From: Pseudomonas cichorii
GTDB taxonomy: Bacteria > Pseudomonadota > Gammaproteobacteria > Pseudomonadales > Pseudomonadaceae
Direction: 5' to 3'
Assembly: GCF_018343775.1 (NCBI RefSeq)
Contig: NZ_CP074349.1
Span: 5,198,001 to 5,262,000, forward strand
Length of the DNA: 64,000 nt
The notes under the pieces were generated by a model. It was not told the DNA's origin, searched no databases, and saw nothing but the letters and a program-made list of their open reading frames with translations. Both the position numbers and the translations under genes were made by a program. Shown piece by piece: positions 1 through 64,000 of this stretch (its first letter is position 1; the number at the start of each line of letters is the position of its first letter).

Positions 1-304
1 CATGGTCGATGGCAGTGCTCATCAACTGGTGATAAGCCGGGTGAAACTCGACCAGATCGATGCGATTGCCATATCTGTCATGACTGGCGAAGGTCGGCTT
101 GTTCTGATTGGCGAGGAAACCGGCCTCCATGAGAGGTCCGCCCGCCAGGGCACCATAAGCATCGATACGGGGCTCGGCCCAAGCCGCGCCAAAACGTTTT
201 ACCCAGGTTTGCAGTGGCAGGTCGATGCGGTAGAGGTTGACGCCGTTCAGTGACGGCGGCTGGTTGGTCACCTGATGGGTTTCGGCGAATTGATGCAGGT
301 TCAT
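1..304 (-). CDS. AidB-type acyl-CoA dehydrogenase, N-terminal fragment (runs off window)
   Basis: Only the first 101 codons are present; the gene continues past position 1. The start is ATG at 304-302. The visible part (NQPPSLNGVNLYRID near residue 14, then a glycine-rich stretch and VEFHPAYHQLM near residue 85) matches the N-terminal domain of the AidB branch of flavin acyl-CoA dehydrogenases, as in E. coli AidB (NQPIPLNNSNLY, VRFHPAWHLLM). AidB proteins bind DNA and FAD and are linked to the alkylation response; the enzymatic substrate is uncertain. It lies downstream of the LadS-type kinase on the same strand, with 95 bases between. The matching PAO1 locus is annotated as an acyl-CoA dehydrogenase. 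Family is fairly sure; function is inferred. Confidence 0.8.
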   Translation of the reverse strand, partial: MNLHQFAETHQVTNQPPSLNGVNLYRIDLPLQTWVKRFGAAWAEPRIDAYGALAGGPLMEAGFLANQNKPTFASHDRYGNRIDLVEFHPAYHQLMSTAIDH

Positions 305-399
305 GAGTGGCCTCCTGTCTGCGTTTGCAGCAGTGAACCACGCAACAAGAGCTTTAAACAGTGCCGTTCATGACCAATGATCGGGCTTTTTTCCGCCCC

Positions 400-2388
400 T
401 CAGATTCCCCATTGAGCCTTGGCGGCTGGAGCCCTGCGCACGGCGCCCGGTATGCCCATCAACAAAGGCAGGCTCAAGGTGAAGCAACTGCCCTTCCCCG
501 GCTCGGAGCGATGGCTGAGGCTTCCGCCCTGCAATTCGACCAGTTGCCGGCAGATCGCCAGGCCGATTCCCAGTCCGCCATACTCGCGGGTCATGGAGCC
601 ATCGACCTGGAAGAAGCGCTGATACAACGTCGCTTCATCCAGTTGGCTGAAGCCTATACCGGTGTCCATCACCTCGACCCGCAGCAGCAGGACATCGTTG
701 TCATGCTGCTGAGACATGGCGCGTACCTTGACCGCGCCTCGCTTGGTGAACTTGATCGCATTGTCCAGCAGGCACTCAAGGCACTGGTACAGCTTGTGAA
801 CATCGCCGCGTACGCTTTCCGGCATCTGCTCGTCCAGTTCAAAGCTCAACTCCAGCCCCTTGGCCTGGGCTGCGCCGCGAAAACGGTCACGCAACTGTTC
901 AAACAGGCCGCACGTATCGAAGGCATCGCTTTCGGCATACAGCACACCGGCCTGAAGCTCGGTCAGGGTCAGGATGCCGTTGATCATGCTCATCATGTCC
1001 TGAGCGGAGGCAGAGGCCGTTTGCTGATACATCTCCAGCTCGCCGTCCATCGGTACTGTCTGCATCAGCTCCAGTGAACCGATGACCCCATTCATCGGGG
1101 TTCGAAGCTCATGGGTCAACGTGGCCAGAAACTCGTCCTTGAGCCGGTTGCTGGTGGCCAGCTGGCGGTTCAGGCGTTCCATGTCCTTGCCGGCTTCCAG
1201 CAGGGTCTGCGCCTGTTGCTCGCGGATATGGTTGACTCGGTCAGCCAGCGCCAGCGACAGCAGCGCCATTTCCAGCACTGAACTGATCTGGCTGGCGTAC
1301 AGGCTAAGAAAGGTATTGGGGATATAACCGAACAGCATCACGGCGTTGACCAGTCCGCCCATCAGAAACACAACCCAGGCCGCCAGGAAGTAGCGAGCGA
1401 TTCGTACGCCTTTGAGCACCGCTGTGATCCCGGCTGTCAGCATCGCCAGGAAACACGCCAGCACCAGCATCGTCACGCTGCGCAATGCCAGGCCGTAATT
1501 GGCAAACAGGGCCAGCAGCACTGCCACCACGGCACCGCCCATCACTGCAATCAACAGAAAATCCAGCCAGCGCGCCAGGGCTCTGGTCTGCAGAAAGCTG
1601 CGTGAAAACTGGCTGACGAAAAACACCGAGATCGCCATCAGCAAAGGCGTAGCGGTGTTGGCCCACACCGGGCTGTTCGGCCAGAGATACTCAATAGCGA
1701 CGCCATTGATAGAGAGCTGATACAGGCCGAACGAGGCGATATAGAGGATGTAATACAGATAACCGGGGTCGCGCACGCTGATATAGATGAACAGGTTGTA
1801 GACCAGCATGCCCGTCAACACGCCATAGATCAGCCCCAGGATATAGACCTTGGCGGGCTGTTCTTCCATGTAGGCGTGGCTGGCCCACAGATTGAGCGGT
1901 GCCTGGATCGGCCCCTTGCTGGCGATGCGCATATAAACCGTAGTCTGCTTGCCCGGCTGCAGGTCTACCCCGAACACGAAGTTGCCCTGCTTAACGTCGC
2001 GGCTTGAAAACGGCAGCATGTCGCCGGTCTTCCAGGCCAGTTGATAGCGCCCGTTGCCGTCCGGTAGATAGACATCCACATGGTCCATCGGTGGATAGGC
2101 CAGTTCCAGCAGCCAGTCGGAATGCGGTGCACGGGGATTGGGTTTGTAGAACAGATCGACCTTCAGCCAGAACGCCGAGCGCGAATAGCCCGCGTTGAGT
2201 GTTTCACTGTCGAGCACACGAAAGGCTCCCGCCTCGGAGAGGACCCTGTCGATATTCGCCTTGCCACTCACGTCTTCAAAAACCTGAATCTCGCGCCCCA
2301 ACGGCAAGCTGCGAATGTTTTCATCAAACTCGACGGCATGAGCCAGCAAGGGAAACCAGGCAACCAGCATGATCAGCAAATAGCGCAT
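400..2388 (-). CDS. ladS: LadS-type sensor histidine kinase (7TMR-DISM), no receiver domain
   Basis: Inner-membrane sensor kinase of 662 residues. It has a signal peptide (about 1-19), a periplasmic DISMED2-type domain (about 30-165), a seven-helix 7TMR-DISM block (about 178-385), a short coiled linker, a HisKA domain with THELRTP (His426), and an HATPase domain with N box DNAIKF, DTGIGF and GGLGIGLAI near the end. In P. aeruginosa LadS works with RetS on GacS/GacA to set the acute/chronic lifestyle, and its DISMED2 domain has been reported to sense calcium. The neighbouring thiD-thiE-hemL order is that of PAO1 ladS. PAO1 LadS carries a C-terminal receiver domain (about 795 residues in all); this protein stops about 20 residues after the ATPase domain, so phosphotransfer must go to another protein. 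Orthology by synteny and architecture is strong; role is inferred. Confidence 0.87.
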   Translation of the reverse strand: MRYLLIMLVAWFPLLAHAVEFDENIRSLPLGREIQVFEDVSGKANIDRVLSEAGAFRVLDSETLNAGYSRSAFWLKVDLFYKPNPRAPHSDWLLELAYPPMDHVDVYLPDGNGRYQLAWKTGDMLPFSSRDVKQGNFVFGVDLQPGKQTTVYMRIASKGPIQAPLNLWASHAYMEEQPAKVYILGLIYGVLTGMLVYNLFIYISVRDPGYLYYILYIASFGLYQLSINGVAIEYLWPNSPVWANTATPLLMAISVFFVSQFSRSFLQTRALARWLDFLLIAVMGGAVVAVLLALFANYGLALRSVTMLVLACFLAMLTAGITAVLKGVRIARYFLAAWVVFLMGGLVNAVMLFGYIPNTFLSLYASQISSVLEMALLSLALADRVNHIREQQAQTLLEAGKDMERLNRQLATSNRLKDEFLATLTHELRTPMNGVIGSLELMQTVPMDGELEMYQQTASASAQDMMSMINGILTLTELQAGVLYAESDAFDTCGLFEQLRDRFRGAAQAKGLELSFELDEQMPESVRGDVHKLYQCLECLLDNAIKFTKRGAVKVRAMSQQHDNDVLLLRVEVMDTGIGFSQLDEATLYQRFFQVDGSMTREYGGLGIGLAICRQLVELQGGSLSHRSEPGKGSCFTLSLPLLMGIPGAVRRAPAAKAQWGI

Positions 2389-2753
2389 AAAGCCCCAAGG
2401 TAGAACGTCGCTGTCATTTCATCCGTTGATGACGACGCCCCGCAAATTTCTTTCCTTGAAACAGGCAATAGTTCAAAACAGACACGTCAGTATGTGGACC
2501 TTGCTTACGCTGATCACCCGACTCTGGCGATAGAAATCACCAGAGACAAAAAGGCTTCAGGAATAACCAAGCATAGCGGTTAATGGCCTATAGTCACTAC
2601 CGCTTTAAAATAAAAGCAACGGCTCTATCTCGGCACTTGCAGAGCAAACTCAAATATTTCTGTCTTGAGGGCATCATCAGGTTTTCACCTTTGCCCAGAA
2701 AAAACCGGAACGACCGACAGCCCGGGAAAGGTTTAGTGATAAGCTCGCGCACC
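2389..2753. other. Divergent intergenic region between ladS and thiD
   Basis: This 365-base region separates the leftward kinase from rightward thiD and should hold both promoters. An imperfect inverted repeat (CTCTGG at 2522-2527 with CCAGAG at 2540-2545, extended by two further pairs after a mismatch) is the clearest structure and could be a regulator site. I see no TPP riboswitch core (no CTGAGA element). An in-frame ATG at 2583 would lengthen ThiD by 57 residues, but that extension has no family resemblance. Confidence 0.5.
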
Positions 2754-3551
2754 ATGAATATCTATAGCTCCCGTCCCGTAGTCCTCTGCCTCAGCGGCCA
2801 CGATCCCAGCGGTGGTGCTGGCTTGCAGGCCGATATCGAAGCCCTGCTCGCCCAAGGCTGCCATGCTGCTGCGGCCGTGACTGCCCTGACTGTTCAGGAC
2901 ACCGTCAATGTCAGCGACTTTCGCGTTCTCGACCGCGAATGGGTCCTGGCCCAGGCCAATGCGGTCTTCAATGATTCGAGCGTAGCAGCAGTCAAGCTGG
3001 GTATGCTGGGTTCGCTGGAAATGGTCGACACCGTTGCCCAATTGCTGATCGAGCACCCCGACTTGCCTGTGGTCTGTGACCCGGTTCTGCGCGCGGGCGG
3101 CGGTGGCCAACTGGGCAAGGATGAGGTCGGCTACGCAATGCGTGAGCGCCTGCTTCCACTGTCGACGATTGCCACTCCCAACCTGCCTGAAGCCCGCATC
3201 CTGGCCGAACTGCCTGACGGCACGGCCGACGAATGCGCGCAAAAACTGCTGCCATTCTGCGAGAACCTTCTGATCACCGGCGGGCATGGCGATGAGCAGG
3301 AAGTGCACAACCGACTGTACACCCGCTGTGGTCAGAGCCACACCTTTATCTGTCAGCGCCTGCCCGGCAGCTATCACGGTTCGGGCTGCACGCTGGCCAG
3401 CGCCCTGGCTGGGCGACTGGCTCAGGGAGAAGGCCTGATCAGCGCGGTGCAAACGGCACTGGATTACACCTGGCGAACGTTGCGAGACGCTGAGCAGTTG
3501 GGCAAAGGGCAATTCGTGCCTCGCCGCCTGCCGCTGGATTTTGGTTCGTAA
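2754..3551 (+). CDS. thiD: Hydroxymethylpyrimidine / phosphomethylpyrimidine kinase
   Basis: ThiD phosphorylates HMP and then HMP-P to HMP-PP for thiamin synthesis in the cytoplasm. From ATG 2754 the protein has 265 residues, the usual size. It shows the ribokinase-type N-terminal motif [14 protein letters not shown] near residue 14, KLGMLGS in the middle, [11 protein letters not shown], and the C-terminal anion-hole motif GSGCTLASA. The upstream ATG at 2583 was rejected because the added segment is basic and unrelated. thiE follows 23 bases later, so the two genes that make and join the HMP moiety are probably one transcript. Confidence 0.95.
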
Positions 3552-3574
3552 CGCCCAGCCATGAGGCTCATTCG

Positions 3575-4198
3575 ATGAAACTACGTGGCCTGTATGCCAT
3601 TACCGACAGCACATTGCTGGCCGGTAAATTCCTGACCTACGTCCAGGCCGCCCTCGACGGTGGCGTGACCCTGCTGCAGTATCGGGACAAGACCAGCGAC
3701 GAATCACGTCGCCTGCGCGAAGCCAGCGAACTGCTCAAGTTGTGCGAGCAGTACAAGACCCGATTGATCATCAACGACGACGCCGAACTGGCAGCCCGCC
3801 TGGGCGTCGGGGTTCATCTTGGGCAAACCGATGGCTCGCTCCCGGATGCCAGGGCACTGCTGGGTCATAAGGCGATTGTCGGGGCCACTTGCCACGGCAA
3901 GCTTGAGCTGGCTGAAAAGGCCAAGGCAGACGGTGCCACCTATGTGGCATTCGGGCGTTTTTTCAACTCCCAGACCAAACCCGATGCGCCCGCCGTGCCT
4001 TTTGACCTGCTGGATCAGGTGCGCGCCAAAGTGCATCTGCCGATTGCCGTGATTGGCGGCATTACCGTGGAGAACGCCCCGCAACTGGTGGCCCACGGGG
4101 CGGATCTGCTGGCGGTGGTTAACGGGCTGTTCGGCGCAGAGAGTCCGCAGGAAGTGACGCAGCGAGCGAAGGCGTTCAATGATCTGTTTCGTGAGTGA
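3575..4198 (+). CDS. thiE: Thiamin-phosphate synthase
   Basis: ThiE condenses HMP-PP with thiazole phosphate to give thiamin phosphate. The 207-residue TIM barrel shows QYRDKTSDE near residue 32, the diphosphate/Mg motif INDDAELA near 66, [22 protein letters not shown] and the C-terminal phosphate loop [10 protein letters not shown]. It lies 23 bases after thiD. A short segment just after the stop (about 4200-4222) resembles the CTCGC-AAGCTC-CTCCCAC class of dispersed Pseudomonas repeats. Length and motifs are standard for the family. Confidence 0.95.
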
Positions 4199-4250
4199 TT
4201 GGCTCGCAAGCTCCCTCCCACGAAGAGCACATTCACTTCAGGCCCGTTCT

Positions 4251-4772
4251 CTAAACGACCCCGATAACCTTCAGCTCAAAATCAGGCATGCCATTGGCGT
4301 TCTCGAGCGCCAGTAACGCCCGTTTGCGATCAACGCCACCGGCGTAACCCGTCAGATCCCCGCCCGCACCAATGACCCGATGGCAAGGCACAATGATCGA
4401 AATCGGGTTCTTGCCGTTGGCTGTACCCACCGCACGTGAATGCCCGGGGCTCAAGCCCATTTTTCGGGCCATGGCGCCGTAGGACAGCACTTCGCCATAG
4501 GGAATCCGCGCCAATTCGCACCAGACCTGCTCCTGAAAGGACGTCCCCCGAAAACGCAGCGGCACCTCGAAGACCCGACGCTGACCACTGAAAAACTCGG
4601 TCAGTTGCTCCTGGGCCTGGCGGATTACTCTTGGGACGGCATGATCGTTGGGCAGCATGACCAGTTGCGGAAAGTATTTCTGGCCGACGAAGTACACGCC
4701 GGTCAGCGCATCGTCCTCGGCTCGTAAAGCAACATCGCCCAGCGGGCTAGAAAGCAGATAACCATGAATCAT
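4251..4772 (-). CDS. ogt: Methylated-DNA--protein-cysteine methyltransferase
   Basis: Ogt moves the methyl group from O6-methylguanine (and O4-methylthymine) in DNA irreversibly onto its own cysteine. The 173-residue protein has an N-terminal ribonuclease-like domain, then a helix-turn-helix region (PYGEVLSYGAMA) and the active motif PCHRVIGAGG with acceptor Cys130. Its ATG at 4772 overlaps the TGA of the upstream ada-alkA-type gene by four bases (ATGA), so the two are probably translationally coupled. The partner lacks a methyltransferase domain of its own, and ogt supplies it. No anomalies seen. Confidence 0.94.
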   Translation of the reverse strand: MIHGYLLSSPLGDVALRAEDDALTGVYFVGQKYFPQLVMLPNDHAVPRVIRQAQEQLTEFFSGQRRVFEVPLRFRGTSFQEQVWCELARIPYGEVLSYGAMARKMGLSPGHSRAVGTANGKNPISIIVPCHRVIGAGGDLTGYAGGVDRKRALLALENANGMPDFELKVIGVV

Positions 4773-6214
4773 TTTTTGGCCTCCTCACGTTGACGCCAGA
4801 CATGCACCGTAGCGTAAGCACGCCAGGGAGCCCACTGGCTGGCGTATTCATTGAGCTGGGCGACCGTTGCACAGCCTAGATGTTTCTTGAGTACCGCATC
4901 GCCTTCGGGAAAGGCATTGGGCCAGCCCAAGGCGCGCATGGCGATATATTGCACGGTCCATTCACCGATGCCGCGAATATGCCGCAAGGCTGACAGGGTT
5001 TCATCCAGAGGCACCAGCGGTTCGAGAATGATGCGCCCTGCCGCCACTTCCTGAGCCACGGAAATAATGGCCTCGGCACGAATCCGGATGATACCTGTGG
5101 CAATCAGATCCTCCGCAGCCAGGCAGGCAATCGCTTCAGCCGTCGGGAACGCATGCTGCAGCCCGAAAGGTGCCTCATCCACCGCCGTACCGAAACGCTC
5201 GGCGATACGCCCCAGAATCAACCGGGCCTGAGTCACCGATATCTGCTGGCCAACCACCGCCCGAACCGCGATCTCGAAACCCTCGAAAGCGCCCGGTACA
5301 CGCATGCCCGGCAACCCGGCAACCAGCGGGCCTAAATGGGCATCCACCAGATCAGGCCGACAGCCCGTATCGAACACCCGCCGCACGCGCCCCAATACCT
5401 GAGCGATCCCCGACTGAAGAGAGGCCGACACCGTCACCACCAGAGCATGGCGCAATGGCGCATGGCTCACTGTCAGCCAGCCGGCCAGACGGCGACCCGC
5501 CTGTTCGACCGTGATCACCCGGGTATAGGACTCGTCATCCACATGCTCGACCCCGGCAATACAACGATGCGCCAGAAACTCCAGCACGCCAGCCCATGAA
5601 AAAGGCGGCCGATACGACAACTCGAAACGCATGCTGGCCTCGCCGCCTCGGTTCGTCGTCTTCCTCAAGCGCAACGGGTTGAGGCCATAACGCGCCTGAA
5701 AGACATCATTGAAACGCCTGACGCTGCCAAACCCGGAAGCCAGCGCCACTTCAGCCATGGACATGCCTGTATCGGTCAACAGACGCTTGGCGATCAGCAG
5801 CCGCTGGGTCTGGGAATAATCGATCATCGACACACCAAACTCGGCCTCGAAGATCCGCCGCAGATGCCGCGAGGTCACGCCAACCCGATCAGACAGGGCA
5901 TCGAGGCTTCTGCCGCTTAAAAAGCCTTCGTCTATCAAGCGTGCGGCAGCCTGGGCCAAGCGACTGGAGACATCCAGCAAGCCGTGGCCGGGTGCCAGTT
6001 CCGGGCGGCAGCGCAGGCACGGACGAAAGCCCGCCTGCTCGGCAGCCGCTGCCGTTGCATAGAAACTGCAATTTCTGGCCAGTGGCTTACGCACCGGGCA
6101 CATGGGCCGACAATAGATCCCGGTCGTCGATACGCCCATGAAAAACCAACCGTCAAAACGGCGGTCCCGGGCGATAAAGGCCGCATAGCACACATCTGGA
6201 TCAAGAGTTTTCAT
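4769..6214 (-). CDS. Ada-like regulator fused to AlkA 3-methyladenine glycosylase
   Basis: The protein has 481 residues from ATG 6214; an upstream ATG at 6289 adds 25 arginine-rich residues and is unlikely. Order: an Ada-type zinc domain with Cys35, Cys39, Cys66 and Cys69 (GIYCRPMCP, CLRCRPE); an AraC-type DNA-binding domain (about 85-185, ending in GFGSVRRFNDVFQARYG); an AlkA N-terminal domain; and an HhH-GPD glycosylase domain (VVGQQISVTQA, then GIGEWTVQYIAMRALGWPNAFPEGD with the catalytic Asp). In Ada the first cysteine cluster accepts a methyl group from DNA phosphotriesters and turns the protein into an activator, so this should sense damage and also excise alkylated purines. It overlaps ogt. 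Such AdaA-AlkA proteins are often annotated alkA or ada. Confidence 0.9.
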   Translation of the reverse strand: MKTLDPDVCYAAFIARDRRFDGWFFMGVSTTGIYCRPMCPVRKPLARNCSFYATAAAAEQAGFRPCLRCRPELAPGHGLLDVSSRLAQAAARLIDEGFLSGRSLDALSDRVGVTSRHLRRIFEAEFGVSMIDYSQTQRLLIAKRLLTDTGMSMAEVALASGFGSVRRFNDVFQARYGLNPLRLRKTTNRGGEASMRFELSYRPPFSWAGVLEFLAHRCIAGVEHVDDESYTRVITVEQAGRRLAGWLTVSHAPLRHALVVTVSASLQSGIAQVLGRVRRVFDTGCRPDLVDAHLGPLVAGLPGMRVPGAFEGFEIAVRAVVGQQISVTQARLILGRIAERFGTAVDEAPFGLQHAFPTAEAIACLAAEDLIATGIIRIRAEAIISVAQEVAAGRIILEPLVPLDETLSALRHIRGIGEWTVQYIAMRALGWPNAFPEGDAVLKKHLGCATVAQLNEYASQWAPWRAYATVHVWRQREEAKK

Positions 6215-6406
6215 GAGGCTGACCCTACTCCTGCGCCGGGAAAAAGTCTGGCTGAATTCGGACATGTGCATCCGGCAGCCATGTGGCATTTGCTATAGTG
6301 CGGCTCCCTACGCCTTCAGGCCTCGTGACGTCACCGAAGCAGCCATGCACAGAGCTGCACATTCAGCGTAGAAACGACTTCCAGGTTAAAAAGCAGAGAC
6401 CCGATC

Positions 6407-7690
6407 ATGTCCCGTTCCGAAACACTCTTCGCCAACGCCCAGAAACACATCCCAGGCGGTGTCAACTCGCCGGTCCGCGCATTCAAGAGCGTTGGCGGCA
6501 CGCCCCTGTTCTTCAAACATGCTGCCGGCGCTTACGTGACTGACGAAGACGACAAGCGTTATGTCGATTACGTCGGCTCCTGGGGACCGATGATTCTGGG
6601 CCACAGCCATCCGCAAGTGCTCGACGCCGTGCGCAGCCAACTGGAACACGGCCTGTCCTATGGTGCACCGACCGCCATGGAAACCGAAATGGCCGACCTG
6701 GTCTGCTCACTCGTGCCTTCCATGGAAATGGTACGCATGGTCAGCTCCGGCACCGAAGCGACCATGAGCGCGATTCGCCTGGCCCGTGGCTACACCGGCC
6801 GCGACAGCATCATCAAGTTTGAAGGCTGCTACCACGGCCACTCCGACAGCCTGCTGGTAAAAGCTGGCTCCGGCGCACTGACCCTGGGCGTGCCCAGCTC
6901 GCCCGGCGTTCCGGCAGCGTTCGCCAAACACACCCTGACCGTACCGTTCAATGACCTGGAAGCCGTCCGCCAGTTGCTGGCCGATGTCGGTCAGGAAGTG
7001 GCGTGCATCATCGTCGAGCCGGTCGCGGGCAACATGAACTGTGTTCCGCCTGCACCGGGCTACCTGCAAGGCCTGCGCGCCCTGTGCGACGAACATGGCG
7101 TGGTGCTGATCTTCGACGAAGTGATGACCGGTTTCCGCGTGGCACTCGGCGGCGCCCAGGCTTACTACGGCGTGACACCGGACCTGAGCACCTTCGGCAA
7201 AATCATTGGCGGCGGCATGCCTGTAGGCTGCTTTGGCGGCAAACGCGAAATCATGTCGCATATCGCACCGCTGGGTCCGGTCTATCAGGCCGGTACGCTG
7301 TCGGGCAACCCGCTGGCCATGGCCGCAGGCCTGACAACGTTGCGCCTGATCAGCCGCGAAGGCTTCCACGATGAGCTGAGCGACTACACGCGCCGCCTGC
7401 TCGAAGGCTTGCAGCAACGTGCCGACGCGGCGGGTATCCCGTTCGTGACCACTCAGGCGGGCGGCATGTTTGGCCTGTATTTCAGTGACGCCAAGGAAAT
7501 CGTGACCTTCCAGGACGTCATGACCAGCGATGCCGACCGCTTCAAACGCTTCTTCCACCTGATGCTGGAAGGCGGCGTATACCTTGCGCCAAGCGCATTT
7601 GAAGCCGGCTTCACCTCCATCGCTCATGGCGAAGCGGAGCTGAAACTGACCCTGGATGCTGCCGAAAAAGCGTTCGCTGCGCTGAAATAA
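6407..7690 (+). CDS. hemL: Glutamate-1-semialdehyde 2,1-aminomutase
   Basis: HemL converts glutamate-1-semialdehyde to 5-aminolevulinate with pyridoxal phosphate, a committed step of C5-pathway heme synthesis. The 427-residue protein is full length. It shows [11 protein letters not shown] near residue 17, [16 protein letters not shown], the FDEVMTGFR segment and [14 protein letters not shown] with PLP lysine Lys265. It starts at ATG 6407. A TATAGT (6294-6299) in the divergent gap with the ada-alkA gene is a possible -10 element. A dispersed repeat follows the stop. Confidence 0.96.
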
Positions 7691-7696
7691 GCTAAT

Positions 7697-7750
7697 GTAG
7701 GAACGAATTCATTCGTGAATAATTTTTTTCGCGAATGAATTCGCTCCTAC
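7697..7750. repeat. REP-like inverted pair downstream of hemL
   Basis: Two facing copies of the window's dispersed unit lie here: GTAGGAACGAATTCATTCG on the left and CGAATGAATTCGCTCCTAC on the right, separated by a T-rich loop. The two arms could fold into a long hairpin, so the element may also end hemL transcription. Related copies occur at 10275, 20281, 35700, 40597, 44616 and 47663. Confidence 0.85.
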
Positions 7751-7887
7751 GGGGTGTTAAATCAGCCCGTGCAGCAGAAAATCCGTAAAGACTTTGTAAG
7801 GTTGGCCCTGCTTATTTCATAATGGCCAGCCAGCACGTTTCGCTGGACGGGCAAGCCCGCACCTTTTTCAGAGGTAAGTCGACTCCC

Positions 7888-8436
7888 ATGAACCGCACCG
7901 GCCGCACCCTTGCATTGGGCTGCCTGTTGCTTGTCTATCCCCTGCTGACCAATGCAGGGAGCAACTCGTTGTTAATCCCAGCGGTGGGTCGTTGTACCCT
8001 CAATACTCAGCCCGAGAATCTTCCGGCTGCGCTTTCGGCATGCCAGCAAGCTGCACAATCGGGGGATGCACAAGCGCAATACGAGCTGGGCGAGTTCTAT
8101 TACGAAGGCCAGAACACCCCTCGTGACCTGCCACAGGCGCTGAACTATTTCGAGCAGGCGTCGTTGCTGGGCCATGCGCAGGCGCAGTATCAGTTGGGCT
8201 TGATGTTCGCCCGCGGCGAAGGCGTGCAGGCCAATAACATTCAGGCGTATATCGTGCTGAAGATGGCGGCGGTCAATGGCTCGGAAGAAGCGCTGGATGC
8301 GGCGGACGAAGTATCGGCCAAGATGAAGCGCGACGAACTGGAAGTCGCGACCCAGGTGCTGGGCCAGATCTTCCGCAAATACCTGATGGAACTGCAAACC
8401 GCTGAAGGGCGCAGCCCGTTCTCGCCACTGCCCTGA
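7888..8436 (+). CDS. Exported Sel1-repeat (TPR-like) protein
   Basis: From ATG 7888 the protein has 182 residues. It begins with a signal peptide (about 1-23, ending TNAG), so it is probably periplasmic. Two Sel1-type repeats follow: AQYELGEFYYEGQNTPRDLPQALNYF is spread over about 70-95 and AQYQLGLMFARGEGV over about 107-121. Sel1 repeats are protein-interaction surfaces; no enzymatic motif is visible. Two cysteines in the mature N-terminal part could form a disulfide. It matches a conserved hypothetical next to hemL in other pseudomonads. The upstream in-frame start at 7822 would bury the signal peptide. Confidence 0.75.
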   Translation: MNRTGRTLALGCLLLVYPLLTNAGSNSLLIPAVGRCTLNTQPENLPAALSACQQAAQSGDAQAQYELGEFYYEGQNTPRDLPQALNYFEQASLLGHAQAQYQLGLMFARGEGVQANNIQAYIVLKMAAVNGSEEALDAADEVSAKMKRDELEVATQVLGQIFRKYLMELQTAEGRSPFSPLP

Positions 8437-8455
8437 TCGAATCGCTTCAGGGCAG
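8428..8455. terminator. Hairpin terminator at the Sel1 gene stop
   Basis: A perfect nine-pair stem (CTGCCCTGA at 8428-8436, TCAGGGCAG at 8447-8455) is followed by GCTTTCCTT. The left arm contains the stop codon of the Sel1 gene. The next gene converges from the right, so the hairpin may serve both. Confidence 0.65.
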
Positions 8456-8480
8456 GCTTTCCTTACTGTTCTACTGCTTT

Positions 8481-8807
8481 CTACTTTTCAGGCATTGGCA
8501 TCGGAAACGGCATTACATTGCCACCTCCACGCGCCTCGCTGATCTTTGGCGTACCCATGCGCTCGACCTCGTCGATACGCACAATCGAATGCATCGGCAC
8601 GAAACTGCGCACCACGCCCTCGAACTGTGCCTTGAGCTTTTCTTCGCTGGGATCAACCACGACAGTCGTGCGCTCGCCGAAGACGAACTCTTCCACTTCC
8701 AGAAATCCCCACAGATCGCTCTGATAGATCTGCTTGGCGTACATCTCGAACACCTGGCCCTGGTTGAGGAAAATAACCTTGTAGATTGGAGCTTCGCGTT
8801 TGGTCAT
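8481..8807 (-). CDS. DUF1820 family protein
   Basis: A cytoplasmic protein of 108 residues with no signal peptide. It begins KREAPIYKVIFLNQGQVFEMYA, has an acidic middle (FVFGERTTVVVDPSEEKLKAQF) and a methionine/proline-rich tail (MPFPMPMPEK). This is the DUF1820 family, common in gammaproteobacteria and usually found beside miaB, as here (divergent, 131 bases apart). The function is unknown. The compact beta-rich N-terminus would fit an RNA or protein binding fold, but that is a guess. Confidence 0.8.
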   Translation of the reverse strand: MTKREAPIYKVIFLNQGQVFEMYAKQIYQSDLWGFLEVEEFVFGERTTVVVDPSEEKLKAQFEGVVRSFVPMHSIVRIDEVERMGTPKISEARGGGNVMPFPMPMPEK

Positions 8808-8938
8808 AAAAGCCGGATAACGATCGGGGATTGAAAAAAGGGCACGAACTATAGCATGCCCATCGGACAGCCAACGCTAGGAACCCGTGAGCATCGTCCC
8901 TATAATGCGCGGTTCTTTGAATCCGCTGATGATCACGC

Positions 8939-10267
8939 ATGGCCAAGAAGCTTTATATCGAAACCCACGGTTGCCAGATGAACGAGTACGACAGCTCGCG
9001 CATGGTCGATCTGCTGGGCGAACATCAAGCCCTGGAAGTCACCGCTCGCGCGGAAGATGCCGACGTGATCCTGCTCAATACCTGCTCGATTCGCGAGCGA
9101 GCCCAGGATCGGGTCTACTCCCAACTGGGTCGCTGGCGTGAACTGAAGCTGGCCAACCCAGAGATGGTCATCGCTGTCGGTGGTTGCGTCGCCAGTCAGG
9201 AAGGCGCGGCCATTCGTGATCGCGCTCCTTACGTGGACGTGGTCTTCGGCCCGCAAACCCTGCACCGCCTGCCGGAAATGATCGACACCGCACGCATCAC
9301 CCGCCTGCCTCAGGTGGATGTGTCGTTCCCGGAAATCGAGAAATTCGACCACCTGCCCGAGCCGCGCATCGACGGGCCAAGTGCCTATGTGTCGGTGATG
9401 GAAGGTTGCAGCAAGTACTGCACGTTCTGCGTCGTGCCTTATACCCGTGGTGAAGAAGTCAGCCGTCCGTTCGATGACGTACTGGCAGAAGTCATTCACC
9501 TGGCCGAAAACGGCGTGCGTGAAATCACGCTGCTGGGCCAGAACGTCAACGGCTATCGCGGCACGACCCATGACGGCCGCGTCGCCGATCTGGCCGACCT
9601 GATCCGCGTGGTTGCGGCAGTCGATGGTATCGACCGCATCCGCTACACCACTTCACACCCTCTGGAGTTTTCCGACAGCCTGATCCAGGCCCACGCCGAA
9701 GTGCCGGAACTGGTCAAACACCTGCACCTGCCGGTGCAATCAGGCTCCGACCGTGTCCTGGCGGCCATGAAGCGCAATCACACCACGCTGGAATACAAAT
9801 CCAAGCTGCGCAAACTCAAGGCTGCCGTGCCGGGTATCAGCATCAGTTCGGACTTCATCGTCGGCTTTCCGGGCGAAACCGAGAAAGACTTCGAGAACAC
9901 CATGAAGCTGATCCAGGACGTGGGTTTCGATTTTTCGTTCTCGTTCATCTACAGCCCGCGCCCTGGTACGCCAGCCGCCGATCTGAAAGACGACACCCCG
10001 GAAGCCCTCAAAAAGGAACGCCTGGCGGCCCTGCAACATCGTCTCAACCAGCAGGGTTTCGAGATCAGCCGACAAATGGTCGGCAGCACCCAGCGCATCC
10101 TGGTGACCGATTACTCGAAAAAGGACCCCGGCGAGTTGCAAGGGCGCACCGAAAACAACCGGATCGTCAACTTTCGCTGCGACAACCCCAAGCTGATCGG
10201 GCAATTCGCCGATGTGCACATTGACGATGCACAGCCGCATTCGCTGCGTGGTTCGCTGTTGCAGTAG
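8939..10267 (+). CDS. miaB: tRNA-2-methylthio-N6-dimethylallyladenosine synthase
   Basis: MiaB is a radical SAM methylthiotransferase that converts i6A37 to ms2i6A37 in tRNAs reading UNN codons. The 442-residue protein has the UPF0004 domain with its cluster cysteines ([27 protein letters not shown]), the radical SAM cluster at Cys157, Cys161 and Cys164 (CSKYCTFC), and a C-terminal TRAM domain (about 375-442). ATG 8939 is preceded by a TATAAT hexamer at 8901-8906 that may be its -10. It heads a same-strand series: miaB, phoH, ybeY, corC, lnt. Confidence 0.96.
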
Positions 10268-10274
10268 GGTTTTC

Positions 10275-10330
10275 TTCGCGAATGAATTCGCTCCTACGGA
10301 TGGCCCGCTGGGGGCGAATTCATTTGCGAA
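10275..10330. repeat. REP-like inverted pair between miaB and phoH
   Basis: The unit TTCGCGAATGAATTCGCTCC begins at 10275 and faces a partner ending GCGAATTCATTTGCGAA at 10330. The arms can pair into a long hairpin in the miaB-phoH gap. Confidence 0.85.
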
Positions 10331-10411
10331 CGACGTCAGACCTTTCGCCCAAAGTTCTCTAGGGGTATTCTTCAATTCAACTCAACTGCCGTCGGGCGGC
10401 TAAAAACGACC

Positions 10412-11434
10412 TTGAACGCTCCCACAGAACCTCATCGCTTCATCCTCGAACCTTTCGAGGCCCATCGTTTCGCCAACTTGTGCGGGCAACTCGACGAGCA
10501 TCTGCGCTTGATCGAACAACGCCTGGACATCGAGATCCGCAATCGCGGCAATCAATTCGAGCTCATTGGCGAGTCCCGGCAAACCACCTCGGCTGAAAAC
10601 CTTCTGCGCCGCCTGTACCGTGAAACCAAAGGTACGGACCTGACGCCAGACATGGTTCACCTGTTCCTGCAGGAATCCGGTGTCGACGGGCTGGACAACC
10701 ATCCGGCCGCCGAAGTGGGCGTGGCCCTGCGCACCAAGAAAGGCATGATTCGCCCACGCGGCTTGAATCAGCAGCGTTACGTCAAGGAAATACTCGGGAA
10801 CGACATCAACTTCGGCATCGGCCCTGCGGGGACCGGCAAGACCTATCTGGCCGTCGCCTGTGCGGTGGATGCCCTGGAGCGCGAGCAGATCCGCCGCATC
10901 CTGCTGGTGCGTCCGGCCGTGGAAGCGGGTGAAAAGCTCGGCTTCCTGCCCGGCGACCTGGCCCAGAAGATCGACCCCTATCTGCGCCCGCTCTACGACG
11001 CCCTCTACGAAATGCTGGGCTTCGAATACGTCGCCAAGCTGATCGAGAAGCAGGTCATTGAAGTTGCACCGCTGGCCTACATGCGCGGACGCACCCTTAA
11101 TAACAGCTTCATCATTCTCGACGAAAGTCAGAACACCACCGTCGAGCAGATGAAAATGTTCCTGACCCGTATTGGCTTTGGCTCTACCGCCGTCATCACG
11201 GGTGACATTACCCAGGTCGACCTGCCCAAGGGCACGAAGTCGGGCCTGACTCATGTCATCGATGTTCTCAAGGACGTACCGGGCATCAGCTTCACCCATT
11301 TCAAACCCAAGGACGTGGTTCGCCATCCGCTGGTGCAGCGCATCGTCGAAGCCTATGAGCGCTTCGATGACCGTTTCAGCGACACGCAGAGCAGCAGCGT
11401 CAATTCCTCACGGGACAGCCGCCGCGATGCTTGA
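10412..11434 (+). CDS. ybeZ: PhoH-like ATPase / RNA helicase-like protein (YbeZ)
   Basis: A cytoplasmic NTPase of 340 residues with Walker [10 protein letters not shown] (about 135) and Walker [10 protein letters not shown]. The start is TTG at 10412 (product [10 protein letters not shown]), which gives the expected family N-terminus; no ATG lies at this position. PhoH/YbeZ proteins work with the endoribonuclease YbeY in ribosome quality control and rRNA processing. Here the ybeY start lies eight bases inside the 3' end of this gene, which supports coupled synthesis. The C-terminal tail is polar and low complexity ([16 protein letters not shown]), which is also where the overlap falls. Confidence 0.92.
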
Positions 11435-11927
11435 GCTGGATCTGCAACTGGCAAGCGAAACCAAAGCCCCCAGCGAAGCCCAGTTCCGCCTCTGGTGCGA
11501 AATGGGCCTGCGCCAGCGCAGCGCCGATTCGGAGCTGACCATCCGTCTGGTCGACGAACCCGAAGGGCGCGAACTTAATCACACATGGCGGCACAAAGAT
11601 TACGCCACCAACGTGCTTTCCTTTCCTGCGGACGTGCCCGACGACATGCTGGACATCCCGCTGCTGGGCGATCTGGTCATCTGCGTGCCGGTGGTCAATC
11701 GCGAAGCACAGGAACAAGGCAAGGCCGTTGATGCGCATTGGGCGCACATGGTCATTCACGGCTGCCTTCATCTGCTTGGTTACGACCATATCGACGATGA
11801 AGAGGCCGAAGAAATGGAAGCACTGGAACGAACGTTGCTTGAGGAACTGGGCTATCCGGATCCTTATGCAGACGACGAAAGCGCCGAACATCAACCTTCA
11901 GAAACGACAAGCAAGGATCACGAGTAA
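11427..11927 (+). CDS. ybeY: Endoribonuclease YbeY, 16S rRNA maturation
   Basis: From ATG 11427 the protein has 166 residues and overlaps the phoH-like gene by eight bases. The metal-binding motif [11 protein letters not shown] is seen near residue 113. YbeY is a zinc-dependent single-strand endoribonuclease needed for 16S rRNA 3'-end maturation and 70S quality control. The acidic tail beyond residue 140 is normal for Pseudomonas. An upstream in-frame start at 11253 lies deep within the phoH-like gene and is not credible. Confidence 0.95.
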
Positions 11928-11932
11928 GGGCT

Positions 11933-12775
11933 ATGAGCGAAGACCGATCGAGCAACGGACAAAAGTCATGGCTGGGTAAACTGACCCAGGCTTTTGTCCA
12001 CGAGCCGAAAAACCGCCAGGAGCTGCTTGAGCTGCTACGCGAAGCCCAACAGAACAAACTGCTGGACAGCGAAGCGCTGGCCATTGTCGAAGGGGCCATT
12101 CAGGTGGCTGACCTGCAAGTACGCGACATCATGGTGCCGCGCTCGCAGATGATCAGCATCAAGGCGACCCAGACACCCCGCGAATTCCTGCCAGCTGTCA
12201 TCGATGCCGCACATTCGCGCTATCCGGTGATCGGCGAAAGCCACGACGACGTGCTCGGCGTGCTGCTGGCCAAGGATCTGCTGCCGCTGATCCTCAAGGC
12301 CGACGGCGACAGCGACGACATCAAGAGCCTGCTGCGCCCGGCGACATTCGTCCCCGAGTCCAAGCGCCTCAACGTGCTGCTGCGCGAGTTCCGCGCCAAC
12401 CACAACCACATGGCCATCGTCATTGACGAATACGGCGGTGTGGCCGGTCTGGTGACCATCGAAGACGTGCTGGAACAGATCGTCGGCGACATCGAGGACG
12501 AGCATGACGTCGAAGAGGACAGCTACATCAAACCGCTGCCCAGCGGCGACTTTCTGGTCAAGGCCCTGACTCCCATCGAGAGCTTCAACGAGTTCTTCGA
12601 CAGCGAATTCTCCGATGACGAATTCGATACGGTCGGCGGGCTGGTCATGAATGCATTCGGTCATTTGCCCAAGCGCAACGAAATCACCGAAATCGGTGCC
12701 TATCGTTTCCGTGTCCTGAGCGCTGACAGCCGTCGCATTCACTTACTACGCCTGAGCCCTATCTCTCGCCCGTAA
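11933..12775 (+). CDS. corC: CorC/HlyC family CBS-domain protein (YbeX)
   Basis: A 280-residue cytoplasmic protein. Two CBS domains (about 65-190) contain RDIMVPRSQM and MAIVIDEYGGVAGLVTIED, followed by a linker with an acidic run (IVGDIEDEHDVEED) and a CorC_HlyC C-terminal domain (about 205-278). YbeX/CorC was first linked to magnesium/cobalt efflux and more recently to ribosome metabolism with YbeY and YbeZ, which fits its position five bases after ybeY. No transmembrane segments are present. Family assignment is strong; the molecular role is less certain. Confidence 0.92.
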   Translation: MSEDRSSNGQKSWLGKLTQAFVHEPKNRQELLELLREAQQNKLLDSEALAIVEGAIQVADLQVRDIMVPRSQMISIKATQTPREFLPAVIDAAHSRYPVIGESHDDVLGVLLAKDLLPLILKADGDSDDIKSLLRPATFVPESKRLNVLLREFRANHNHMAIVIDEYGGVAGLVTIEDVLEQIVGDIEDEHDVEEDSYIKPLPSGDFLVKALTPIESFNEFFDSEFSDDEFDTVGGLVMNAFGHLPKRNEITEIGAYRFRVLSADSRRIHLLRLSPISRP

Positions 12776-12792
12776 CGCTTCAAGGAATAGAC

Positions 12793-14313
12793 ATGCGCTG
12801 GATAACCCGTCCCGGCTGGCCCGGTAATCTGCTGGCCGTGGCGGCTGGCGGACTCACGACCCTGGCCCTGGCGCCCTTCGACATCTGGCCTCTGGCCCTG
12901 GTGGCGGTGGCGATTTTCTACCTGGGCCTGCGCGAGCCGAGTCCGCGCCAGGCATTCGTCAGGGGCTGGTGCTACGGCTTCGGCCTGTTCGGCGCAGGCA
13001 CCAGCTGGATCTACGTCAGCATCAACACCTACGGTGGTGCCTCGCCACTACTGGCCGGCTTGTTGATGCTGTTGTTCATCAGCCTGATCGCCCTGTTCTT
13101 TGCCCTGCCCGCCTGGGTCTGGGCACGCTGGATTCGCCGCAATGAAGCGCCGCTGGCCGACGCCCTGGCCTTCGCGGCCTTGTGGACCGCTCAGGAAGCC
13201 TTCCGCGGCTGGTTCCTGACCGGCTTCCCGTGGCTGTATTCGGGTTACAGCCAGCTCCATGGTCCGCTGGCCGGCCTGGCACCGGTCGGTGGTATCTGGC
13301 TTATCTCCTTCGTACTGGCGCTGACCGTTGCACTGCTGAGCAATCTGCACCGCTTGCGGGCACGCAAGTCCTTCCTGGTAGCAGGCGTCGTGCTGTTGCT
13401 GGCACCCTGGATTATCGGTATCGCCCTCAAAAACCACGCCTGGACTTCACCGGCAGGCGCACCGCTGAAAGTCGCGGCGATACAGGGCAACATCGAACAA
13501 AGCATGAAGTGGGACCCCAAGCAGTTGAATGCGCAACTGGCGCTTTATCGCGACATGACATTCAACTCGCAGCAGGCCGACCTGATCGTCTGGCCGGAAA
13601 CAGCTGTGCCGGTGCTCAAGGAGTCGGCGGAAGGTTATCTGACGATGATGGGCAAGTTTGCCGCCCAACGAGGCTCGGCGCTCATTACCGGCGTACCGGT
13701 GCGCGAAGTGACCGAGCGCGGCGAGTCCCGTTACTACAACGGCATCACGGTCACTGGGGAAGGTGATGGCACCTATCTGAAGCAGAAGCTTGTTCCGTTT
13801 GGCGAATACGTGCCGCTGCAGGACATTCTTCGCGGGCTGATCGCCTTCTTCGATCTGCCAATGTCAGACTTCGCCCGCGGCCCGAGCGACCAGAGCATGC
13901 TGCAGGCCAAGGGTTATCAGGTTGCGCCGTTCATTTGCTATGAAGTGGTCTACCCGGAATTCGCGGCCAGCCTTGCGGCACAAAGCGACGTGCTGCTGAC
14001 CATCAGCAACGACACCTGGTTCGGCACCTCCATTGGCCCGCTGCAACACCTGCAGATGGCACAGATGCGCGCCCTGGAGGCCGGTCGCTGGATGATCCGT
14101 GCCACCAACAACGGCGTCACCGGCCTGATCGACCCGTTCGGCAAGATCACCGTGCAGATACCGCAATTTGAACGCGGCGTGCTGTATGGCGAAGTGGTCC
14201 CGATGCAGGAACTGACACCCTACCTGCACTGGCGCTCATGGCCGCTGATCATCGTCTGCGGGCTGTTGTTTGGCTGGGCATTGCTGGCGGAGCGAATTGC
14301 AAAGACGGTATAG
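12793..14313 (+). CDS. lnt: Apolipoprotein N-acyltransferase
   Basis: Lnt N-acylates the lipid-modified cysteine of lipoproteins at the outer face of the inner membrane, the last maturation step before Lol sorting. The 506-residue protein has about six N-terminal transmembrane helices, a periplasmic nitrilase-like domain (about 225-475) and a final helix. The catalytic triad is visible: Glu269 (WPETAVP), Lys332 (KQKLVPFGEY) and Cys382 (FICYEVVYPE). It closes the miaB-lnt series, 17 bases after corC. The window encodes several of its probable clients (LptE, RlpA and the C13/MORN lipoprotein). Confidence 0.96.
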   Translation: MRWITRPGWPGNLLAVAAGGLTTLALAPFDIWPLALVAVAIFYLGLREPSPRQAFVRGWCYGFGLFGAGTSWIYVSINTYGGASPLLAGLLMLLFISLIALFFALPAWVWARWIRRNEAPLADALAFAALWTAQEAFRGWFLTGFPWLYSGYSQLHGPLAGLAPVGGIWLISFVLALTVALLSNLHRLRARKSFLVAGVVLLLAPWIIGIALKNHAWTSPAGAPLKVAAIQGNIEQSMKWDPKQLNAQLALYRDMTFNSQQADLIVWPETAVPVLKESAEGYLTMMGKFAAQRGSALITGVPVREVTERGESRYYNGITVTGEGDGTYLKQKLVPFGEYVPLQDILRGLIAFFDLPMSDFARGPSDQSMLQAKGYQVAPFICYEVVYPEFAASLAAQSDVLLTISNDTWFGTSIGPLQHLQMAQMRALEAGRWMIRATNNGVTGLIDPFGKITVQIPQFERGVLYGEVVPMQELTPYLHWRSWPLIIVCGLLFGWALLAERIAKTV

Positions 14314-14320
14314 GGAAGGG

Positions 14321-14366
14321 AGCTACAAGCTTTTGACGTGAAGCTTAAAGCTTGCGGCTTGCAGCT
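14321..14366. repeat. Second-class palindromic repeat (AGCT-CAAGC type)
   Basis: AGCTACAAGC at 14321-14330 pairs with GCTTGCAGCT at 14357-14366 with one mismatch. The loop contains two further AAGCTT units. This AGCT/AAGCTT-rich element differs from the TTCGCGAATGAATTC class and lies between the converging lnt and ydcF-type genes, so it may act as a bidirectional terminator. Confidence 0.6.
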
Positions 14367-15124
14367 CAATACACAACCCTATAAAACAACTGCCCCAACG
14401 CTTCATTGATCAACCACATGTTCTGCATGAAAGCTTTGGCTTCAGGTACCCAGCCACCCAATGGCTGGTCGTTGGCGCTTCCCAGGAATCCGACGGGGGC
14501 GGCGACTACGGTGAAACCTGCTTCCTCGAAGCTCCAGCGTGAGCGAGGCATGTGCCATGCCTGAGTGACCACCACAACCCGCTTGATTCCCAAGGGCTGC
14601 AAGACCTCGGCTGTCATGGTCGCATTCTCCCAGGTGGTGCGGCTGAGCCCTTCCTGCCAGCGCACCGTGACACCGAAGTCATCTTGCAGCGATTGAGCCA
14701 TGATCGCTGCCTCGCTTGGCGGCTCGCCAAAATGCAGGCCACCGGTTGTCAGGATCGGCAGCCCTGAAGCCTTCGACAGTTGTGCAGCAAAGCGCAACCG
14801 CTCAAGTCCGGGCCCCGTCGGGGTATCCGTGCCCCAGGCCGGGTCATTGCGCTCGCGCCCTGCCCCAAGCACCACAATGGCATCGGCCTGCTGCGCAAGC
14901 GTCGACCACTGCTGGCGCGACAAGGGCTGCTCGCTTTCAAGCCCCCGCGCAGCCCACTCCACCACCACAGGCAGGGTCATCAGCCAGAAGCCGCCCAGGC
15001 CCAGCGTGAAACACACAGCCGCGATACGCGGACGGGTGCGACGCAGCCACCAGGCGCTGATCAGCAATACAAAGAAAATGCCCGGAGGCAGAAGAAGGGC
15101 TTTAAGCAGATAACGTATAGGCAT
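14366..15124 (-). CDS. YdcF/ElyC family membrane protein (DUF218)
   Basis: From ATG 15124 the protein has 252 residues; the earlier start at 15166 adds a 14-residue non-hydrophobic leader. Two N-terminal transmembrane segments (about 5-25 and 32-55) are followed by a DUF218 domain with DAIVVLGAGRERNDPAWG, TGGLHFGEPPSEA, SRTTWENA and VVVTQAWHMPRS. E. coli ElyC of this family affects the lipid carrier used for peptidoglycan and ECA synthesis. The domain probably faces the periplasm. Family assignment is good; role by homology only. Confidence 0.85.
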   Translation of the reverse strand: MPIRYLLKALLLPPGIFFVLLISAWWLRRTRPRIAAVCFTLGLGGFWLMTLPVVVEWAARGLESEQPLSRQQWSTLAQQADAIVVLGAGRERNDPAWGTDTPTGPGLERLRFAAQLSKASGLPILTTGGLHFGEPPSEAAIMAQSLQDDFGVTVRWQEGLSRTTWENATMTAEVLQPLGIKRVVVVTQAWHMPRSRWSFEEAGFTVVAAPVGFLGSANDQPLGGWVPEAKAFMQNMWLINEALGQLFYRVVY

Positions 15125-15208
15125 CGAGCATCTCCAGAGATGCCCGAAGCCTAAGTTTTTTGACACTAAGCAGCAATGCTTATAAGGCGGACACGCAGCC
15201 CGCTACGG

Positions 15209-15580
15209 TTAGAGCTTGAACGTGGTATTTGACGTGTAACGGCTCAACCCACCCGATACCCTGGCCCGCCTCCTGTCCTTGAGCCAGATGATTCTGGCGG
15301 ACTCTTTGGGCGGCATTATCGAATGTGTCTGCTCCGGCGAAACAATGAAACTGCCCTCAGACTTACCCTTAACAGCCCCGCTCACACCCATCGTATCTTT
15401 CTCAAGATAAGCCTCGATAAATTCGAGTTCGGCACTGCTCAAACCTGCAAGTTCAAGCTCGACGGGCGACTCGTTACGGAGTCGAACCGCAGTATCTGCC
15501 GTTTCCAGAGCAAGCCCCAGACGATGGATCAAACGTTCATACAGCTCAGGAGTGCTTACTGTGTGCTGCAACTCTGTCAT
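15209..15580 (-). CDS. Hypothetical protein, 123 residues
   Basis: I do not recognise this protein. It has no signal peptide or membrane segment. The N-terminal half is leucine/glutamate-rich and helical (YERLIHRLGLALETADTAVRL, LSSAELEFIEAYLEK). The C-terminal half is basic (IWLKDRRRARVSGGLSRYTSNTTF). A clean ATG start at 15580 and codon use like its neighbours support it as a real gene. It lies between the ydcF-type gene and leuS, transcribed away from leuS. Confidence 0.55.
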   Translation of the reverse strand: MTELQHTVSTPELYERLIHRLGLALETADTAVRLRNESPVELELAGLSSAELEFIEAYLEKDTMGVSGAVKGKSEGSFIVSPEQTHSIMPPKESARIIWLKDRRRARVSGGLSRYTSNTTFKL

Positions 15581-18502
<2,922 letters not shown>

Positions 18503-18590
18503 TTGGATCGGGCGCCAGGCAAAGGCCGGGCGCCAGACATATTTCCAGGGCTGCAAGGTCGGCCCAAACGGATTCAAGGGGAGCATCAAG

Positions 18591-19196
18591 ATGATCAAAC
18601 GCAATTTGCTGGTGATGGGCCTGGCGGTGTTGTTGAGTGCCTGTGGCTTCCAGCTGCGTGGCACCGGCACCAACGAGCTGGCGATCAAGGAACTGGATCT
18701 GAGTGCACGCAATCAGTACGGCGAAACAGTCACCCAGCTCAATCGCACACTGACCAACTCGGGCGTCAAGATCTACACCGGCGCGCCCTACAAGCTGATC
18801 CTGACCAACGAATCCGAAACACAGCGCACTGCCAGCTATTCGGGCTCCGGTCGCTCGGCCGAGTACCAGTTAACCGTTACGCTCAACTACGAAATGCGTG
18901 GCGAGAAAGACCTCGTCCTGCTTGGCGATAAAGTCAGCGTAGAGAAAATCTACAACCATGACGGCAACAACCTGACCGCTTCGGATAACGAAGCCCAGCA
19001 AGTGCGCAATGAAATGCGTAGCGAGCTGGTCCAGAAGATGATGGCTCGCTTGCAACAATTGACCCCGGAGCGTCTGGAGCAACTGCAGAAGAAAGCCAAC
19101 GATGTTGCCAAGGCTGAAGCGGACGCCCTGGAAGCGGCCCAGCGGGTACGCGACGAGACGCCTCAGCAGTCGCCTCTCGAAATACCAGCCAGGTAA
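18591..19196 (+). CDS. lptE: LPS-assembly lipoprotein LptE
   Basis: LptE plugs the LptD barrel in the outer membrane and helps place lipopolysaccharide in the outer leaflet. The 201-residue protein begins with a lipoprotein signal (LLSACGFQLRGT, lipidated Cys18). The signature CGFQLRG that follows is typical of the family. The mature part is the usual two-helix, four-strand size, plus a C-terminal helical extension rich in Gln, Glu and Ala (about 150-201) as in Pseudomonas. It lies 88 bases after leuS and before holA. Confidence 0.94.
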   Translation: MIKRNLLVMGLAVLLSACGFQLRGTGTNELAIKELDLSARNQYGETVTQLNRTLTNSGVKIYTGAPYKLILTNESETQRTASYSGSGRSAEYQLTVTLNYEMRGEKDLVLLGDKVSVEKIYNHDGNNLTASDNEAQQVRNEMRSELVQKMMARLQQLTPERLEQLQKKANDVAKAEADALEAAQRVRDETPQQSPLEIPAR

Positions 19197-19200
19197 GTGT

Positions 19201-19224
19201 CCGGGGCCAGCTTGCTGGCCCCGG
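19201..19224 (+). terminator. Strong hairpin between lptE and holA
   Basis: An almost perfect palindrome, CCGGGGCCAGC (19201-19211) with GCTGGCCCCGG (19214-19224), begins four bases after the lptE stop and ends 13 bases before the holA ATG. The sequence after it (TATCATCAG) has no T run. It is more likely an attenuator, mRNA-stabilising hairpin or processing site than a full terminator. Confidence 0.55.
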
Positions 19225-19237
19225 TATCATCAGAACC

Positions 19238-20275
19238 ATGAAACTCGCCCCCGCCCAACTCAGCAAGCATCTGCAAGGCGCGCTCGCGCCTGTGTATGTC
19301 ATCAGCGGCGACGATCCGCTGCTCTGCCAGGAGGCTGCCGACGCCATCCGCACGGCCGCCCGCCAGCAAGGTTTCGACGAACGCCAGGTATTCAGCGCCG
19401 ATGCCAGCTTTGACTGGGGCACGCTGCTGCAGGCAGGCGCCAGCATGTCGCTGTTCGCTGAACGCCGCCTGCTGGAGCTGCGCCTGCCGTCGGGGAAACC
19501 CGGCGACAAAGGCGCTGCCGCGCTGATGGAGTACTGCGCCAACCCAGCCGAAGACACGCTGCTGCTGATCAGCCTGCCCAAGCTGGACGGCAGCGCCCAG
19601 AAGACCAAATGGGGCAAGGCGCTGATCGAAGGCCCGCAGACCCAGTTCCTGCAGATCTGGCCGGTGGATATCGGCCAGCTACCGCAATGGATTCGCCAGC
19701 GTCTTTCCCAGGCAGGACTGTCTGCCACTCAGGATGCCGTCGAGCTGATTGCCGCCCGTGTCGAAGGCAACCTGCTGGCTGCCGCCCAGGAAGTCGAAAA
19801 GCTCAAGCTGATGGCCGAGGAAGGCCAGATCACCGTCGACACCGTGCAGGCGGCCGTGGCTGACAGTGCACGCTTCGATGTTTTCGGCCTGACCGACGCG
19901 GTACTCAATGGCGAAGCCGCCCATGCCCTGCGCATTCTGGAAGGACTGCGCGGTGAAGGCGTCGAGACGCCGGTGATTCTCTGGGCGCTGACCCGGGAGC
20001 TTCGGGTACTGGCCAACATGTCATTGCAGTATAGCCAGGGCATCCCGCTGGATAAAGTCTTCAGCTCGGCAAGGCCGCCGATCTGGGACAAGCGCAAACC
20101 CCTGATGAGCAAAGCCCTGCAACGCTACTCCGCCAAGCGCTGGGCTCAACTGCTGATGGACGCCCAACGCATCGACGCCCAGATCAAAGGCCAGGCCGCC
20201 GGTTCACCCTGGAGCAGCCTGAGTCGGTTGGCCCTGTTGATGGCCGGTCAGAAACTGCCGTTGCCTGCTGAGTGA
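19238..20275 (+). CDS. holA: DNA polymerase III subunit delta
   Basis: The delta subunit opens the beta sliding clamp as part of the clamp loader. The 345-residue protein is the usual size. It shows YVISGDDPLLCQEAADAIR near residue 19, which matches the start of the delta AAA-type fold, LISLPKLDGSAQKTKWGKAL in the middle of domain I, and a helical C-terminal collar domain (about 210-340). As expected for delta, no functional Walker A motif is present. ATG 19238 lies 13 bases past the hairpin after lptE. Confidence 0.94.
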   Translation: MKLAPAQLSKHLQGALAPVYVISGDDPLLCQEAADAIRTAARQQGFDERQVFSADASFDWGTLLQAGASMSLFAERRLLELRLPSGKPGDKGAAALMEYCANPAEDTLLLISLPKLDGSAQKTKWGKALIEGPQTQFLQIWPVDIGQLPQWIRQRLSQAGLSATQDAVELIAARVEGNLLAAAQEVEKLKLMAEEGQITVDTVQAAVADSARFDVFGLTDAVLNGEAAHALRILEGLRGEGVETPVILWALTRELRVLANMSLQYSQGIPLDKVFSSARPPIWDKRKPLMSKALQRYSAKRWAQLLMDAQRIDAQIKGQAAGSPWSSLSRLALLMAGQKLPLPAE

Positions 20276-20280
20276 GTGTG

Positions 20281-20301
20281 TTTCGCAAATTCATTCGCGA
20301 A
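20281..20301. repeat. Single REP-like unit after holA
   Basis: TTTCGCAAATTCATTCGCGAA matches the reverse of the dispersed unit with one change and starts six bases after the holA stop. It is a single half rather than an inverted pair. Confidence 0.7.
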
Positions 20302-20391
20302 CAAGTTCGCCATAGCACACAACTATTAGACACAAGCCCCGCCCTGCCTGATCATGCACACCGTTCAACACCCAGCCGAGAGCACCCCGCC

Positions 20392-20547
20392 ATGAGCAAA
20401 TCGAAGCGGCCGAACAAGGCCAAGTCCATCATTGCCCAGCCATTGTTCCGCAGTCGTCAGGAACGACCCGCCAAGGGCAAAGGCAGCTACCGCCGAGAAG
20501 CCTTCCAGTCTAAAAGCTGGGAGGCTTCTTGCTTTCTGGCTGCGTGA
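20392..20547 (+). CDS. arfA: Alternative ribosome-rescue factor ArfA
   Basis: A small basic protein of 51 residues from ATG 20392. It has the ArfA signatures AQPLFRSRQE, KGKGSY (28-33) and WEAS (43-46). ArfA binds ribosomes stalled on non-stop mRNA and recruits RF2, as a backup to trans-translation. In E. coli the arfA message is itself made non-stop by a hairpin in the coding sequence, so that tmRNA normally destroys the product. Here a 12-pair hairpin followed by a T-rich stretch spans codons 36-46, consistent with the same control. The upstream start at 20272 gives an unrelated N-terminus. Confidence 0.9.
   Translation: MSKSKRPNKAKSIIAQPLFRSRQERPAKGKGSYRREAFQSKSWEASCFLAA
20497..20528 (+). 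terminator. Intragenic terminator hairpin inside arfA
   Basis: GAAGCCTTCCAG (20497-20508) pairs with CTGGGAGGCTTC (20517-20528) in 12 pairs, one of them G-U, across an eight-base loop. TTGCTTT follows. It sits within the arfA reading frame, 19 bases before the stop codon, so transcripts ending or cleaved here would lack a stop codon. Confidence 0.8.
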
Positions 20548-20631
20548 TAAAGAGCAACAAGCCTCCAGGCGATTTCAACCGCCAAGCCGTGTTAAGGTCT
20601 GCATCTATCGGTAATCCCTTTGGACCCAAGC

Positions 20632-21960
20632 ATGCCTTCTTGTTTTACCCATCCCTGGCAGTTGCGCCAACTCATCGCCGCCTCCAGCCTTATTGCTCTG
20701 GTAGCTTGTGCAGAAAAACCCACTGCTGCCGATGCCACCCCTCTTCAAGCCAGCAAGACCCTGCCTGTTGCGCCCGTAGCGGTGCCGACACCGGCTCTGG
20801 TCGTGGATGAAAACCTCACCATCCAGCCCGCCATCAGCTTTGCGGAATGGCAGGCTGGCTTTCGCAATCAGGCACTGAAGGCCGGTATTCGCGCAGACGT
20901 CTTCGACCGTGCATTCAGCGGCGTGACGCCGGACATGAGCGTGGTGAAGGCCGACCGCAGCCAACCAGAGTTCAGCCGCCCGGTGTGGGAATACCTGGAC
21001 GGCGCGATTTCTGCCGCACGGGTACGCAAGGGCCAGGCCCTGCTTTCCCAGTACAGCACCGACCTGCAGAACATCGAGCAACGCTATGGCGTCGACCGTC
21101 AGGCACTGGTCGCGGTGTGGGGCATGGAGAGTAACTTCGGACAGTTCCAGGGTTCGCAGTCGGTAATCCGCTCCCTGGCCACACTGGCCTATGAAGGCCG
21201 TCGCCCGGACTTCGCCCAGAGCCAGTTGCTGGCGGCGCTGGAAATCCTCCAGCAAGGCGATATAACGCCTGAGAAAATGCTTGGCTCATGGGCTGGCGCC
21301 ATGGGGCAGACCCAGTTCATACCGACCACCTACAACACCCATGCAGTGGACTTCAACGGAGATGGTCGTCGGGATATCTGGAACACACCGGCCGACGCCC
21401 TGGCATCCACCGCTCATTACTTGCAAAGCTCGGGATGGCAGCGTGGCCAGCCGTGGGGCTTCGAAGTGGTATTGAGTTCGGATTTCGACTACGCCCTGGC
21501 TGACGCTTCGACCCGCAAGAGCCTGACTGAATGGCAAAAGCTTGGCCTGAAGCTTCCCGACGGCTCGGCACTGCCTCTGGCCTCCAGCCAGCAGCAAGCG
21601 GCCCTGCTTCTGCCTGCGGGCTATCGCGGCCCGGCCTTCCTGGTGCTGGACAACTTCCGCGCCATTCTGCGCTACAACAACTCGTCGTCCTATGCCCTGG
21701 CCATCAGCCTGCTTTCCGACCGCTTCAAAGGGGCCGGTTACATCGTAGGCAACTGGCCTCGTACAGACCTGCCTCTGAGCCGCTCAGAGCGGATCGAGCT
21801 GCAGACCCTGCTGTCGGCCCGCAAGTACGATGCAGGCGCACCAGACGGCATTATCGGTGCCAATACCCGCAAGGCGATTCGCAGTGCCCAGCAGTCCTTT
21901 GGCTGGCCAGCCGATGGCTATCCGACTCATGAGCTGCTGAACAACCTGCGCAAGCCCTGA
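20632..21960 (+). CDS. Lytic murein transglycosylase, MltB family with peptidoglycan-binding domain
   Basis: A 442-residue outer-membrane lipoprotein candidate. The signal ends in LVAC, giving a lipidated Cys near residue 26. An SLT_2 domain follows (about 70-370), with the catalytic Glu in [16 protein letters not shown] and the family segment [25 protein letters not shown]. The C-terminal PG_binding_1 domain (about 382-440) contains [18 protein letters not shown]. It should cleave the MurNAc-GlcNAc bond to leave 1,6-anhydroMurNAc. I chose ATG 20632 over the TTG at 20620. A strong bidirectional terminator follows. The second MltB-type enzyme in the window (26462-27469) lacks the binding domain. 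Confidence 0.88.
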
Positions 21961-21973
21961 CAGACCGCCATAA

Positions 21974-22009
21974 AAAAACGGGCCGGATATCACTATCCGG
22001 CCCGTTTTT
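21974..22009. terminator. Bidirectional terminator between the transglycosylase gene and lipA
   Basis: Sixteen-base arms (AAAAACGGGCCGGATA at 21974-21989 and TATCCGGCCCGTTTTT at 21994-22009) flank a four-base loop. A run on the left and T run on the right make it an intrinsic terminator in both directions, serving the two converging genes. Confidence 0.92.
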
Positions 22010-22029
22010 CATTACCCGTCAAATGCTCC

Positions 22030-23037
22030 TCAGAGCAGATTCTTGGCAATCTTGGCCTGTTCGTCGGCATGGTACGACGAACGCACCAGCGGCCCGGAAG
22101 CCACGTTCTTGAAGCCCATCTTGTAACCTTCCTCGGCGAACCAGGCGAAGGTGTCCGGGTGCACGAAGCGCTGGACCGGCAAGTGGCTGCGCGAAGGTTG
22201 CAGGTACTGACCAAGGGTCAGCATGTCGATGTCGTGTTCGCGCATGCGCTGCATGACTTCGATGACTTCGTCGTCGGTTTCGCCCAGGCCCAGCATCAGG
22301 CCGGATTTGGTCGGAACGTGCGGCACCATCTGCTTGAAGCGTTGCAAGAGGGTCAGCGACCACTGATAGTCCGAACCCGGACGCGCAGCCTTGTACAGGC
22401 GCGGTACGGTTTCCAGGTTGTGGTTGAACACATCAGGCGGCTCGGCTGCGGTGATTTCCAGCGCAACGTCCATGCGGCCGCGGTAGTCCGGGACCAGAGT
22501 TTCGAGCTGGACATTCGGCGACAAGGCACGGATTTCACGGATGCAGTCAGCAAAGTGCTGGGCACCGCCGTCGCGCAGGTCGTCACGGTCGACCGAGGTG
22601 ATGACCACGTACTTGAGGCGCAGGTCGGCAATCGCCACTGCCAGGTTATGCGGTTCTTCGGTATCCAGAGGCTTCGGACGGCCATGGCCGACGTCGCAGA
22701 ACGGGCAGCGACGGGTGCAGATGTCACCCATGATCATGAAGGTCGCGGTGCCGCCGGAGAAACATTCGCCCAGGTTCGGGCAGGATGCCTCTTCGCAGAC
22801 GCTGTGCAGCTTGTGCTTGCGCAGCAGTTGCTTGATACGGTCGACTTCCGGGGAAACCGGGATTCGCACGCGAATCCAGTCCGGCTTCTTGGGCAGCTCG
22901 ACCGTCGGGATGATCTTGACCGGGATGCGTGCGACTTTTTCGGCACCGCGCAGCTTTACGCCCGCTTCGACTTTCGGACGGGGAGCGCGCTCGGAAACAT
23001 CCAGCGTCGGGATCAGGGTTTGCACGGTGTCAGTCAT
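22030..23037 (-). CDS. lipA: Lipoyl synthase
   Basis: LipA inserts two sulfur atoms into octanoyl groups on lipoyl domains by radical SAM chemistry. The 335-residue protein carries the auxiliary cluster cysteines ([13 protein letters not shown]) and the radical SAM cysteines ([13 protein letters not shown]). The auxiliary cluster is the one consumed as sulfur donor. It follows lipB with an eight-base overlap, so attachment (LipB) and sulfur insertion are made from one message, with the DUF493 gene at its head. Confidence 0.96.
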
Positions 23038-23686
23038 ATCGTTCTATTCCGCCCGTAAGGGTCGCCTGCTCAGCATAGTCGAGGTGTTTGACGAGCTGCA
23101 CGCGCAGCCGGGCACTTACCTCGGAAAATTCCGTCTTCCCTGCGTGATCGCGCAACTGGGTCATTGCCAGTCCGGCATATCCACAGGGGTTGATGCGGCG
23201 GAACGGCTCCAGGTCCATGTCGACGTTCAACGCCAGTCCATGAAATGAGCAACCGTTACGAATGCGCAGGCCGAGAGACGCGATTTTCGCGCCGTCGACA
23301 TATACGCCAGGGGCATCGGCCTTGGCCGCCGCCGTCACCCCATAACTGTCCAGCAAGGCAATAAGGGTGTTTTCGATCCGGGTAACCAGATCGCGAACCC
23401 CAAATCCAAGGCGCCTGACATCGAGCAACAGATAGGCAACCAATTGGCCGGGGCCATGATAGGTCACTTGGCCGCCACGATCGACCTGTACGACAGGAAT
23501 ATTACCCGGCAACAGCAAATGTTCTGCCTTGCCGGACTGTCCCTGGGTAAAGACCGGGGGATGCTGCACCAGCCAGATCTCGTCTGCGGTGTCACGGTCA
23601 CGCCCGTCGGTGAAGCGCTGCATGGCATGCCAGGCGCTTTCGTAATCGATCAAGCCAAGATCACGAAAGCCCAGGATGTCGCCCAT
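23030..23686 (-). CDS. lipB: Octanoyltransferase
   Basis: LipB moves octanoate from acyl carrier protein to lipoyl domains of 2-oxoacid dehydrogenases and the glycine cleavage H protein. The 218-residue protein shows [28 protein letters not shown] and the catalytic Cys/Lys region ([32 protein letters not shown]). Its ATG at 23686 overlaps the stop of the DUF493 gene by one base (TGATG), which argues for termination-reinitiation. The family match is standard. Confidence 0.95.
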
Positions 23687-23961
23687 CAGAGCACCATATG
23701 CACGACACCCGTAGCGCGAAGGGCACTATTGATATCACGCAACTGGTCTTCGCCGGTGGCGACGATATGCAGTTGTACGGTGGTGTACTTGCCGTTGCTG
23801 CTCTGACGCTCGGCGAGCGTGGAGACGTCGATCTTGGCGTGTTTGCCGAGAATCTCGATCACTGCAGCAGTAAACCCCACGCTGGTGTCGCCGATCACTT
23901 TGATCGGGTAGTCATCGCAGGGGAATTCGATTTTGTGCGACTTGACGTCGGTATCGGTCAT
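23686..23961 (-). CDS. DUF493 (YbeD-type) small protein
   Basis: From ATG 23961 the protein has 91 residues; a start at 23997 would add 12. It has the ACT-like ferredoxin fold pattern of Ybe[25 protein letters not shown], then [25 protein letters not shown]. YbeD lies next to lipB in many gammaproteobacteria. The fold suggests allosteric or regulatory binding, but no ligand is known to me. The one-base overlap with lipB supports co-regulation. Confidence 0.85.
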
Positions 23962-24050
23962 GGCAGTAAAGGTCTCACAAGCCGTGACGACGGACACGCG
24001 GCCTGCTCATGAAGCAGGCCGCGAGAAGGTCGGCATTGATTACTAGAAGG

Positions 24051-25211
24051 TCAGTTGAACAAGCCGTAGAAGAACAGGCGAATGCTATCCCACACGCGGC
24101 GGAAAATACCACCTTCCTCGACAGCTTCCAGTGCGATGAGGTTGGCAGTGTGCACAACCTTGTCTTCCTTCTTCACTTCAACCTTGCCGATCACGTCACC
24201 CTTGGCAATTGGCGCAACCAGTTGCGGGTTCATGGTCATGCTGGCGCTGAGCTTCTTCATGTCGCCTTTGGGCATGGTCATGCTCAGGTCTTCTGCCAGA
24301 CCAGCCTTGACCTGACGGGTGGTGCCTTTCCAGACGGACGCCTGGGCCAGCTCGGTGCCCTTCTGGTAGAAGTTCTGGGTTTCGAAGAAACGGAAACCGT
24401 AGGTCAGCAGCTTCTGGGTTTCGGCTGCACGGGCCTGCTCACTGTTGGTGCCAAACACCACGGCGATCAGACGCATACCATCACGCACTGCCGAGGACAC
24501 CATGCAGTAGCCGGCTTCTTCGGTGTGGCCGGTTTTCAGACCGTCAACGGTCTTGTCGCGCCACAGCAGCAGGTTGCGGTTAGGCTGCTTGATACCGTTC
24601 CAGAAGAACTCTTTCTGCGAGTAGATCGCGTAGTGAGCCGGGTCTTCGTGGATGATGGCACGTGCCAGAATGGCCATGTCATGAGCCGACGAGTAGTGCT
24701 CAGGGTTCGGCAGGCCGGTCGGGTTCATGAAGTGACTGTTGGTCATGCCCAGGTCGCCGGCCGTCTTGTTCATCATGTCGGCGAAAGCGTCTTCGCTGCC
24801 GGCAATGTGCTCGGCAACTGCAACGCTGGCGTCGTTACCCGACTGGATGATGATGCCGTGCAGCAGGTCGCTGACCGTCACCTGGCTACCCACCTTGATG
24901 AACATCCGCGAACCGCCGGTACGCCAGGCATTTTCGCTGACGGTGACCGGATCGTTCTCGCCGATCTGGCCGCGACGGATTTCCAGTGTCGCGATGTAGG
25001 CCGTCATCAGTTTGGTCAGGCTCGCAGGAGCCAGACGCTGGTCACCGTTGTTTTCAACCAGAACGTTGCCGCTGGAGGCATCCATCAGCACGTAGGACTT
25101 GGCGGCCAGTTGCGGCGCAGCAGGCGTCATCTGTTCGGCAGCCCAGGCAGCCGGGGCGATGACCAGTGGCACAAGCAGGCACAAACGTTTTGCAAAGGTG
25201 GTGATGTTCAT
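24051..25211 (-). CDS. dacA: D-alanyl-D-alanine carboxypeptidase (PBP5/6 type)
   Basis: From ATG 25211 the protein has 386 residues with a signal peptide (about 1-25). Penicillin-binding motifs are clear: SLTK with nucleophile Ser64 and Lys67, SGN at 124-126 and KTG at 226-228. A C-terminal PBP5 domain (about 285-355) and an amphipathic final helix (DSIRLFFYGLFN) would anchor it to the outer face of the inner membrane. It trims the terminal D-Ala from pentapeptide stems. The PAO1 counterpart in this location is called dacC. It follows rlpA in the murein cluster after 234 bases. Confidence 0.94.
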   Translation of the reverse strand: MNITTFAKRLCLLVPLVIAPAAWAAEQMTPAAPQLAAKSYVLMDASSGNVLVENNGDQRLAPASLTKLMTAYIATLEIRRGQIGENDPVTVSENAWRTGGSRMFIKVGSQVTVSDLLHGIIIQSGNDASVAVAEHIAGSEDAFADMMNKTAGDLGMTNSHFMNPTGLPNPEHYSSAHDMAILARAIIHEDPAHYAIYSQKEFFWNGIKQPNRNLLLWRDKTVDGLKTGHTEEAGYCMVSSAVRDGMRLIAVVFGTNSEQARAAETQKLLTYGFRFFETQNFYQKGTELAQASVWKGTTRQVKAGLAEDLSMTMPKGDMKKLSASMTMNPQLVAPIAKGDVIGKVEVKKEDKVVHTANLIALEAVEEGGIFRRVWDSIRLFFYGLFN

Positions 25212-25445
25212 CCGTCTCTCGAAATTGCTAATGGGCAAACATGCCCTCACGGGCAAAGCGGAACAAGCCGGCGAAGCGCATGCACTTCACCGCGGCTCGT
25301 GGCGCCAGGCTAAAACCCTGGCTGACAAGATCGCCTGTTCAACACACGATCCTGCGGGCAGTGCCTGCAACACTTGCTCTGACGGCAAGTCCGCATTGCG
25401 GGCCACTGCATATCGTTCTTCATACCGCCAAGAACGACTGTTGAT

Positions 25446-26462
25446 TCAATCCAGTGTTACAAGGCTCGGCTGACCAAGGTTGGCCGATCTGACACTATCC
25501 TGCAATTGCTGGGCTTCACCCTGAGTGCCTATCGGCCCCATACGAACCCGATAGAGCGTCTGTTGGTTGCGGGCTATCGAACTCACGAAAACCGGTGCCC
25601 GGACCATCGCGCTCAACTTCGATCTCAGGAGCTCTGCAGCGTCCGGATTCGCGAAGGCTCCCACCTGGAGAAATAGCCCAGAGGCTTGTCCTGAAGCGTT
25701 TTTTTTTGCGTCAACCTGCAAGGGTACAGGCGGAGCGGCATGCTGCTGAGGGGGTGGCGTGTATTGCTCGACCGTCCCGGTGGAGGTCGTGAACGCCGGC
25801 GTGGCCGCCTGGGCCACCACTTGTGGCTGGTCCAGGGCCAATGGCGCCGGGCGACCCCGTTGTGCCCACCATTCCTGCGGATCGATACCTTCGACCTTGA
25901 CCCGCGCCGTGCCGCTTTCGGCATAACCGAGTTTCTTGGCAGCCGCATAGGACAGGTCGATGATCCGGTCGGAGTAAAACGGACCACGGTCGTTGACGCG
26001 CAGAATCACGGTACGGTTGTTGTCGAGGTTCGTCACACGCACATAGCTGGGCAATGGCAGGGTCTTGTGGGCTGCGCTCATGCCGTACAGGTCATAGACC
26101 TCGCCATTGGCGGTGTTCTGACCATGAAACTTGGTGCCGTACCAGGAAGCCGTACCCGTGGCGACATAGCGCTTGGATTCGCTCATCGGGAAGTAGCTCT
26201 TGCCCAGCACCGTATAAGGGTTGGCCTTGTAGGGACCTGTGTGGACAGTCGGCGTGGCATCTGGAATGCGCGAGATATCCACATCCCACCAGGGAGCCCC
26301 GTCCTTGTGCGCACGGTTGATATCGAGCCCCGGAGCAGAGCGCACGGCGGTGCCGCTCTGCTGTTGTGGCGAACGCGAGGTGGACGAGCAGCTTGCCATC
26401 AACAATGCCAGCCCCGCACAAGCCAGCACTTTCAAAGGTGTACGAATCGGCAATGGCCGCAT
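25446..26462 (-). CDS. rlpA: Septal ring lytic transglycosylase RlpA
   Basis: A 338-residue outer-membrane lipoprotein: lipobox LMASC with lipidated Cys25. A double-psi beta-barrel (about 98-190) has GTASWYGTKFHGQNTANGE, where the Glu and the following motifs fit the catalytic region, and NDRGPF. A SPOR domain (about 262-335) binds denuded septal glycan. In P. aeruginosa RlpA cleaves glycan strands lacking stem peptides and aids daughter-cell separation. A proline/glutamine-rich linker joins the domains. Its start overlaps the mltB stop by one base. Confidence 0.94.
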   Translation of the reverse strand: MRPLPIRTPLKVLACAGLALLMASCSSTSRSPQQQSGTAVRSAPGLDINRAHKDGAPWWDVDISRIPDATPTVHTGPYKANPYTVLGKSYFPMSESKRYVATGTASWYGTKFHGQNTANGEVYDLYGMSAAHKTLPLPSYVRVTNLDNNRTVILRVNDRGPFYSDRIIDLSYAAAKKLGYAESGTARVKVEGIDPQEWWAQRGRPAPLALDQPQVVAQAATPAFTTSTGTVEQYTPPPQQHAAPPVPLQVDAKKNASGQASGLFLQVGAFANPDAAELLRSKLSAMVRAPVFVSSIARNQQTLYRVRMGPIGTQGEAQQLQDSVRSANLGQPSLVTLD

Positions 26463-27469
26463 TACTTAACGCCTCGTGCTTGAACCAACGATTCAGACAG
26501 CTGATACACGGCCATGGCGTACATCACACTGCGGTTATATCGGGTGATTGCATAAAAGTTATTCAATCCCAGCCAGTATTCCGGACCTTGATCGCCCTCA
26601 AGGCGAAATGCCGTGACGGGCAGGTCGTCGCGCAGCGCATCATGACTCGCCCAGCCCAGGCCTCGCAACTCCCCGACCGACATGACCGGGTCCAGACCAG
26701 GGCTCAAACCCTCATCGACCCGACTGCCGCGTGCCGAGGCACGACTGACGACACGCTGCCCGGCCACCCAGCCATGGCGCTTGAAGTAGCTGGCGACACT
26801 GCCGATGGCATCGTCCGGATCGGTCCAGATATTGATGTGCCCGTCACCGTCGAAATCCACGGCATAGGCGCGAAAGCTGCTCGGCATGAACTGCGGCAGT
26901 CCCATCGCACCGGCGTATGAACCCTTGAGGGTCATAGGATCGACCTGCTGTTCACGGGCCAGCAGCAGGAACTCGCGCAGCTCCTTGCGGAAGAACGGGG
27001 CGCGAGGCGGATAGTCGAAGCCCAGCGTGGACAACGCATCGATCACCCGGTAGTTCCCGGTATTGCGACCGAAGAAGGTTTCGACGCCGATGATCGACAC
27101 GATGATCTGCGCAGGCACGCCATATTCCTGCTCGGCACGAGCCAGGGCCGCTTCATGCTGACGCCAGAAATCGACGCCGCGAGCGATACGGGCATCGGTA
27201 ATGAACATCGGGCGATATTCTTTCCACTGCTTGACCCGTTCGGCCGGGCGGGAAATAGCATCGAGGATCGCCTGCTTGCGCTCGACTTCGCGAAACACGT
27301 CCATCAATTGCTCGCCGGCAAAACCGTACTCACGGGTCATCTCACCGACAAATTCGGCCACTTGAGGAGAACCTTCGTAGTCGCCGGCGATAGTCTCTTG
27401 TACAGATCCAAGGATGCTGACCAGACCGACCACCGGAGCATATCGAGCCCAGTTTCGCACTACCTGCAT
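26462..27469 (-). CDS. mltB: Lytic murein transglycosylase B
   Basis: From ATG 27469 the protein has 335 residues; the start at 27505 adds 12 charged residues before the hydrophobic leader. The leader (about 8-28) looks like an uncleaved anchor or signal without a lipobox, so it is the soluble SltB1-like type. The catalytic Glu130 lies in IIGVETFFGRNTG, followed by GSYAGAMGLPQFMPSSF. The enzyme produces 1,6-anhydromuropeptides. It is embedded in the rodA-mrdA elongasome cluster, which links cleavage to lateral wall growth. Confidence 0.93.
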   Translation of the reverse strand: MQVVRNWARYAPVVGLVSILGSVQETIAGDYEGSPQVAEFVGEMTREYGFAGEQLMDVFREVERKQAILDAISRPAERVKQWKEYRPMFITDARIARGVDFWRQHEAALARAEQEYGVPAQIIVSIIGVETFFGRNTGNYRVIDALSTLGFDYPPRAPFFRKELREFLLLAREQQVDPMTLKGSYAGAMGLPQFMPSSFRAYAVDFDGDGHINIWTDPDDAIGSVASYFKRHGWVAGQRVVSRASARGSRVDEGLSPGLDPVMSVGELRGLGWASHDALRDDLPVTAFRLEGDQGPEYWLGLNNFYAITRYNRSVMYAMAVYQLSESLVQARGVK

Positions 27470-27486
27470 TGAATTCTTCACCTTAA

Positions 27487-28632
27487 TCAAACCTGAGCGA
27501 TCCATTTACGATGCGTATGGATCGACATCAAAACCCCAAACGCTGACAGCAGCGTCACGAGCGAAGTTCCGCCATAGCTAATGAAAGGCAGTGGTACGCC
27601 TACAACCGGCAAAAGGCCACTGACCATACCGATATTGACGAATACATAAACAAAAAATGTCATTGTCAGCGCCCCGGCCAGCAACTTGCCGAACAGGGTC
27701 TGGGCTTGCGCGGTGATGACAAGGCCACGACCGATCAGTAGCAGGTAAATGACCAGCAGCGCACAGATTCCCACCAGCCCGAATTCCTCACCCAATACCG
27801 CAATGATGAAGTCCGTGTGGCTTTCAGGCAGGAAGTCCAGGTGCGACTGGGTGCCCAGCAGCCAGCCCTTGCCGAAGACGCCACCCGAACCGATGGCCGC
27901 CTTGGACTGGATGATGTTCCAGCCGGTGCCCAGCGGGTCGCTTTCCGGATCGAGAAAGGTCAGCACCCTTTGTTTCTGGTAGTCGTGCATGAAGAAGAAC
28001 CACATGGCGACAGCCGCTGGTACCGCAGCAGCCAGCACGCTGATGATCCAGCGCCAGCGCAGCCCGGCCATGAACAGAACGAAGGCTCCGGAAGCCAGGA
28101 TCAGCAGGGATGTGCCCAGGTCAGGCTGGCGCACGATCAGCACGAAGGGCACGCCGATCAACGCAAGGCTGACCGCCACATGCTTGAGCTGCGGCGGCAA
28201 GGTGCGCTTGGACAGATACCAGGCGATGGTCGCCGGCATGATGATTTTCAGGAACTCCGAAGGCTGGAAACGGATGACCCCCGGAATGTTGATCCAGCGT
28301 GTGGCCCCCATGGCGTTGTGGCCCATCACATCCACCACCACCAGTAACAGCACGCCCATGACGTACATGACCGGCACCCAGCGCGCCATGAATCGCGGCT
28401 CGAACTGGGCAATGACCAGCATTGCCGTCAGGCCGATGCCGAAAGAGCTGGCCTGTTTGAGCAGCAGGTCCCAGTTCTTGCCACTGGCCGAATACAGGAC
28501 GAACAGGCTACCCGCCGCCAGAGTCAGCAACAGGATAAGCAACGGGCCATCGATGTGGATGCGCTGCAGGAACGTCGCACGACGACGCATCACGTCTTCG
28601 CTGGAAAGGATGCGGTCGAAATTACTCTTCAC
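27487..28632 (-). CDS. rodA: Rod-shape SEDS glycosyltransferase RodA
   Basis: RodA polymerises lipid II into glycan strands in the elongasome together with PBP2. The 381-residue protein has about ten transmembrane helices and the SEDS segments WINIPGVIRFQPSEFLKI (with an essential-type Glu/Lys region), RQPDLGTSL (conserved Asp) and PLPFISYGGTSLV. The start at ATG 28632 overlaps the mrdA stop by 11 bases; a second in-frame ATG (MRRRATFL) lies 14 codons on and is also possible. mltB follows directly. Confidence 0.94.
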   Translation of the reverse strand: MKSNFDRILSSEDVMRRRATFLQRIHIDGPLLILLLTLAAGSLFVLYSASGKNWDLLLKQASSFGIGLTAMLVIAQFEPRFMARWVPVMYVMGVLLLVVVDVMGHNAMGATRWINIPGVIRFQPSEFLKIIMPATIAWYLSKRTLPPQLKHVAVSLALIGVPFVLIVRQPDLGTSLLILASGAFVLFMAGLRWRWIISVLAAAVPAAVAMWFFFMHDYQKQRVLTFLDPESDPLGTGWNIIQSKAAIGSGGVFGKGWLLGTQSHLDFLPESHTDFIIAVLGEEFGLVGICALLVIYLLLIGRGLVITAQAQTLFGKLLAGALTMTFFVYVFVNIGMVSGLLPVVGVPLPFISYGGTSLVTLLSAFGVLMSIHTHRKWIAQV

Positions 28633-30517
28633 GGGCCGCAGCCTCCGGATTCAGGGAGCCGGCGTACTCAGGTTTGAGTGCACCATTCTGGTCGAGCAGC
28701 CAGGCATCCATCACCTGACGGACCACGGGAGCCGCAACACCAGAGCCGGACTCACCGTTCTCCACCATCACAGCCACGACGATCTTGGGGTTGTCGGCTG
28801 GCGCAAAGCCCACGAACAGGGCGTGGTCACGATGGCGCTCCTGAACCTTGGTGCGGTCGTACTTCTCGCCCTGCTTGATGGCAACAACCTGGGCGGTACC
28901 GCTTTTACCGGCGATCCGGTATTGCGCACCGATGGAAGCCTTGCGCGCCGTACCACGGGCGCCGTGCATCACTTCCTGCATGCCGTGGTTCACCCTGGCC
29001 CAGTTGGACGGGTCGCGCAGGATGATGTCCGGCATCGGATTCTCGTCAACCGGCGCCTTGCCTTCGATGCTCTTGGCCAGGTGCGGCCGGTTCCACTTGC
29101 CCTTGTTGGCGACCAAGGCCGTGGCCTGCGCCAGTTGCAGCGGCGTGGCCTGCATATAACCTTGGCCGATCCCGAGAATCAGGGTTTCGCCGGGGAACCA
29201 CGCCTGACGCCGGGTGGCCCGCTTCCAGTCCCGGGACGGCATCAAGCCGGGAGATTCCTCGAACATGTCCAGAGACACCTTCTGCCCAAGGCCGAACTTG
29301 TTCATGTATGTGGACAGCCGGTCGATGCCGAGCTTGTGCGCAAGATCGTAGAAGTAGGTATCGTTTGAACGCATGATCGCCACATCAAGGTCCACCCAGC
29401 CATCGCCGGTGCGGTTCCAGTTGCGGTATTTATGGTCATAGTTCGGCAACTGGTAGTAACCGGGGTCGAACACCCGGGAAGACGGCGTCACGACGCCAGC
29501 ATCCAGCCCGGCAACGGCGACCGCAGGCTTGATGGTGGAGCCCGGCGGATAAAGGCCGCGCAGAATACGGTTGAACAGTGGCCGGTCGATGGAATCGCGC
29601 AGCTCGGCGTAAGCCTTGAAGCTGATCCCCGTCACGAACAGATTCGGGTCGAAACTCGGTGCGCTGACCATCGCCAGCACTTCGCCTGTATTCGGGTCCA
29701 GCGCCACGACAGCACCGCGACGACCGCCCAGTGCAGCTTCGGCGGCTTCCTGAAGATTGATGTCCAGGCTCAGGACAATATCCTTGCCGGGAATCGGATC
29801 GGTGCGCTTGAGCACACGCAATACGCGGCCCCGTGCATTGGTTTCGACTTCTTCGTAGCCGACCTGACCATGCAGCTCATCTTCGTAGAAACGCTCGATA
29901 CCGGTCTTGCCGATGTGGTGCGTGCCGCTGTAATTGACGGGATCGAGGCCTTTGAGCTCTTTCTCGTTGATGCGGCCCATGTAACCGACCGAGTGGGCAA
30001 AGTGCGGCCCCTGTGGATAGTGACGGACCAGTTGCGCAACCACTTCGACGCCGGGCAGGCGGAACTGGTTAACAGCGATCAGGGCAATCTGCTCTTCGGT
30101 CAGCTCGAACAGGATCGGCACCGGCTCGAATGGCCGACGCCCCTGTTTCATGCGTTTCTCGAAGATGATGCGGTCATCGGGCGTAAGCTGCAGCACTTCG
30201 ACAATCGTATCGAGCACCTGGGACCAGTTGCCGGAGCGCTCGCGGGTCACGCTGAGGCTGAAGCTTGGCCGGTTGTCGGCCACCACAACGCCGTTGCGGT
30301 CGAAAATCAGGCCACGACTTGGCGGAATCGGCTGGACGTGAACCCGGTTGTTTTCCGACAGGGTCGAGTGGTAGTCGTATTGAATGACTTGCAGGAAATA
30401 CAGGCGCGCAATCAGGACGCACACCAGCAACATGACGGCCACTGCCCCGAACACGACCCTGCTGCGCACAAGGCGTGCGTCTTTTTCATGGTCTTTTAGG
30501 CGGATCGGCTGAGGCAT
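28622..30517 (-). CDS. mrdA: Penicillin-binding protein 2 (elongasome transpeptidase)
   Basis: The elongation-specific transpeptidase that crosslinks strands made by RodA. The 631-residue protein has one N-terminal membrane anchor (about 20-42), a pedestal domain (about 60-240) and a transpeptidase domain with nucleophile Ser327 (PPGSTIKP), SND in MRSNDTYF and KSGTAQV. It starts at ATG 30517 and overlaps rodA at its 3' end. In PAO1 it is pbpA. Its position between rlmH and rodA is conserved. Confidence 0.95.
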   Translation of the reverse strand: MPQPIRLKDHEKDARLVRSRVVFGAVAVMLLVCVLIARLYFLQVIQYDYHSTLSENNRVHVQPIPPSRGLIFDRNGVVVADNRPSFSLSVTRERSGNWSQVLDTIVEVLQLTPDDRIIFEKRMKQGRRPFEPVPILFELTEEQIALIAVNQFRLPGVEVVAQLVRHYPQGPHFAHSVGYMGRINEKELKGLDPVNYSGTHHIGKTGIERFYEDELHGQVGYEEVETNARGRVLRVLKRTDPIPGKDIVLSLDINLQEAAEAALGGRRGAVVALDPNTGEVLAMVSAPSFDPNLFVTGISFKAYAELRDSIDRPLFNRILRGLYPPGSTIKPAVAVAGLDAGVVTPSSRVFDPGYYQLPNYDHKYRNWNRTGDGWVDLDVAIMRSNDTYFYDLAHKLGIDRLSTYMNKFGLGQKVSLDMFEESPGLMPSRDWKRATRRQAWFPGETLILGIGQGYMQATPLQLAQATALVANKGKWNRPHLAKSIEGKAPVDENPMPDIILRDPSNWARVNHGMQEVMHGARGTARKASIGAQYRIAGKSGTAQVVAIKQGEKYDRTKVQERHRDHALFVGFAPADNPKIVVAVMVENGESGSGVAAPVVRQVMDAWLLDQNGALKPEYAGSLNPEAAAREE

Positions 30518-30545
30518 CTAGGGCGCGTTCACAGTAAAGACAAGG

Positions 30546-31013
30546 CTACTTGTGATAAGGGTGCCCGGACAGAACTGTCCAGGCGCGATAGATCTGCTCA
30601 CCGATCAGGATCCGCACCAGCGGGTGCGGCAAGGTCAGTGGTGACAGCGACCAGCGCTGCTCGCTGCGCGCGCAAACCTCGGGTGCAAGGCCTTCCGGCC
30701 CTCCGACCATGAGGTTTACCGTGCGCGAGTCCAGACGCCAGCGATCAAGCTCGCTCGCCAGTTGTTCGGTGCTCCAGGGCTTGCCCTGCACTTCAAGCGT
30801 GACGATCCGCTCACCCGGTTGCACCTTGGCCAGCATGGCTTCGCCTTCCTGACGGATCAGGCGTGCCACGTCGGCATTCTTGCCGCGGGTATTGAGCGGA
30901 ATTTCCACGAGTTCAAGCGCAAGTTCGGAAGGAAGACGCTTGGCGTACTCATGCCACCCCTCTTCCACCCACTTGGGCATACGCGAACCAACGGCGATCA
31001 GACGCAGACGCAC
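30546..31013 (-). CDS. rlmH: 23S rRNA pseudouridine-1915 N3-methyltransferase
   Basis: RlmH methylates pseudouridine 1915 in helix 69 of 23S rRNA. The 155-residue SPOUT-fold protein is full length and shows the SAM-binding knot motifs FLVGGPEG-like (MVGGPEGL) and [22 protein letters not shown]. The start is GTG at 31013 (VRLRLIAVG); there is no ATG nearby that keeps the conserved N-terminus. It lies nine bases after rsfS, the usual order. Confidence 0.95.
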
Positions 31014-31022
31014 AACGATGCC

Positions 31023-31409
31023 TTATTCGTGGCCCGGAGTGTGGTGCGCAGCGCTGGCAGCGCGGCTCTGCTCTGCGCCTTGCCACAGACGCTCCAGGTC
31101 GTAGAACTGGCGTGCAGCAGCGGTCATTACATGAACCACGACATCGCCCAGGTCCAGCAGAACCCAGTCGCTGTCGCCCTTGCCTTCTTCGCTCAGCGGC
31201 ATCAGGCCGGCAGCCTTGACCTTCTCGCGAACGTTATCGACCAGCGCGTTGAGCTGGCGGTTGGAGGTACCGGTGCAGATCAGCATGTAATCGGCGATGC
31301 TGGTCTTGTCACGCACGTCGAGCGCCAGGATGTCCGACCCTTTGACGTCTTCCAGTGCAGCCGTTGCCAATGCCACGACTTCTTCACTACTCATTTTCTG
31401 CTTTGTCAT
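31023..31409 (-). CDS. rsfS: Ribosomal silencing factor RsfS
   Basis: RsfS binds L14 and blocks subunit joining when nutrients are low. From ATG 31409 it has 128 residues; ATG 31424 adds five. It shows [41 protein letters not shown] and [16 protein letters not shown], the standard Iojap/RsfS pattern. The C-terminal tail after DLERLW is Ala/His-rich and variable. It sits between nadD and rlmH as in most gammaproteobacteria. Confidence 0.94.
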
Positions 31410-31469
31410 AAAAAACTCATTCAACTCATATGTGTGGAAACGCCCAAACGCTTATCTATAAAAGCAGCT

Positions 31470-32186
31470 TCAGGGCGATCCATCAGTTTTCGGCGCACAG
31501 TACAGTCCGTGCACATCGATATAGGCCAGTACCGCGTCTGGCACCAGAAAACGTACCGACTTACCGCTGGCCAGCAGTTGACGGATCTGGGTGGCAGACA
31601 CCGATAACGGCGTCTGCCAGACGAATGTAATGTGTCCGCCCGGCCCTTTCAGGGCCTTGGGGTCGCTGACCGAGCGTGCCGCCAGCAGGTTGCGCATGGC
31701 ATCCGGCGACTCGCTGTCCGCGTCCGGGCGTTGCAGCACCACGATATGGCAGTGCTCCAGCAGTTCTTCCCACCGATACCAGGTGGGCAGCCCGCAAAAG
31801 GCATCCCAGCCCAATAACAGAAACAACTGGTCCTCTGCGGCCAGTTCGGCCCGCATCGATTCCAGGGTGTCGATGGTGTACGACGGTTTATCCCGTTTCA
31901 GCTCACGGTCATCCACCGTCAAGGGTGACACACCAGCCACCGCACACTGAACCATCGCCAGACGGTCCTGCGCAGTCACGCTGGGCATGTCGCGATGGGG
32001 AGGCCTGGCGCTGGGCGTCAGGCGCAACTCATCGAGTTCAAGCAGCTCGGCCACTTCCAGTGCGCCGCGCAAATGACCTATATGTACCGGGTCGAACGTT
32101 CCCCCCAGCATGCCGATACGTCTGGGCAAGGCTGCTACGGGCTCGCTCAAGTCAGGCTGGCTCCTGGCCGCGCAATTGACCGTCAC
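31470..32186 (-). CDS. nadD: Nicotinate-nucleotide adenylyltransferase
   Basis: NadD makes deamido-NAD from nicotinate mononucleotide and ATP. The nucleotidyltransferase motif [17 protein letters not shown] begins about residue 29, and the second signature [11 protein letters not shown] lies near the C-terminus. The start given is GTG at 32186, which overlaps the end of proA by 35 bases. The first 20 or so residues ([16 protein letters not shown]) are not conserved, so a later alternative start such as the TTG before [10 protein letters not shown] is possible. Function is sure; the start is not. Confidence 0.92.
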
Positions 32187-33423
32187 CGACCACGATGTAC
32201 TTCTCGCAGGTCAGGCCTTCCAGGCCGACAGGGCCACGGGCGTGCAGCTTATCAGTAGAAATGCCGATCTCGGCACCCAGACCGTACTCGAAGCCATCGG
32301 CAAAGCAGGTCGGGGCATTGATCATCACCGAGCTGGAGTCGACTTCCGCCATGAAGCGGCGAATCTGGCCCTGCTGCTCGGAAACGATGGCGTCGCTGTG
32401 ATGCGAGCCATAGTGATTGATGTGCTCGATGGCTTCATCCAGCCCGGTCACTACACGAATCGACAGGATCGCCGCCAGGTACTCGGTGTGCCAGTCTTCT
32501 TCGGTCGCAGGAATCGCGTCGATCAGCTCGCGGGTACGCTCGCAGCCACGCAACTCGACGCCCTTTTCATGAAAGCGGGCGGCCATTGCAGGCAGGAACT
32601 CGGCCGCCACGGCCTGATCCACCAGCAGGGTTTCCATCGAACCACAGATACCGTAACGGTAGGTCTTGGCATTGAAGGCGATGTTCTGGGCCTTGGGCAA
32701 ATCGGCGTAAGCGCTGACATACACGTGGCAGATGCCGTCCAGATGCTTGATGACCGGCACCCGGGCATCACGGCTGACCCGCTCCACCAGCCCCTTGCCG
32801 CCACGCGGAACGATGACGTCCACGTATTCAGGCATGGTGATCAGCGCGCCCACGGCATCGCGATCGGTGGTTTCGACAACCTGTACCACACCGGAAGGCA
32901 ACCCGGACTCGGCCAGACCGCGCTGGATGCAGGCAGCCACCGCACGGTTGGAATGAATGGCTTCGGAGCCGCCACGCAGGATAGTGGCGTTCCCGGACTT
33001 GAGGCACAGGCTTGCGGCATCGATGGTCACGTTCGGGCGCGACTCATAGATGATCCCGACCACGCCCAGCGGCACGCGCATCTTGCCGACCTGAATACCT
33101 GAAGGCCGGTAGCTCATGTCGCGGATTGCACCTACCGGGTCGGGCAGACTGGCAACCTGACGCAACCCGACGATCATGCTGTCGATACGTGCGGGGGTCA
33201 GGGCCAGGCGTTCGAGCATGGCGGGGGCCAGGCCATTGGTGCGACCTGCGTTCAGGTCAAGCTCATTGGCGGTGGACAGCTCGGTACGGGCTTCGTCCAG
33301 AGCGGCGGCAATGGCCTGCAGGGCGCGGTTTTTCTGCGCGGTGCTGGCACGACCGATCACTCGCGAAGCTTCGCGGGCGGCGCGACCCAGGCGGGTCATG
33401 TAGTCAAGAACGGACTCAGTCAT
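32152..33423 (-). CDS. proA: Gamma-glutamyl phosphate reductase
   Basis: ProA reduces gamma-glutamyl phosphate with NADPH to glutamate-5-semialdehyde in proline synthesis. The 423-residue protein belongs to the aldehyde dehydrogenase superfamily, with the nucleotide segment [18 protein letters not shown] and the catalytic Cys in [14 protein letters not shown]. It heads the leftward proA-nadD-rsfS-rlmH series. Its 3' end overlaps the nadD reading frame. It starts at ATG 33423, divergent from the methyladenine glycosylase gene. Confidence 0.96.
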
Positions 33424-33697
33424 GGTCTCAGAGGTCTTGGCAGAGAAGAAAGCGGCCGATTATAGCTGTCGCGCCGCCCGAACGACAGCGCAGACAGGCG
33501 GATGGTCGATAACAGTGCAAAAAATGACCATGCAGCGCCCATTTCGCCAGCACAGTGCCTCTCAGGATGAAAGATTGCGAGTGAGCCTGTATTTTTGTCA
33601 TGTCCAGAAACAACAAAGTTGGCAGCCAAATGACATTAAGGTGCTTTTAAGACAGCGCTTGCTATGATTTGCGCCCTCTCACTTCCTGTGTCCGCCT

Positions 33698-34369
33698 ATG
33701 CCCGTTGCTCTTGCCGACAGCTTTTTCAACCGAGATGCCCAGGTCCTGGCCCGCGACCTGCTGGGCAAGGTCATCCGGCACAAGGTCGGTGAGCTATGGC
33801 TGGCAGCGCGGATCATTGAGACTGAAGCCTATTACTGCGCCGACAAGGGCAGCCACGCTTCGCTGGGCTACACCGAAAAACGCAAGGCGCTGTTTCTGGA
33901 CGGTGGGCACATCTACATGTATTACGCCCGTGGCGGGGACTCGCTGAATTTCAGCGCCCACGGACCGGGCAATGCGGTGCTGATCAAGTCCGGTTTTGCC
34001 TGGGTCGATGAACTCAGCGATGCCAATGCCCTGGCACAGATGCAACTCAACAACCCGGATGCCAGCGGGACCATTCGCCCGCAGGAGCGTCTGTGTGCGG
34101 GCCAGACCTTGCTGTGCAAAGCGCTGGGCCTGAAAGTACCTGTGTGGGACGCCAAGCGCTTCGATCCGCAAAAGCTGCTGGTCGAAGACGTTGGCCCGAC
34201 ACCGAAACTCATCGTTCAAACAACACGTCTGGGGATTCCCCATGGCCGCGACGAGCACTTGATGTACCGCTTCGTCGATGCCGAATACGCCCGCTTCTGC
34301 ACGCGGAACCCACTACGTCGCGGTCAGGTCGAAGGCCGCGACTATTTTCTAATCCCTCAAGGAAACTGA
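33698..34369 (+). CDS. DNA-3-methyladenine glycosylase (AAG/MPG type)
   Basis: A 223-residue base-excision enzyme of the mammalian AAG-like family. It shows LADSFFNRDAQVLARDLLGKVI, the catalytic segment RIIETEAYYCADKGSHAS (Glu acting on water), MYYARGGDSLNFSA and RPQERLCAGQTLLCKALG-like sequence. It removes 3-methyladenine and related lesions. The fold differs from the AlkA domain in the ada-alkA gene at 4769-6214, so the strain has two unrelated alkyladenine glycosylases. TATGAT at 33663-33668 may be its -10. The DedA-PAP2 gene follows after three bases. Confidence 0.92.
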   Translation: MPVALADSFFNRDAQVLARDLLGKVIRHKVGELWLAARIIETEAYYCADKGSHASLGYTEKRKALFLDGGHIYMYYARGGDSLNFSAHGPGNAVLIKSGFAWVDELSDANALAQMQLNNPDASGTIRPQERLCAGQTLLCKALGLKVPVWDAKRFDPQKLLVEDVGPTPKLIVQTTRLGIPHGRDEHLMYRFVDAEYARFCTRNPLRRGQVEGRDYFLIPQGN

Positions 34370-34372
34370 TCC

Positions 34373-35689
34373 ATGGGCGAACTGCTCGATGGCATTACCG
34401 GCTGGTTGACTGCTAACCCGTCCTGGGTGGCGATAGCGATATTCGTGGTGGCATTCATCGAATGTGTCGCCATTGCCGGGATCGTCGTGCCAGGCACCGT
34501 TCTAATGTTCGCCATCGCGGCCCTGGCAGGCAGCGGCATTCTGTCGTTGAGCGAAGTCCTGCTGCTGGGCTTTCTGGGCGGCCTGCTGGGGGATGCGGTG
34601 TCGTACTTCATCGGCAAGCACTTCCATCAGAATATCCGCCAGTTGCCGGGCCTGCGTCAGCACCCGGAATGGCTGACGGGTGCAGAAACCTATTTCCATC
34701 GCTATGGCATCGCGAGCCTGCTGGTGGGCCGCTTCATCGGCCCGCTGCGCCCGATGCTGCCGATGATTGCCGGCATGTTCGACATGCCCTTCCCGCGCTT
34801 TGCCATTGTCAGCATCATCGCCGCCGCCGGCTGGTCGATCGTTTACCTGATGCCGGGCTGGGCTGCGGGCGCCGCCATTCGCCTGCCTTTGCCTGAAGGG
34901 TTCTGGAGCGAAGCGGCCTTCGTCGGTGCAGGCCTGGCCATCCTGTTCGGGCTGAGCATCCAGGCCAGCATGCGCAAACAGCGTCATGCGACCAAGGTGA
35001 TTGCAGGTCTGAGCGTGGTGATGCTGGCGGCCTTGCTGATCGGCTGGCCGTACCTGAACCATTTCGACCAGGGCCTGATGACGCTGGTCCAGGAACATCG
35101 CAGCGCGACCGCACAGAATATCGTCCTGCTGGTCACCAGCATTGGCGACTTCAAGGCACAACTGCTGGCTGCGGCGCTGCTGATCATTGTCCTGCTGATC
35201 GCCCGGCAATGGCGCCATGCAGCCTTCGCACTCGCCACCACACTGGGCACAGCCGTGGCGAACGGCACGCTCAAGGCATTCTTTGGCCGCGCCCGGCCTG
35301 AGGTTTTGCTCGACCCGCTGACCACCTACAGCATGCCCAGCGGACACAGTTCGGCGGCATTTGCACTGTTCATGACTCTGGCGGTGCTGGCCGGACGCGG
35401 GCAGCCCGTCAGACTGCGCCTGACCTGGCTGCTGCTGGGCGGCGTTCCGGCGCTGGCGATTGCCTTGTCACGGGTTTATCTGGGTGTCCACTGGCCAACG
35501 GATATCCTGGCCGGGATGATGCTGGCGTTCTGTATCTGCGCCGCAAGCCTGACCCTGATCCAGCATCAGACGCCGTTGCCAGCGATGTCGGCAAAAGTAT
35601 GGTGGCTGATCGTACCGGCCATCACCGGTCTGCTGGGCCTGTTTGCAGTCAATGCATTGGCCCATGCAACATTGCGGTATCAGTATTGA
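34373..35689 (+). CDS. DedA-PAP2 fusion membrane protein
   Basis: A 438-residue inner-membrane protein joining two families. Residues about 1-200 are a DedA/VTT domain (GIVVPGTVLMFAIAALAGSG, GDAVSYFIGKHF, GRFIGPLRPMLPMIAG). Residues about 230-438 are a PAP2 phosphatase with the three phosphatase motifs: KAFFGRARPE, PSGHSSAAFA and SRVYLGVHWPTDILAG. DedA proteins have been linked to flipping of phospholipids or undecaprenyl phosphate, and PAP2 enzymes dephosphorylate lipid pyrophosphates such as C55-PP. A fusion would couple dephosphorylation to carrier recycling (inference). It lies three bases after the glycosylase gene. Confidence 0.88.
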   Translation: MGELLDGITGWLTANPSWVAIAIFVVAFIECVAIAGIVVPGTVLMFAIAALAGSGILSLSEVLLLGFLGGLLGDAVSYFIGKHFHQNIRQLPGLRQHPEWLTGAETYFHRYGIASLLVGRFIGPLRPMLPMIAGMFDMPFPRFAIVSIIAAAGWSIVYLMPGWAAGAAIRLPLPEGFWSEAAFVGAGLAILFGLSIQASMRKQRHATKVIAGLSVVMLAALLIGWPYLNHFDQGLMTLVQEHRSATAQNIVLLVTSIGDFKAQLLAAALLIIVLLIARQWRHAAFALATTLGTAVANGTLKAFFGRARPEVLLDPLTTYSMPSGHSSAAFALFMTLAVLAGRGQPVRLRLTWLLLGGVPALAIALSRVYLGVHWPTDILAGMMLAFCICAASLTLIQHQTPLPAMSAKVWWLIVPAITGLLGLFAVNALAHATLRYQY

Positions 35690-35699
35690 GGGAGTGGCT

Positions 35700-35722
35700 T
35701 TCGCGAATGAATTCGCTCCCAC
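35700..35722. repeat. Single REP-like unit
   Basis: TTCGCGAATGAATTCGCTCC followed by CAC begins 11 bases after the DedA-PAP2 stop, between converging genes. It is a single unit without a facing partner. Confidence 0.8.
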
Positions 35723-35726
35723 AACA

Positions 35727-36317
35727 TCAGGCCTGTAAATCGCCTTGCATCTCGTCGAGCAGTTCCTGGATCGCATCCAGGCGCTCTTCGGGGTCGTCGA
35801 TTTCCAGGAGTTCGATCTTGTCCTGCTCGGTGAAGGGCAGCAGGTAGGCCAGTTGGTTGGCCAGTGATTGCTGACCGCTGGCCTCAAGCCCCATGTTCAG
35901 GGACGCGACCATCGGGTGCTCGCCCAAGGCTTCGAGCAAGGCGACCAGATCGGCGTCCTCTTCCTGCAACGGCCGCTCCTGTTGCTCGTCCAGCCACTGG
36001 ATTTCGGCCAGCAACGACTGGTCACGCTGCACAGTGGCGTCGGTCACCCGGAAACGCCGCCCACCGACGACACGAATCCCCAGCAGGCCGTTTTCCTGCT
36101 GCTGGAAATCGGTGACCAGCGCTTCACAACCGATCAGCGAATAACCTTCAGGGGCCAGGCCGACTTCGCTGCCATGGGTGATGCACACCACGCCGAAGCC
36201 CTCTCCCTGTTTCATGCAGCGGCTAACCATGTCCAGATAGCGCGCCTCGAACAACTGCAGGTCGAGCACGCAACCGGGGAACAGCACAGCATTGAGTGGA
36301 AACAGCGGCAACGTCAT
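35727..36317 (-). CDS. LON N-terminal (substrate-binding) domain protein
   Basis: A 196-residue stand-alone Lon N-domain. It begins LPLFPLNAVLFPGCVLDLQLFEARYL and contains the beta-barrel segment GVRVVGGRRFRV-like (IRVVGGRRFRVTD), then a helical C-terminal half. No ATPase or protease domain follows, so it is not a protease. Such proteins may act as adaptors or substrate-binding factors; function unknown. It lies 12 bases after the lrgB-type gene and could be co-transcribed. Confidence 0.85.
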   Translation of the reverse strand: MTLPLFPLNAVLFPGCVLDLQLFEARYLDMVSRCMKQGEGFGVVCITHGSEVGLAPEGYSLIGCEALVTDFQQQENGLLGIRVVGGRRFRVTDATVQRDQSLLAEIQWLDEQQERPLQEEDADLVALLEALGEHPMVASLNMGLEASGQQSLANQLAYLLPFTEQDKIELLEIDDPEERLDAIQELLDEMQGDLQA

Positions 36318-36329
36318 AAATAAGTACCC

Positions 36330-37046
36330 TTAAACAGCCAAAGACACGGCCAACGGCAGAAACAATGCAGTTGCAACACCCATCAGGCTCATTGCCAGAG
36401 CAGCAAAAGCGCCCGCCTCTTCTCCTTCCTGCAAGGCCAGCGAGGTTCCCACCGCATGAGCGGTAAGACCCAGCGCCATGCCGCGGGCCGCATGATTGTG
36501 CACCCGCGCCAGTGACAGCAGGCCCGGTCCGAAAATGGCACCGAACACACCGGTAATCAAGACGAACACCGCCGCCAGCGCCGCAACGCCACCGATCTGC
36601 TCGGCCACCAGCATCGCAATCGGAGACGTAACCGACTTGGGCGCCATGGTCATCAGGATCATGTGATCGGCGCCCAGCAACCAACCCAGGGACAGGCACA
36701 GGCCGGTGGCAAAAACACCACCAATCACCAGCGTAGTTAAGGTTGGCCACAACAACTGACGAATCCGCCGTAGATTCAGATAAAGCGGCACTGCCAGCGC
36801 CACCGTGGCAGGCCCCAGGAGAATGCCCAGGATCTCGGTGCTTTTGCGGTATTCGGTGTAATCCAGGCCGCAACTGAACAGGATGCCGATCACAACCACC
36901 ATCGAAACCAGCACCGGCTGCAGAAACAGCCAGCGGGTTTTCTCATAAGCAGCCATCGCCAGCTGATAAGCGCCCAACGTGATAGCGATGCCGAACAGAG
37001 GGTGATGAATCACCGACATCCAGGCCCCGTGCCAATCCAGGTTCAT
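36330..37046 (-). CDS. LrgB/CidB family membrane protein
   Basis: A 238-residue protein with about seven transmembrane helices and the LrgB signature KSVTSPIAMLVAEQIGG, then NHAARGMALGLTAHAVGTSLALQ. LrgB/CidB proteins pair with LrgA/CidA holin-like proteins and affect autolysis, or transport of pyruvate or glycolate, depending on the organism. Its start overlaps the lrgA-type stop by four bases (ATGA). Family is clear; the substrate is not. Confidence 0.9.
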   Translation of the reverse strand: MNLDWHGAWMSVIHHPLFGIAITLGAYQLAMAAYEKTRWLFLQPVLVSMVVVIGILFSCGLDYTEYRKSTEILGILLGPATVALAVPLYLNLRRIRQLLWPTLTTLVIGGVFATGLCLSLGWLLGADHMILMTMAPKSVTSPIAMLVAEQIGGVAALAAVFVLITGVFGAIFGPGLLSLARVHNHAARGMALGLTAHAVGTSLALQEGEEAGAFAALAMSLMGVATALFLPLAVSLAV

Positions 37047-37405
37047 GGCTGCTCCTGACGGCGCGACTGACGCTCGATGAGTTTCTGCATCAGCCAGCCG
37101 ACAAAGGTCAGCGAGATGATCAGCGACAAAAAGAGGGTGCCGAAGATGGCCCAGAAGTCTTCGGCAATGGCCGAGGCATAAACCATCACGCCCACCGCAG
37201 GCGGCACCAGCAGCAGCGGCAGGTAACGCAACAGGCTGCTGGCTGCGACGCTGATGGGCTCGCTCACTTCACCGCGCCAGATCAGGTACACGATCATGAA
37301 GACCAGCCCGATGATCGGCCCCGGCAGTATCGACAAGAACAGATGATTGAGCGCCGTCCCCAGCAGTTGGAACAGCACCAGCCATGTCAGACCCCGTAAC
37401 AGCAT
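37043..37405 (-). CDS. LrgA/CidA family holin-like protein
   Basis: A 120-residue protein with four transmembrane helices. It shows the motif LFLSILPGPIIGLVFMIVYLIW, typical of CidA/LrgA (PGPVIGM-type), and a basic C-terminal tail (QKLIERQSRRQEQP). It is the first gene of a two-gene unit with the lrgB-type gene. Both proteins together probably form a membrane complex. Confidence 0.9.
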   Translation of the reverse strand: MLLRGLTWLVLFQLLGTALNHLFLSILPGPIIGLVFMIVYLIWRGEVSEPISVAASSLLRYLPLLLVPPAVGVMVYASAIAEDFWAIFGTLFLSLIISLTFVGWLMQKLIERQSRRQEQP

Positions 37406-37610
37406 GGGAACTCCAATAGATAAATGAACCCAGTGAATTCACGGCGCCATTATAAACACGCTGCGTTCAACGCTATGGACAGGTATTCGCCTGCAAGGAG
37501 TCACTTGACCAACCGGCAACCCTCTGCTGATCTTGTCACTCGCCCGACAGGCAATATCCCTCACGGGTATGGGCACCAAGGTATAAAACCGAAAGATCAA
37601 GGAGAATGAC

Positions 37611-38066
37611 ATGCCTTTTGTACCTGCTACAGAGCTCAAGAACTACATCGGCAAGGAACTGGGACGTTCCGAATGGCTGACCATCGACCAGGAACGCATC
37701 AATCTGTTCGCTGAAGCCACCGGCGACTTCCAGTTCATTCATGTCGATCCGGTCAAGGCAGCGCAAACTCCTTTTGGCGGCACCATCGCCCACGGCCTGC
37801 TATCGCTATCGCTGATCCCCAAACTGATGGGCGACCTGCTGGTGGTGCCCGAAGGCCTGAAGATGGTGGTCAACTATGGCCTGGACAGCGTGCGTTTCGT
37901 TCAGCCGGTGAAGGTCGACTCACGGGTGCGCCTGAAAGTGGAACTCACTGACGCCACGGAGAAAAAACCGGGGCAATGGCTGCTCAAGGCCACGGCCACC
38001 ATGGAGATCGATGGGCAGGAAAAGCCGGCCTTTGTTGCAGAGCCTTTGACCCTGTGCTTTGTGTAA
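37611..38066 (+). CDS. MaoC-like hotdog dehydratase
   Basis: A 151-residue hotdog-fold protein. It has FAEATGDFQFIHVDPVKAAQTPFGGTIAHGLL spread over about 31-62, in which Asp, His and the GG-T-AHG stretch match the R-hydratase catalytic motif. Likely substrates are enoyl-CoA or acyl-ACP thioesters. A GGAG ribosome-binding site lies just before ATG 37611. It stands alone between the divergent lrgA-type gene and the MORN/C13 gene, so the pathway cannot be read from context. Confidence 0.87.
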   Translation: MPFVPATELKNYIGKELGRSEWLTIDQERINLFAEATGDFQFIHVDPVKAAQTPFGGTIAHGLLSLSLIPKLMGDLLVVPEGLKMVVNYGLDSVRFVQPVKVDSRVRLKVELTDATEKKPGQWLLKATATMEIDGQEKPAFVAEPLTLCFV

Positions 38067-38194
38067 TCCCGCTGAAACATGAAACAGTCGTAACAGACTG
38101 TTTCACCCCTATTACTCGCTGCGGCATACTCCCACCAGTGTGACACGAACATCTGCTCAAGCAGAGTCACGGACCAACTCTCTTGGGATCTTAA

Positions 38195-39919
38195 ATGCGC
38201 GCGCTTGCTCCTCTGGCTCTGACCCTCCTGATCGCTGGCTGCGGCGACAGCGAATCCCTGTTGCCTCCCGATGGCCTGCTGCCCGATGGCGGACGCTACC
38301 GTGGCGATCTGGTCAATGGCCGCTTACAGGGCGAAGGCCGTATCGACTATCCCAATGGCAGTTGGTACGCCGGCCAGTTCGAGAATGGTCTGCGCCACGG
38401 CCGTGGCGAATGGCATGCCAGCAACGGCGACATTTACACAGGTCAGTTCGAGCACGGCCTGTTTCAGGGTCAGGGCAAGCTGACCAGCGCTGGCGGGACT
38501 TACGTCGGCAGCTTCAAGCTCGGCCGTCGGGATGGCGAAGGCACCTGGCAGGAAAAGGGCACGCTCTACCGAGGTCATTTCAAGGCCGGTCAATACGATG
38601 GACCTGGACGTCTGGAGCTGGAAGACGGCAGCCAGTTCCAGGGCCAGTTCGCCCAGGGCAAACCCAACGGCGAAGGCGTGCGCACCGATGCCAGCGGCAA
38701 TCAGTTCAGCGGCCCGTTCGTCAACGGTCAGCTCCAGGGTAACGGCAGCTTCGCAAGTGCCGATGGCGATCACTACATCGGCGGCTTTCGCAACAACCTG
38801 CTCGACGGCGATGGCCGCTACGAGAACAGCGACGGCGATGTCTGGAACGGCCAGTTCAAGGAAGGAGCGCTGACCGGCCAGGGCGAACTGATCGGATCGG
38901 ACGGCAGCCGCTACAAAGGCCACTTCAACAATTGGCAGTTTTCCGGCGAAGGCCATCTGCAACTGGCTGATGGCAGCCACTACGTCGGCCAGTTCGCCAA
39001 TGACACCTACCAAGGCCCCGGCGTGCTGACGTCCGCCGACGGTACCGAACTGCGCGGAGTCTGGGCCAACGGTCAGCGGATTCGTGACGCCCAGGGCAAG
39101 TTGCTGCCCGATCCACTGGAAGCTGGTCTGCTCGCCCAGGGCCCGTTGCTGGATAAAGCACTGGCCGCCGTACCCGCCTCGACACCCGGCCTGGAACTGT
39201 ACAGCCTGGTGGTGGCCGGTGACGGCAAGCAGAGCGTGTTCATGCGCGAGGCCGATTACGTCAACAACCTGTTGGCGTCGCGGTTTGGCGCTTCAGGGCA
39301 AATCAGCCTGGTCAATCATCGCGACCACATGATCGACCGTCCACTGGCGACCCGCGAATCCATCAGCCGCGCTGCCCAGACCCTGGCGCAACGCAGCGGT
39401 CCGGAAGACCTGGTGTTCATTTACCTGACCAGCCATGGGACTCAGGATCATGAACTGGTGCTCGATCAGCCGCGTCTGTCACTGGCGGATTTGCCTGCCG
39501 ATGCACTGGCCGCCGCACTGGCACCGCTGAAAGACCGCGACAAGGTCATCGTGATTTCTTCCTGCTATTCAGGTGGGTTCATCCCGGACCTCAAGGACGA
39601 ACGAACCCTGGTCATGACAGCTTCGCGAGCGGACCGTGTATCGTTCGGCTGTTCGGAGGAAGCTGACTTCACCTATTTCGGTGATGCACTATTTGCCAGG
39701 GCACTGGTCGAAACCGATGACCTGCAACAAGCTTTCAACGATGCAAAAGCGTATGTCGCACAACGTGAAATCGAAGATGATTTCGAGGCTTCAGAACCGC
39801 AGATATGGGCCCCCAAGGGCGTCATTGCCCGCTGGCAACTCTTACGCAAGAATCAGGCAGAACGAGCGCTGAATACGACGTTGAATCGCAAGGAAGCGAA
39901 GACCTCCACTAGCCGCTAG
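38195..39919 (+). CDS. MORN-repeat lipoprotein with C13/caspase-like peptidase domain
   Basis: A 574-residue protein. The N-terminal lipobox (LLIAGCGDS, Cys near residue 14) predicts a lipoprotein. Eleven or twelve MORN repeats of about 23 residues (pattern YxGQFxxGxxxGxGxxxxxDG) fill about 28-300. The C-terminal domain (about 325-545) is a C13 legumain/caspase-type peptidase with SHG (413-415, His414) and SSCYSGG (Cys457) as the catalytic dyad. MORN repeats often bind lipid or mediate assembly. The substrate is unknown. It matches a conserved Pseudomonas locus. No regulator or cargo is adjacent; the next gene is a short-chain oxidoreductase 27 bases on. Confidence 0.88.
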   Translation: MRALAPLALTLLIAGCGDSESLLPPDGLLPDGGRYRGDLVNGRLQGEGRIDYPNGSWYAGQFENGLRHGRGEWHASNGDIYTGQFEHGLFQGQGKLTSAGGTYVGSFKLGRRDGEGTWQEKGTLYRGHFKAGQYDGPGRLELEDGSQFQGQFAQGKPNGEGVRTDASGNQFSGPFVNGQLQGNGSFASADGDHYIGGFRNNLLDGDGRYENSDGDVWNGQFKEGALTGQGELIGSDGSRYKGHFNNWQFSGEGHLQLADGSHYVGQFANDTYQGPGVLTSADGTELRGVWANGQRIRDAQGKLLPDPLEAGLLAQGPLLDKALAAVPASTPGLELYSLVVAGDGKQSVFMREADYVNNLLASRFGASGQISLVNHRDHMIDRPLATRESISRAAQTLAQRSGPEDLVFIYLTSHGTQDHELVLDQPRLSLADLPADALAAALAPLKDRDKVIVISSCYSGGFIPDLKDERTLVMTASRADRVSFGCSEEADFTYFGDALFARALVETDDLQQAFNDAKAYVAQREIEDDFEASEPQIWAPKGVIARWQLLRKNQAERALNTTLNRKEAKTSTSR

Positions 39920-39946
39920 GCTATTCAGTATCAAGGGAGAAACACT

Positions 39947-40588
39947 ATGTACTTGACGCCGCAACACATCCTGCTTGCAGGGGCAACCGGACTCACAGGC
40001 GAACACTTGCTGGATCGTCTGCTCAACGAACCTACCGTCAGCCGCGTGCTGGCACCTACCCGTCGCCCATTGGCCGCCCACTCCCGCCTGGAAAACCCGG
40101 TGGGCGAACTGCACAGTCTTTTACCCACCCTCGGCGGCAAAGTGGATATCGCGTTCTGCTGCCTGGGCACCACCATCAAACAGGCAGGCTCGCAAGAGGC
40201 CTTCCGCGCCATCGACCTGAATATGGTACTGGCCGTGGGTGAACGTGCCCGCGCACTGGGTGCGCGGCATTTTCTGGTGATCAGCGCCATTGGCGCCGAT
40301 GCCCGGTCCAGCGTGTTCTACAACCGCACCAAGGGTGAAATGGAAGAAGCCCTGCGAGCGCAGGACTGGCCGCAACTGACCATCGCCCGTCCGGCCCTGC
40401 TGGTAGGCAACCGCACGGAAACCCGCTGGGCCGAACAGCTCGCCGCACCGATTGCCAAACTGCTGCCCGGCAAATACGGCGCTATCGAAGCCTGCAGCCT
40501 GGCTCGCGCCATGTGGCGGCTGGCTCTGGAAGAGCAGGATGGTGTGCGGATTGTTGAGTCGGATGAGTTGCGCAAGTTGGGGAAGTGA
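39947..40588 (+). CDS. NAD(P)-binding oxidoreductase (atypical SDR)
   Basis: A 213-residue Rossmann-fold protein. It has the dinucleotide motif [18 protein letters not shown] near residue 7, then a small conserved segment around [12 protein letters not shown] and [29 protein letters not shown], where Tyr and Lys fit an atypical SDR active site. It resembles the HTATIP2/YbjT-type nucleoside-diphosphate-sugar epimerase-like proteins. No substrate can be named. It lies close behind the MORN/C13 gene on the same strand. Confidence 0.82.
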
Positions 40589-40596
40589 CGAAGTTG

Positions 40597-40635
40597 TTCG
40601 CGAATGAATTCGCTCCCACAGGGGTCATTCGCGAA
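40597..40635. repeat. REP-like inverted pair
   Basis: TTCGCGAATGAATTCGCTCC begins at 40597 and a shorter facing arm ending TCATTCGCGAA closes at 40635. The element lies nine bases after the oxidoreductase stop, between converging genes. Confidence 0.82.
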
Positions 40636-40638
40636 AAA

Positions 40639-40923
40639 TCAGAGCCCTCCCTGGGCCTGATAGCCAACCCCCAGCGCAGTCAGCAGAGACAACGGCAACA
40701 ACAGGGTATCGAGCAATGCGCTGGCGGGTAAATCCAGGGCCGGGTACTCGGGCGCTTCGGCGCCGAAGCGGTCCTTCTCGCAGCAACCGCCTTGCATCGC
40801 ATACAGATCAAGTCGTGTACCGGCATACACGACAGGCGCGCCCGGCTGGGCCGCATCCAGCGTCCTGACCGTGGCGCAGCCCGTCATGAGCAGCGCGACG
40901 GCGATCAGCAGGAGCTTATTCAT
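40639..40923 (-). CDS. YceK/YidQ family lipoprotein
   Basis: From ATG 40923 the protein has 94 residues; the start at 40944 would add seven before the signal. The lipobox LLMTGCATV (Cys near 16) predicts a lipoprotein. The middle ([15 protein letters not shown]) and the C-terminal hydrophobic stretch ([19 protein letters not shown]) match the DUF1375 YceK/YidQ family. Function unknown. Its start lies inside the last codons of ubiX, so it is probably translated from the mpl-ubiX message. Confidence 0.85.
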
Positions 40924-41545
40924 CACTCCCCATATGATGCTCACCCCAACGCGGCAGCATGTCCTGAGGGATGTTCAACAGGTTGAGGATCCGTGCAACC
41001 ACGAAATCCACCAGATCGTCGATGGTCTGCGGTTGATGATAGAAGCCCGGAGAGGCAGGCAGGATCACCGCCCCCATGTTCGACAGTTTGAGCATGTTCT
41101 CCAGATGAATGCTGGAGAAGGGTGCTTCACGCGGCACCAGAATCAACTGGCGGCGCTCCTTCAAAGTGACATCCGCTGCACGCTCGATCAGGTTGTTGCA
41201 AGCACCGCTGGCAATGGCCGACAAAGACCCCGTTGAACACGGCACCACCACCATGGCACTGGGCGAGCCCGAGCCCGAGGCCACCGGCGACATCCAGTCA
41301 TCGCGACCATAGACGCGAATCTGTCCGGCCGTCGCGCCGGTGTACTCAGTCAGAAACGCCTGCATCATTGCGGGCTTGGGCGGCAGTCTCACGTCGGTTT
41401 CAGTCGCCATCACCAGTTGCGCGGCCTTGGAGATCAGGAAGTGGACTTCCCGGTCTTCACGCACCAGGCAATCCAGCAGGCGCAAGCCGTACTGGGCGCC
41501 CGAGGCACCGGTCATGGCCAGCGTAATACGCTCGGGGCCGCTCAT
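40916..41545 (-). CDS. ubiX: Flavin prenyltransferase UbiX
   Basis: UbiX attaches a dimethylallyl group to FMN to make the prenylated flavin cofactor of the UbiD decarboxylase in ubiquinone synthesis. The 209-residue protein shows the FMN motif [35 protein letters not shown] and [14 protein letters not shown]. It overlaps mpl by four bases (ATGA) upstream and the yceK-type gene by eight downstream. Confidence 0.95.
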
Positions 41546-42891
41546 TTCAGCGCCTCGGCCAGTTTGCCGTGCAGGCCGCCAAAGCCGCCGTTGCTCATGA
41601 TCACCACATGGGTCCCTGGCTGAGCCTGGCTTTTGACTCGCTCGATGATCCCCTCAAGGGAATCGCTGACGATCGAAGGCACCGAACATTGCGCAGCGGT
41701 CGCGACCAGATCCCAGCCCAGATTGGCCGGTGCATACCAGACCACCTGATCGGCCTGCTGCACGCTTTCCGGCAGACCATCGCGGTGCGCGCCAAGCTTC
41801 ATGGAGTTGGAGCGCGGTTCGATAATGGCGATCACCGGCGCATCGGCGACTTTCTTGCGCAGGCCATCGAGGGTGGTGGCGATGGCCGTCGGGTGGTGAG
41901 CGAAGTCGTCATAGATAGTGATGCCGCGAACCTCTGCGACTTTCTCCATGCGGCGTTTCACGCTCTTGAAAGCACTCAGCGCCTCGACGCCCTGCGCAGG
42001 CACCACACCGACGTGTCGCGCTGCCGCCAGGGTCGCCAGGGCATTGGCCACGTTGTGCTGCCCGGTCATGTCCCACTCGACCACACCTTGCAACTGCCCC
42101 TCGAACAGCACTTCAAAACGCGAGCCGTCTTCACTCAACAGACGCGCCTGCCACTGGCCGTTCTGGCCTGTGGTTTGTACTGGCGTCCAGCACCCCATTT
42201 CAACGACGCGCTGCAAGGCAGGCTCGGTGGTCGGGTGAATGACCAGCCCTTCGCTCGGGATGGTGCGCACCAGATGGTGGAACTGTCGCTCGATGGCTGG
42301 CAGATCAGGGAAGATATCCGCGTGATCGAACTCAAGGTTATTGAGGATCGCGGTACGCGGGCGGTAATGGACGAACTTGGAGCGTTTGTCGAAAAAGGCG
42401 CTGTCGTATTCGTCAGCTTCGACCACGAAAAACGGCGTGCCGCCCAGACGCGCCGACACCGCGAAGTTCTGTGGAATGCCGCCGATCAGGAAGCCAGGAC
42501 TCATGCCCGCATGCTCAAGCACCCAGGCCAGCATGCTGCTGGTGGTGGTCTTGCCGTGAGTACCGGCAACGGCCAGCACCCAGCGGCCCTGCAATACATG
42601 GTCGGCCAGCCACTGCGGGCCGGAAACATAAGGCAAACCTTTATTCAGCACATATTCGACTGCAGGGTTGCCACGCGACAGCGCATTGCCGACCACCACC
42701 AGATCCGGTGCCGGGTCGAGTTGGGCAGGATCATAGCCCTGAGTCAACTCGATGCCCTGAGCCTCCAGCTGGGTGCTCATCGGCGGGTAGACGTTGGCGT
42801 CGGAGCCCGTGACGCGATGCCCCAGCTCTTTGGCGAGTACCGCCAGCGAGCCCATGAACGTGCCGCAGATACCAAGGATATGAATATGCAT
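41542..42891 (-). CDS. mpl: UDP-N-acetylmuramate:L-Ala-gamma-D-Glu-meso-DAP ligase
   Basis: Mpl reattaches recycled murein tripeptide to UDP-MurNAc. The 449-residue Mur ligase has the N-terminal UDP-binding domain ([14 protein letters not shown]), the ATP loop [13 protein letters not shown] near residue 110, and [15 protein letters not shown], then the C-terminal domain with [12 protein letters not shown]. It starts at ATG 42891 and overlaps ubiX at its end. Recycling fits the lytic transglycosylases and carboxypeptidase encoded elsewhere in the window. Confidence 0.95.
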
Positions 42892-43083
42892 GATGACCTC
42901 TTATAACATCCGCGCAGGGTAGCTCAGGACCGCTGAAATGGCACCCGGTCTTTGTCCGGTAGTGCGAAAGCCCGTGCCTGAATTTCATTCCCGAACCGGG
43001 TATAAATGGCCTACTCTTGGCTACTCTCTGCCACAGGTTTGACCACGCTGAATTCCCCACAACAAGAATCAGGAGACTTCACC

Positions 43084-44604
43084 ATGCGTTACGCACATCC
43101 CGGTACCGAAGGCGCTCTCATCAACTTCAGGGAACGCTACGGTAACTACATCGGCGGCGAGTTCGTCGCTCCGGTCAAAGGCCAATACTTCACCAACACC
43201 TCACCTATCACCGGCAAACCCATCGCAGAATTCCCCCGCTCCACCGCCGAGGATATCGACAAGGCGCTGGATGCCGCCCACGCCGCCGCGCCAGGCTGGG
43301 GCACGACCTCAGTGCAAGAGCGTTCGCTGACGCTGCTGAAAATTGCAGATCGTATCGAAGCCAACCTCGAAAAACTGGCCATCACCGAAACCTGGGACAA
43401 CGGCAAGGCGGTTCGTGAAACCCTGAACGCCGACATCCCTCTGGCCGTCGACCACTTCCGTTACTTCGCGGGCGTCCTGCGAGCCCAGGAAGGCAGCGCG
43501 GCAGAAATCGACGGCAATACCGTGGCGTATCACATCCACGAGCCGCTGGGTGTGGTCGGCCAGATCATCCCGTGGAACTTCCCGATCCTGATGGCCGCCT
43601 GGAAACTCGCGCCAGCCCTGGCCGCCGGCAACTGCGTCGTCCTCAAACCCGCCGAGCAAACGCCACTGGGCATCAGCGTGCTGGTCGAAATGATCGGCGA
43701 CCTGCTGCCACCCGGCGTGCTGAACATCGTCCAGGGTTATGGCCGCGAAGCCGGTGAAGCGCTGGCCAGCAGCAAGCGCATCGCCAAGATCGCCTTTACC
43801 GGCTCGACACCTGTGGGTTCGCACATCATGAAACTGGCGGCGGACAACATCATTCCGTCCACCGTGGAGCTGGGCGGCAAGTCGCCGAACATCTTCTTTG
43901 AAGACATCATGAGCGCCGAGCCGGAGTTCATCGAAAAGGCCGCCGAAGGCGTGGTCCTGGCGTTCTTCAACCAGGGCGAAGTCTGCACCTGCCCTTCCCG
44001 TGCGCTGGTTCAGGAATCCATTTATCCACAGTTCATGGAAGCGGTACTGAAGAAGGTCCTGAAGATCAAACGCGGCGACCCGCTGGACACCGACACCATG
44101 GTCGGCGCGCAGGCCTCGCAGCAGCAGTTCGACAAGATCCTCTCGTACCTTGAAATTGCCCAGTCCGAAGGCGCCGAGCTGCTGACCGGCGGCAAGGTGG
44201 AAAAACTGGAAGGCGATCTGGCGACCGGCTACTACATCCAGCCGACGCTGCTCAAAGGCAACAACAAGATGCGCGTCTTCCAGGAAGAGATCTTCGGCCC
44301 GGTGGTAAGCGTCACGACCTTCAAGGACGAAGCAGAAGCCCTGGCCATCGCCAACGACACCGAGTTCGGCCTGGGTGCCGGGGTATGGACCCGCGACATC
44401 AACCGCGCTTACCGCGTCGGTCGTGCCATCAAGGCCGGTCGCGTCTGGACCAACTGCTACCACCTGTATCCGGCGCATGCGGCGTTCGGTGGTTACAAGA
44501 AATCCGGCGTAGGTCGCGAAACCCATAAAGTGGCGCTGGAGCATTACCAACAGACCAAGAACCTGCTGGTGAGCTACGACACCCATCCGCTGGGGTTCTT
44601 CTAA
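43084..44604 (+). CDS. NAD-dependent aldehyde dehydrogenase (ExaC/EatD-like)
   Basis: From ATG 43084 the protein has 506 residues; an in-frame start at 43006 adds 26 unrelated ones. It has the aldehyde dehydrogenase motifs [36 protein letters not shown] (catalytic Glu) and [12 protein letters not shown] (catalytic Cys region), and the C-terminal [17 protein letters not shown] typical of the ExaC/AcoD group. Next to eutBC it should oxidise the acetaldehyde released from ethanolamine to acetate; related enzymes also serve ethanol oxidation. The adjoining eutB starts 275 bases later. Confidence 0.9.
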
Positions 44605-44615
44605 CGAGCCTTTTG

Positions 44616-44669
44616 TTCGCGAATGAATTCGCTCCCACCGATCCGTGTGGGGCGGATTCATCCGCGAAC
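44616..44669. repeat. REP-like inverted pair between the aldehyde dehydrogenase gene and eutB
   Basis: TTCGCGAATGAATTCGCTCC starts at 44616 and a facing arm ending GGATTCATCCGCGAA closes at 44669. The GTGTGGGGCG in between gives the second half of the pair. It lies 12 bases after the dehydrogenase stop. Confidence 0.82.
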
Positions 44670-44768
44670 AAGCCAACGCACCAATCCCGGGCAACCCACG
44701 CCCCGCGTTAAGGCAACGCCCGCTCAATCACACCCCGGCACCCCACAAATTCGCACTTCCATTCACTA

Positions 44769-44783
44769 TGGAGTATTAATTGC
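44769..44783 (+). promoter_or_regulatory. Possible sigma-54 promoter of eutBC
   Basis: TGG at 44769-44771 and TTGC at 44780-44783 have the exact spacing of a -24/-12 element (GG to GC 12 bases). The -12 half matches consensus; the -24 half (TGGAGT) lacks the CAC. It ends about 97 bases before the eutB ATG. In P. aeruginosa ethanolamine use depends on a sigma-54 activator, which makes the site plausible but unproven. Confidence 0.35.
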
Positions 44784-44879
44784 TTACATCGCTTCCCACA
44801 GTCGCTTGAACCGGAACGTCACCGGTTTGACCGAAAGACCACGTCCGACGCCAACGGCGGGACGTCATGGAGAATCTGT

Positions 44880-46274
44880 ATGGCAAGCTTTTCCCAGGCT
44901 ATCGGTGCGCTGACGTACCGTTTCGACAGCCTCAAGGACGTGATGGCAAAAGCCAGTCCAGCCCGCTCCGGCGATTTTCTGGCCGGGGTTGCAGCGCAAA
45001 ACGATGGTGAGCGAGTCGCCGCACAAATGGCGCTGGCCAATATTCCCCTCAAGCACTTCCTTGAAGAAGCGCTGATCCCTTACGAACAAGACGAAGTCAC
45101 CCGCCTGATTATCGATACCCACGACAAGCTGGCCTTTGCCACCGTCAGCCACCTGACCGTGGGCGGTTTTCGTGACTGGCTGCTCAGCGACAAGGCCGAC
45201 GAAACCAGCCTTCGCGCCCTGGCTCCCGGCCTGACGCCGGAGATGGCCGCCGCCGTCTCGAAAATCATGCGCGTGCAGGACCTGGTGCTGGTGGCGCAGA
45301 AGATTCGCGTCGTAACACGCTTTCGCAACACCGTAGGCCTGCGCGGACGCCTGTCGACGCGGCTGCAACCCAATCACCCGACCGACGAGCCATCGGGCAT
45401 TGCGGCCAGCGTGCTGGACGGCCTGCTGTACGGCAACGGCGATGCCATGATCGGCATCAACCCGGCTACCGACAGCACCTCGTCCATCGTCGCACTGCTG
45501 GAAATGCTGGATGCGATCATTCAGCGTTATGAGATCCCGACTCAATCCTGTGTGCTGACTCACGTCACCACTTCCATTGAAGTGATCAATCGCGGCGTAC
45601 CGGTCGATCTGGTTTTTCAATCCATCACCGGCACCGAGGCTGCCAACGCCAGCTTCGGGATCAACCTGAAGCTGCTGCAGGAAGGCTACGAAGCAGGCCT
45701 GAGCCTCAATCGCGGAACGCTCGGGCAGAACCTGATGTATTTCGAGACCGGTCAAGGCAGCGCGCTGTCGGCCAACGCTCACCATGGCGTGGACCAACAG
45801 ACCTGCGAAACCCGCGCCTACGCCGTGGCCCGGCATTTCAATCCGTTTCTGGTCAATACCGTAGTGGGCTTCATTGGCCCGGAATACCTCTACAACGGCA
45901 AACAGATCATCCGCGCCGGGCTCGAAGACCACTTCTGCGGCAAGCTGCTGGGCGTGCCCATGGGCTGCGACATCTGCTACACCAACCACGCCGAAGCCGA
46001 CCAGGACGACATGGACACCTTGCTGACGCTGCTGGGCGTGGCGGGGATCAACTTCATCATGGGCATCCCCGGCTCGGACGACATCATGCTCAATTACCAG
46101 ACCACCTCTTTCCATGACGCGCTCTATGCGCGGCAGAGCCTGGGCTTACGCCCTGCCCCCGAATACGAGGCCTGGCTGGAAAAAATGGGCATCTTCACCC
46201 AGGCCGATGGCCATGTGCGCTTTGGCGACAGCCTGCCACCGGCCTTTCGCCAGGCTCTGGCGCACCTGGCATGA
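44880..46274 (+). CDS. eutB: Ethanolamine ammonia-lyase large subunit
   Basis: EutB is the catalytic, adenosylcobalamin-dependent subunit that splits ethanolamine into acetaldehyde and ammonia. The 464-residue protein is full length. Family segments include [48 protein letters not shown] sequence ([17 protein letters not shown]) and [20 protein letters not shown]. It overlaps eutC by four bases. No microcompartment shell genes are nearby, as expected for the Pseudomonas version, which works in the open cytoplasm. Confidence 0.96.
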
Positions 46275-47110
46275 GTGAACTTTCCATGACCGACGACACA
46301 CTTCCCAACCCATGGCTGGAATTGCGCCGCCTGACCCCGGCGCGCATTGCCCTGGGCCGTACCGGCACCAGCCTGCCGACCAACGCACAACTGGACTTCC
46401 AGTTCGCCCACGCCCAGGCCCGGGACGCGGTGCACTTACCCTTCGATCATGCAGGGCTGAGCGCCCAACTGGCAGAAAAAGGCCGTGAAACGCTGCTGGT
46501 GCACAGCGCCGCCGCAGATCGCCACAGCTACCTGCAACGCCCGGACCTGGGACGACGCCTGGACGAAGACTCGGCCAAACAGTTGAAGGATTACGCTGCC
46601 GCCCATCCCGGCGGCGTCGATCTGGCCATCGTGGTTGCCGATGGTCTGTCATCACTGGCCGTTCATCGCCATACCGTCCCGTTCCTGGCGCGCATGGAAG
46701 AACAGGCCACCGCCGAAGGCTGGACGCTGTCCCCCGTGATTCTGGTGGAGCAGGGCCGCGTCGCCATCGCCGATGAAATCGGTGAACTACTGGGCGCAAA
46801 GATGGTGGTGATCCTGATCGGCGAGCGCCCGGGCCTGAGTTCCCCGGACAGTCTGGGTCTATATTTTACCTATGCGCCCAAGGTTGGCCTGAACGACGCC
46901 CATCGAAACTGCATCTCCAATGTGAGACTGGAGGGCCTGAGTTACGCAATGGCGGCTCATCGCTTGCTTTATCTGATGCGTGAAGCCTGCCGGCGACAGG
47001 TTTCGGGGGTGAACCTCAAGGATGAAGCCGAATTGAAGACTGTGGAATCGGATAACGCAGCCGATAACAAGGGTAACTTCCTGCTCGCAGGCCCGGTTGA
47101 GCCGCTTTAG
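46271..47110 (+). CDS. eutC: Ethanolamine ammonia-lyase small subunit
   Basis: EutC forms the cobalamin-binding partner of EutB. The 279-residue protein shows the start [20 protein letters not shown] near residue 19 and the later segments [15 protein letters not shown] and [37 protein letters not shown]. Its ATG lies within the eutB stop (ATGA), which supports equal production of the two subunits. The C-terminal 20 residues are variable. Confidence 0.95.
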
Positions 47111-47194
47111 ATTGCGCTTTCTAAAGCCAGTCGGCAGCATCGAACCGTCGCCCGAGCACACTGCATTCGCCCATAGTGAAGTTGAGGCCCAATC

Positions 47195-47647
47195 ATGCGG
47201 ATCATAAAAGCAACTCTTGAACACCTGGACCTGCTCTGCCCGCTGTTCATCAAATATCGCGAATTTTATGGCGAGTTGCCCTTCCCGGATTCGTCACGCG
47301 ACTTTCTGGAAAAGCGTCTGCGCCGCGATGAGTCCGTGATCTATCTGGCACTGGCCAAGGATGACGACACTAAAGTGCTGGGCTTCTGCCAGCTCTACCC
47401 AAGCTTCTCGTCGCTGTCGCTCAAGCGCGTGTGGATTCTCAACGACATCTACGTCGCCGAAGACTCCCGCCGCCAACTGGTCGCAGACCACCTGATGAAG
47501 CATGCCAAACAGATGGCCAAGGAAACCCATGCCGTGCGCATGCGTGTGTCCACCAGCAGCGACAACGAAGTGGCACACAAGGTCTATGAGTCCATTGGTT
47601 TCAAGGAAGATACCCAGTTCAAGAACTACGTATTGCCGATCAACTGA
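47195..47647 (+). CDS. GNAT family N-acetyltransferase
   Basis: A 150-residue acetyltransferase. It has the acetyl-CoA region in VWILNDIYVAEDSRRQLVADHLMKHA, where the usual Q/RxxGxG/A loop is degenerate (SRRQLVADHL), and the C-terminal motif NEVAHKVYESIGFKED. It may act on a small molecule or protein; the substrate cannot be told. It is encoded 84 bases after eutC, as in PAO1, but the link to ethanolamine use is only positional. Confidence 0.85.
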   Translation: MRIIKATLEHLDLLCPLFIKYREFYGELPFPDSSRDFLEKRLRRDESVIYLALAKDDDTKVLGFCQLYPSFSSLSLKRVWILNDIYVAEDSRRQLVADHLMKHAKQMAKETHAVRMRVSTSSDNEVAHKVYESIGFKEDTQFKNYVLPIN

Positions 47648-47662
47648 TCTCTGCGTCTTTTC

Positions 47663-47709
47663 TTCGCGACTGAAGTCACTCCTCACTCAGGTAGGACTTC
47701 AGTCGCGAA
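47663..47709. repeat. REP-like inverted pair, diverged
   Basis: TTCGCGACTGAAGTCACTCC faces GGACTTCAGTCGCGAA (47663-47709). The centre of the unit reads ACTGAAGT instead of AATGAATTC, but the two arms changed together and still pair. That compensatory change supports selection for the hairpin or copying of a variant unit. Confidence 0.78.
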
Positions 47710-47809
47710 AAACACTCCCACCTGTTTATCCCTCTATAATGCCGCGCGTACCGCACAGTAGTTTCTTCCGCACGTGCCCTGTTCCAAGGGTCTGGCCTCA
47801 GGTATACCA

Positions 47810-48457
47810 ATGGAATTCAACCCCCTAGACTTCATCCTGCACCTCGATGTGTATCTCGACATGCTGGTAGACAACTACGGCACCTGGATCTACGCCATCC
47901 TGTTCTTGGTGATTTTCTGTGAGACAGGGTTGGTCATCATGCCCTTCCTGCCTGGCGACTCGCTGCTGTTCATCGCGGGTGCAGTAGCAGCCGGTGGCGG
48001 CATGGACCCGGTTCTGCTGGGCGGGCTTCTGATGCTGGCAGCCATATTGGGCGACAGCACCAACTACATCATCGGGCGAACCGCCGGAGAGAAGCTGTTC
48101 AACAACCCGGACTCGAAAGTCTTCCGCCGCGACTACCTGATTCGCACTCAGGTGTTCTACGCACGCCATGGCGGCAAGACCGTGACACTGGCGCGCTTCC
48201 TGCCGATCATTCGTACCTTCGCGCCCTTCGTCGCGGGCGTTGGCCGGATGAACTACCTGCGCTTCCTGGGCTTCAGCGTGCTGGGCTCGATCCTGTGGGT
48301 CGGCAGTCTGGTCACGCTGGGGGTCTATTTCGGCAATGTGCCTTTTATCAAGCAAAACCTGACACTGCTGGTGCTGGTGATCATTCTGATTTCCCTGCTG
48401 CCCATGATCATCGGCCTGATCCGCAGTCGCACAGGCCGCTCGGCGGACGCACGCTGA
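47810..48457 (+). CDS. DedA family membrane protein
   Basis: From ATG 47810 the protein has 215 residues with about five hydrophobic segments. It shows ETGLVIMPFLPGDSLLFIAGAVAA, GDSTNYIIGR and GGKTVTLARFLPIIRTFAPFVAGVGRM, the classical DedA motifs with their conserved Glu, Asp and Arg residues. DedA proteins support membrane potential and lipid-carrier recycling. It is a separate gene from the DedA-PAP2 fusion. TATAAT at 47735-47740 is a likely -10. mtfA follows after three bases. Confidence 0.92.
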   Translation: MEFNPLDFILHLDVYLDMLVDNYGTWIYAILFLVIFCETGLVIMPFLPGDSLLFIAGAVAAGGGMDPVLLGGLLMLAAILGDSTNYIIGRTAGEKLFNNPDSKVFRRDYLIRTQVFYARHGGKTVTLARFLPIIRTFAPFVAGVGRMNYLRFLGFSVLGSILWVGSLVTLGVYFGNVPFIKQNLTLLVLVIILISLLPMIIGLIRSRTGRSADAR

Positions 48458-48460
48458 GCC

Positions 48461-49273
48461 ATGTGGTCTTTCAGTAACTGGCGCAGGCAGCGCACGCTGG
48501 CCAAAAACCCCGTCGCCCCCGAAATGTGGGCACGGGTGCGCCAGCGGCTGCCGATTCTGGACGGTTTGAGCGACGCGCAGGATCAAGCCCTGCGCAACGC
48601 CTGCGTACTGTTCCTGCAAGCCAAACACCTGACGGCCCTGCCCGGCGTAGAACTGGATGATGAACAGCGGCTGTTTCTTGCGGCCCAGGCCCAGTTGCCG
48701 CTGCTCAACCTCGAGGACCTGAACTGGTATCAGGGTTTTCATGAAATCGTCCTGTACCCCGGCGACTTCATCAGCCCACAACGCCATCGCGATGCCAGCG
48801 GCATCGAACATGAATGGGATGGCGAACACAGCGGCGAGGCCTGGCAACAAGGCCCGGTGATTCTGGCATGGCCGGGCGTGCTGTCCAGTGGCGACTGGGA
48901 TGCCTATAACCTGGTCATCCACGAACTGGCGCACAAACTCGACATGCTCAATGGCGATGCCAACGGCCTGCCGCCGCTGCACGCAGACATGCGCATCAGC
49001 GAGTGGGCCAGCGTCATGCAAAACGCCTACGACGATCTCAACCGGCAACTGGACAACGATCCAGACATCGAAACGGTCATCGACCCTTACGCCGCCGAAG
49101 ACCCTGCCGAATTCTTCGCCGTGACCAGCGAGTACTTTTTCAGCGCGCCCGACCTGCTGCACGACACCTACCCCGAGGTCTATGAGCAACTGAAGGCCTT
49201 TTACCGCCAGGACACCCTGGCACGCCTGGAGGCCCTGCAAAAGGGCGACACCGCGTCTCAAAGCCAGCACTGA
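48461..49273 (+). CDS. mtfA: Zinc-dependent peptidase MtfA
   Basis: A 270-residue cytoplasmic protein with the gluzincin motif HELAH at 154-158, inside VIHELAHKLDMLNGDANG, and a third ligand Glu likely in DPAEFFAVTSEYFF. E. coli MtfA binds and inactivates the Mlc repressor and has weak peptidase activity; a Pseudomonas target is not known. It follows the dedA gene with a three-base gap. The start MWSFSNWRRQR fits family N-termini. Confidence 0.92.
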   Translation: MWSFSNWRRQRTLAKNPVAPEMWARVRQRLPILDGLSDAQDQALRNACVLFLQAKHLTALPGVELDDEQRLFLAAQAQLPLLNLEDLNWYQGFHEIVLYPGDFISPQRHRDASGIEHEWDGEHSGEAWQQGPVILAWPGVLSSGDWDAYNLVIHELAHKLDMLNGDANGLPPLHADMRISEWASVMQNAYDDLNRQLDNDPDIETVIDPYAAEDPAEFFAVTSEYFFSAPDLLHDTYPEVYEQLKAFYRQDTLARLEALQKGDTASQSQH

Positions 49274-49287
49274 TCCAACGCGATGCG

Positions 49288-49316
49288 TGTCAACGCCAAC
49301 AGAATATGCCTATAAT
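49288..49316 (+). promoter_or_regulatory. Likely sigma-70 promoter of ppa
   Basis: TGTCAA at 49288-49293, a 17-base spacer and TATAAT at 49311-49316 form a good sigma-70 type promoter 62 bases before the ppa ATG. The -35 is only a fair match to TTGACA. Confidence 0.55.
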
Positions 49317-49377
49317 CCGGCCCACTTTTTGGCGTTAATGCCAATATCTGTCTGGTCAACTACGGGGGCAAAACCCA

Positions 49378-49905
49378 ATGAGCTACAGCAAGATTCCGGC
49401 TGGTAAAGACCTGCCGAACGACATCTACGTCGCTATCGAAATCCCGGCCAACCACGCGCCGATCAAATACGAAATCGACAAAGAATCCGATTGCCTGTTC
49501 GTTGACCGTTTCATGGCCACCCCGATGTTCTACCCGGCCAACTACGGTTTCATCCCTAACACCCTGGCTGACGACGGTGACCCCCTCGACGTGCTGGTCG
49601 TAACCCCGTACCCGGTTGCTCCAGGTTCGGTCATCCGCGCTCGCCCGGTTGGCATCCTGAACATGACCGACGACGGCGGCGGCGATGCCAAGGTTATCGC
49701 TGTACCACACGACAAGCTGTCCCAGCTGTACGTCGACGTGAAAGAGTACACCGACCTGCCAGCCCTGCTGCTGGAACAGATCAAGCACTTCTTCGAGAAC
49801 TACAAGGATCTCGAAAAAGGCAAATGGGTGAAGATCGAAGGCTGGGGCAATGCTGACGCAGCACGCGCCGAGATCCTGAAATCGGTTGAAGCCTACAAAG
49901 GCTGA
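49378..49905 (+). CDS. ppa: Inorganic pyrophosphatase
   Basis: Soluble family I pyrophosphatase hydrolysing PPi to phosphate and so pulling biosynthetic reactions forward. The 175-residue protein has the metal-binding signature [10 protein letters not shown] near residue 65, preceded by [12 protein letters not shown] and followed by [10 protein letters not shown]. Length and motifs are standard. Codon use (AAC, GAC, CTG) is that of a highly expressed gene. A strong hairpin follows 16 bases after the stop. Confidence 0.97.
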
Positions 49906-49921
49906 TCACCCGCTTCCCCGC

Positions 49922-49949
49922 TTCGGAACACCTGACCGGGTGTTCCGAA
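49922..49949 (+). terminator. Hairpin after ppa
   Basis: TTCGGAACACC (49922-49932) pairs perfectly with GGTGTTCCGAA (49939-49949) across six bases. No T run follows, so it may be a processed 3' end or a weaker terminator. Confidence 0.65.
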
Positions 49950-50102
49950 CACCCTCTGCAAAACCCTCGCCTCCCCACTGCTCCTGCCTCGCACCCCCTC
50001 CAGAACATCATCAATAAACAAACGTATAAAAATACATCCCTCATTGTAAAACGCGATAAACAAACCGTGAGCGCCGCACAATCGGTTTAAAGCAGAACGT
50101 AG

Positions 50103-50121
50103 CGTTTATTTAAAATAAACG
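50103..50121. promoter_or_regulatory. Candidate operator 1 of the S24-type repressor
   Basis: A perfect palindrome CGTTTATT-TAA-AATAAACG, followed by GATTGCGGA. The words ATTTAAA and AAACGGATT recur in the second site 100 bases downstream, so both look like binding sites for the same dimer. Autoregulation is inferred. Confidence 0.5.
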
Positions 50122-50206
50122 GATTGCGGAACATGCCTACGCAACAACTGTTGTACCTGTAGGTCGCTAACCGTAAGCAATAAGGGAACAGCAGTATTTG
50201 AACACC

Positions 50207-50222
50207 CCGTTCATTTAAACGG
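50207..50222. promoter_or_regulatory. Candidate operator 2 of the S24-type repressor
   Basis: CCGTT and AACGG flank CATTTA; the sequence continues GGATTCGCGA, matching the right part of operator 1. It lies 28 bases before the repressor ATG, where bound protein would block transcription or translation start. Confidence 0.45.
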
Positions 50223-50249
50223 ATTCGCGACCGCCGTAAACTCGGCCTC

Positions 50250-50981
50250 ATGAATACATCAGGTGATCGACTACGCATCCTCCTGCGGGAGTGCCATCTT
50301 TCTGCGACGGACTTTGCAGCCAACCGCAAAGTCACGCCCCAGCACGTGAACAACTGGTTCAAACGCGGCGTACCCATGGCGCGGCTGGAAGAAGTGGCTG
50401 AACTACTGACCGTCAACGCCCGCTGGCTACGCACCGGCGAAGGCCCCAAACACCCGACAGACTCCGCCAACGAGAACAATGGCGGAGACACCCCGATTAC
50501 GCTCCACCAAGGCAGAAGCCTGCTGCGCGGCGATGTGGAAATTCAGATCTACAAGGAAATCGAATCCACCAACAGCATTGGCAAGACAGTACTGGCCGAA
50601 GCGCCCGGTCAGAAAATACGTTTGCCCATGCACGTGCTGCAAACCATGAACATCGACCCCAAGAACACCATGTGCGTCGCCATGATCGGCAACAGCATGG
50701 CCGACAAGATCCAGGACGGCTCACTGCTAGGCGTCAACCGCGACCTGACCCAGGTCATCGACGGCGAAATGTACGCCCTCGAACACGGCGGCATCCTGCG
50801 CGTGAGATACCTCTACCGCCTGCCCAACGGCGGCCTGCGCCTGCGCAGCCACAACAACAGCGAATACCCCGACGAACTCTTCAGCGCCGAAGAAATCGAG
50901 CGGGAAAACATCCGCATCCTGGGCTGGATATTCTGGTGGTCCACCCTAAACAGCCGCCGCAACGCCATGCTGCTGCGCTGA
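50250..50981 (+). CDS. Cro/CI-type repressor with S24 peptidase-like domain, catalytic Lys replaced
   Basis: A 243-residue regulator. An N-terminal helix-turn-helix (about 6-60, SATDFAANRKVTPQHVNNWFKRG) is joined by a Gly/Asp-rich linker to an S24 LexA-like domain (about 100-230). The nucleophile-type Ser149 is present in MIGNSMADKI. The lysine expected at the VKRL position is Arg186 in GGILRVRYL. I find no Ala-Gly or Cys-Gly cleavage pair in the linker. It therefore looks unable to self-cleave in the usual RecA-dependent way. No prophage genes adjoin it. It may be the orphan regulator of a lost phage or of the operon downstream (inference). Confidence 0.85.
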   Translation: MNTSGDRLRILLRECHLSATDFAANRKVTPQHVNNWFKRGVPMARLEEVAELLTVNARWLRTGEGPKHPTDSANENNGGDTPITLHQGRSLLRGDVEIQIYKEIESTNSIGKTVLAEAPGQKIRLPMHVLQTMNIDPKNTMCVAMIGNSMADKIQDGSLLGVNRDLTQVIDGEMYALEHGGILRVRYLYRLPNGGLRLRSHNNSEYPDELFSAEEIERENIRILGWIFWWSTLNSRRNAMLLR

Positions 50982-51066
50982 GTATCCGTATTTACACAGT
51001 GAGAATGTGTTTCAAGACTGGGCATTGGCGCAAAACACCAGTATCCTGTGGCCACCATTCGGCATA

Positions 51067-51227
51067 GGCCGCCCAGCGCGGCCCTTGCCACAGCAAGGCG
51101 AACGACACGTTCGGCTTGTTACCTTTTTAGCGTCCCTTGCGGATGCACCTGTTGAAGGCGATTGCGGTTTACCAAAAATAAACCAAGACCGTCCCCGAGA
51201 AGCCGGCCACAAGCCGGCTTTTTATTT
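51067..51227 (+). ncRNA. Candidate structured small RNA or 3' UTR with five hairpins
   Basis: In about 155 bases with no gene there are five stems: GGCCGC/GCGGCC (51067-51083), CTTGC/GCAAG (51084-51097), CGAACG/CGTTCG (51099-51113), GGTTTA/TAAACC (51166-51184) and the terminator stem AAGCCGGC/GCCGGCTT (51200-51220) followed by TTTATTT. The first three are nearly back to back. This is denser than expected from chance in a non-coding stretch. No start site is obvious, so it may be a small RNA or the end of the repressor message. No Rfam family is recognised. Confidence 0.4.
51200..51220 (+). terminator. Intrinsic terminator
   Basis: AAGCCGGC (51200-51207), loop CACAA, GCCGGCTT (51213-51220), then TTTATTTG. 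Eight pairs and a T-rich tail make a good rho-independent terminator. It isolates the toxin operon from the repressor. Confidence 0.85.
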
Positions 51228-51367
51228 GCTTGTGAAAAGTCAGACGCCTGCGCCGGGCAGCCAAAGTCCAGAGATATGCACGTCTTGAAAGCGGAACAGA
51301 GAAATCGCTTTGGGCTAATCCCGAATCGGGTTATTCAGATTTCCGGACCATCAAACGGCGCACCCAA

Positions 51368-51446
51368 GTGAAAACCATCCACAACACCCGCTACCAAGCC
51401 CTGCTCCAGCTTTTGCTGGAGGCACGCGAACGGGGGTTGGAGGGTA
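51368..51446 (+). pseudogene. 5' remnant of an XRE-family regulator gene
   Basis: From GTG 51368 the frame reads MKTIHNTRYQALLQLLLEARERG, the N-terminus of a common Pseudomonas XRE regulator. In intact relatives this continues into the helix-turn-helix (GLTQ...). Here the similarity stops after about 23 residues and the frame closes at 51472 after 34 codons. The break falls where the Mrr-like sequence begins, so a deletion joined two genes. Confidence 0.5.
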
Positions 51447-51680
51447 CCAGGTTTCACGGCACACGCAGCTGACTTAGCTAAATCGGTGGACAGGGGGATT
51501 GTGTTGGTGGATGACACACGACTGGTGCATCTGATGATGGATCATGAAGTAGGTGTTACATCGCGGCTGTTACGGTTGCTGGCGCTGGATCGTGATTATT
51601 TTGACGACGTGAGAGATCGGTTTTGGGCAAACCTGCCACCGCCTCTGCAACACTTTCGGCTCAAAATAATGGCACACTAG
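51447..51680 (+). pseudogene. 3' remnant of an mrr-type restriction endonuclease gene
   Basis: The frame reads GFTAHAADLAKSVDRGIVLVDD, then TRLVHLMMDHEVGV and LDRDYFDDV, ending with TAG at 51678-51680. This matches the C-terminal end of the Mrr catalytic domain (pattern GxFTTxxFxxxAxxxA, IVLIDGxxLxxLMIEHxVGV). The PD-(D/E)XK active site upstream is missing. The 64-codon frame from GTG 51486 would be the only translatable part and is not expected to be functional. Confidence 0.65.
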
Positions 51681-51766
51681 AATCACGAAGTACGCCCGAC
51701 TTGGAAGGTCGCTGTTAACGCGCAGAAGAGATAGGGCTAAAGCGGGTTTAGATAGTTGTGCAGGTC

Positions 51767-51773
51767 AAGGAGG
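51767..51773 (+). promoter_or_regulatory. Strong ribosome-binding site of the darT-like gene
   Basis: AAGGAGG, a near-perfect anti-Shine-Dalgarno match, lies five bases before ATG 51779 and fixes that start over the in-frame GTG at 51758. Confidence 0.8.
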
Positions 51774-51778
51774 CCACA

Positions 51779-52360
51779 ATGCCAGACATCAGAAATATCA
51801 AGGAACAAAAGCTTCTATACCATCTCACTTCGGTTGAAAACCTTGATGGCATTTTCCAGGCAGGCTTAAAGCCTCGTGCTGAACTCACCGATTTCAAAGA
51901 TGTAGCTGACAGTGAGATTCTGAAGAAGCGTAAAACCCTTGAGCTTGACAGCTATGTGCCCTTTCACTGGTTCGCTGCAAATCCATTTGACGGAAGTGTG
52001 CAACGCAATAACCCTGATGTGAAATTCGTCCTGATCTCCGTATACAGGTCCACGGCGCAAAAAAACGGTTGGAAAGTCATTCCTCGCCACCCTCTGGCAA
52101 ACGATTCAATCCAGTTACTCGATTACGACGAGGGTTTCGAAGCCATCGACTGGGAAGTCATGAACAGTCGCGAGTATCACGACGCGCACTGCAAAAGCAT
52201 CTGCATGGCGGAATGTTTGGCGCCTGGCGTTGTGAAACCAAACGCTTTCTTCAAAATATTCACGCCTAGCGAGGAGATCGAAGCGCTCTGCGTGGCTAAA
52301 ATGCGCGAGGCAGGTGTTAATGTACTCACCGGCGCGAATCAGAGAATGTTTTATCAATGA
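51779..52360 (+). CDS. DarT-like (DUF4433) ADP-ribosyltransferase, first gene of the operon
   Basis: A 193-residue cytoplasmic protein. It has the DarT/DUF4433 layout: LLYHLTSVENLDGIFQAGL with His15, ILKKRKTLELDSYVPFHWFA with Arg51, and a C-terminal helix ICMAECLAPG with Glu145. These align with the His-Arg-Glu set of DarT (His18, Arg54, Glu166 in the next gene). The middle (SVYRSTAQKNGWKVIPRHPLA) differs from canonical DarT, so it belongs to a separate branch. Its TGA overlaps the darT ATG by four bases (ATGA). It probably modifies nucleic acid with ADP-ribose from NAD, or senses or assists DarT; the target is unknown. The neighbourhood is AT-rich relative to the core. Confidence 0.75.
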   Translation: MPDIRNIKEQKLLYHLTSVENLDGIFQAGLKPRAELTDFKDVADSEILKKRKTLELDSYVPFHWFAANPFDGSVQRNNPDVKFVLISVYRSTAQKNGWKVIPRHPLANDSIQLLDYDEGFEAIDWEVMNSREYHDAHCKSICMAECLAPGVVKPNAFFKIFTPSEEIEALCVAKMREAGVNVLTGANQRMFYQ

Positions 52361-53001
52361 ACTACACCAGTCTGAATCCAGAGAAGGCTCTGATTTGGCG
52401 TATCGTCCACCGCGATAACCTGCCTTGGATTCTGGACAACGGCCTGCATTGCGCCAGTTCGGATGTGCAAGCACCGCAATATGTAAATATTGGTAACGCT
52501 GACTTGATCGATAAACGCCGATCTCGCGATGTACCAATTGCTCCAATGGGTGTGTTGGCTGACTACGTGCCCTTCTACTTCACCCCCTTCTCTGTGATGA
52601 TGAAAAATATTCATTCCGGGTGGAGCGTTCAGCAGCGCAGCAATGACGAGATTGTGATTCTGGTATCCAGCCTGCACCGCGTCGAACAGCTTGGCCTACC
52701 GTTCGTCTTCACAAACGCACATGCCTACCCGGATTGGACAAACTATTACAGCGATCTGGCGCATCTCAGCGAGATCGACTGGCCTATCCTTCAGCGGCGC
52801 GACTTCAAACGCGATCCTGATGACCCTCGAAAGATGGAGCGCTATCAGGCCGAAGCGCTGATTCACCACCACCTACCGATTACAGGACTCCTTGGCATCA
52901 TGTGCTACACCGATGCAATGAAAGAACGCATAGAGCAAGACGTGGTCGCTAGAGGCCTGACGTTGTCTGTTCATGCGCGTCCGGGATGGTATTTCCAATG
53001 A
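52357..53001 (+). CDS. darT: DarT toxin, DNA ADP-ribosyltransferase
   Basis: A 214-residue DUF4433 protein. DarT uses NAD to attach ADP-ribose to bases in single-stranded DNA, which blocks replication; DarTG systems act as toxin-antitoxin and phage-defence modules. Visible: [16 protein letters not shown] (His18), [14 protein letters not shown] (Arg54-Arg57), [16 protein letters not shown] and [15 protein letters not shown], with catalytic Glu166. Both ends overlap neighbours by ATGA. Spacing and order (toxin then antitoxin) are those of known darTG loci. The thymidine-type (DarT2) or guanine-type (DarT1) specificity cannot be told safely from the sequence alone. Confidence 0.9.
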
Positions 53002-54086
53002 TCAGATTCACTCAAGGCAACCTTCTGGAAGCCAAAACCGAAGCCCTCGTCAATACAGTGAATACCGTAGGCGTAATGGGCAAAGGTATCGCCCTGATGT
53101 TCAAAGAGCGCTTTGCGGAGAATTACCGCCTCTATTCGGCTGCCTGCAAGGCTGGCGAGGTAGAAACAGGCAAAGTTCACGTGACCGCAGTCAATGAGCT
53201 GGAAGGCCCTCGCTGGATCGTAAACTTCCCAACCAAACGTCACTGGCGATCCCCTTCGCAGATGCAGTGGATAACCGAAGGCTTACACGATCTACGTCGC
53301 TTTTTGATTGAAAACCATGTTAAGTCCGTGGCGGTTCCTCCGCTAGGTGCAGGGAACGGTGGCTTGAAATGGCCAGAAGTTCGTGAGCAGATCGTTGATG
53401 CTTTGAGTGATCTGGACGTCGATGTGCTGGTATTCGAGCCATCCAGTCAGTATCTGAATGTCGCCAAACGTAGCGGAGTGGAAAAGCTCACGCCTGCTCG
53501 CGCACTCATTGCCGAACTGGTTCGACGTTACTGGGTTTTAGGTATGGAATGCAGCCTGCTTGAGATTCAGAAGCTGGCTTGGTTCTTAGAGCGAGCCATT
53601 AAAAATCTGCCGGGCACCAAAAACCCGCTGGATCTCAAGTTCGTCGCCCATAAATACGGGCCGTATGCCAACCGATTGGAACACCTGCTCGACAATCTGG
53701 ACGGCAGCTATCTGCATTGCGACAAACGCATCAGTGATGCAGATATCAGTGATGTGATCTGGTTTGACCAAGACCGTAAAGCTTTTCTGCAAACCTATCT
53801 CAAAACAGAAGCTAGGGAGTATTCCCAAGCTCTGGAACTGACCGCCGAACTGATCGATGGCTTTGAGTCACCGTTCGGCATGGAGCTGTTGGCAACGGTT
53901 GATTGGTTGCTCAGTCAGGAAGAAGTTTCCCCAACCGTTCCTACCGTGCGCGAAGCGTTGCGGCATTGGGATGGCGGAACTGGTGCTGCTGCTCGTAAAA
54001 GCAAGCTGTTCGATGATCAGGCGATTGATATTGCGCTCAAACGGCTTACCTCCAGTAGCTTCAGCTCGGCAGTAGTTAACTGCTAA
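52998..54086 (+). CDS. darG: DarG antitoxin, macrodomain ADP-ribosylglycohydrolase
   Basis: From ATG 52998 the protein has 362 residues. Residues 1-155 are a macrodomain: [28 protein letters not shown], with Asn22 in the NTVNT loop, NFPTKRHWR with Lys80 and [10 protein letters not shown]. Lys80 matches the catalytic lysine position known for Thermus DarG. It removes ADP-ribose from DNA. Residues about 165-362 form the second domain ([35 protein letters not shown]), which in other DarG proteins binds and inhibits DarT directly. It must neutralise both transferases, or only one, of the operon. A GAAA-loop hairpin follows the stop. Confidence 0.92.
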
Positions 54087-54104
54087 TCGATGCCCAGTGT
54101 TTAT

Positions 54105-54124
54105 ACAGGCTGGAAACAGCCTGT
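54105..54124 (+). terminator. Hairpin after darG
   Basis: ACAGGCTG, GAAA loop, CAGCCTGT: a perfect eight-pair stem with a stable tetraloop 18 bases past the darG stop, followed by CATAAAGCTTT. A probable 3' end of the operon. Confidence 0.65.
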
Positions 54125-54228
54125 CATAAAGCTTTAATGTGATCGAGGATATCGGAAGGGGAGTGGGGTGGATCCTTATAGTACTTGTTGCAAATAGGCT
54201 GGCCATTTGACCAGCTCACACTGCCGGT

Positions 54229-54552
54229 CTAATTTCCTATTCTTCCCACATACTGACTCCGCTTCACCCTCACCGGACAAAGCTCAAGACCAAACGGCTT
54301 GAACACCGCATTCATCGACTTGATCGTCTGATTACCTTCTTCATGCTCAATGTGCGCCAAGGTACGAATCGAAATTTTGCACATTTTCGCAAAGAGGCGC
54401 TGATCCATTATGGCCACCATTGTTCGGAGCATCACTACAGCCTGGCCCATGGTAATTTCGCCATGCCCCAGCTTGCTCTCAATGAAGCGAATGAGCTCTT
54501 CCCGTGTCATTGCGCTGAAATCATGGCCTCTCATAGCGACATTTGAACTCAT
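54229..54552 (-). CDS. XRE-family (antitoxin-like) regulator
   Basis: A 107-residue protein. An N-terminal helical part (MTREELIRFIESKLGHGEITMGQAVVML) precedes a helix-turn-helix (about 52-95: FAKMCKISIRTLAHIEHEEGNQTIKSMNAVFKPFGLEL). The HTH resembles antitoxins of type II pairs. Its ATG overlaps the TGA of the interrupted upstream frame (ATGA), which implies that the two were co-translated. It converges on darG. A toxin partner, if any, has decayed. Confidence 0.75.
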   Translation of the reverse strand: MSSNVAMRGHDFSAMTREELIRFIESKLGHGEITMGQAVVMLRTMVAIMDQRLFAKMCKISIRTLAHIEHEEGNQTIKSMNAVFKPFGLELCPVRVKRSQYVGRIGN

Positions 54553-54800
54553 AGAACACCCAAGGCTTGCATCCGGTCTTTGAGCTTGGCCAGCGAGATA
54601 CTGGGGTGGCTCCAGATTGCCGTCGGAAAATCTGACTTAAGGATTTCATGAAGGTGAAGAAACAGCTTGGCGTCCTCCCTGCTCATGCACATAGAACACG
54701 CTCAAAGGAAACCTTCCGTCGAATCGCGAACGGTGAGATGAAAAGAGTCACGCCAGTAGCCCTCATCGAGGTTTGGGGTTGTGAGCTGCAAAGCGCTCAT
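54549..54800 (-). pseudogene. Small gene interrupted by an in-frame TGA
   Basis: One frame of 83 codons runs from ATG 54800 to TGA 54549, broken by a TGA at 54704-54702. The first part is MSALQLTTPNLDEGYWRDSF plus 12 residues; the second, after the stop, includes MSREDAKLFLHLHEILK and ends KDRMQALGVL. Just at the break the next frame reads FPLSVFYVHE, so one or two small indels near 54690-54710 are as likely as a nonsense change. ATG at 54686 or 54692 could still give a 45-47 residue product overlapping the XRE gene. I do not recognise the family. Confidence 0.5.
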
Positions 54801-54848
54801 CTGCACTAGATTGCAGATTCGGCGACAATGATCGCCACAAACCAGCTT

Positions 54849-55220
54849 TTATTTATCGACGGAAACCTCATCCACCCCAAGCCGCCTCCGCCGCGCAACC
54901 AACGCCCGCCGAAACGAAATCTCCGCACACTCCACAAACAACCGCGCCATATGATTAAGCCCCTCTTCCTCGCCTTCACTGCCCACGACAAAATCAAAAC
55001 CCAGCGCACGCTTGTTCTGGTCAGGCAGTTCTTCCCAACTGTTCATCAGGTAGGCGTACAGGGCGCTGACGATTTTTTGCTCGCTCAGTGGCTCATGGGA
55101 TAGGCGAGGTGGGCTGGCAAGCATGTGACGCCTTCGGAGAAAGCCGCACTTCTTGCAGATGGCTTGCGAGGATGAAAAGCGATGTTTCGGGTAACGGACA
55201 GGTGAGGTTTTGATATTCAT
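54849..55220 (-). CDS. Hypothetical protein, 123 residues
   Basis: From ATG 55220 (start MNIKTSPVRYPKHRF); an earlier start at 55292 is less likely. It has a basic N-terminus with one CKKC pair (about residues 22-25), a helical middle (IVSALYAYLMNSWEELP), an acidic stretch (GSEGEEEG) and a basic end (RRALVARRRRLG). No signal peptide. It lies between the XRE pair and the RTX gene on the same strand. No family recognised; it may be a small regulatory or nucleic-acid-binding protein, which is a guess. Confidence 0.5.
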   Translation of the reverse strand: MNIKTSPVRYPKHRFSSSQAICKKCGFLRRRHMLASPPRLSHEPLSEQKIVSALYAYLMNSWEELPDQNKRALGFDFVVGSEGEEEGLNHMARLFVECAEISFRRALVARRRRLGVDEVSVDK

Positions 55221-55340
55221 GAAAGGTTCCGGCCTTGATGGGTCATACGAGATACCCGTCATTTTTGGACGCAAACCTGTCAATGAACACACGCTATGGC
55301 GTGCGTTCAGCGATTTTTACTTCGATTGGATCAAGAGCAA

Positions 55341-55358
55341 CCGCGCCCAAAGGCGCGG
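55341..55358 (-). terminator. Terminator of the RTX gene
   Basis: On the minus strand CCGCGCC pairs with GGCGCGG across a four-base loop, followed by TTGCTCTT, 13 bases past the RTX stop at 55371. It also ends any transcript before the hypothetical gene. Confidence 0.65.
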
Positions 55359-55370
55359 CTGCTTCCACCC

Positions 55371-58300
55371 TTACTGCCAGTTGGCAGCAATCACTGCGTT
55401 CAACGAGGCCTGGTAGTTTTCCGACAGTTTCACTTCTCCTGGTGCAGGAGGTGCGAAAGCCGCCATGGCTTGTACCATTTGGTCAACCTGACTGGCCATC
55501 AGGACCTTGCCATCCGCCGTGCGGAATTGCTCGATCTGCTGGGCATCCTCCCAAGTGCCCTCGCCCCAGAACGACCATTTGGATACCGTCACTTTGTCGC
55601 TCGTACCGATGACGCCGACTTCCAGATCCCAGCCATTTTTGCTGAACCACAGTTGGTCGGCAGCAATACCGCTCCCAAACTGCAGCACGTCAGTGTTGGC
55701 ATCCGGATCAAAGTCGTCGATGACGTCCTGGCCGCCACCGCGCTCGAACTGGTAGAGGTCATTACCACGGTCGCCATACAGCCGGTCATTGCCCGTACCG
55801 CCGATGAGAGTGTCAGCGCCTGCGCCTCCGTTCAGCTCATCATCCCCGGCACCGCCCGACAGTATGTCGTTGCCGCCAAGACCATAGAGTTTGTCGTTGC
55901 CTGCAAGGCCACTGAGCGAATCGGCCACAGCATCATCGCCATAAAGCGCGTCATTGCCCTGGGTGGACGTGCCGTTGCTCATCGTCTTGATGGTGCTGGC
56001 ATTCCAGGTGGTCCCGTCGGCGAACTGGATCTGTTCGATCAGGTTCGCGGTATTGGAGAACCATCCGGAAACCGTCAGCCTGTCGCTTGTGCCGGCAATG
56101 CCGACATACAGATCGTTCAGGCTACGAGTGAGCTGGATATCGGCAGGTTTGAGGCCTTCCGCAAGCTTGATCACGTCCAGGTTGCCGGCCGTATTGTCGT
56201 AGTCGCTTATCCAGTCCTGCCCGGCACCGCGATAGAACAGGTAGGTGTCGTTGCCTGCATCGCCATACAAGCTGTCGTCACCGGCACCGCCATCGAGGAT
56301 GTCCGCTCCGGCTCCGCCATAGAGCTTGTCTTTGCCAGCGCCACCGTTGAGGGTGTCGTTGCCTGACAAGCCGTAAAGGCTGTCGTCACCGCCCAGCCCG
56401 TTGAGAACATCGGCAACGGACTCTTCACCTTGCAGGGTATCGTTGCCTTCGCTCGCCACGCCTTTGACCATGGCTTTGAGGGCCGTTGCATCCCAGACCG
56501 TGCCATCCACGAACTGGACTTGCTCGATCTGCGAGTCGGTGGAGTAGAACCAGTCACGAACGGTGATTTTGTCCGAAGTGCCGATGATCGCCAGTTCGAG
56601 ATTGTCGCCCACGCGCGAAGCCTTGATATCGCCCGGGCTGATGCCTTGTGCCAGCTTGATCACGTCGATATTGCCGGAGGTCCAGTCACGGTCCGAGATC
56701 TGATCCTGGCCACCGCCACGCTGGAACAGGTAGATGTCGTTGCTCGAGCCGCCATACAGCGAGTCGTTGCCTGCTCCGCCATCCAGCGTATCGACGCCCG
56801 CTCCGCCATCGAGCATGTCATCGCCAGCACCGCCAATGAGCACATCGTTACCGGCCTGTCCGTACAGCTGATCATTGCCGCCAAGCCCGTCGATCTGCTC
56901 GCCCGTCTCGTCACCATAAATCGTATCGGCCGCTTCGCTGGCCACGACCACCGACAAGCGCTTGAGGTCCGCGACAGACCAGACGGTCCCGTCCGCGAAC
57001 TCGACGCGCTCCACTTGATAATTGGAGCTGGTGTAGTCGTAGATTTTCATCCAGTCGTTCGTGCCCTTGATGGAGAGCACGATATCCGTCCTGTCACGCT
57101 TGACGATGACATCGCCAGGAGTGATGCCGGACGCGACTTTGATGGTGTCGACATTGCCCGTGGTGGAGTCGAACTCGTTGATCGTGTCCTGGCCCATGCC
57201 GCGATAGAAAAGGTAAGTGTCATTGCCGCGAGATCCGCTCAGGGAGTCGTTGCCGGCACCGCCATCGAGAGTGTCATTACCGTCGCCGCCATCGAGGTAG
57301 TCGTTGTCGGCTCCACCATTGAGGGTGTCGTTGCCGCTTTCGCCGTACAGCGTGTCTCTACCGGCACCACCATTGAGTTGGTCGTTGCCAGCATCACCGT
57401 AGAGCCTGTCATCGCCATTGAGCCCATCCAGTACATCGGCTCCAACGTCGCCATACAAGGTATCGGCCGAATCACTGGCCACTCCCCGGGTCATGGCTTT
57501 GAGGGCATCGATATCCCAGACCGTGCCATCGGCAAATTCGACACGCTCCACCTGATAGTTGGTGCTGTTGAAGAAGGTGATCGACATTTTATCTGTCGTT
57601 CCCTTGATCGAGAGATGCAGGTAGTTGCCGTCACGATTCAGAATCACATCGGCTGGAGCGATATCGGCAGCGACCTTGATGGTGTCGACATTACCCACAG
57701 TCCCATCGAAGTCAGTGATGGTGTCCTGCCCCATGCCGCGGTAGAAGCGGTAGGTATCATTGCCTGCATCACCCGACAGTCTGTCATTGCCCGCACCACC
57801 ATCCAGCGTGTCGTTGCCATCACCGCCATAAAGCCAGTCGACGCCATCACCACCGTTCAGTACGTCGTTGCCAGCCCTGCCGTACAGGGTGTCGTCGCCG
57901 CTCAGCCCGTTGATGGTGTTGGCCAGCGCATCGCCATTGAGGTAGTCACCGCTCTGGGTGCCGGTGATCAAGCCGGTCTGCTCGCCGACAACGATGTCGA
58001 ACACATCACTGACCACCGCACCTGCACGGTCCACGGCCGAAACCTTGACCGAGACGGTTCCCTGGCTTCCAGGCGTGCCGCTGAAGGTGCGAGTGGCCGC
58101 ATCGAACGTCAGCCAGGCTGGCAACGCCTGACCGTCGGCAGACTGCGCGGTAATGTTCAATATGTCACCGGCATCCACATCAGTGAATGTCGCTGCCGGT
58201 AGGGCAAAGTTCAGGAGTGTGCCTGCGGTTGCAGCCTGATCGACAATGGCCTTGGCCAGGACCGGTGCATCGTTGGTATTGCTGATCCGCACGTCAAAGC

Positions 58301-61300
58301 TGTCGCTGACGGACAGGCCGGCCTTGTCGGTCGCGGTGACGCGAATCGACAGGTTACCCACAGCGCTGTTGTCCGGCGTGCCACGGAAGGTACGGGTGGC
58401 AGCATCGAAACTCAGCCAGGCTGGCAGAGGGTTGCCATCAGCCAGGGTAGCGTTCAGTTTCAGGGCATCACCGCTGTCCGCATCGACAAAGGCGTTGGGA
58501 GCCAGGGTCAGGACAAAGGCGCTGTCTTCGGCCACGTTCTGGTCGGCAATCGCCTGCGCCAGGGTTGGAGCACGGTTGGCCTGGGTCGCCAGGGTTGCAG
58601 TGTTCCAGACCGTACCGTTGGCGAACTCGATGCGCTCGATGCTGTGACCACGGGCTGCGGTCCAGCCGGAAATGATCTGCTGACCATCGTTCAGGCGCAG
58701 CACCATGCCTTGCGCGGAGTGATCGACAGCGACGTCGCTTGCATTGATGCCCGCTTCAAACACGATGGTGTCAACGCCACCGCTGGCATCCAGGTCTTCG
58801 TTGATCGTGTCCTGGCCATGACCGACGCCGAACACGTAGCGGTCATTGCCTTTGCCACCCTGCAGGAAGTCGTCGCCAGCACCGCCGTACAGGCGGTTGT
58901 CGTGTTCGTTGCCGAACAGTTCGTTGGCCTGGGCGTTACCCGTGGCATTCAAGGCGGAACCGGACAAGGTCAGGCTCTCGACATTCGCCGCCAGGCTGTA
59001 GTCGACCGTGGAAATGACCTTGTCATTACCCGCGTCGGCATCCTCCATGACCACATCGCCGATGTGATCGACGAAGTAGGTGTCATTGCCCAGGCCACCG
59101 ATCATCAGGTCTGCACCTTGGGCACCATCAAGACGGTTATCGCCGAGATTGCCGCGCAGGATGTTGTCGGCGCTGTTGCCCGTAGCGTTGATGTTGGCGC
59201 TGCCGGTCAGGTTCAGGTTTTCCAGGTTGCTGGCCAGCGTGAAGGAAACCGAGGCATTGACCGTGTCCGTGCCCTGGCCTTGGGACTCGACGACCCGGTC
59301 GGAACCGTCGTCGACCACATAGGTGTCGTCACCCAGGCCGCCGATCAGCACATCGGAACCTCCGGCACCGTCCAGCACGTTGTTGGCGCTGTTGCCCACA
59401 ATGCGGTTGGCCAGTTCATTGCCGGTGCCATTGATAGCCGCATTGCCCAACAGTTGCAGGGATTCGACTTCACTGGCCAAGGTATGACTGACACTGGACT
59501 TGACCAGGTCATAGCCACCGCCCACCACTTCCTTGATCACGTCACCGACGTTGTCGACGATATAGGTGTCGTCGCCTGTCCGTCCTTCGAGAACGTCCGC
59601 ACCGGCACCGCCATCGAGGGTATTGCCGCCGGCGTCGCCGATCAGCAGATCGTTGGCATCAGTACCGCTAAGCAGCACTTTGGGCTGTGCAACGGCCTGA
59701 CCGAAAATGAAGTTGGCGGCGGACAGTTGATTGGCGGTGACACCTTTGAGGGTCAGGTATTGAGTGCCACTGGCCATCGCTCCCAACCAGACTCTCAGGT
59801 ATTGCTCGCCATCCACCGTCACTGAACTGAAGTTCAGTTCGGCAAAGCTGTGTACTGCACGGATCTGTGACAGGTCGATTTTTTCGGCAGGATTGGCCAC
59901 CTCGAAATCGTCGATCAGGTTGGCCATGATGCCTTGGGAAGCACTCGCCCTGAGGTCTTCGACCACAACAAAACGATCATTCCCGGCACCGCCAGCCACC
60001 GAGGCTCCGGTGTGCGAGGCTATACCGCCGAGGTTGATGTTCGGAGCCAGCAGCGTGGTGGTCGCGTAGTCGGCGACGCTCTGGTCGCCTTCAAGGTAGA
60101 GAACGTCGTTACCGGCATCGCCACCGAGATAATCCTGTCCGGCACCGCCGTACAGCACGTCATCGCCAGCGCCACCGCGCACCACATCATTGCCTTCGCC
60201 ACCGTTCAGGGTGTCGTTGCCGCCGACACTCGATGATGTGGAGCTTTCACCGACCAGCACATCATCACCCAGACCACCGTTGATCACATCGGCTCCCGTG
60301 CCACCGAAGACGCGCTCGCCGCCATCGTTGGCCCAGTACAGAACACCATTGGTGGTGTCCGGCAGAATCCGCTCAGTCACGGTGCCATCAAGCCCGAAAC
60401 CAAAGCCGGAGTAACGCTCCAGACGGCTCAGGCTTACACCTTCGGGTACATGCACGAAGCTGCTCAGCGTCAGGCCCTGGGACTGCACATTTTTAAGCAC
60501 CAGGACTTGCCCGTCATCCAGCGTCAACCGCGTGTCCGCACCTTGCTGGCTGATGCCCATCGTCGAATACACGTCCGGGCCGAAACCTGACAGAACGATT
60601 CGATCGGTGCCGATGACGAAGTCGGTCAGGGTATCGACGTCACCCGCGTTCTTGTCGATCACAAAGTAGTCGGTATCGGCACCGCCAGTCAGGGTGTCAT
60701 TGCCCTGTCCTGCGATCAGCGTATCGATGCCTGCGCCGCCCGACAGCAGGTCGTCGCCACGCCCACCCGAGAGGTGGTTATCCGCAGCGTTGCCGGTCAG
60801 CGAGTCGCCAAACTCGCCGCCGATCAGGTTTTCGATCTGGCCTGGATTGGTAATCGTCAACCGGGCACCGGCCAGGGTCGCCTGACCGTTGGAAAGGTCG
60901 ATGACGCTGGCGCTGGCAATCGCCGCGGCATTGATCGTGTCTACGCCACCATCGGTATCGTTGAGCACATTGCGTCCGCCTGCCGCGGCCAGCTGTGCAT
61001 ATTCATTGGTATACACATATTGGTCATCGGACGTACCGCCCTTGCCATAGACGTTCATGCTCCAGCTGTTGAGTGTGCCGGTGTCGCCGGTGACCGTATC
61101 GATGACTTGCAGCGTCCAGTTGCCCTGCGCCGTTTCACCCCGCAGAAGCGCCGTATCGAAAACGTAATTCAAGGTGGAGCTGCCGGCGAAGTCGGCGTCA
61201 CCACGCTCACTCGCCGCGCTGCCAGGTGCCTTGCCCGGACGGTTCATCAGAATGGATTCAGTACCGGACGGCGAGATCAGCTTGAGGATCAGGTCACCGG

Positions 61301-64000
61301 GTCGGGAATGCGTCAGGCTGACTTTGACTTCAACATGCTCGACAGAAATACCGGCGTTACCCATGGTCAGGGAATGGCTGATTCCTGCGCCCAGTCCATC
61401 AGTGATTGCACGGTTGAGGGTGCCGGAGTCCAGAGGCTGGTTCAGGCTGAACTCATTAGCGAAGGTCTGCTGGGTATTCCAGGTTTCGGCCAGACGAACC
61501 GCCGCGCGGGCATCGACTTCGCCATAACCATAGTCGTGGCTGACGTGCATGCCGCCGCCGTTCCAGTTCTGGCTTCCGTTTTCCTGCCAGGAGGTATCAG
61601 GGTCGGCTACCTTGCGAGCCGAAAGCGCCAGGATCTGCTGGACGTCGCGATACCCCAGCTCAGGGTTGGCTTCGAGCACCAGTGCAACGATGCCGGAGAC
61701 GATCGGCGCGGCAAAACTGGTGCCTTGCGAAACGCTGGTGTCGGCACCGAACGTGGAGCCATTGTCGTTCTGCACCAGACGCGAAGTGGAGGTCACGTTC
61801 GAGCCCGGCGCACTGACCAGAATGCTTGCGCCCGGACTGGAGAACGGCTGCCCACCGAACTGCAATGCACCCAGGTCAGTGGTGGCATTGATTGCGCCAA
61901 CCACGATACTGCTGCGGCTGTTGGAGACGTTCGAGTAGTTGGTGTTCCCGCCTATCTGCCGGTCGTTGCCGCCCGCCGTGACAATCACGGTCCCCAGACC
62001 ATCGCGCCCCTCTTGCAAGGCCTGACGATGGGGTGTCGGCAGCAGTCCCAGTTCGGCCGGAGAAAACTTCAGATCGAAGGGAATGGCACTCCCCCAACTG
62101 TTGTTCACCACGTCATATTCGTGCATGTGGGACATGGTGCTGAAGTCGTCTTTGTTGACCCAGTAACCGGCAATCGTGGCGTCATAAGCCACCCCCACAC
62201 TGCCTTCGCCATTGCGGGAGGCGACCATTACACCGGCCACCAGCGTGGCGTGATCGCTGAAGACGCCGCCACTGCCCTCGCCCGCCATCTGTCCCGGCGT
62301 GGCATTGGCCAGCCAGTTCTTGTCGATGTTGTCTTTCAGGTCGGCGTGACGGTAATCGAGCACTTCCTTGGTCGTGCCGAAAGGACTGGTGGTTTCGATC
62401 TGGGCAATCCTGACGCCCTTGCCGGTGTAATCCTTCCAGACCGGAAGAATATTGGCCTGGGACAGATACCACTGATCGGTCGCCAGCGGATCGTCAGGCA
62501 GGTCCGCAGTCTTGAGGTACACCGCAGCGCGCATTGTCGCGCTTTCACCGGTTCCCATGCTGATAACCGTACCGGCCTCATTGCCCTTGGCGTCGGCAAC
62601 GGTGTACTTGAAGCCCATGATGCCGGTAAAGGTTGCATCAGGCGTAAACAGCACATCGCCAGCCTGGGTCACGCTGGCCGTACCACCCACGACATCGAAC
62701 AGTCCGGTGATGTGCAGCGCATCATGCTGCCAGTCGATGTCGTTCTGCAGCAGTTGCTCCTTGCCGATCAGATGTGCACTGGTACGCTCGAAAGCCGCAC
62801 CGGCCTTGTCGTTGCTCAGGACATCCTTGACCAGCAGAGGGTTCTCGATCCCTTCGCTGGTAGCGCTCGGAATCTCGACCAGCTTGAGGTTCTTGAAGTT
62901 GATCTTTTCGATGTTCTGCAGGAAATCGGTACCGTCGCGCCCTGCAACGGTGTCGCTGATCCAGACACCTTCTGCCGTTCGTGTCAGACGATAGTCGGCA
63001 AAGTCGCCGGACAGCTCGACGACGTCCAGGCCGTCACCACCGTCGATCACGTCATCGCCCGCACCACCGATCAGCACATCGTCGCCGGCACCGCCGTTAA
63101 GGTTGTCGTCATCCTGACCGCCGTCGATGAGGTCGTTGCCCAGGCCGCCTTGAATACGGTCATTGCCACGGTGCCCGCGCAATACATCGTTGCCGGCTCC
63201 GCCCAGAATGACGTCGTTACCATCCTCACCCGACAACGCATCATTGGCGTACCCACCGATGAGTACATCATCGCCGTCGCCGCCGCGCATATAAACCGTG
63301 CTGGACCCGCCGCCGATGAAGGTGTCATTGCCACGACTACCCTGAGCAATTTCCACACCGGCATCTGCCAGGTTGAGATAAACACCTTTATCGCCCAGAA
63401 CCTGAACGATATCGGTGCCATCTCCTCCATGGATATTCTCGGACAGGTCTTCGCCATCAATCAGTAGAACATCATCTCCGGCACCACCATAGAACGTATC
63501 GCTACCCTGGCCACCGGCCAGCCAGTTGGTCTGGGCATCGCCTTGCAGCACATCATTGCCCGAGCCGCCAGTCGCATTGTTTACGCCCTTCGATGCCACA
63601 TCGATGTGCTCACCCGTTGTGGAAGAAGAGGAATAACCACTCACAGGAGAGACGTTACCTCCACCCTGTGTAGAGATAACAGTGCCTGTGCCGTTTGCGG
63701 TAAAGACATGACCATTAGGGTTGGCCAGAAAGTTGGCGGCAATGGCTTCCTTGCTCACGCCGTTCTGAACAAAGGTTCCTCGTGCGAGAACTTCGTTACC
63801 GTCACGCACTTCGCCGCTTTGAGCCACACTGTTCAAGTTGATCCGGGTAATACCCAACTCTGCAAATGACTTCAGTTCGCTCTTTTCATTGGCGTCCACT
63901 GAACCATTACCATTGGCATCATCCCAGCTCTTTCCATCGTGGTTGGCGTCGACCCAGACTTTGACACTCGACCAGGCATCATCACGGTTATCGAAAACAC
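55371..64000 (-). CDS. Giant RTX protein with subtilisin and P domains (5' end outside window)
   Basis: About 2875 codons are visible and the frame is open at the window edge; a GTG at 63899 is internal. In protein order: acidic DANHDGK/DANGNGSVDANE calcium loops (63990-63890); RTX nonapeptide repeats GGxGxD (63590-62980); a cadherin-like segment (62870-62510); an S8 subtilase domain (62505-61500) with His codon at 62252-62250 and Ser at 61718-61716 (GTSFAAP) but Glu at 62396-62394 where the catalytic Asp is expected; a proprotein-convertase P domain (61440-61050); a long RTX block (61000-58880); two CADG-type Ig-like domains (58580-57960); and RTX-related modules to the end, closing NAVIAANWQ. 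It should leave by a type I secretion system, not encoded here, and fold on external calcium. A surface or secreted protease/adhesin role is inferred. Confidence 0.9.
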   Translation of the reverse strand, partial: VFDNRDDAWSSVKVWVDANHDGKSWDDANGNGSVDANEKSELKSFAELGITRINLNSVAQSGEVRDGNEVLARGTFVQNGVSKEAIAANFLANPNGHVFTANGTGTVISTQGGGNVSPVSGYSSSSTTGEHIDVASKGVNNATGGSGNDVLQGDAQTNWLAGGQGSDTFYGGAGDDVLLIDGEDLSENIHGGDGTDIVQVLGDKGVYLNLADAGVEIAQGSRGNDTFIGGGSSTVYMRGGDGDDVLIGGYANDALSGEDGNDVILGGAGNDVLRGHRGNDRIQGGLGNDLIDGGQDDDNLNGGAGDDVLIGGAGDDVIDGGDGLDVVELSGDFADYRLTRTAEGVWISDTVAGRDGTDFLQNIEKINFKNLKLVEIPSATSEGIENPLLVKDVLSNDKAGAAFERTSAHLIGKEQLLQNDIDWQHDALHITGLFDVVGGTASVTQAGDVLFTPDATFTGIMGFKYTVADAKGNEAGTVISMGTGESATMRAAVYLKTADLPDDPLATDQWYLSQANILPVWKDYTGKGVRIAQIETTSPFGTTKEVLDYRHADLKDNIDKNWLANATPGQMAGEGSGGVFSDHATLVAGVMVASRNGEGSVGVAYDATIAGYWVNKDDFSTMSHMHEYDVVNNSWGSAIPFDLKFSPAELGLLPTPHRQALQEGRDGLGTVIVTAGGNDRQIGGNTNYSNVSNSRSSIVVGAINATTDLGALQFGGQPFSSPGASILVSAPGSNVTSTSRLVQNDNGSTFGADTSVSQGTSFAAPIVSGIVALVLEANPELGYRDVQQILALSARKVADPDTSWQENGSQNWNGGGMHVSHDYGYGEVDARAAVRLAETWNTQQTFANEFSLNQPLDSGTLNRAITDGLGAGISHSLTMGNAGISVEHVEVKVSLTHSRPGDLILKLISPSGTESILMNRPGKAPGSAASERGDADFAGSSTLNYVFDTALLRGETAQGNWTLQVIDTVTGDTGTLNSWSMNVYGKGGTSDDQYVYTNEYAQLAAAGGRNVLNDTDGGVDTINAAAIASASVIDLSNGQATLAGARLTITNPGQIENLIGGEFGDSLTGNAADNHLSGGRGDDLLSGGAGIDTLIAGQGNDTLTGGADTDYFVIDKNAGDVDTLTDFVIGTDRIVLSGFGPDVYSTMGISQQGADTRLTLDDGQVLVLKNVQSQGLTLSSFVHVPEGVSLSRLERYSGFGFGLDGTVTERILPDTTNGVLYWANDGGERVFGGTGADVINGGLGDDVLVGESSTSSSVGGNDTLNGGEGNDVVRGGAGDDVLYGGAGQDYLGGDAGNDVLYLEGDQSVADYATTTLLAPNINLGGIASHTGASVAGGAGNDRFVVVEDLRASASQGIMANLIDDFEVANPAEKIDLSQIRAVHSFAELNFSSVTVDGEQYLRVWLGAMASGTQYLTLKGVTANQLSAANFIFGQAVAQPKVLLSGTDANDLLIGDAGGNTLDGGAGADVLEGRTGDDTYIVDNVGDVIKEVVGGGYDLVKSSVSHTLASEVESLQLLGNAAINGTGNELANRIVGNSANNVLDGAGGSDVLIGGLGDDTYVVDDGSDRVVESQGQGTDTVNASVSFTLASNLENLNLTGSANINATGNSADNILRGNLGDNRLDGAQGADLMIGGLGNDTYFVDHIGDVVMEDADAGNDKVISTVDYSLAANVESLTLSGSALNATGNAQANELFGNEHDNRLYGGAGDDFLQGGKGNDRYVFGVGHGQDTINEDLDASGGVDTIVFEAGINASDVAVDHSAQGMVLRLNDGQQIISGWTAARGHSIERIEFANGTVWNTATLATQANRAPTLAQAIADQNVAEDSAFVLTLAPNAFVDADSGDALKLNATLADGNPLPAWLSFDAATRTFRGTPDNSAVGNLSIRVTATDKAGLSVSDSFDVRISNTNDAPVLAKAIVDQAATAGTLLNFALPAATFTDVDAGDILNITAQSADGQALPAWLTFDAATRTFSGTPGSQGTVSVKVSAVDRAGAVVSDVFDIVVGEQTGLITGTQSGDYLNGDALANTINGLSGDDTLYGRAGNDVLNGGDGVDWLYGGDGNDTLDGGAGNDRLSGDAGNDTYRFYRGMGQDTITDFDGTVGNVDTIKVAADIAPADVILNRDGNYLHLSIKGTTDKMSITFFNSTNYQVERVEFADGTVWDIDALKAMTRGVASDSADTLYGDVGADVLDGLNGDDRLYGDAGNDQLNGGAGRDTLYGESGNDTLNGGADNDYLDGGDGNDTLDGGAGNDSLSGSRGNDTYLFYRGMGQDTINEFDSTTGNVDTIKVASGITPGDVIVKRDRTDIVLSIKGTNDWMKIYDYTSSNYQVERVEFADGTVWSVADLKRLSVVVASEAADTIYGDETGEQIDGLGGNDQLYGQAGNDVLIGGAGDDMLDGGAGVDTLDGGAGNDSLYGGSSNDIYLFQRGGGQDQISDRDWTSGNIDVIKLAQGISPGDIKASRVGDNLELAIIGTSDKITVRDWFYSTDSQIEQVQFVDGTVWDATALKAMVKGVASEGNDTLQGEESVADVLNGLGGDDSLYGLSGNDTLNGGAGKDKLYGGAGADILDGGAGDDSLYGDAGNDTYLFYRGAGQDWISDYDNTAGNLDVIKLAEGLKPADIQLTRSLNDLYVGIAGTSDRLTVSGWFSNTANLIEQIQFADGTTWNASTIKTMSNGTSTQGNDALYGDDAVADSLSGLAGNDKLYGLGGNDILSGGAGDDELNGGAGADTLIGGTGNDRLYGDRGNDLYQFERGGGQDVIDDFDPDANTDVLQFGSGIAADQLWFSKNGWDLEVGVIGTSDKVTVSKWSFWGEGTWEDAQQIEQFRTADGKVLMASQVDQMVQAMAAFAPPAPGEVKLSENYQASLNAVIAANWQ
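55720..58850 (-). repeat. Six haemolysin-type calcium-binding-related modules in the RTX protein
   Basis: Six copies of a module keyed by GxGQDxIxDxD, about 40 residues, then GTSDxxxV and IExxxFADGTVW, with RTX nonapeptides between. Key motifs lie near 58820, 57740, 57200, 56720, 56230 and 55740; the last five recur every 480-540 bases. The third and second copies are closest to each other, consistent with recent tandem duplication. Confidence 0.8.

Follow-up and report, generated by a model that had tools for sequence, protein, structure and literature searches.

Why would a bacterium place two genes for DarT-family ADP-ribosyltransferases in front of a single darG? In the DarTG2 system, a thymine transferase, DarT2, is accompanied by the macrodomain antitoxin DarG, that is, two genes and one toxin, whereas the locus studied here, in Pseudomonas cichorii (contig NZ_CP074349.1; genome in a single contig of 5.98 Mb), has three genes and two transferases. 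A single DarT per DarTG is also what the available portions of PMC5179494, PMC9967889, PMC12255303 and PMC11543638 describe, in line with the preliminary description of this DNA, which had noted that known darTG loci carry one transferase. That description had suggested that the additional protein could be a second toxin with a different base target, a modulator of DarT, or an independent effector controlled by the same DarG. We found that a second toxin under the same DarG fits best. Judging from sequence comparison and structure prediction, the locus is probably a tripartite DarTG-type operon in which the first gene product, hereafter DT1, is a catalytically competent toxin and one DarG controls both transferases.

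Organization of the locus

The window, that is, the whole stretch of 64,000 nucleotides that was analysed, contains the following features (window positions).

51767 to 51773, forward strand: Shine-Dalgarno sequence AAGGAGG, 5 nt 5' of the gene A ATG (from sequence)
51779 to 52360, forward strand: gene A, encoding DT1, a divergent ADP-ribosyltransferase of the DarT family, 193 aa (His15, Arg51, His63, Phe70, His104, Glu145)
52357 to 52360, forward strand: ATGA shared by the stop of gene A and the start of gene B (sequence)
52357 to 53001, forward strand: gene B, transferase of the DarT2 type, 214 aa (Arg15, which takes the place of the motif His; Arg54, Tyr74, His122, Glu166)
52998 to 53001, forward strand: ATGA shared by the stop of gene B and the start of gene C (sequence)
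52998 to 54086, forward strand: gene C, DarG antitoxin, 362 aa (NCBIfam antitoxin_DarG, PADLOC DarG)
52998 to 53444, forward strand: DarG macrodomain, residues 1-149, catalytic Lys80
53487 to 54056, forward strand: DarG C-terminal domain, residues 164-353, counterpart of the DarT-binding domain

The three reading frames and both ATGA junctions of the preliminary description were verified in the sequence; gene C could also start at an in-frame ATG at 52986, giving 366 aa. The arrangement is thus confirmed as a tripartite operon of two distinct DarT-family transferases and one DarG. Promoter-like and terminator-like sites at the locus did not exceed their count in shuffled sequence, Rfam gave zero matches within 48000-56000, and no tRNA was found within the 64-kb window. 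Upstream, a gene for an S24-type repressor lies at 50250-50981 on the forward strand (Pfam, 70.2 bits). Partial matches to this gene and those preceding it recur 5' of the trio across many compared Pseudomonas loci, so that the trios often occupy a common chromosomal site. Downstream, a helix-turn-helix protein is encoded convergently with the operon (54229-54552, reverse strand), with a weak match to a HipB-like antitoxin (19.7 bits; cut-off 71.65). The adjoining region (55371-63899, reverse strand) holds an open reading frame of 2842 aa that contains numerous repeats of the GGxGxD type and by eye resembles RTX proteins.

DT1 is a divergent member of the DarT family

DT1 scores above the cut-off of the Pfam DarT model (PF14487; 63.7 bits against 22.5), matches the DarT model of PADLOC at 109.8 bits, and falls below the cut-off of NCBIfam DarT (NF048013; 41.4 bits against 150). 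The possibility, raised in the preliminary description, that this protein lacks a DarT fold did not hold: structure prediction yields a DarT fold whose nearest solved structures are DarT2s, and among PDB sequences the DT1 profile matches the DarTG of Thermosipho africanus best (7omu, E 1.1e-13). The motif His15, Arg51 and the catalytic Glu145, the set previously assigned to this protein, are invariant in all 87 aligned rows.

Three further residues are equally invariant (87/87) and bear on the substrate. His104 occupies, in several alignments, the position of the thymine-coordinating His of DarT2 (H119), whereas DarT1 has Asn there (N104, guanine-coordinating; 10 of 10 rows). As 4 of 94 DarT2 rows also carry Asn at this position, His104 is a pointer to thymine and no proof of it. 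Together with the constant DarG partner (see below), this DarT2-type His points to thymine over guanine as the likely target. On the same grounds, His104 and a DarG rather than a NADAR partner, a DarT1-like guanine enzyme is disfavoured. The other two residues, like the score below the NCBIfam cut-off, count against our preferred reading, since DT1 swaps two residues of the DarT2 pocket: His63 stands at the position of the Tyr of the DarT2 H-Y-E motif (Y71 in Thermus DarT), and Phe70 stands where DarT2 has Met. We take this Met to be the equivalent of DarT2 M78.

These swaps leave room for a DT1 that is a second toxin controlled by DarG but modifies a substrate other than DNA thymine, such as another base, RNA or another molecule, with the His63/Phe70 pocket serving it. 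We consider this unlikely in view of the retained base-coordinating His, the DT1-linked macrodomain DarG in every listed locus, and the DarT2s as nearest solved structures. A related proposal, which we hold only tentatively, is that DT1 represents a third DarT class, in which an H-H-E transferase would have a chemistry or target of its own. A dual-specificity DarG would then restrain two different toxins that modify DNA or RNA, and an invading phage would suffer two distinct ADP-ribose lesions from one operon.

In a quick tree of 104 rows, DT1 forms its own clade outside DarT2 (SH-aLRT 100), and identity to DarT2 across the profile alignment is 18%. By these comparisons DT1 is a third DarT subfamily, separate from the two described, and an origin as a recent DarT2 duplicate is rejected. 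The nearest named relatives among the matches listed are from a Pseudomonas MAG (96%) and P. frederiksbergensis AS1 (95%). A fold search against viral models returned weak matches throughout, which were given no weight.

Gene B is a DarT2 with an altered motif

Gene B passes the NCBIfam toxin_DarT cut-off with 257.4 bits (NF048013; cut-off 150) and scores 191.7 bits with Pfam DarT and 239.9 bits with PADLOC DarT; it also matches PDB 7omv (E 6.6e-27). Of the His18, Arg54 and Glu166 previously proposed as its catalytic set, Arg54 and Glu166 stand, each being present in 94 of 94 DarT2 rows. His18 is conserved in 93 of 94 and is a residue other than the motif position; codon 15 (window 52399-52401), which encodes Arg, aligns with the motif His. 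The ARTD [H-Y-E] motif is accordingly incomplete in gene B (Arg15-Tyr74-Glu166). Since Arg occupies this position in 85 of the 94 DarT2 rows (His in 9), and DarT1 and DT1 have His, Arg15 is best viewed as a trait of the subclade.

Most DarT2 rows located near a DT1 (23 of 26) share one subclade in the tree. The exceptions, L054, L066 and L085, are placed elsewhere, so that DT1 has probably become attached to DarT2-DarG modules on more than one occasion. Two DarT2s from loci lacking DT1 (L178 and L182) take the basal position in the trio subclade, consistent with a DarT2-DarG pair having acquired DT1. In the DarT2s of L085 and L054, both beside a DT1, Asn replaces the motif Tyr.

The trio is conserved across genera and DT1 also occurs without DarT2

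Searching the GTDB species genomes with an alignment of DT1 and a pair of peptide patterns yielded at least 80 loci, to which IMG/VR added 16; the analysed set comprises 96 listed loci. DarG, a macrodomain partner throughout, adjoins DT1 in 96 of 96, the largest gap between the two reading frames being 669 bases with DarT2 in between. A NADAR gene near DT1 was found in none of them (one NADAR query, E <= 1e-5). The tandem arrangement that the preliminary description had seen in one genome recurs in several genera: the order DT1-DarT2-DarG is kept, intact or with a damaged gene, in 71 of the 96 loci, and the arrangement is therefore beyond chance. At both junctions, 28 of these 71 trios have an overlap of stop and possible start (ATGA, GTGA or TTGA). 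Genera with trios among the matches listed include Pseudomonas, Marinomonas, Marinobacter, Dickeya, Vibrio, Acinetobacter, Massilia, Methylobacter, Insolitispirillum and others. One trio (L024) has an additional DarT2-like piece downstream.

In 23 of the 96 loci, DT1 and DarG occur without DarT2, either as a pair (21 loci, including L076, whose trio label came from a cross-hit) or convergently (2 loci). The remaining two loci have DT1 convergent with a DarT2-DarG pair (L054) and the order DarT2-DarG-DT1 (L066). The DarT2-less loci bear on whether DT1 is a modulator or accessory of DarT2, such as a heteromer partner, an extra brake or a specificity factor, with no toxicity alone. This option of the preliminary description fits them poorly, and it also sits badly with the invariance of the DT1 catalytic residues. 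Altogether we regard it as improbable.

The DT1 branch also has, by sequence, its own DarG antitoxins elsewhere, including in prophages. A DT1-DarG pair is present in 10 of 5426 E. coli genomes and lies, in the one genome examined, inside a P2-like prophage, where it is flanked by the replication endonuclease gene and the portal gene. This site is presented as an antiviral hotspot in PMC9122126. DT1 was also found on three Cytobacillus plasmids, with a macrodomain gene following it in the one examined.

Trios are nonetheless rare overall. In a class sample of 276 genomes searched with the DT1 profile (E 1e-10), the three matches were the genome of the window itself, one trio (L210) and one non-DT1 locus (L211). 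In a phylum sample, 29 of 397 genomes had PF14487 matches and trios were found only in the genus itself; outside it, DT1 with DarG occurred in convergent orientation (L187) and as a pair (L188). DarT2-DarG with no DT1 in the fetched flank (L173-L178, L180-L182) is the usual form in this sample, which, together with the basal placement of L178 and L182, counts against our preferred reading.

DarG partners of DT1

Gene C is a DarG by NCBIfam antitoxin_DarG (438.5 bits; cut-off 250) and PADLOC DarG (412.1 bits). Its macrodomain matches the solved DarG macrodomain 5m31 (E 2.4e-51), with a catalytic Lys80 that is invariant in 32 aligned DarGs, and its C-terminal part matches that of Mycobacterium tuberculosis DarG complexed with DarT (7yk3_B, E 7.6e-15). 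The DarGs of three DT1 pairs (L064, L077 and L087) score 273.7, 232.9 and 230.9 bits with the NCBIfam model, one of the three passing the cut-off of 250; that of L087 scores 269.8 bits with PADLOC DarG. Identity between the trio DarG and the DarGs of DT1 pairs is 26-33%, which counts against the shared binding that our reading supposes. The pair DarGs carry one of two kinds of C-terminal domain: the first is related to that of the trio (probability 96.7, E 3.8e-10), and the second is related to the first (96.3) and not directly to that of the trio (0.3).

Across 56 trios, pairwise distances of DT1 correlate with those of the DarG C-terminal part (r 0.785) and of DarT2 (0.755), the partial correlation of DT1 and the DarG C-terminal part given DarT2 being 0.39. 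These values fit an operon moving as one unit and are no demonstration of binding.

A likeness of the DarG C-terminal domain to Panacea, a promiscuous antitoxin domain, in a KLxxF...YGPYA stretch is not claimed (E 0.0034, probability 9.5%, 52 columns), and three other DarG groups gave probabilities lower than 9.5%. The match rows listed for the DarG model are filled by macrodomains, with Panacea not among them.

Gene decay in Pseudomonas

Among 398 Pseudomonas genomes, 57 had PF14487 matches, of which 39 included a DarT2-type match: one with a canonical DarT2-DarG pair (G331) and 38 with a trio-type DarT2 or DarG. The census left out the other 18 (9 with a NADAR partner, 4 helicase-DarT-ARH operons, 3 of the DX clade, 1 DarT-HD fusion and 1 weak match). 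Of the 38 trio-type loci, 24 carry a full-length DT1 and 8 a damaged one, and in 6 it was not found; in one locus (G160), a C-terminal DT1 remnant precedes DarT2, indicating loss by deletion. DarT2 is intact in all 24 loci with an intact DT1, the one pattern that speaks for a modulator. However, it is also intact in 9 of the 14 loci without intact DT1 (one, G043, being cut by a contig end). DT1 is thus dispensable, being broken or not found beside an intact DarT2 in 9 of 38 loci, and this counts against our preferred reading. The persistence of DarT2 in these loci likewise means that DT1 is no needed brake, and DT1 as a necessary brake of DarT2 is rejected.

DarT2 is broken in five genomes (G343, G282, G023, G297 and G115), and DarG persists there. 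DarG remaining after decay of both toxin genes was observed in 5 of the 38 trio-type loci (L140, L150, L159, L160 and L161). An intact DT1 with a broken DarT2 occurs in zero loci of the census; this reverse case was met once outside it, in a Pseudomonas locus with an open DT1 and a frameshifted DarT2 (L069), contrary to what a modulator would predict. A locus set partly overlapping the census gave ten cases of a broken DT1 with intact DarT2 and DarG (L020, L029, L030, L065, L074, L078, L079, L082, L084 and L086); L057, L064 and L081, whose DT1 frames are open with poorly aligning ends, were not counted as broken. In one locus (L120, genome G004), DarG is frameshifted in the macrodomain with an apparently intact DarT2, which may reflect an assembly error or a tolerated loss. 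These data suggest that DT1 decays first, DarT2 next and DarG last, the order expected if both transferases are toxins and DarG is the antitoxin.

DT1 being most often the broken gene would also suit a hitch-hiking or decaying duplicate with no selected function, as would its faster divergence (mean distance 0.738, against 0.473 for DarT2 and 0.409 for DarG; 56 trios). Nevertheless, DT1 is under purifying selection, its dN/dS being far below 1, and it keeps every catalytic residue. Moreover, its linkage extends across many proteobacterial families, its pairing with DarG is recurrent, and it is no recent copy of DarT2. A functionless duplicate is therefore very improbable.

Proposed function and relation to known systems

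We propose that DT1 is an NAD+-dependent ADP-ribosyltransferase of a third DarT subfamily that would act as a second toxin beside DarT2, both being neutralised by the single DarG. The DarG C-terminal domain would bind and block both transferases, and its macrodomain would strip the attached ADP-ribose. The likeliest target of DT1 may be thymine in single-stranded DNA in a sequence context unlike that of DarT2. As to the benefit, the likeliest would be anti-phage defence with two writers, both of which a phage must escape.

The operon is confirmed, in arrangement and conservation, as a DarTG variant with an extra DarT subfamily, whose function we infer. Genes B and C pass the NCBIfam cut-offs of DarTG2, and DT1 resembles DarTG2 in its DarT fold, in its Arg, Glu and base-coordinating His, and in having a DarG partner. 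It differs from DarTG2 in having two transferases per DarG, with DT1 in a separate clade, carrying His63/Phe70 and scoring below the NCBIfam cut-off. DarTG1 combines the guanine transferase DarT1 with NADAR, whereas DT1 has His104 in place of Asn104 and DarG in place of NADAR (96/96 listed loci). The T. africanus DarTG joins a DarT domain and a macrodomain in one chain with one transferase, unlike the two transferases found here. CmdTAC, a toxin-antitoxin-chaperone system, also has three genes and a toxin with an ADP-ribosyltransferase-like domain (excerpts of PMC9519451), but its third gene is a chaperone and here it is a second transferase. A tandem DarT goes unmentioned in the accessible parts of PMC9503650, PMC11833690, PMC8790059, PMC5122569, PMC8832971, PMC9519451 and PMC7003065. 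The published titles, abstract openings and passages covered by our literature search hold no description of two darT before one darG; an earlier mention elsewhere is possible.

With DT1, the two described DarT subfamilies gain a third, which is linked to DarG in a wide range of bacteria. The operon offers a natural setting of two toxins and one antitoxin for a direct test of DarG specificity, and another DT1 target, if true, would widen the known chemistry of nucleic-acid ADP-ribosylation. The database records examined name DT1 a 'DarT ssDNA thymidine ADP-ribosyltransferase family protein', a name that implies thymidine specificity, for which we found no test, and hides the third subfamily.

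Other DarT-family arrangements

Six of the 398 Pseudomonas genomes, two of them trio genomes, carry a helicase-DarT-ARH operon (L142, positions 32-4345; L146, L147, L148, L151 and L153). It encodes a UvrD-like helicase, a member of the DarT family (66 bits with Pfam in L147) and an ADP-ribosylglycohydrolase (PF03747; 100.8 bits in L147), and resembles a DarT combined with a helicase and an eraser of the ARH type. PADLOC, run on two L147 proteins, matched the DarT part alone, weakly. DX is a further DarT clade with a DarG-type partner (L137, L138, L139, L183 and L185); its four rows in the tree retain the Tyr but carry Asn as the base-coordinating residue. Finally, a DarT-HD fusion of 453 aa is followed by a macrodomain protein in L136 (489-3010, reverse strand).
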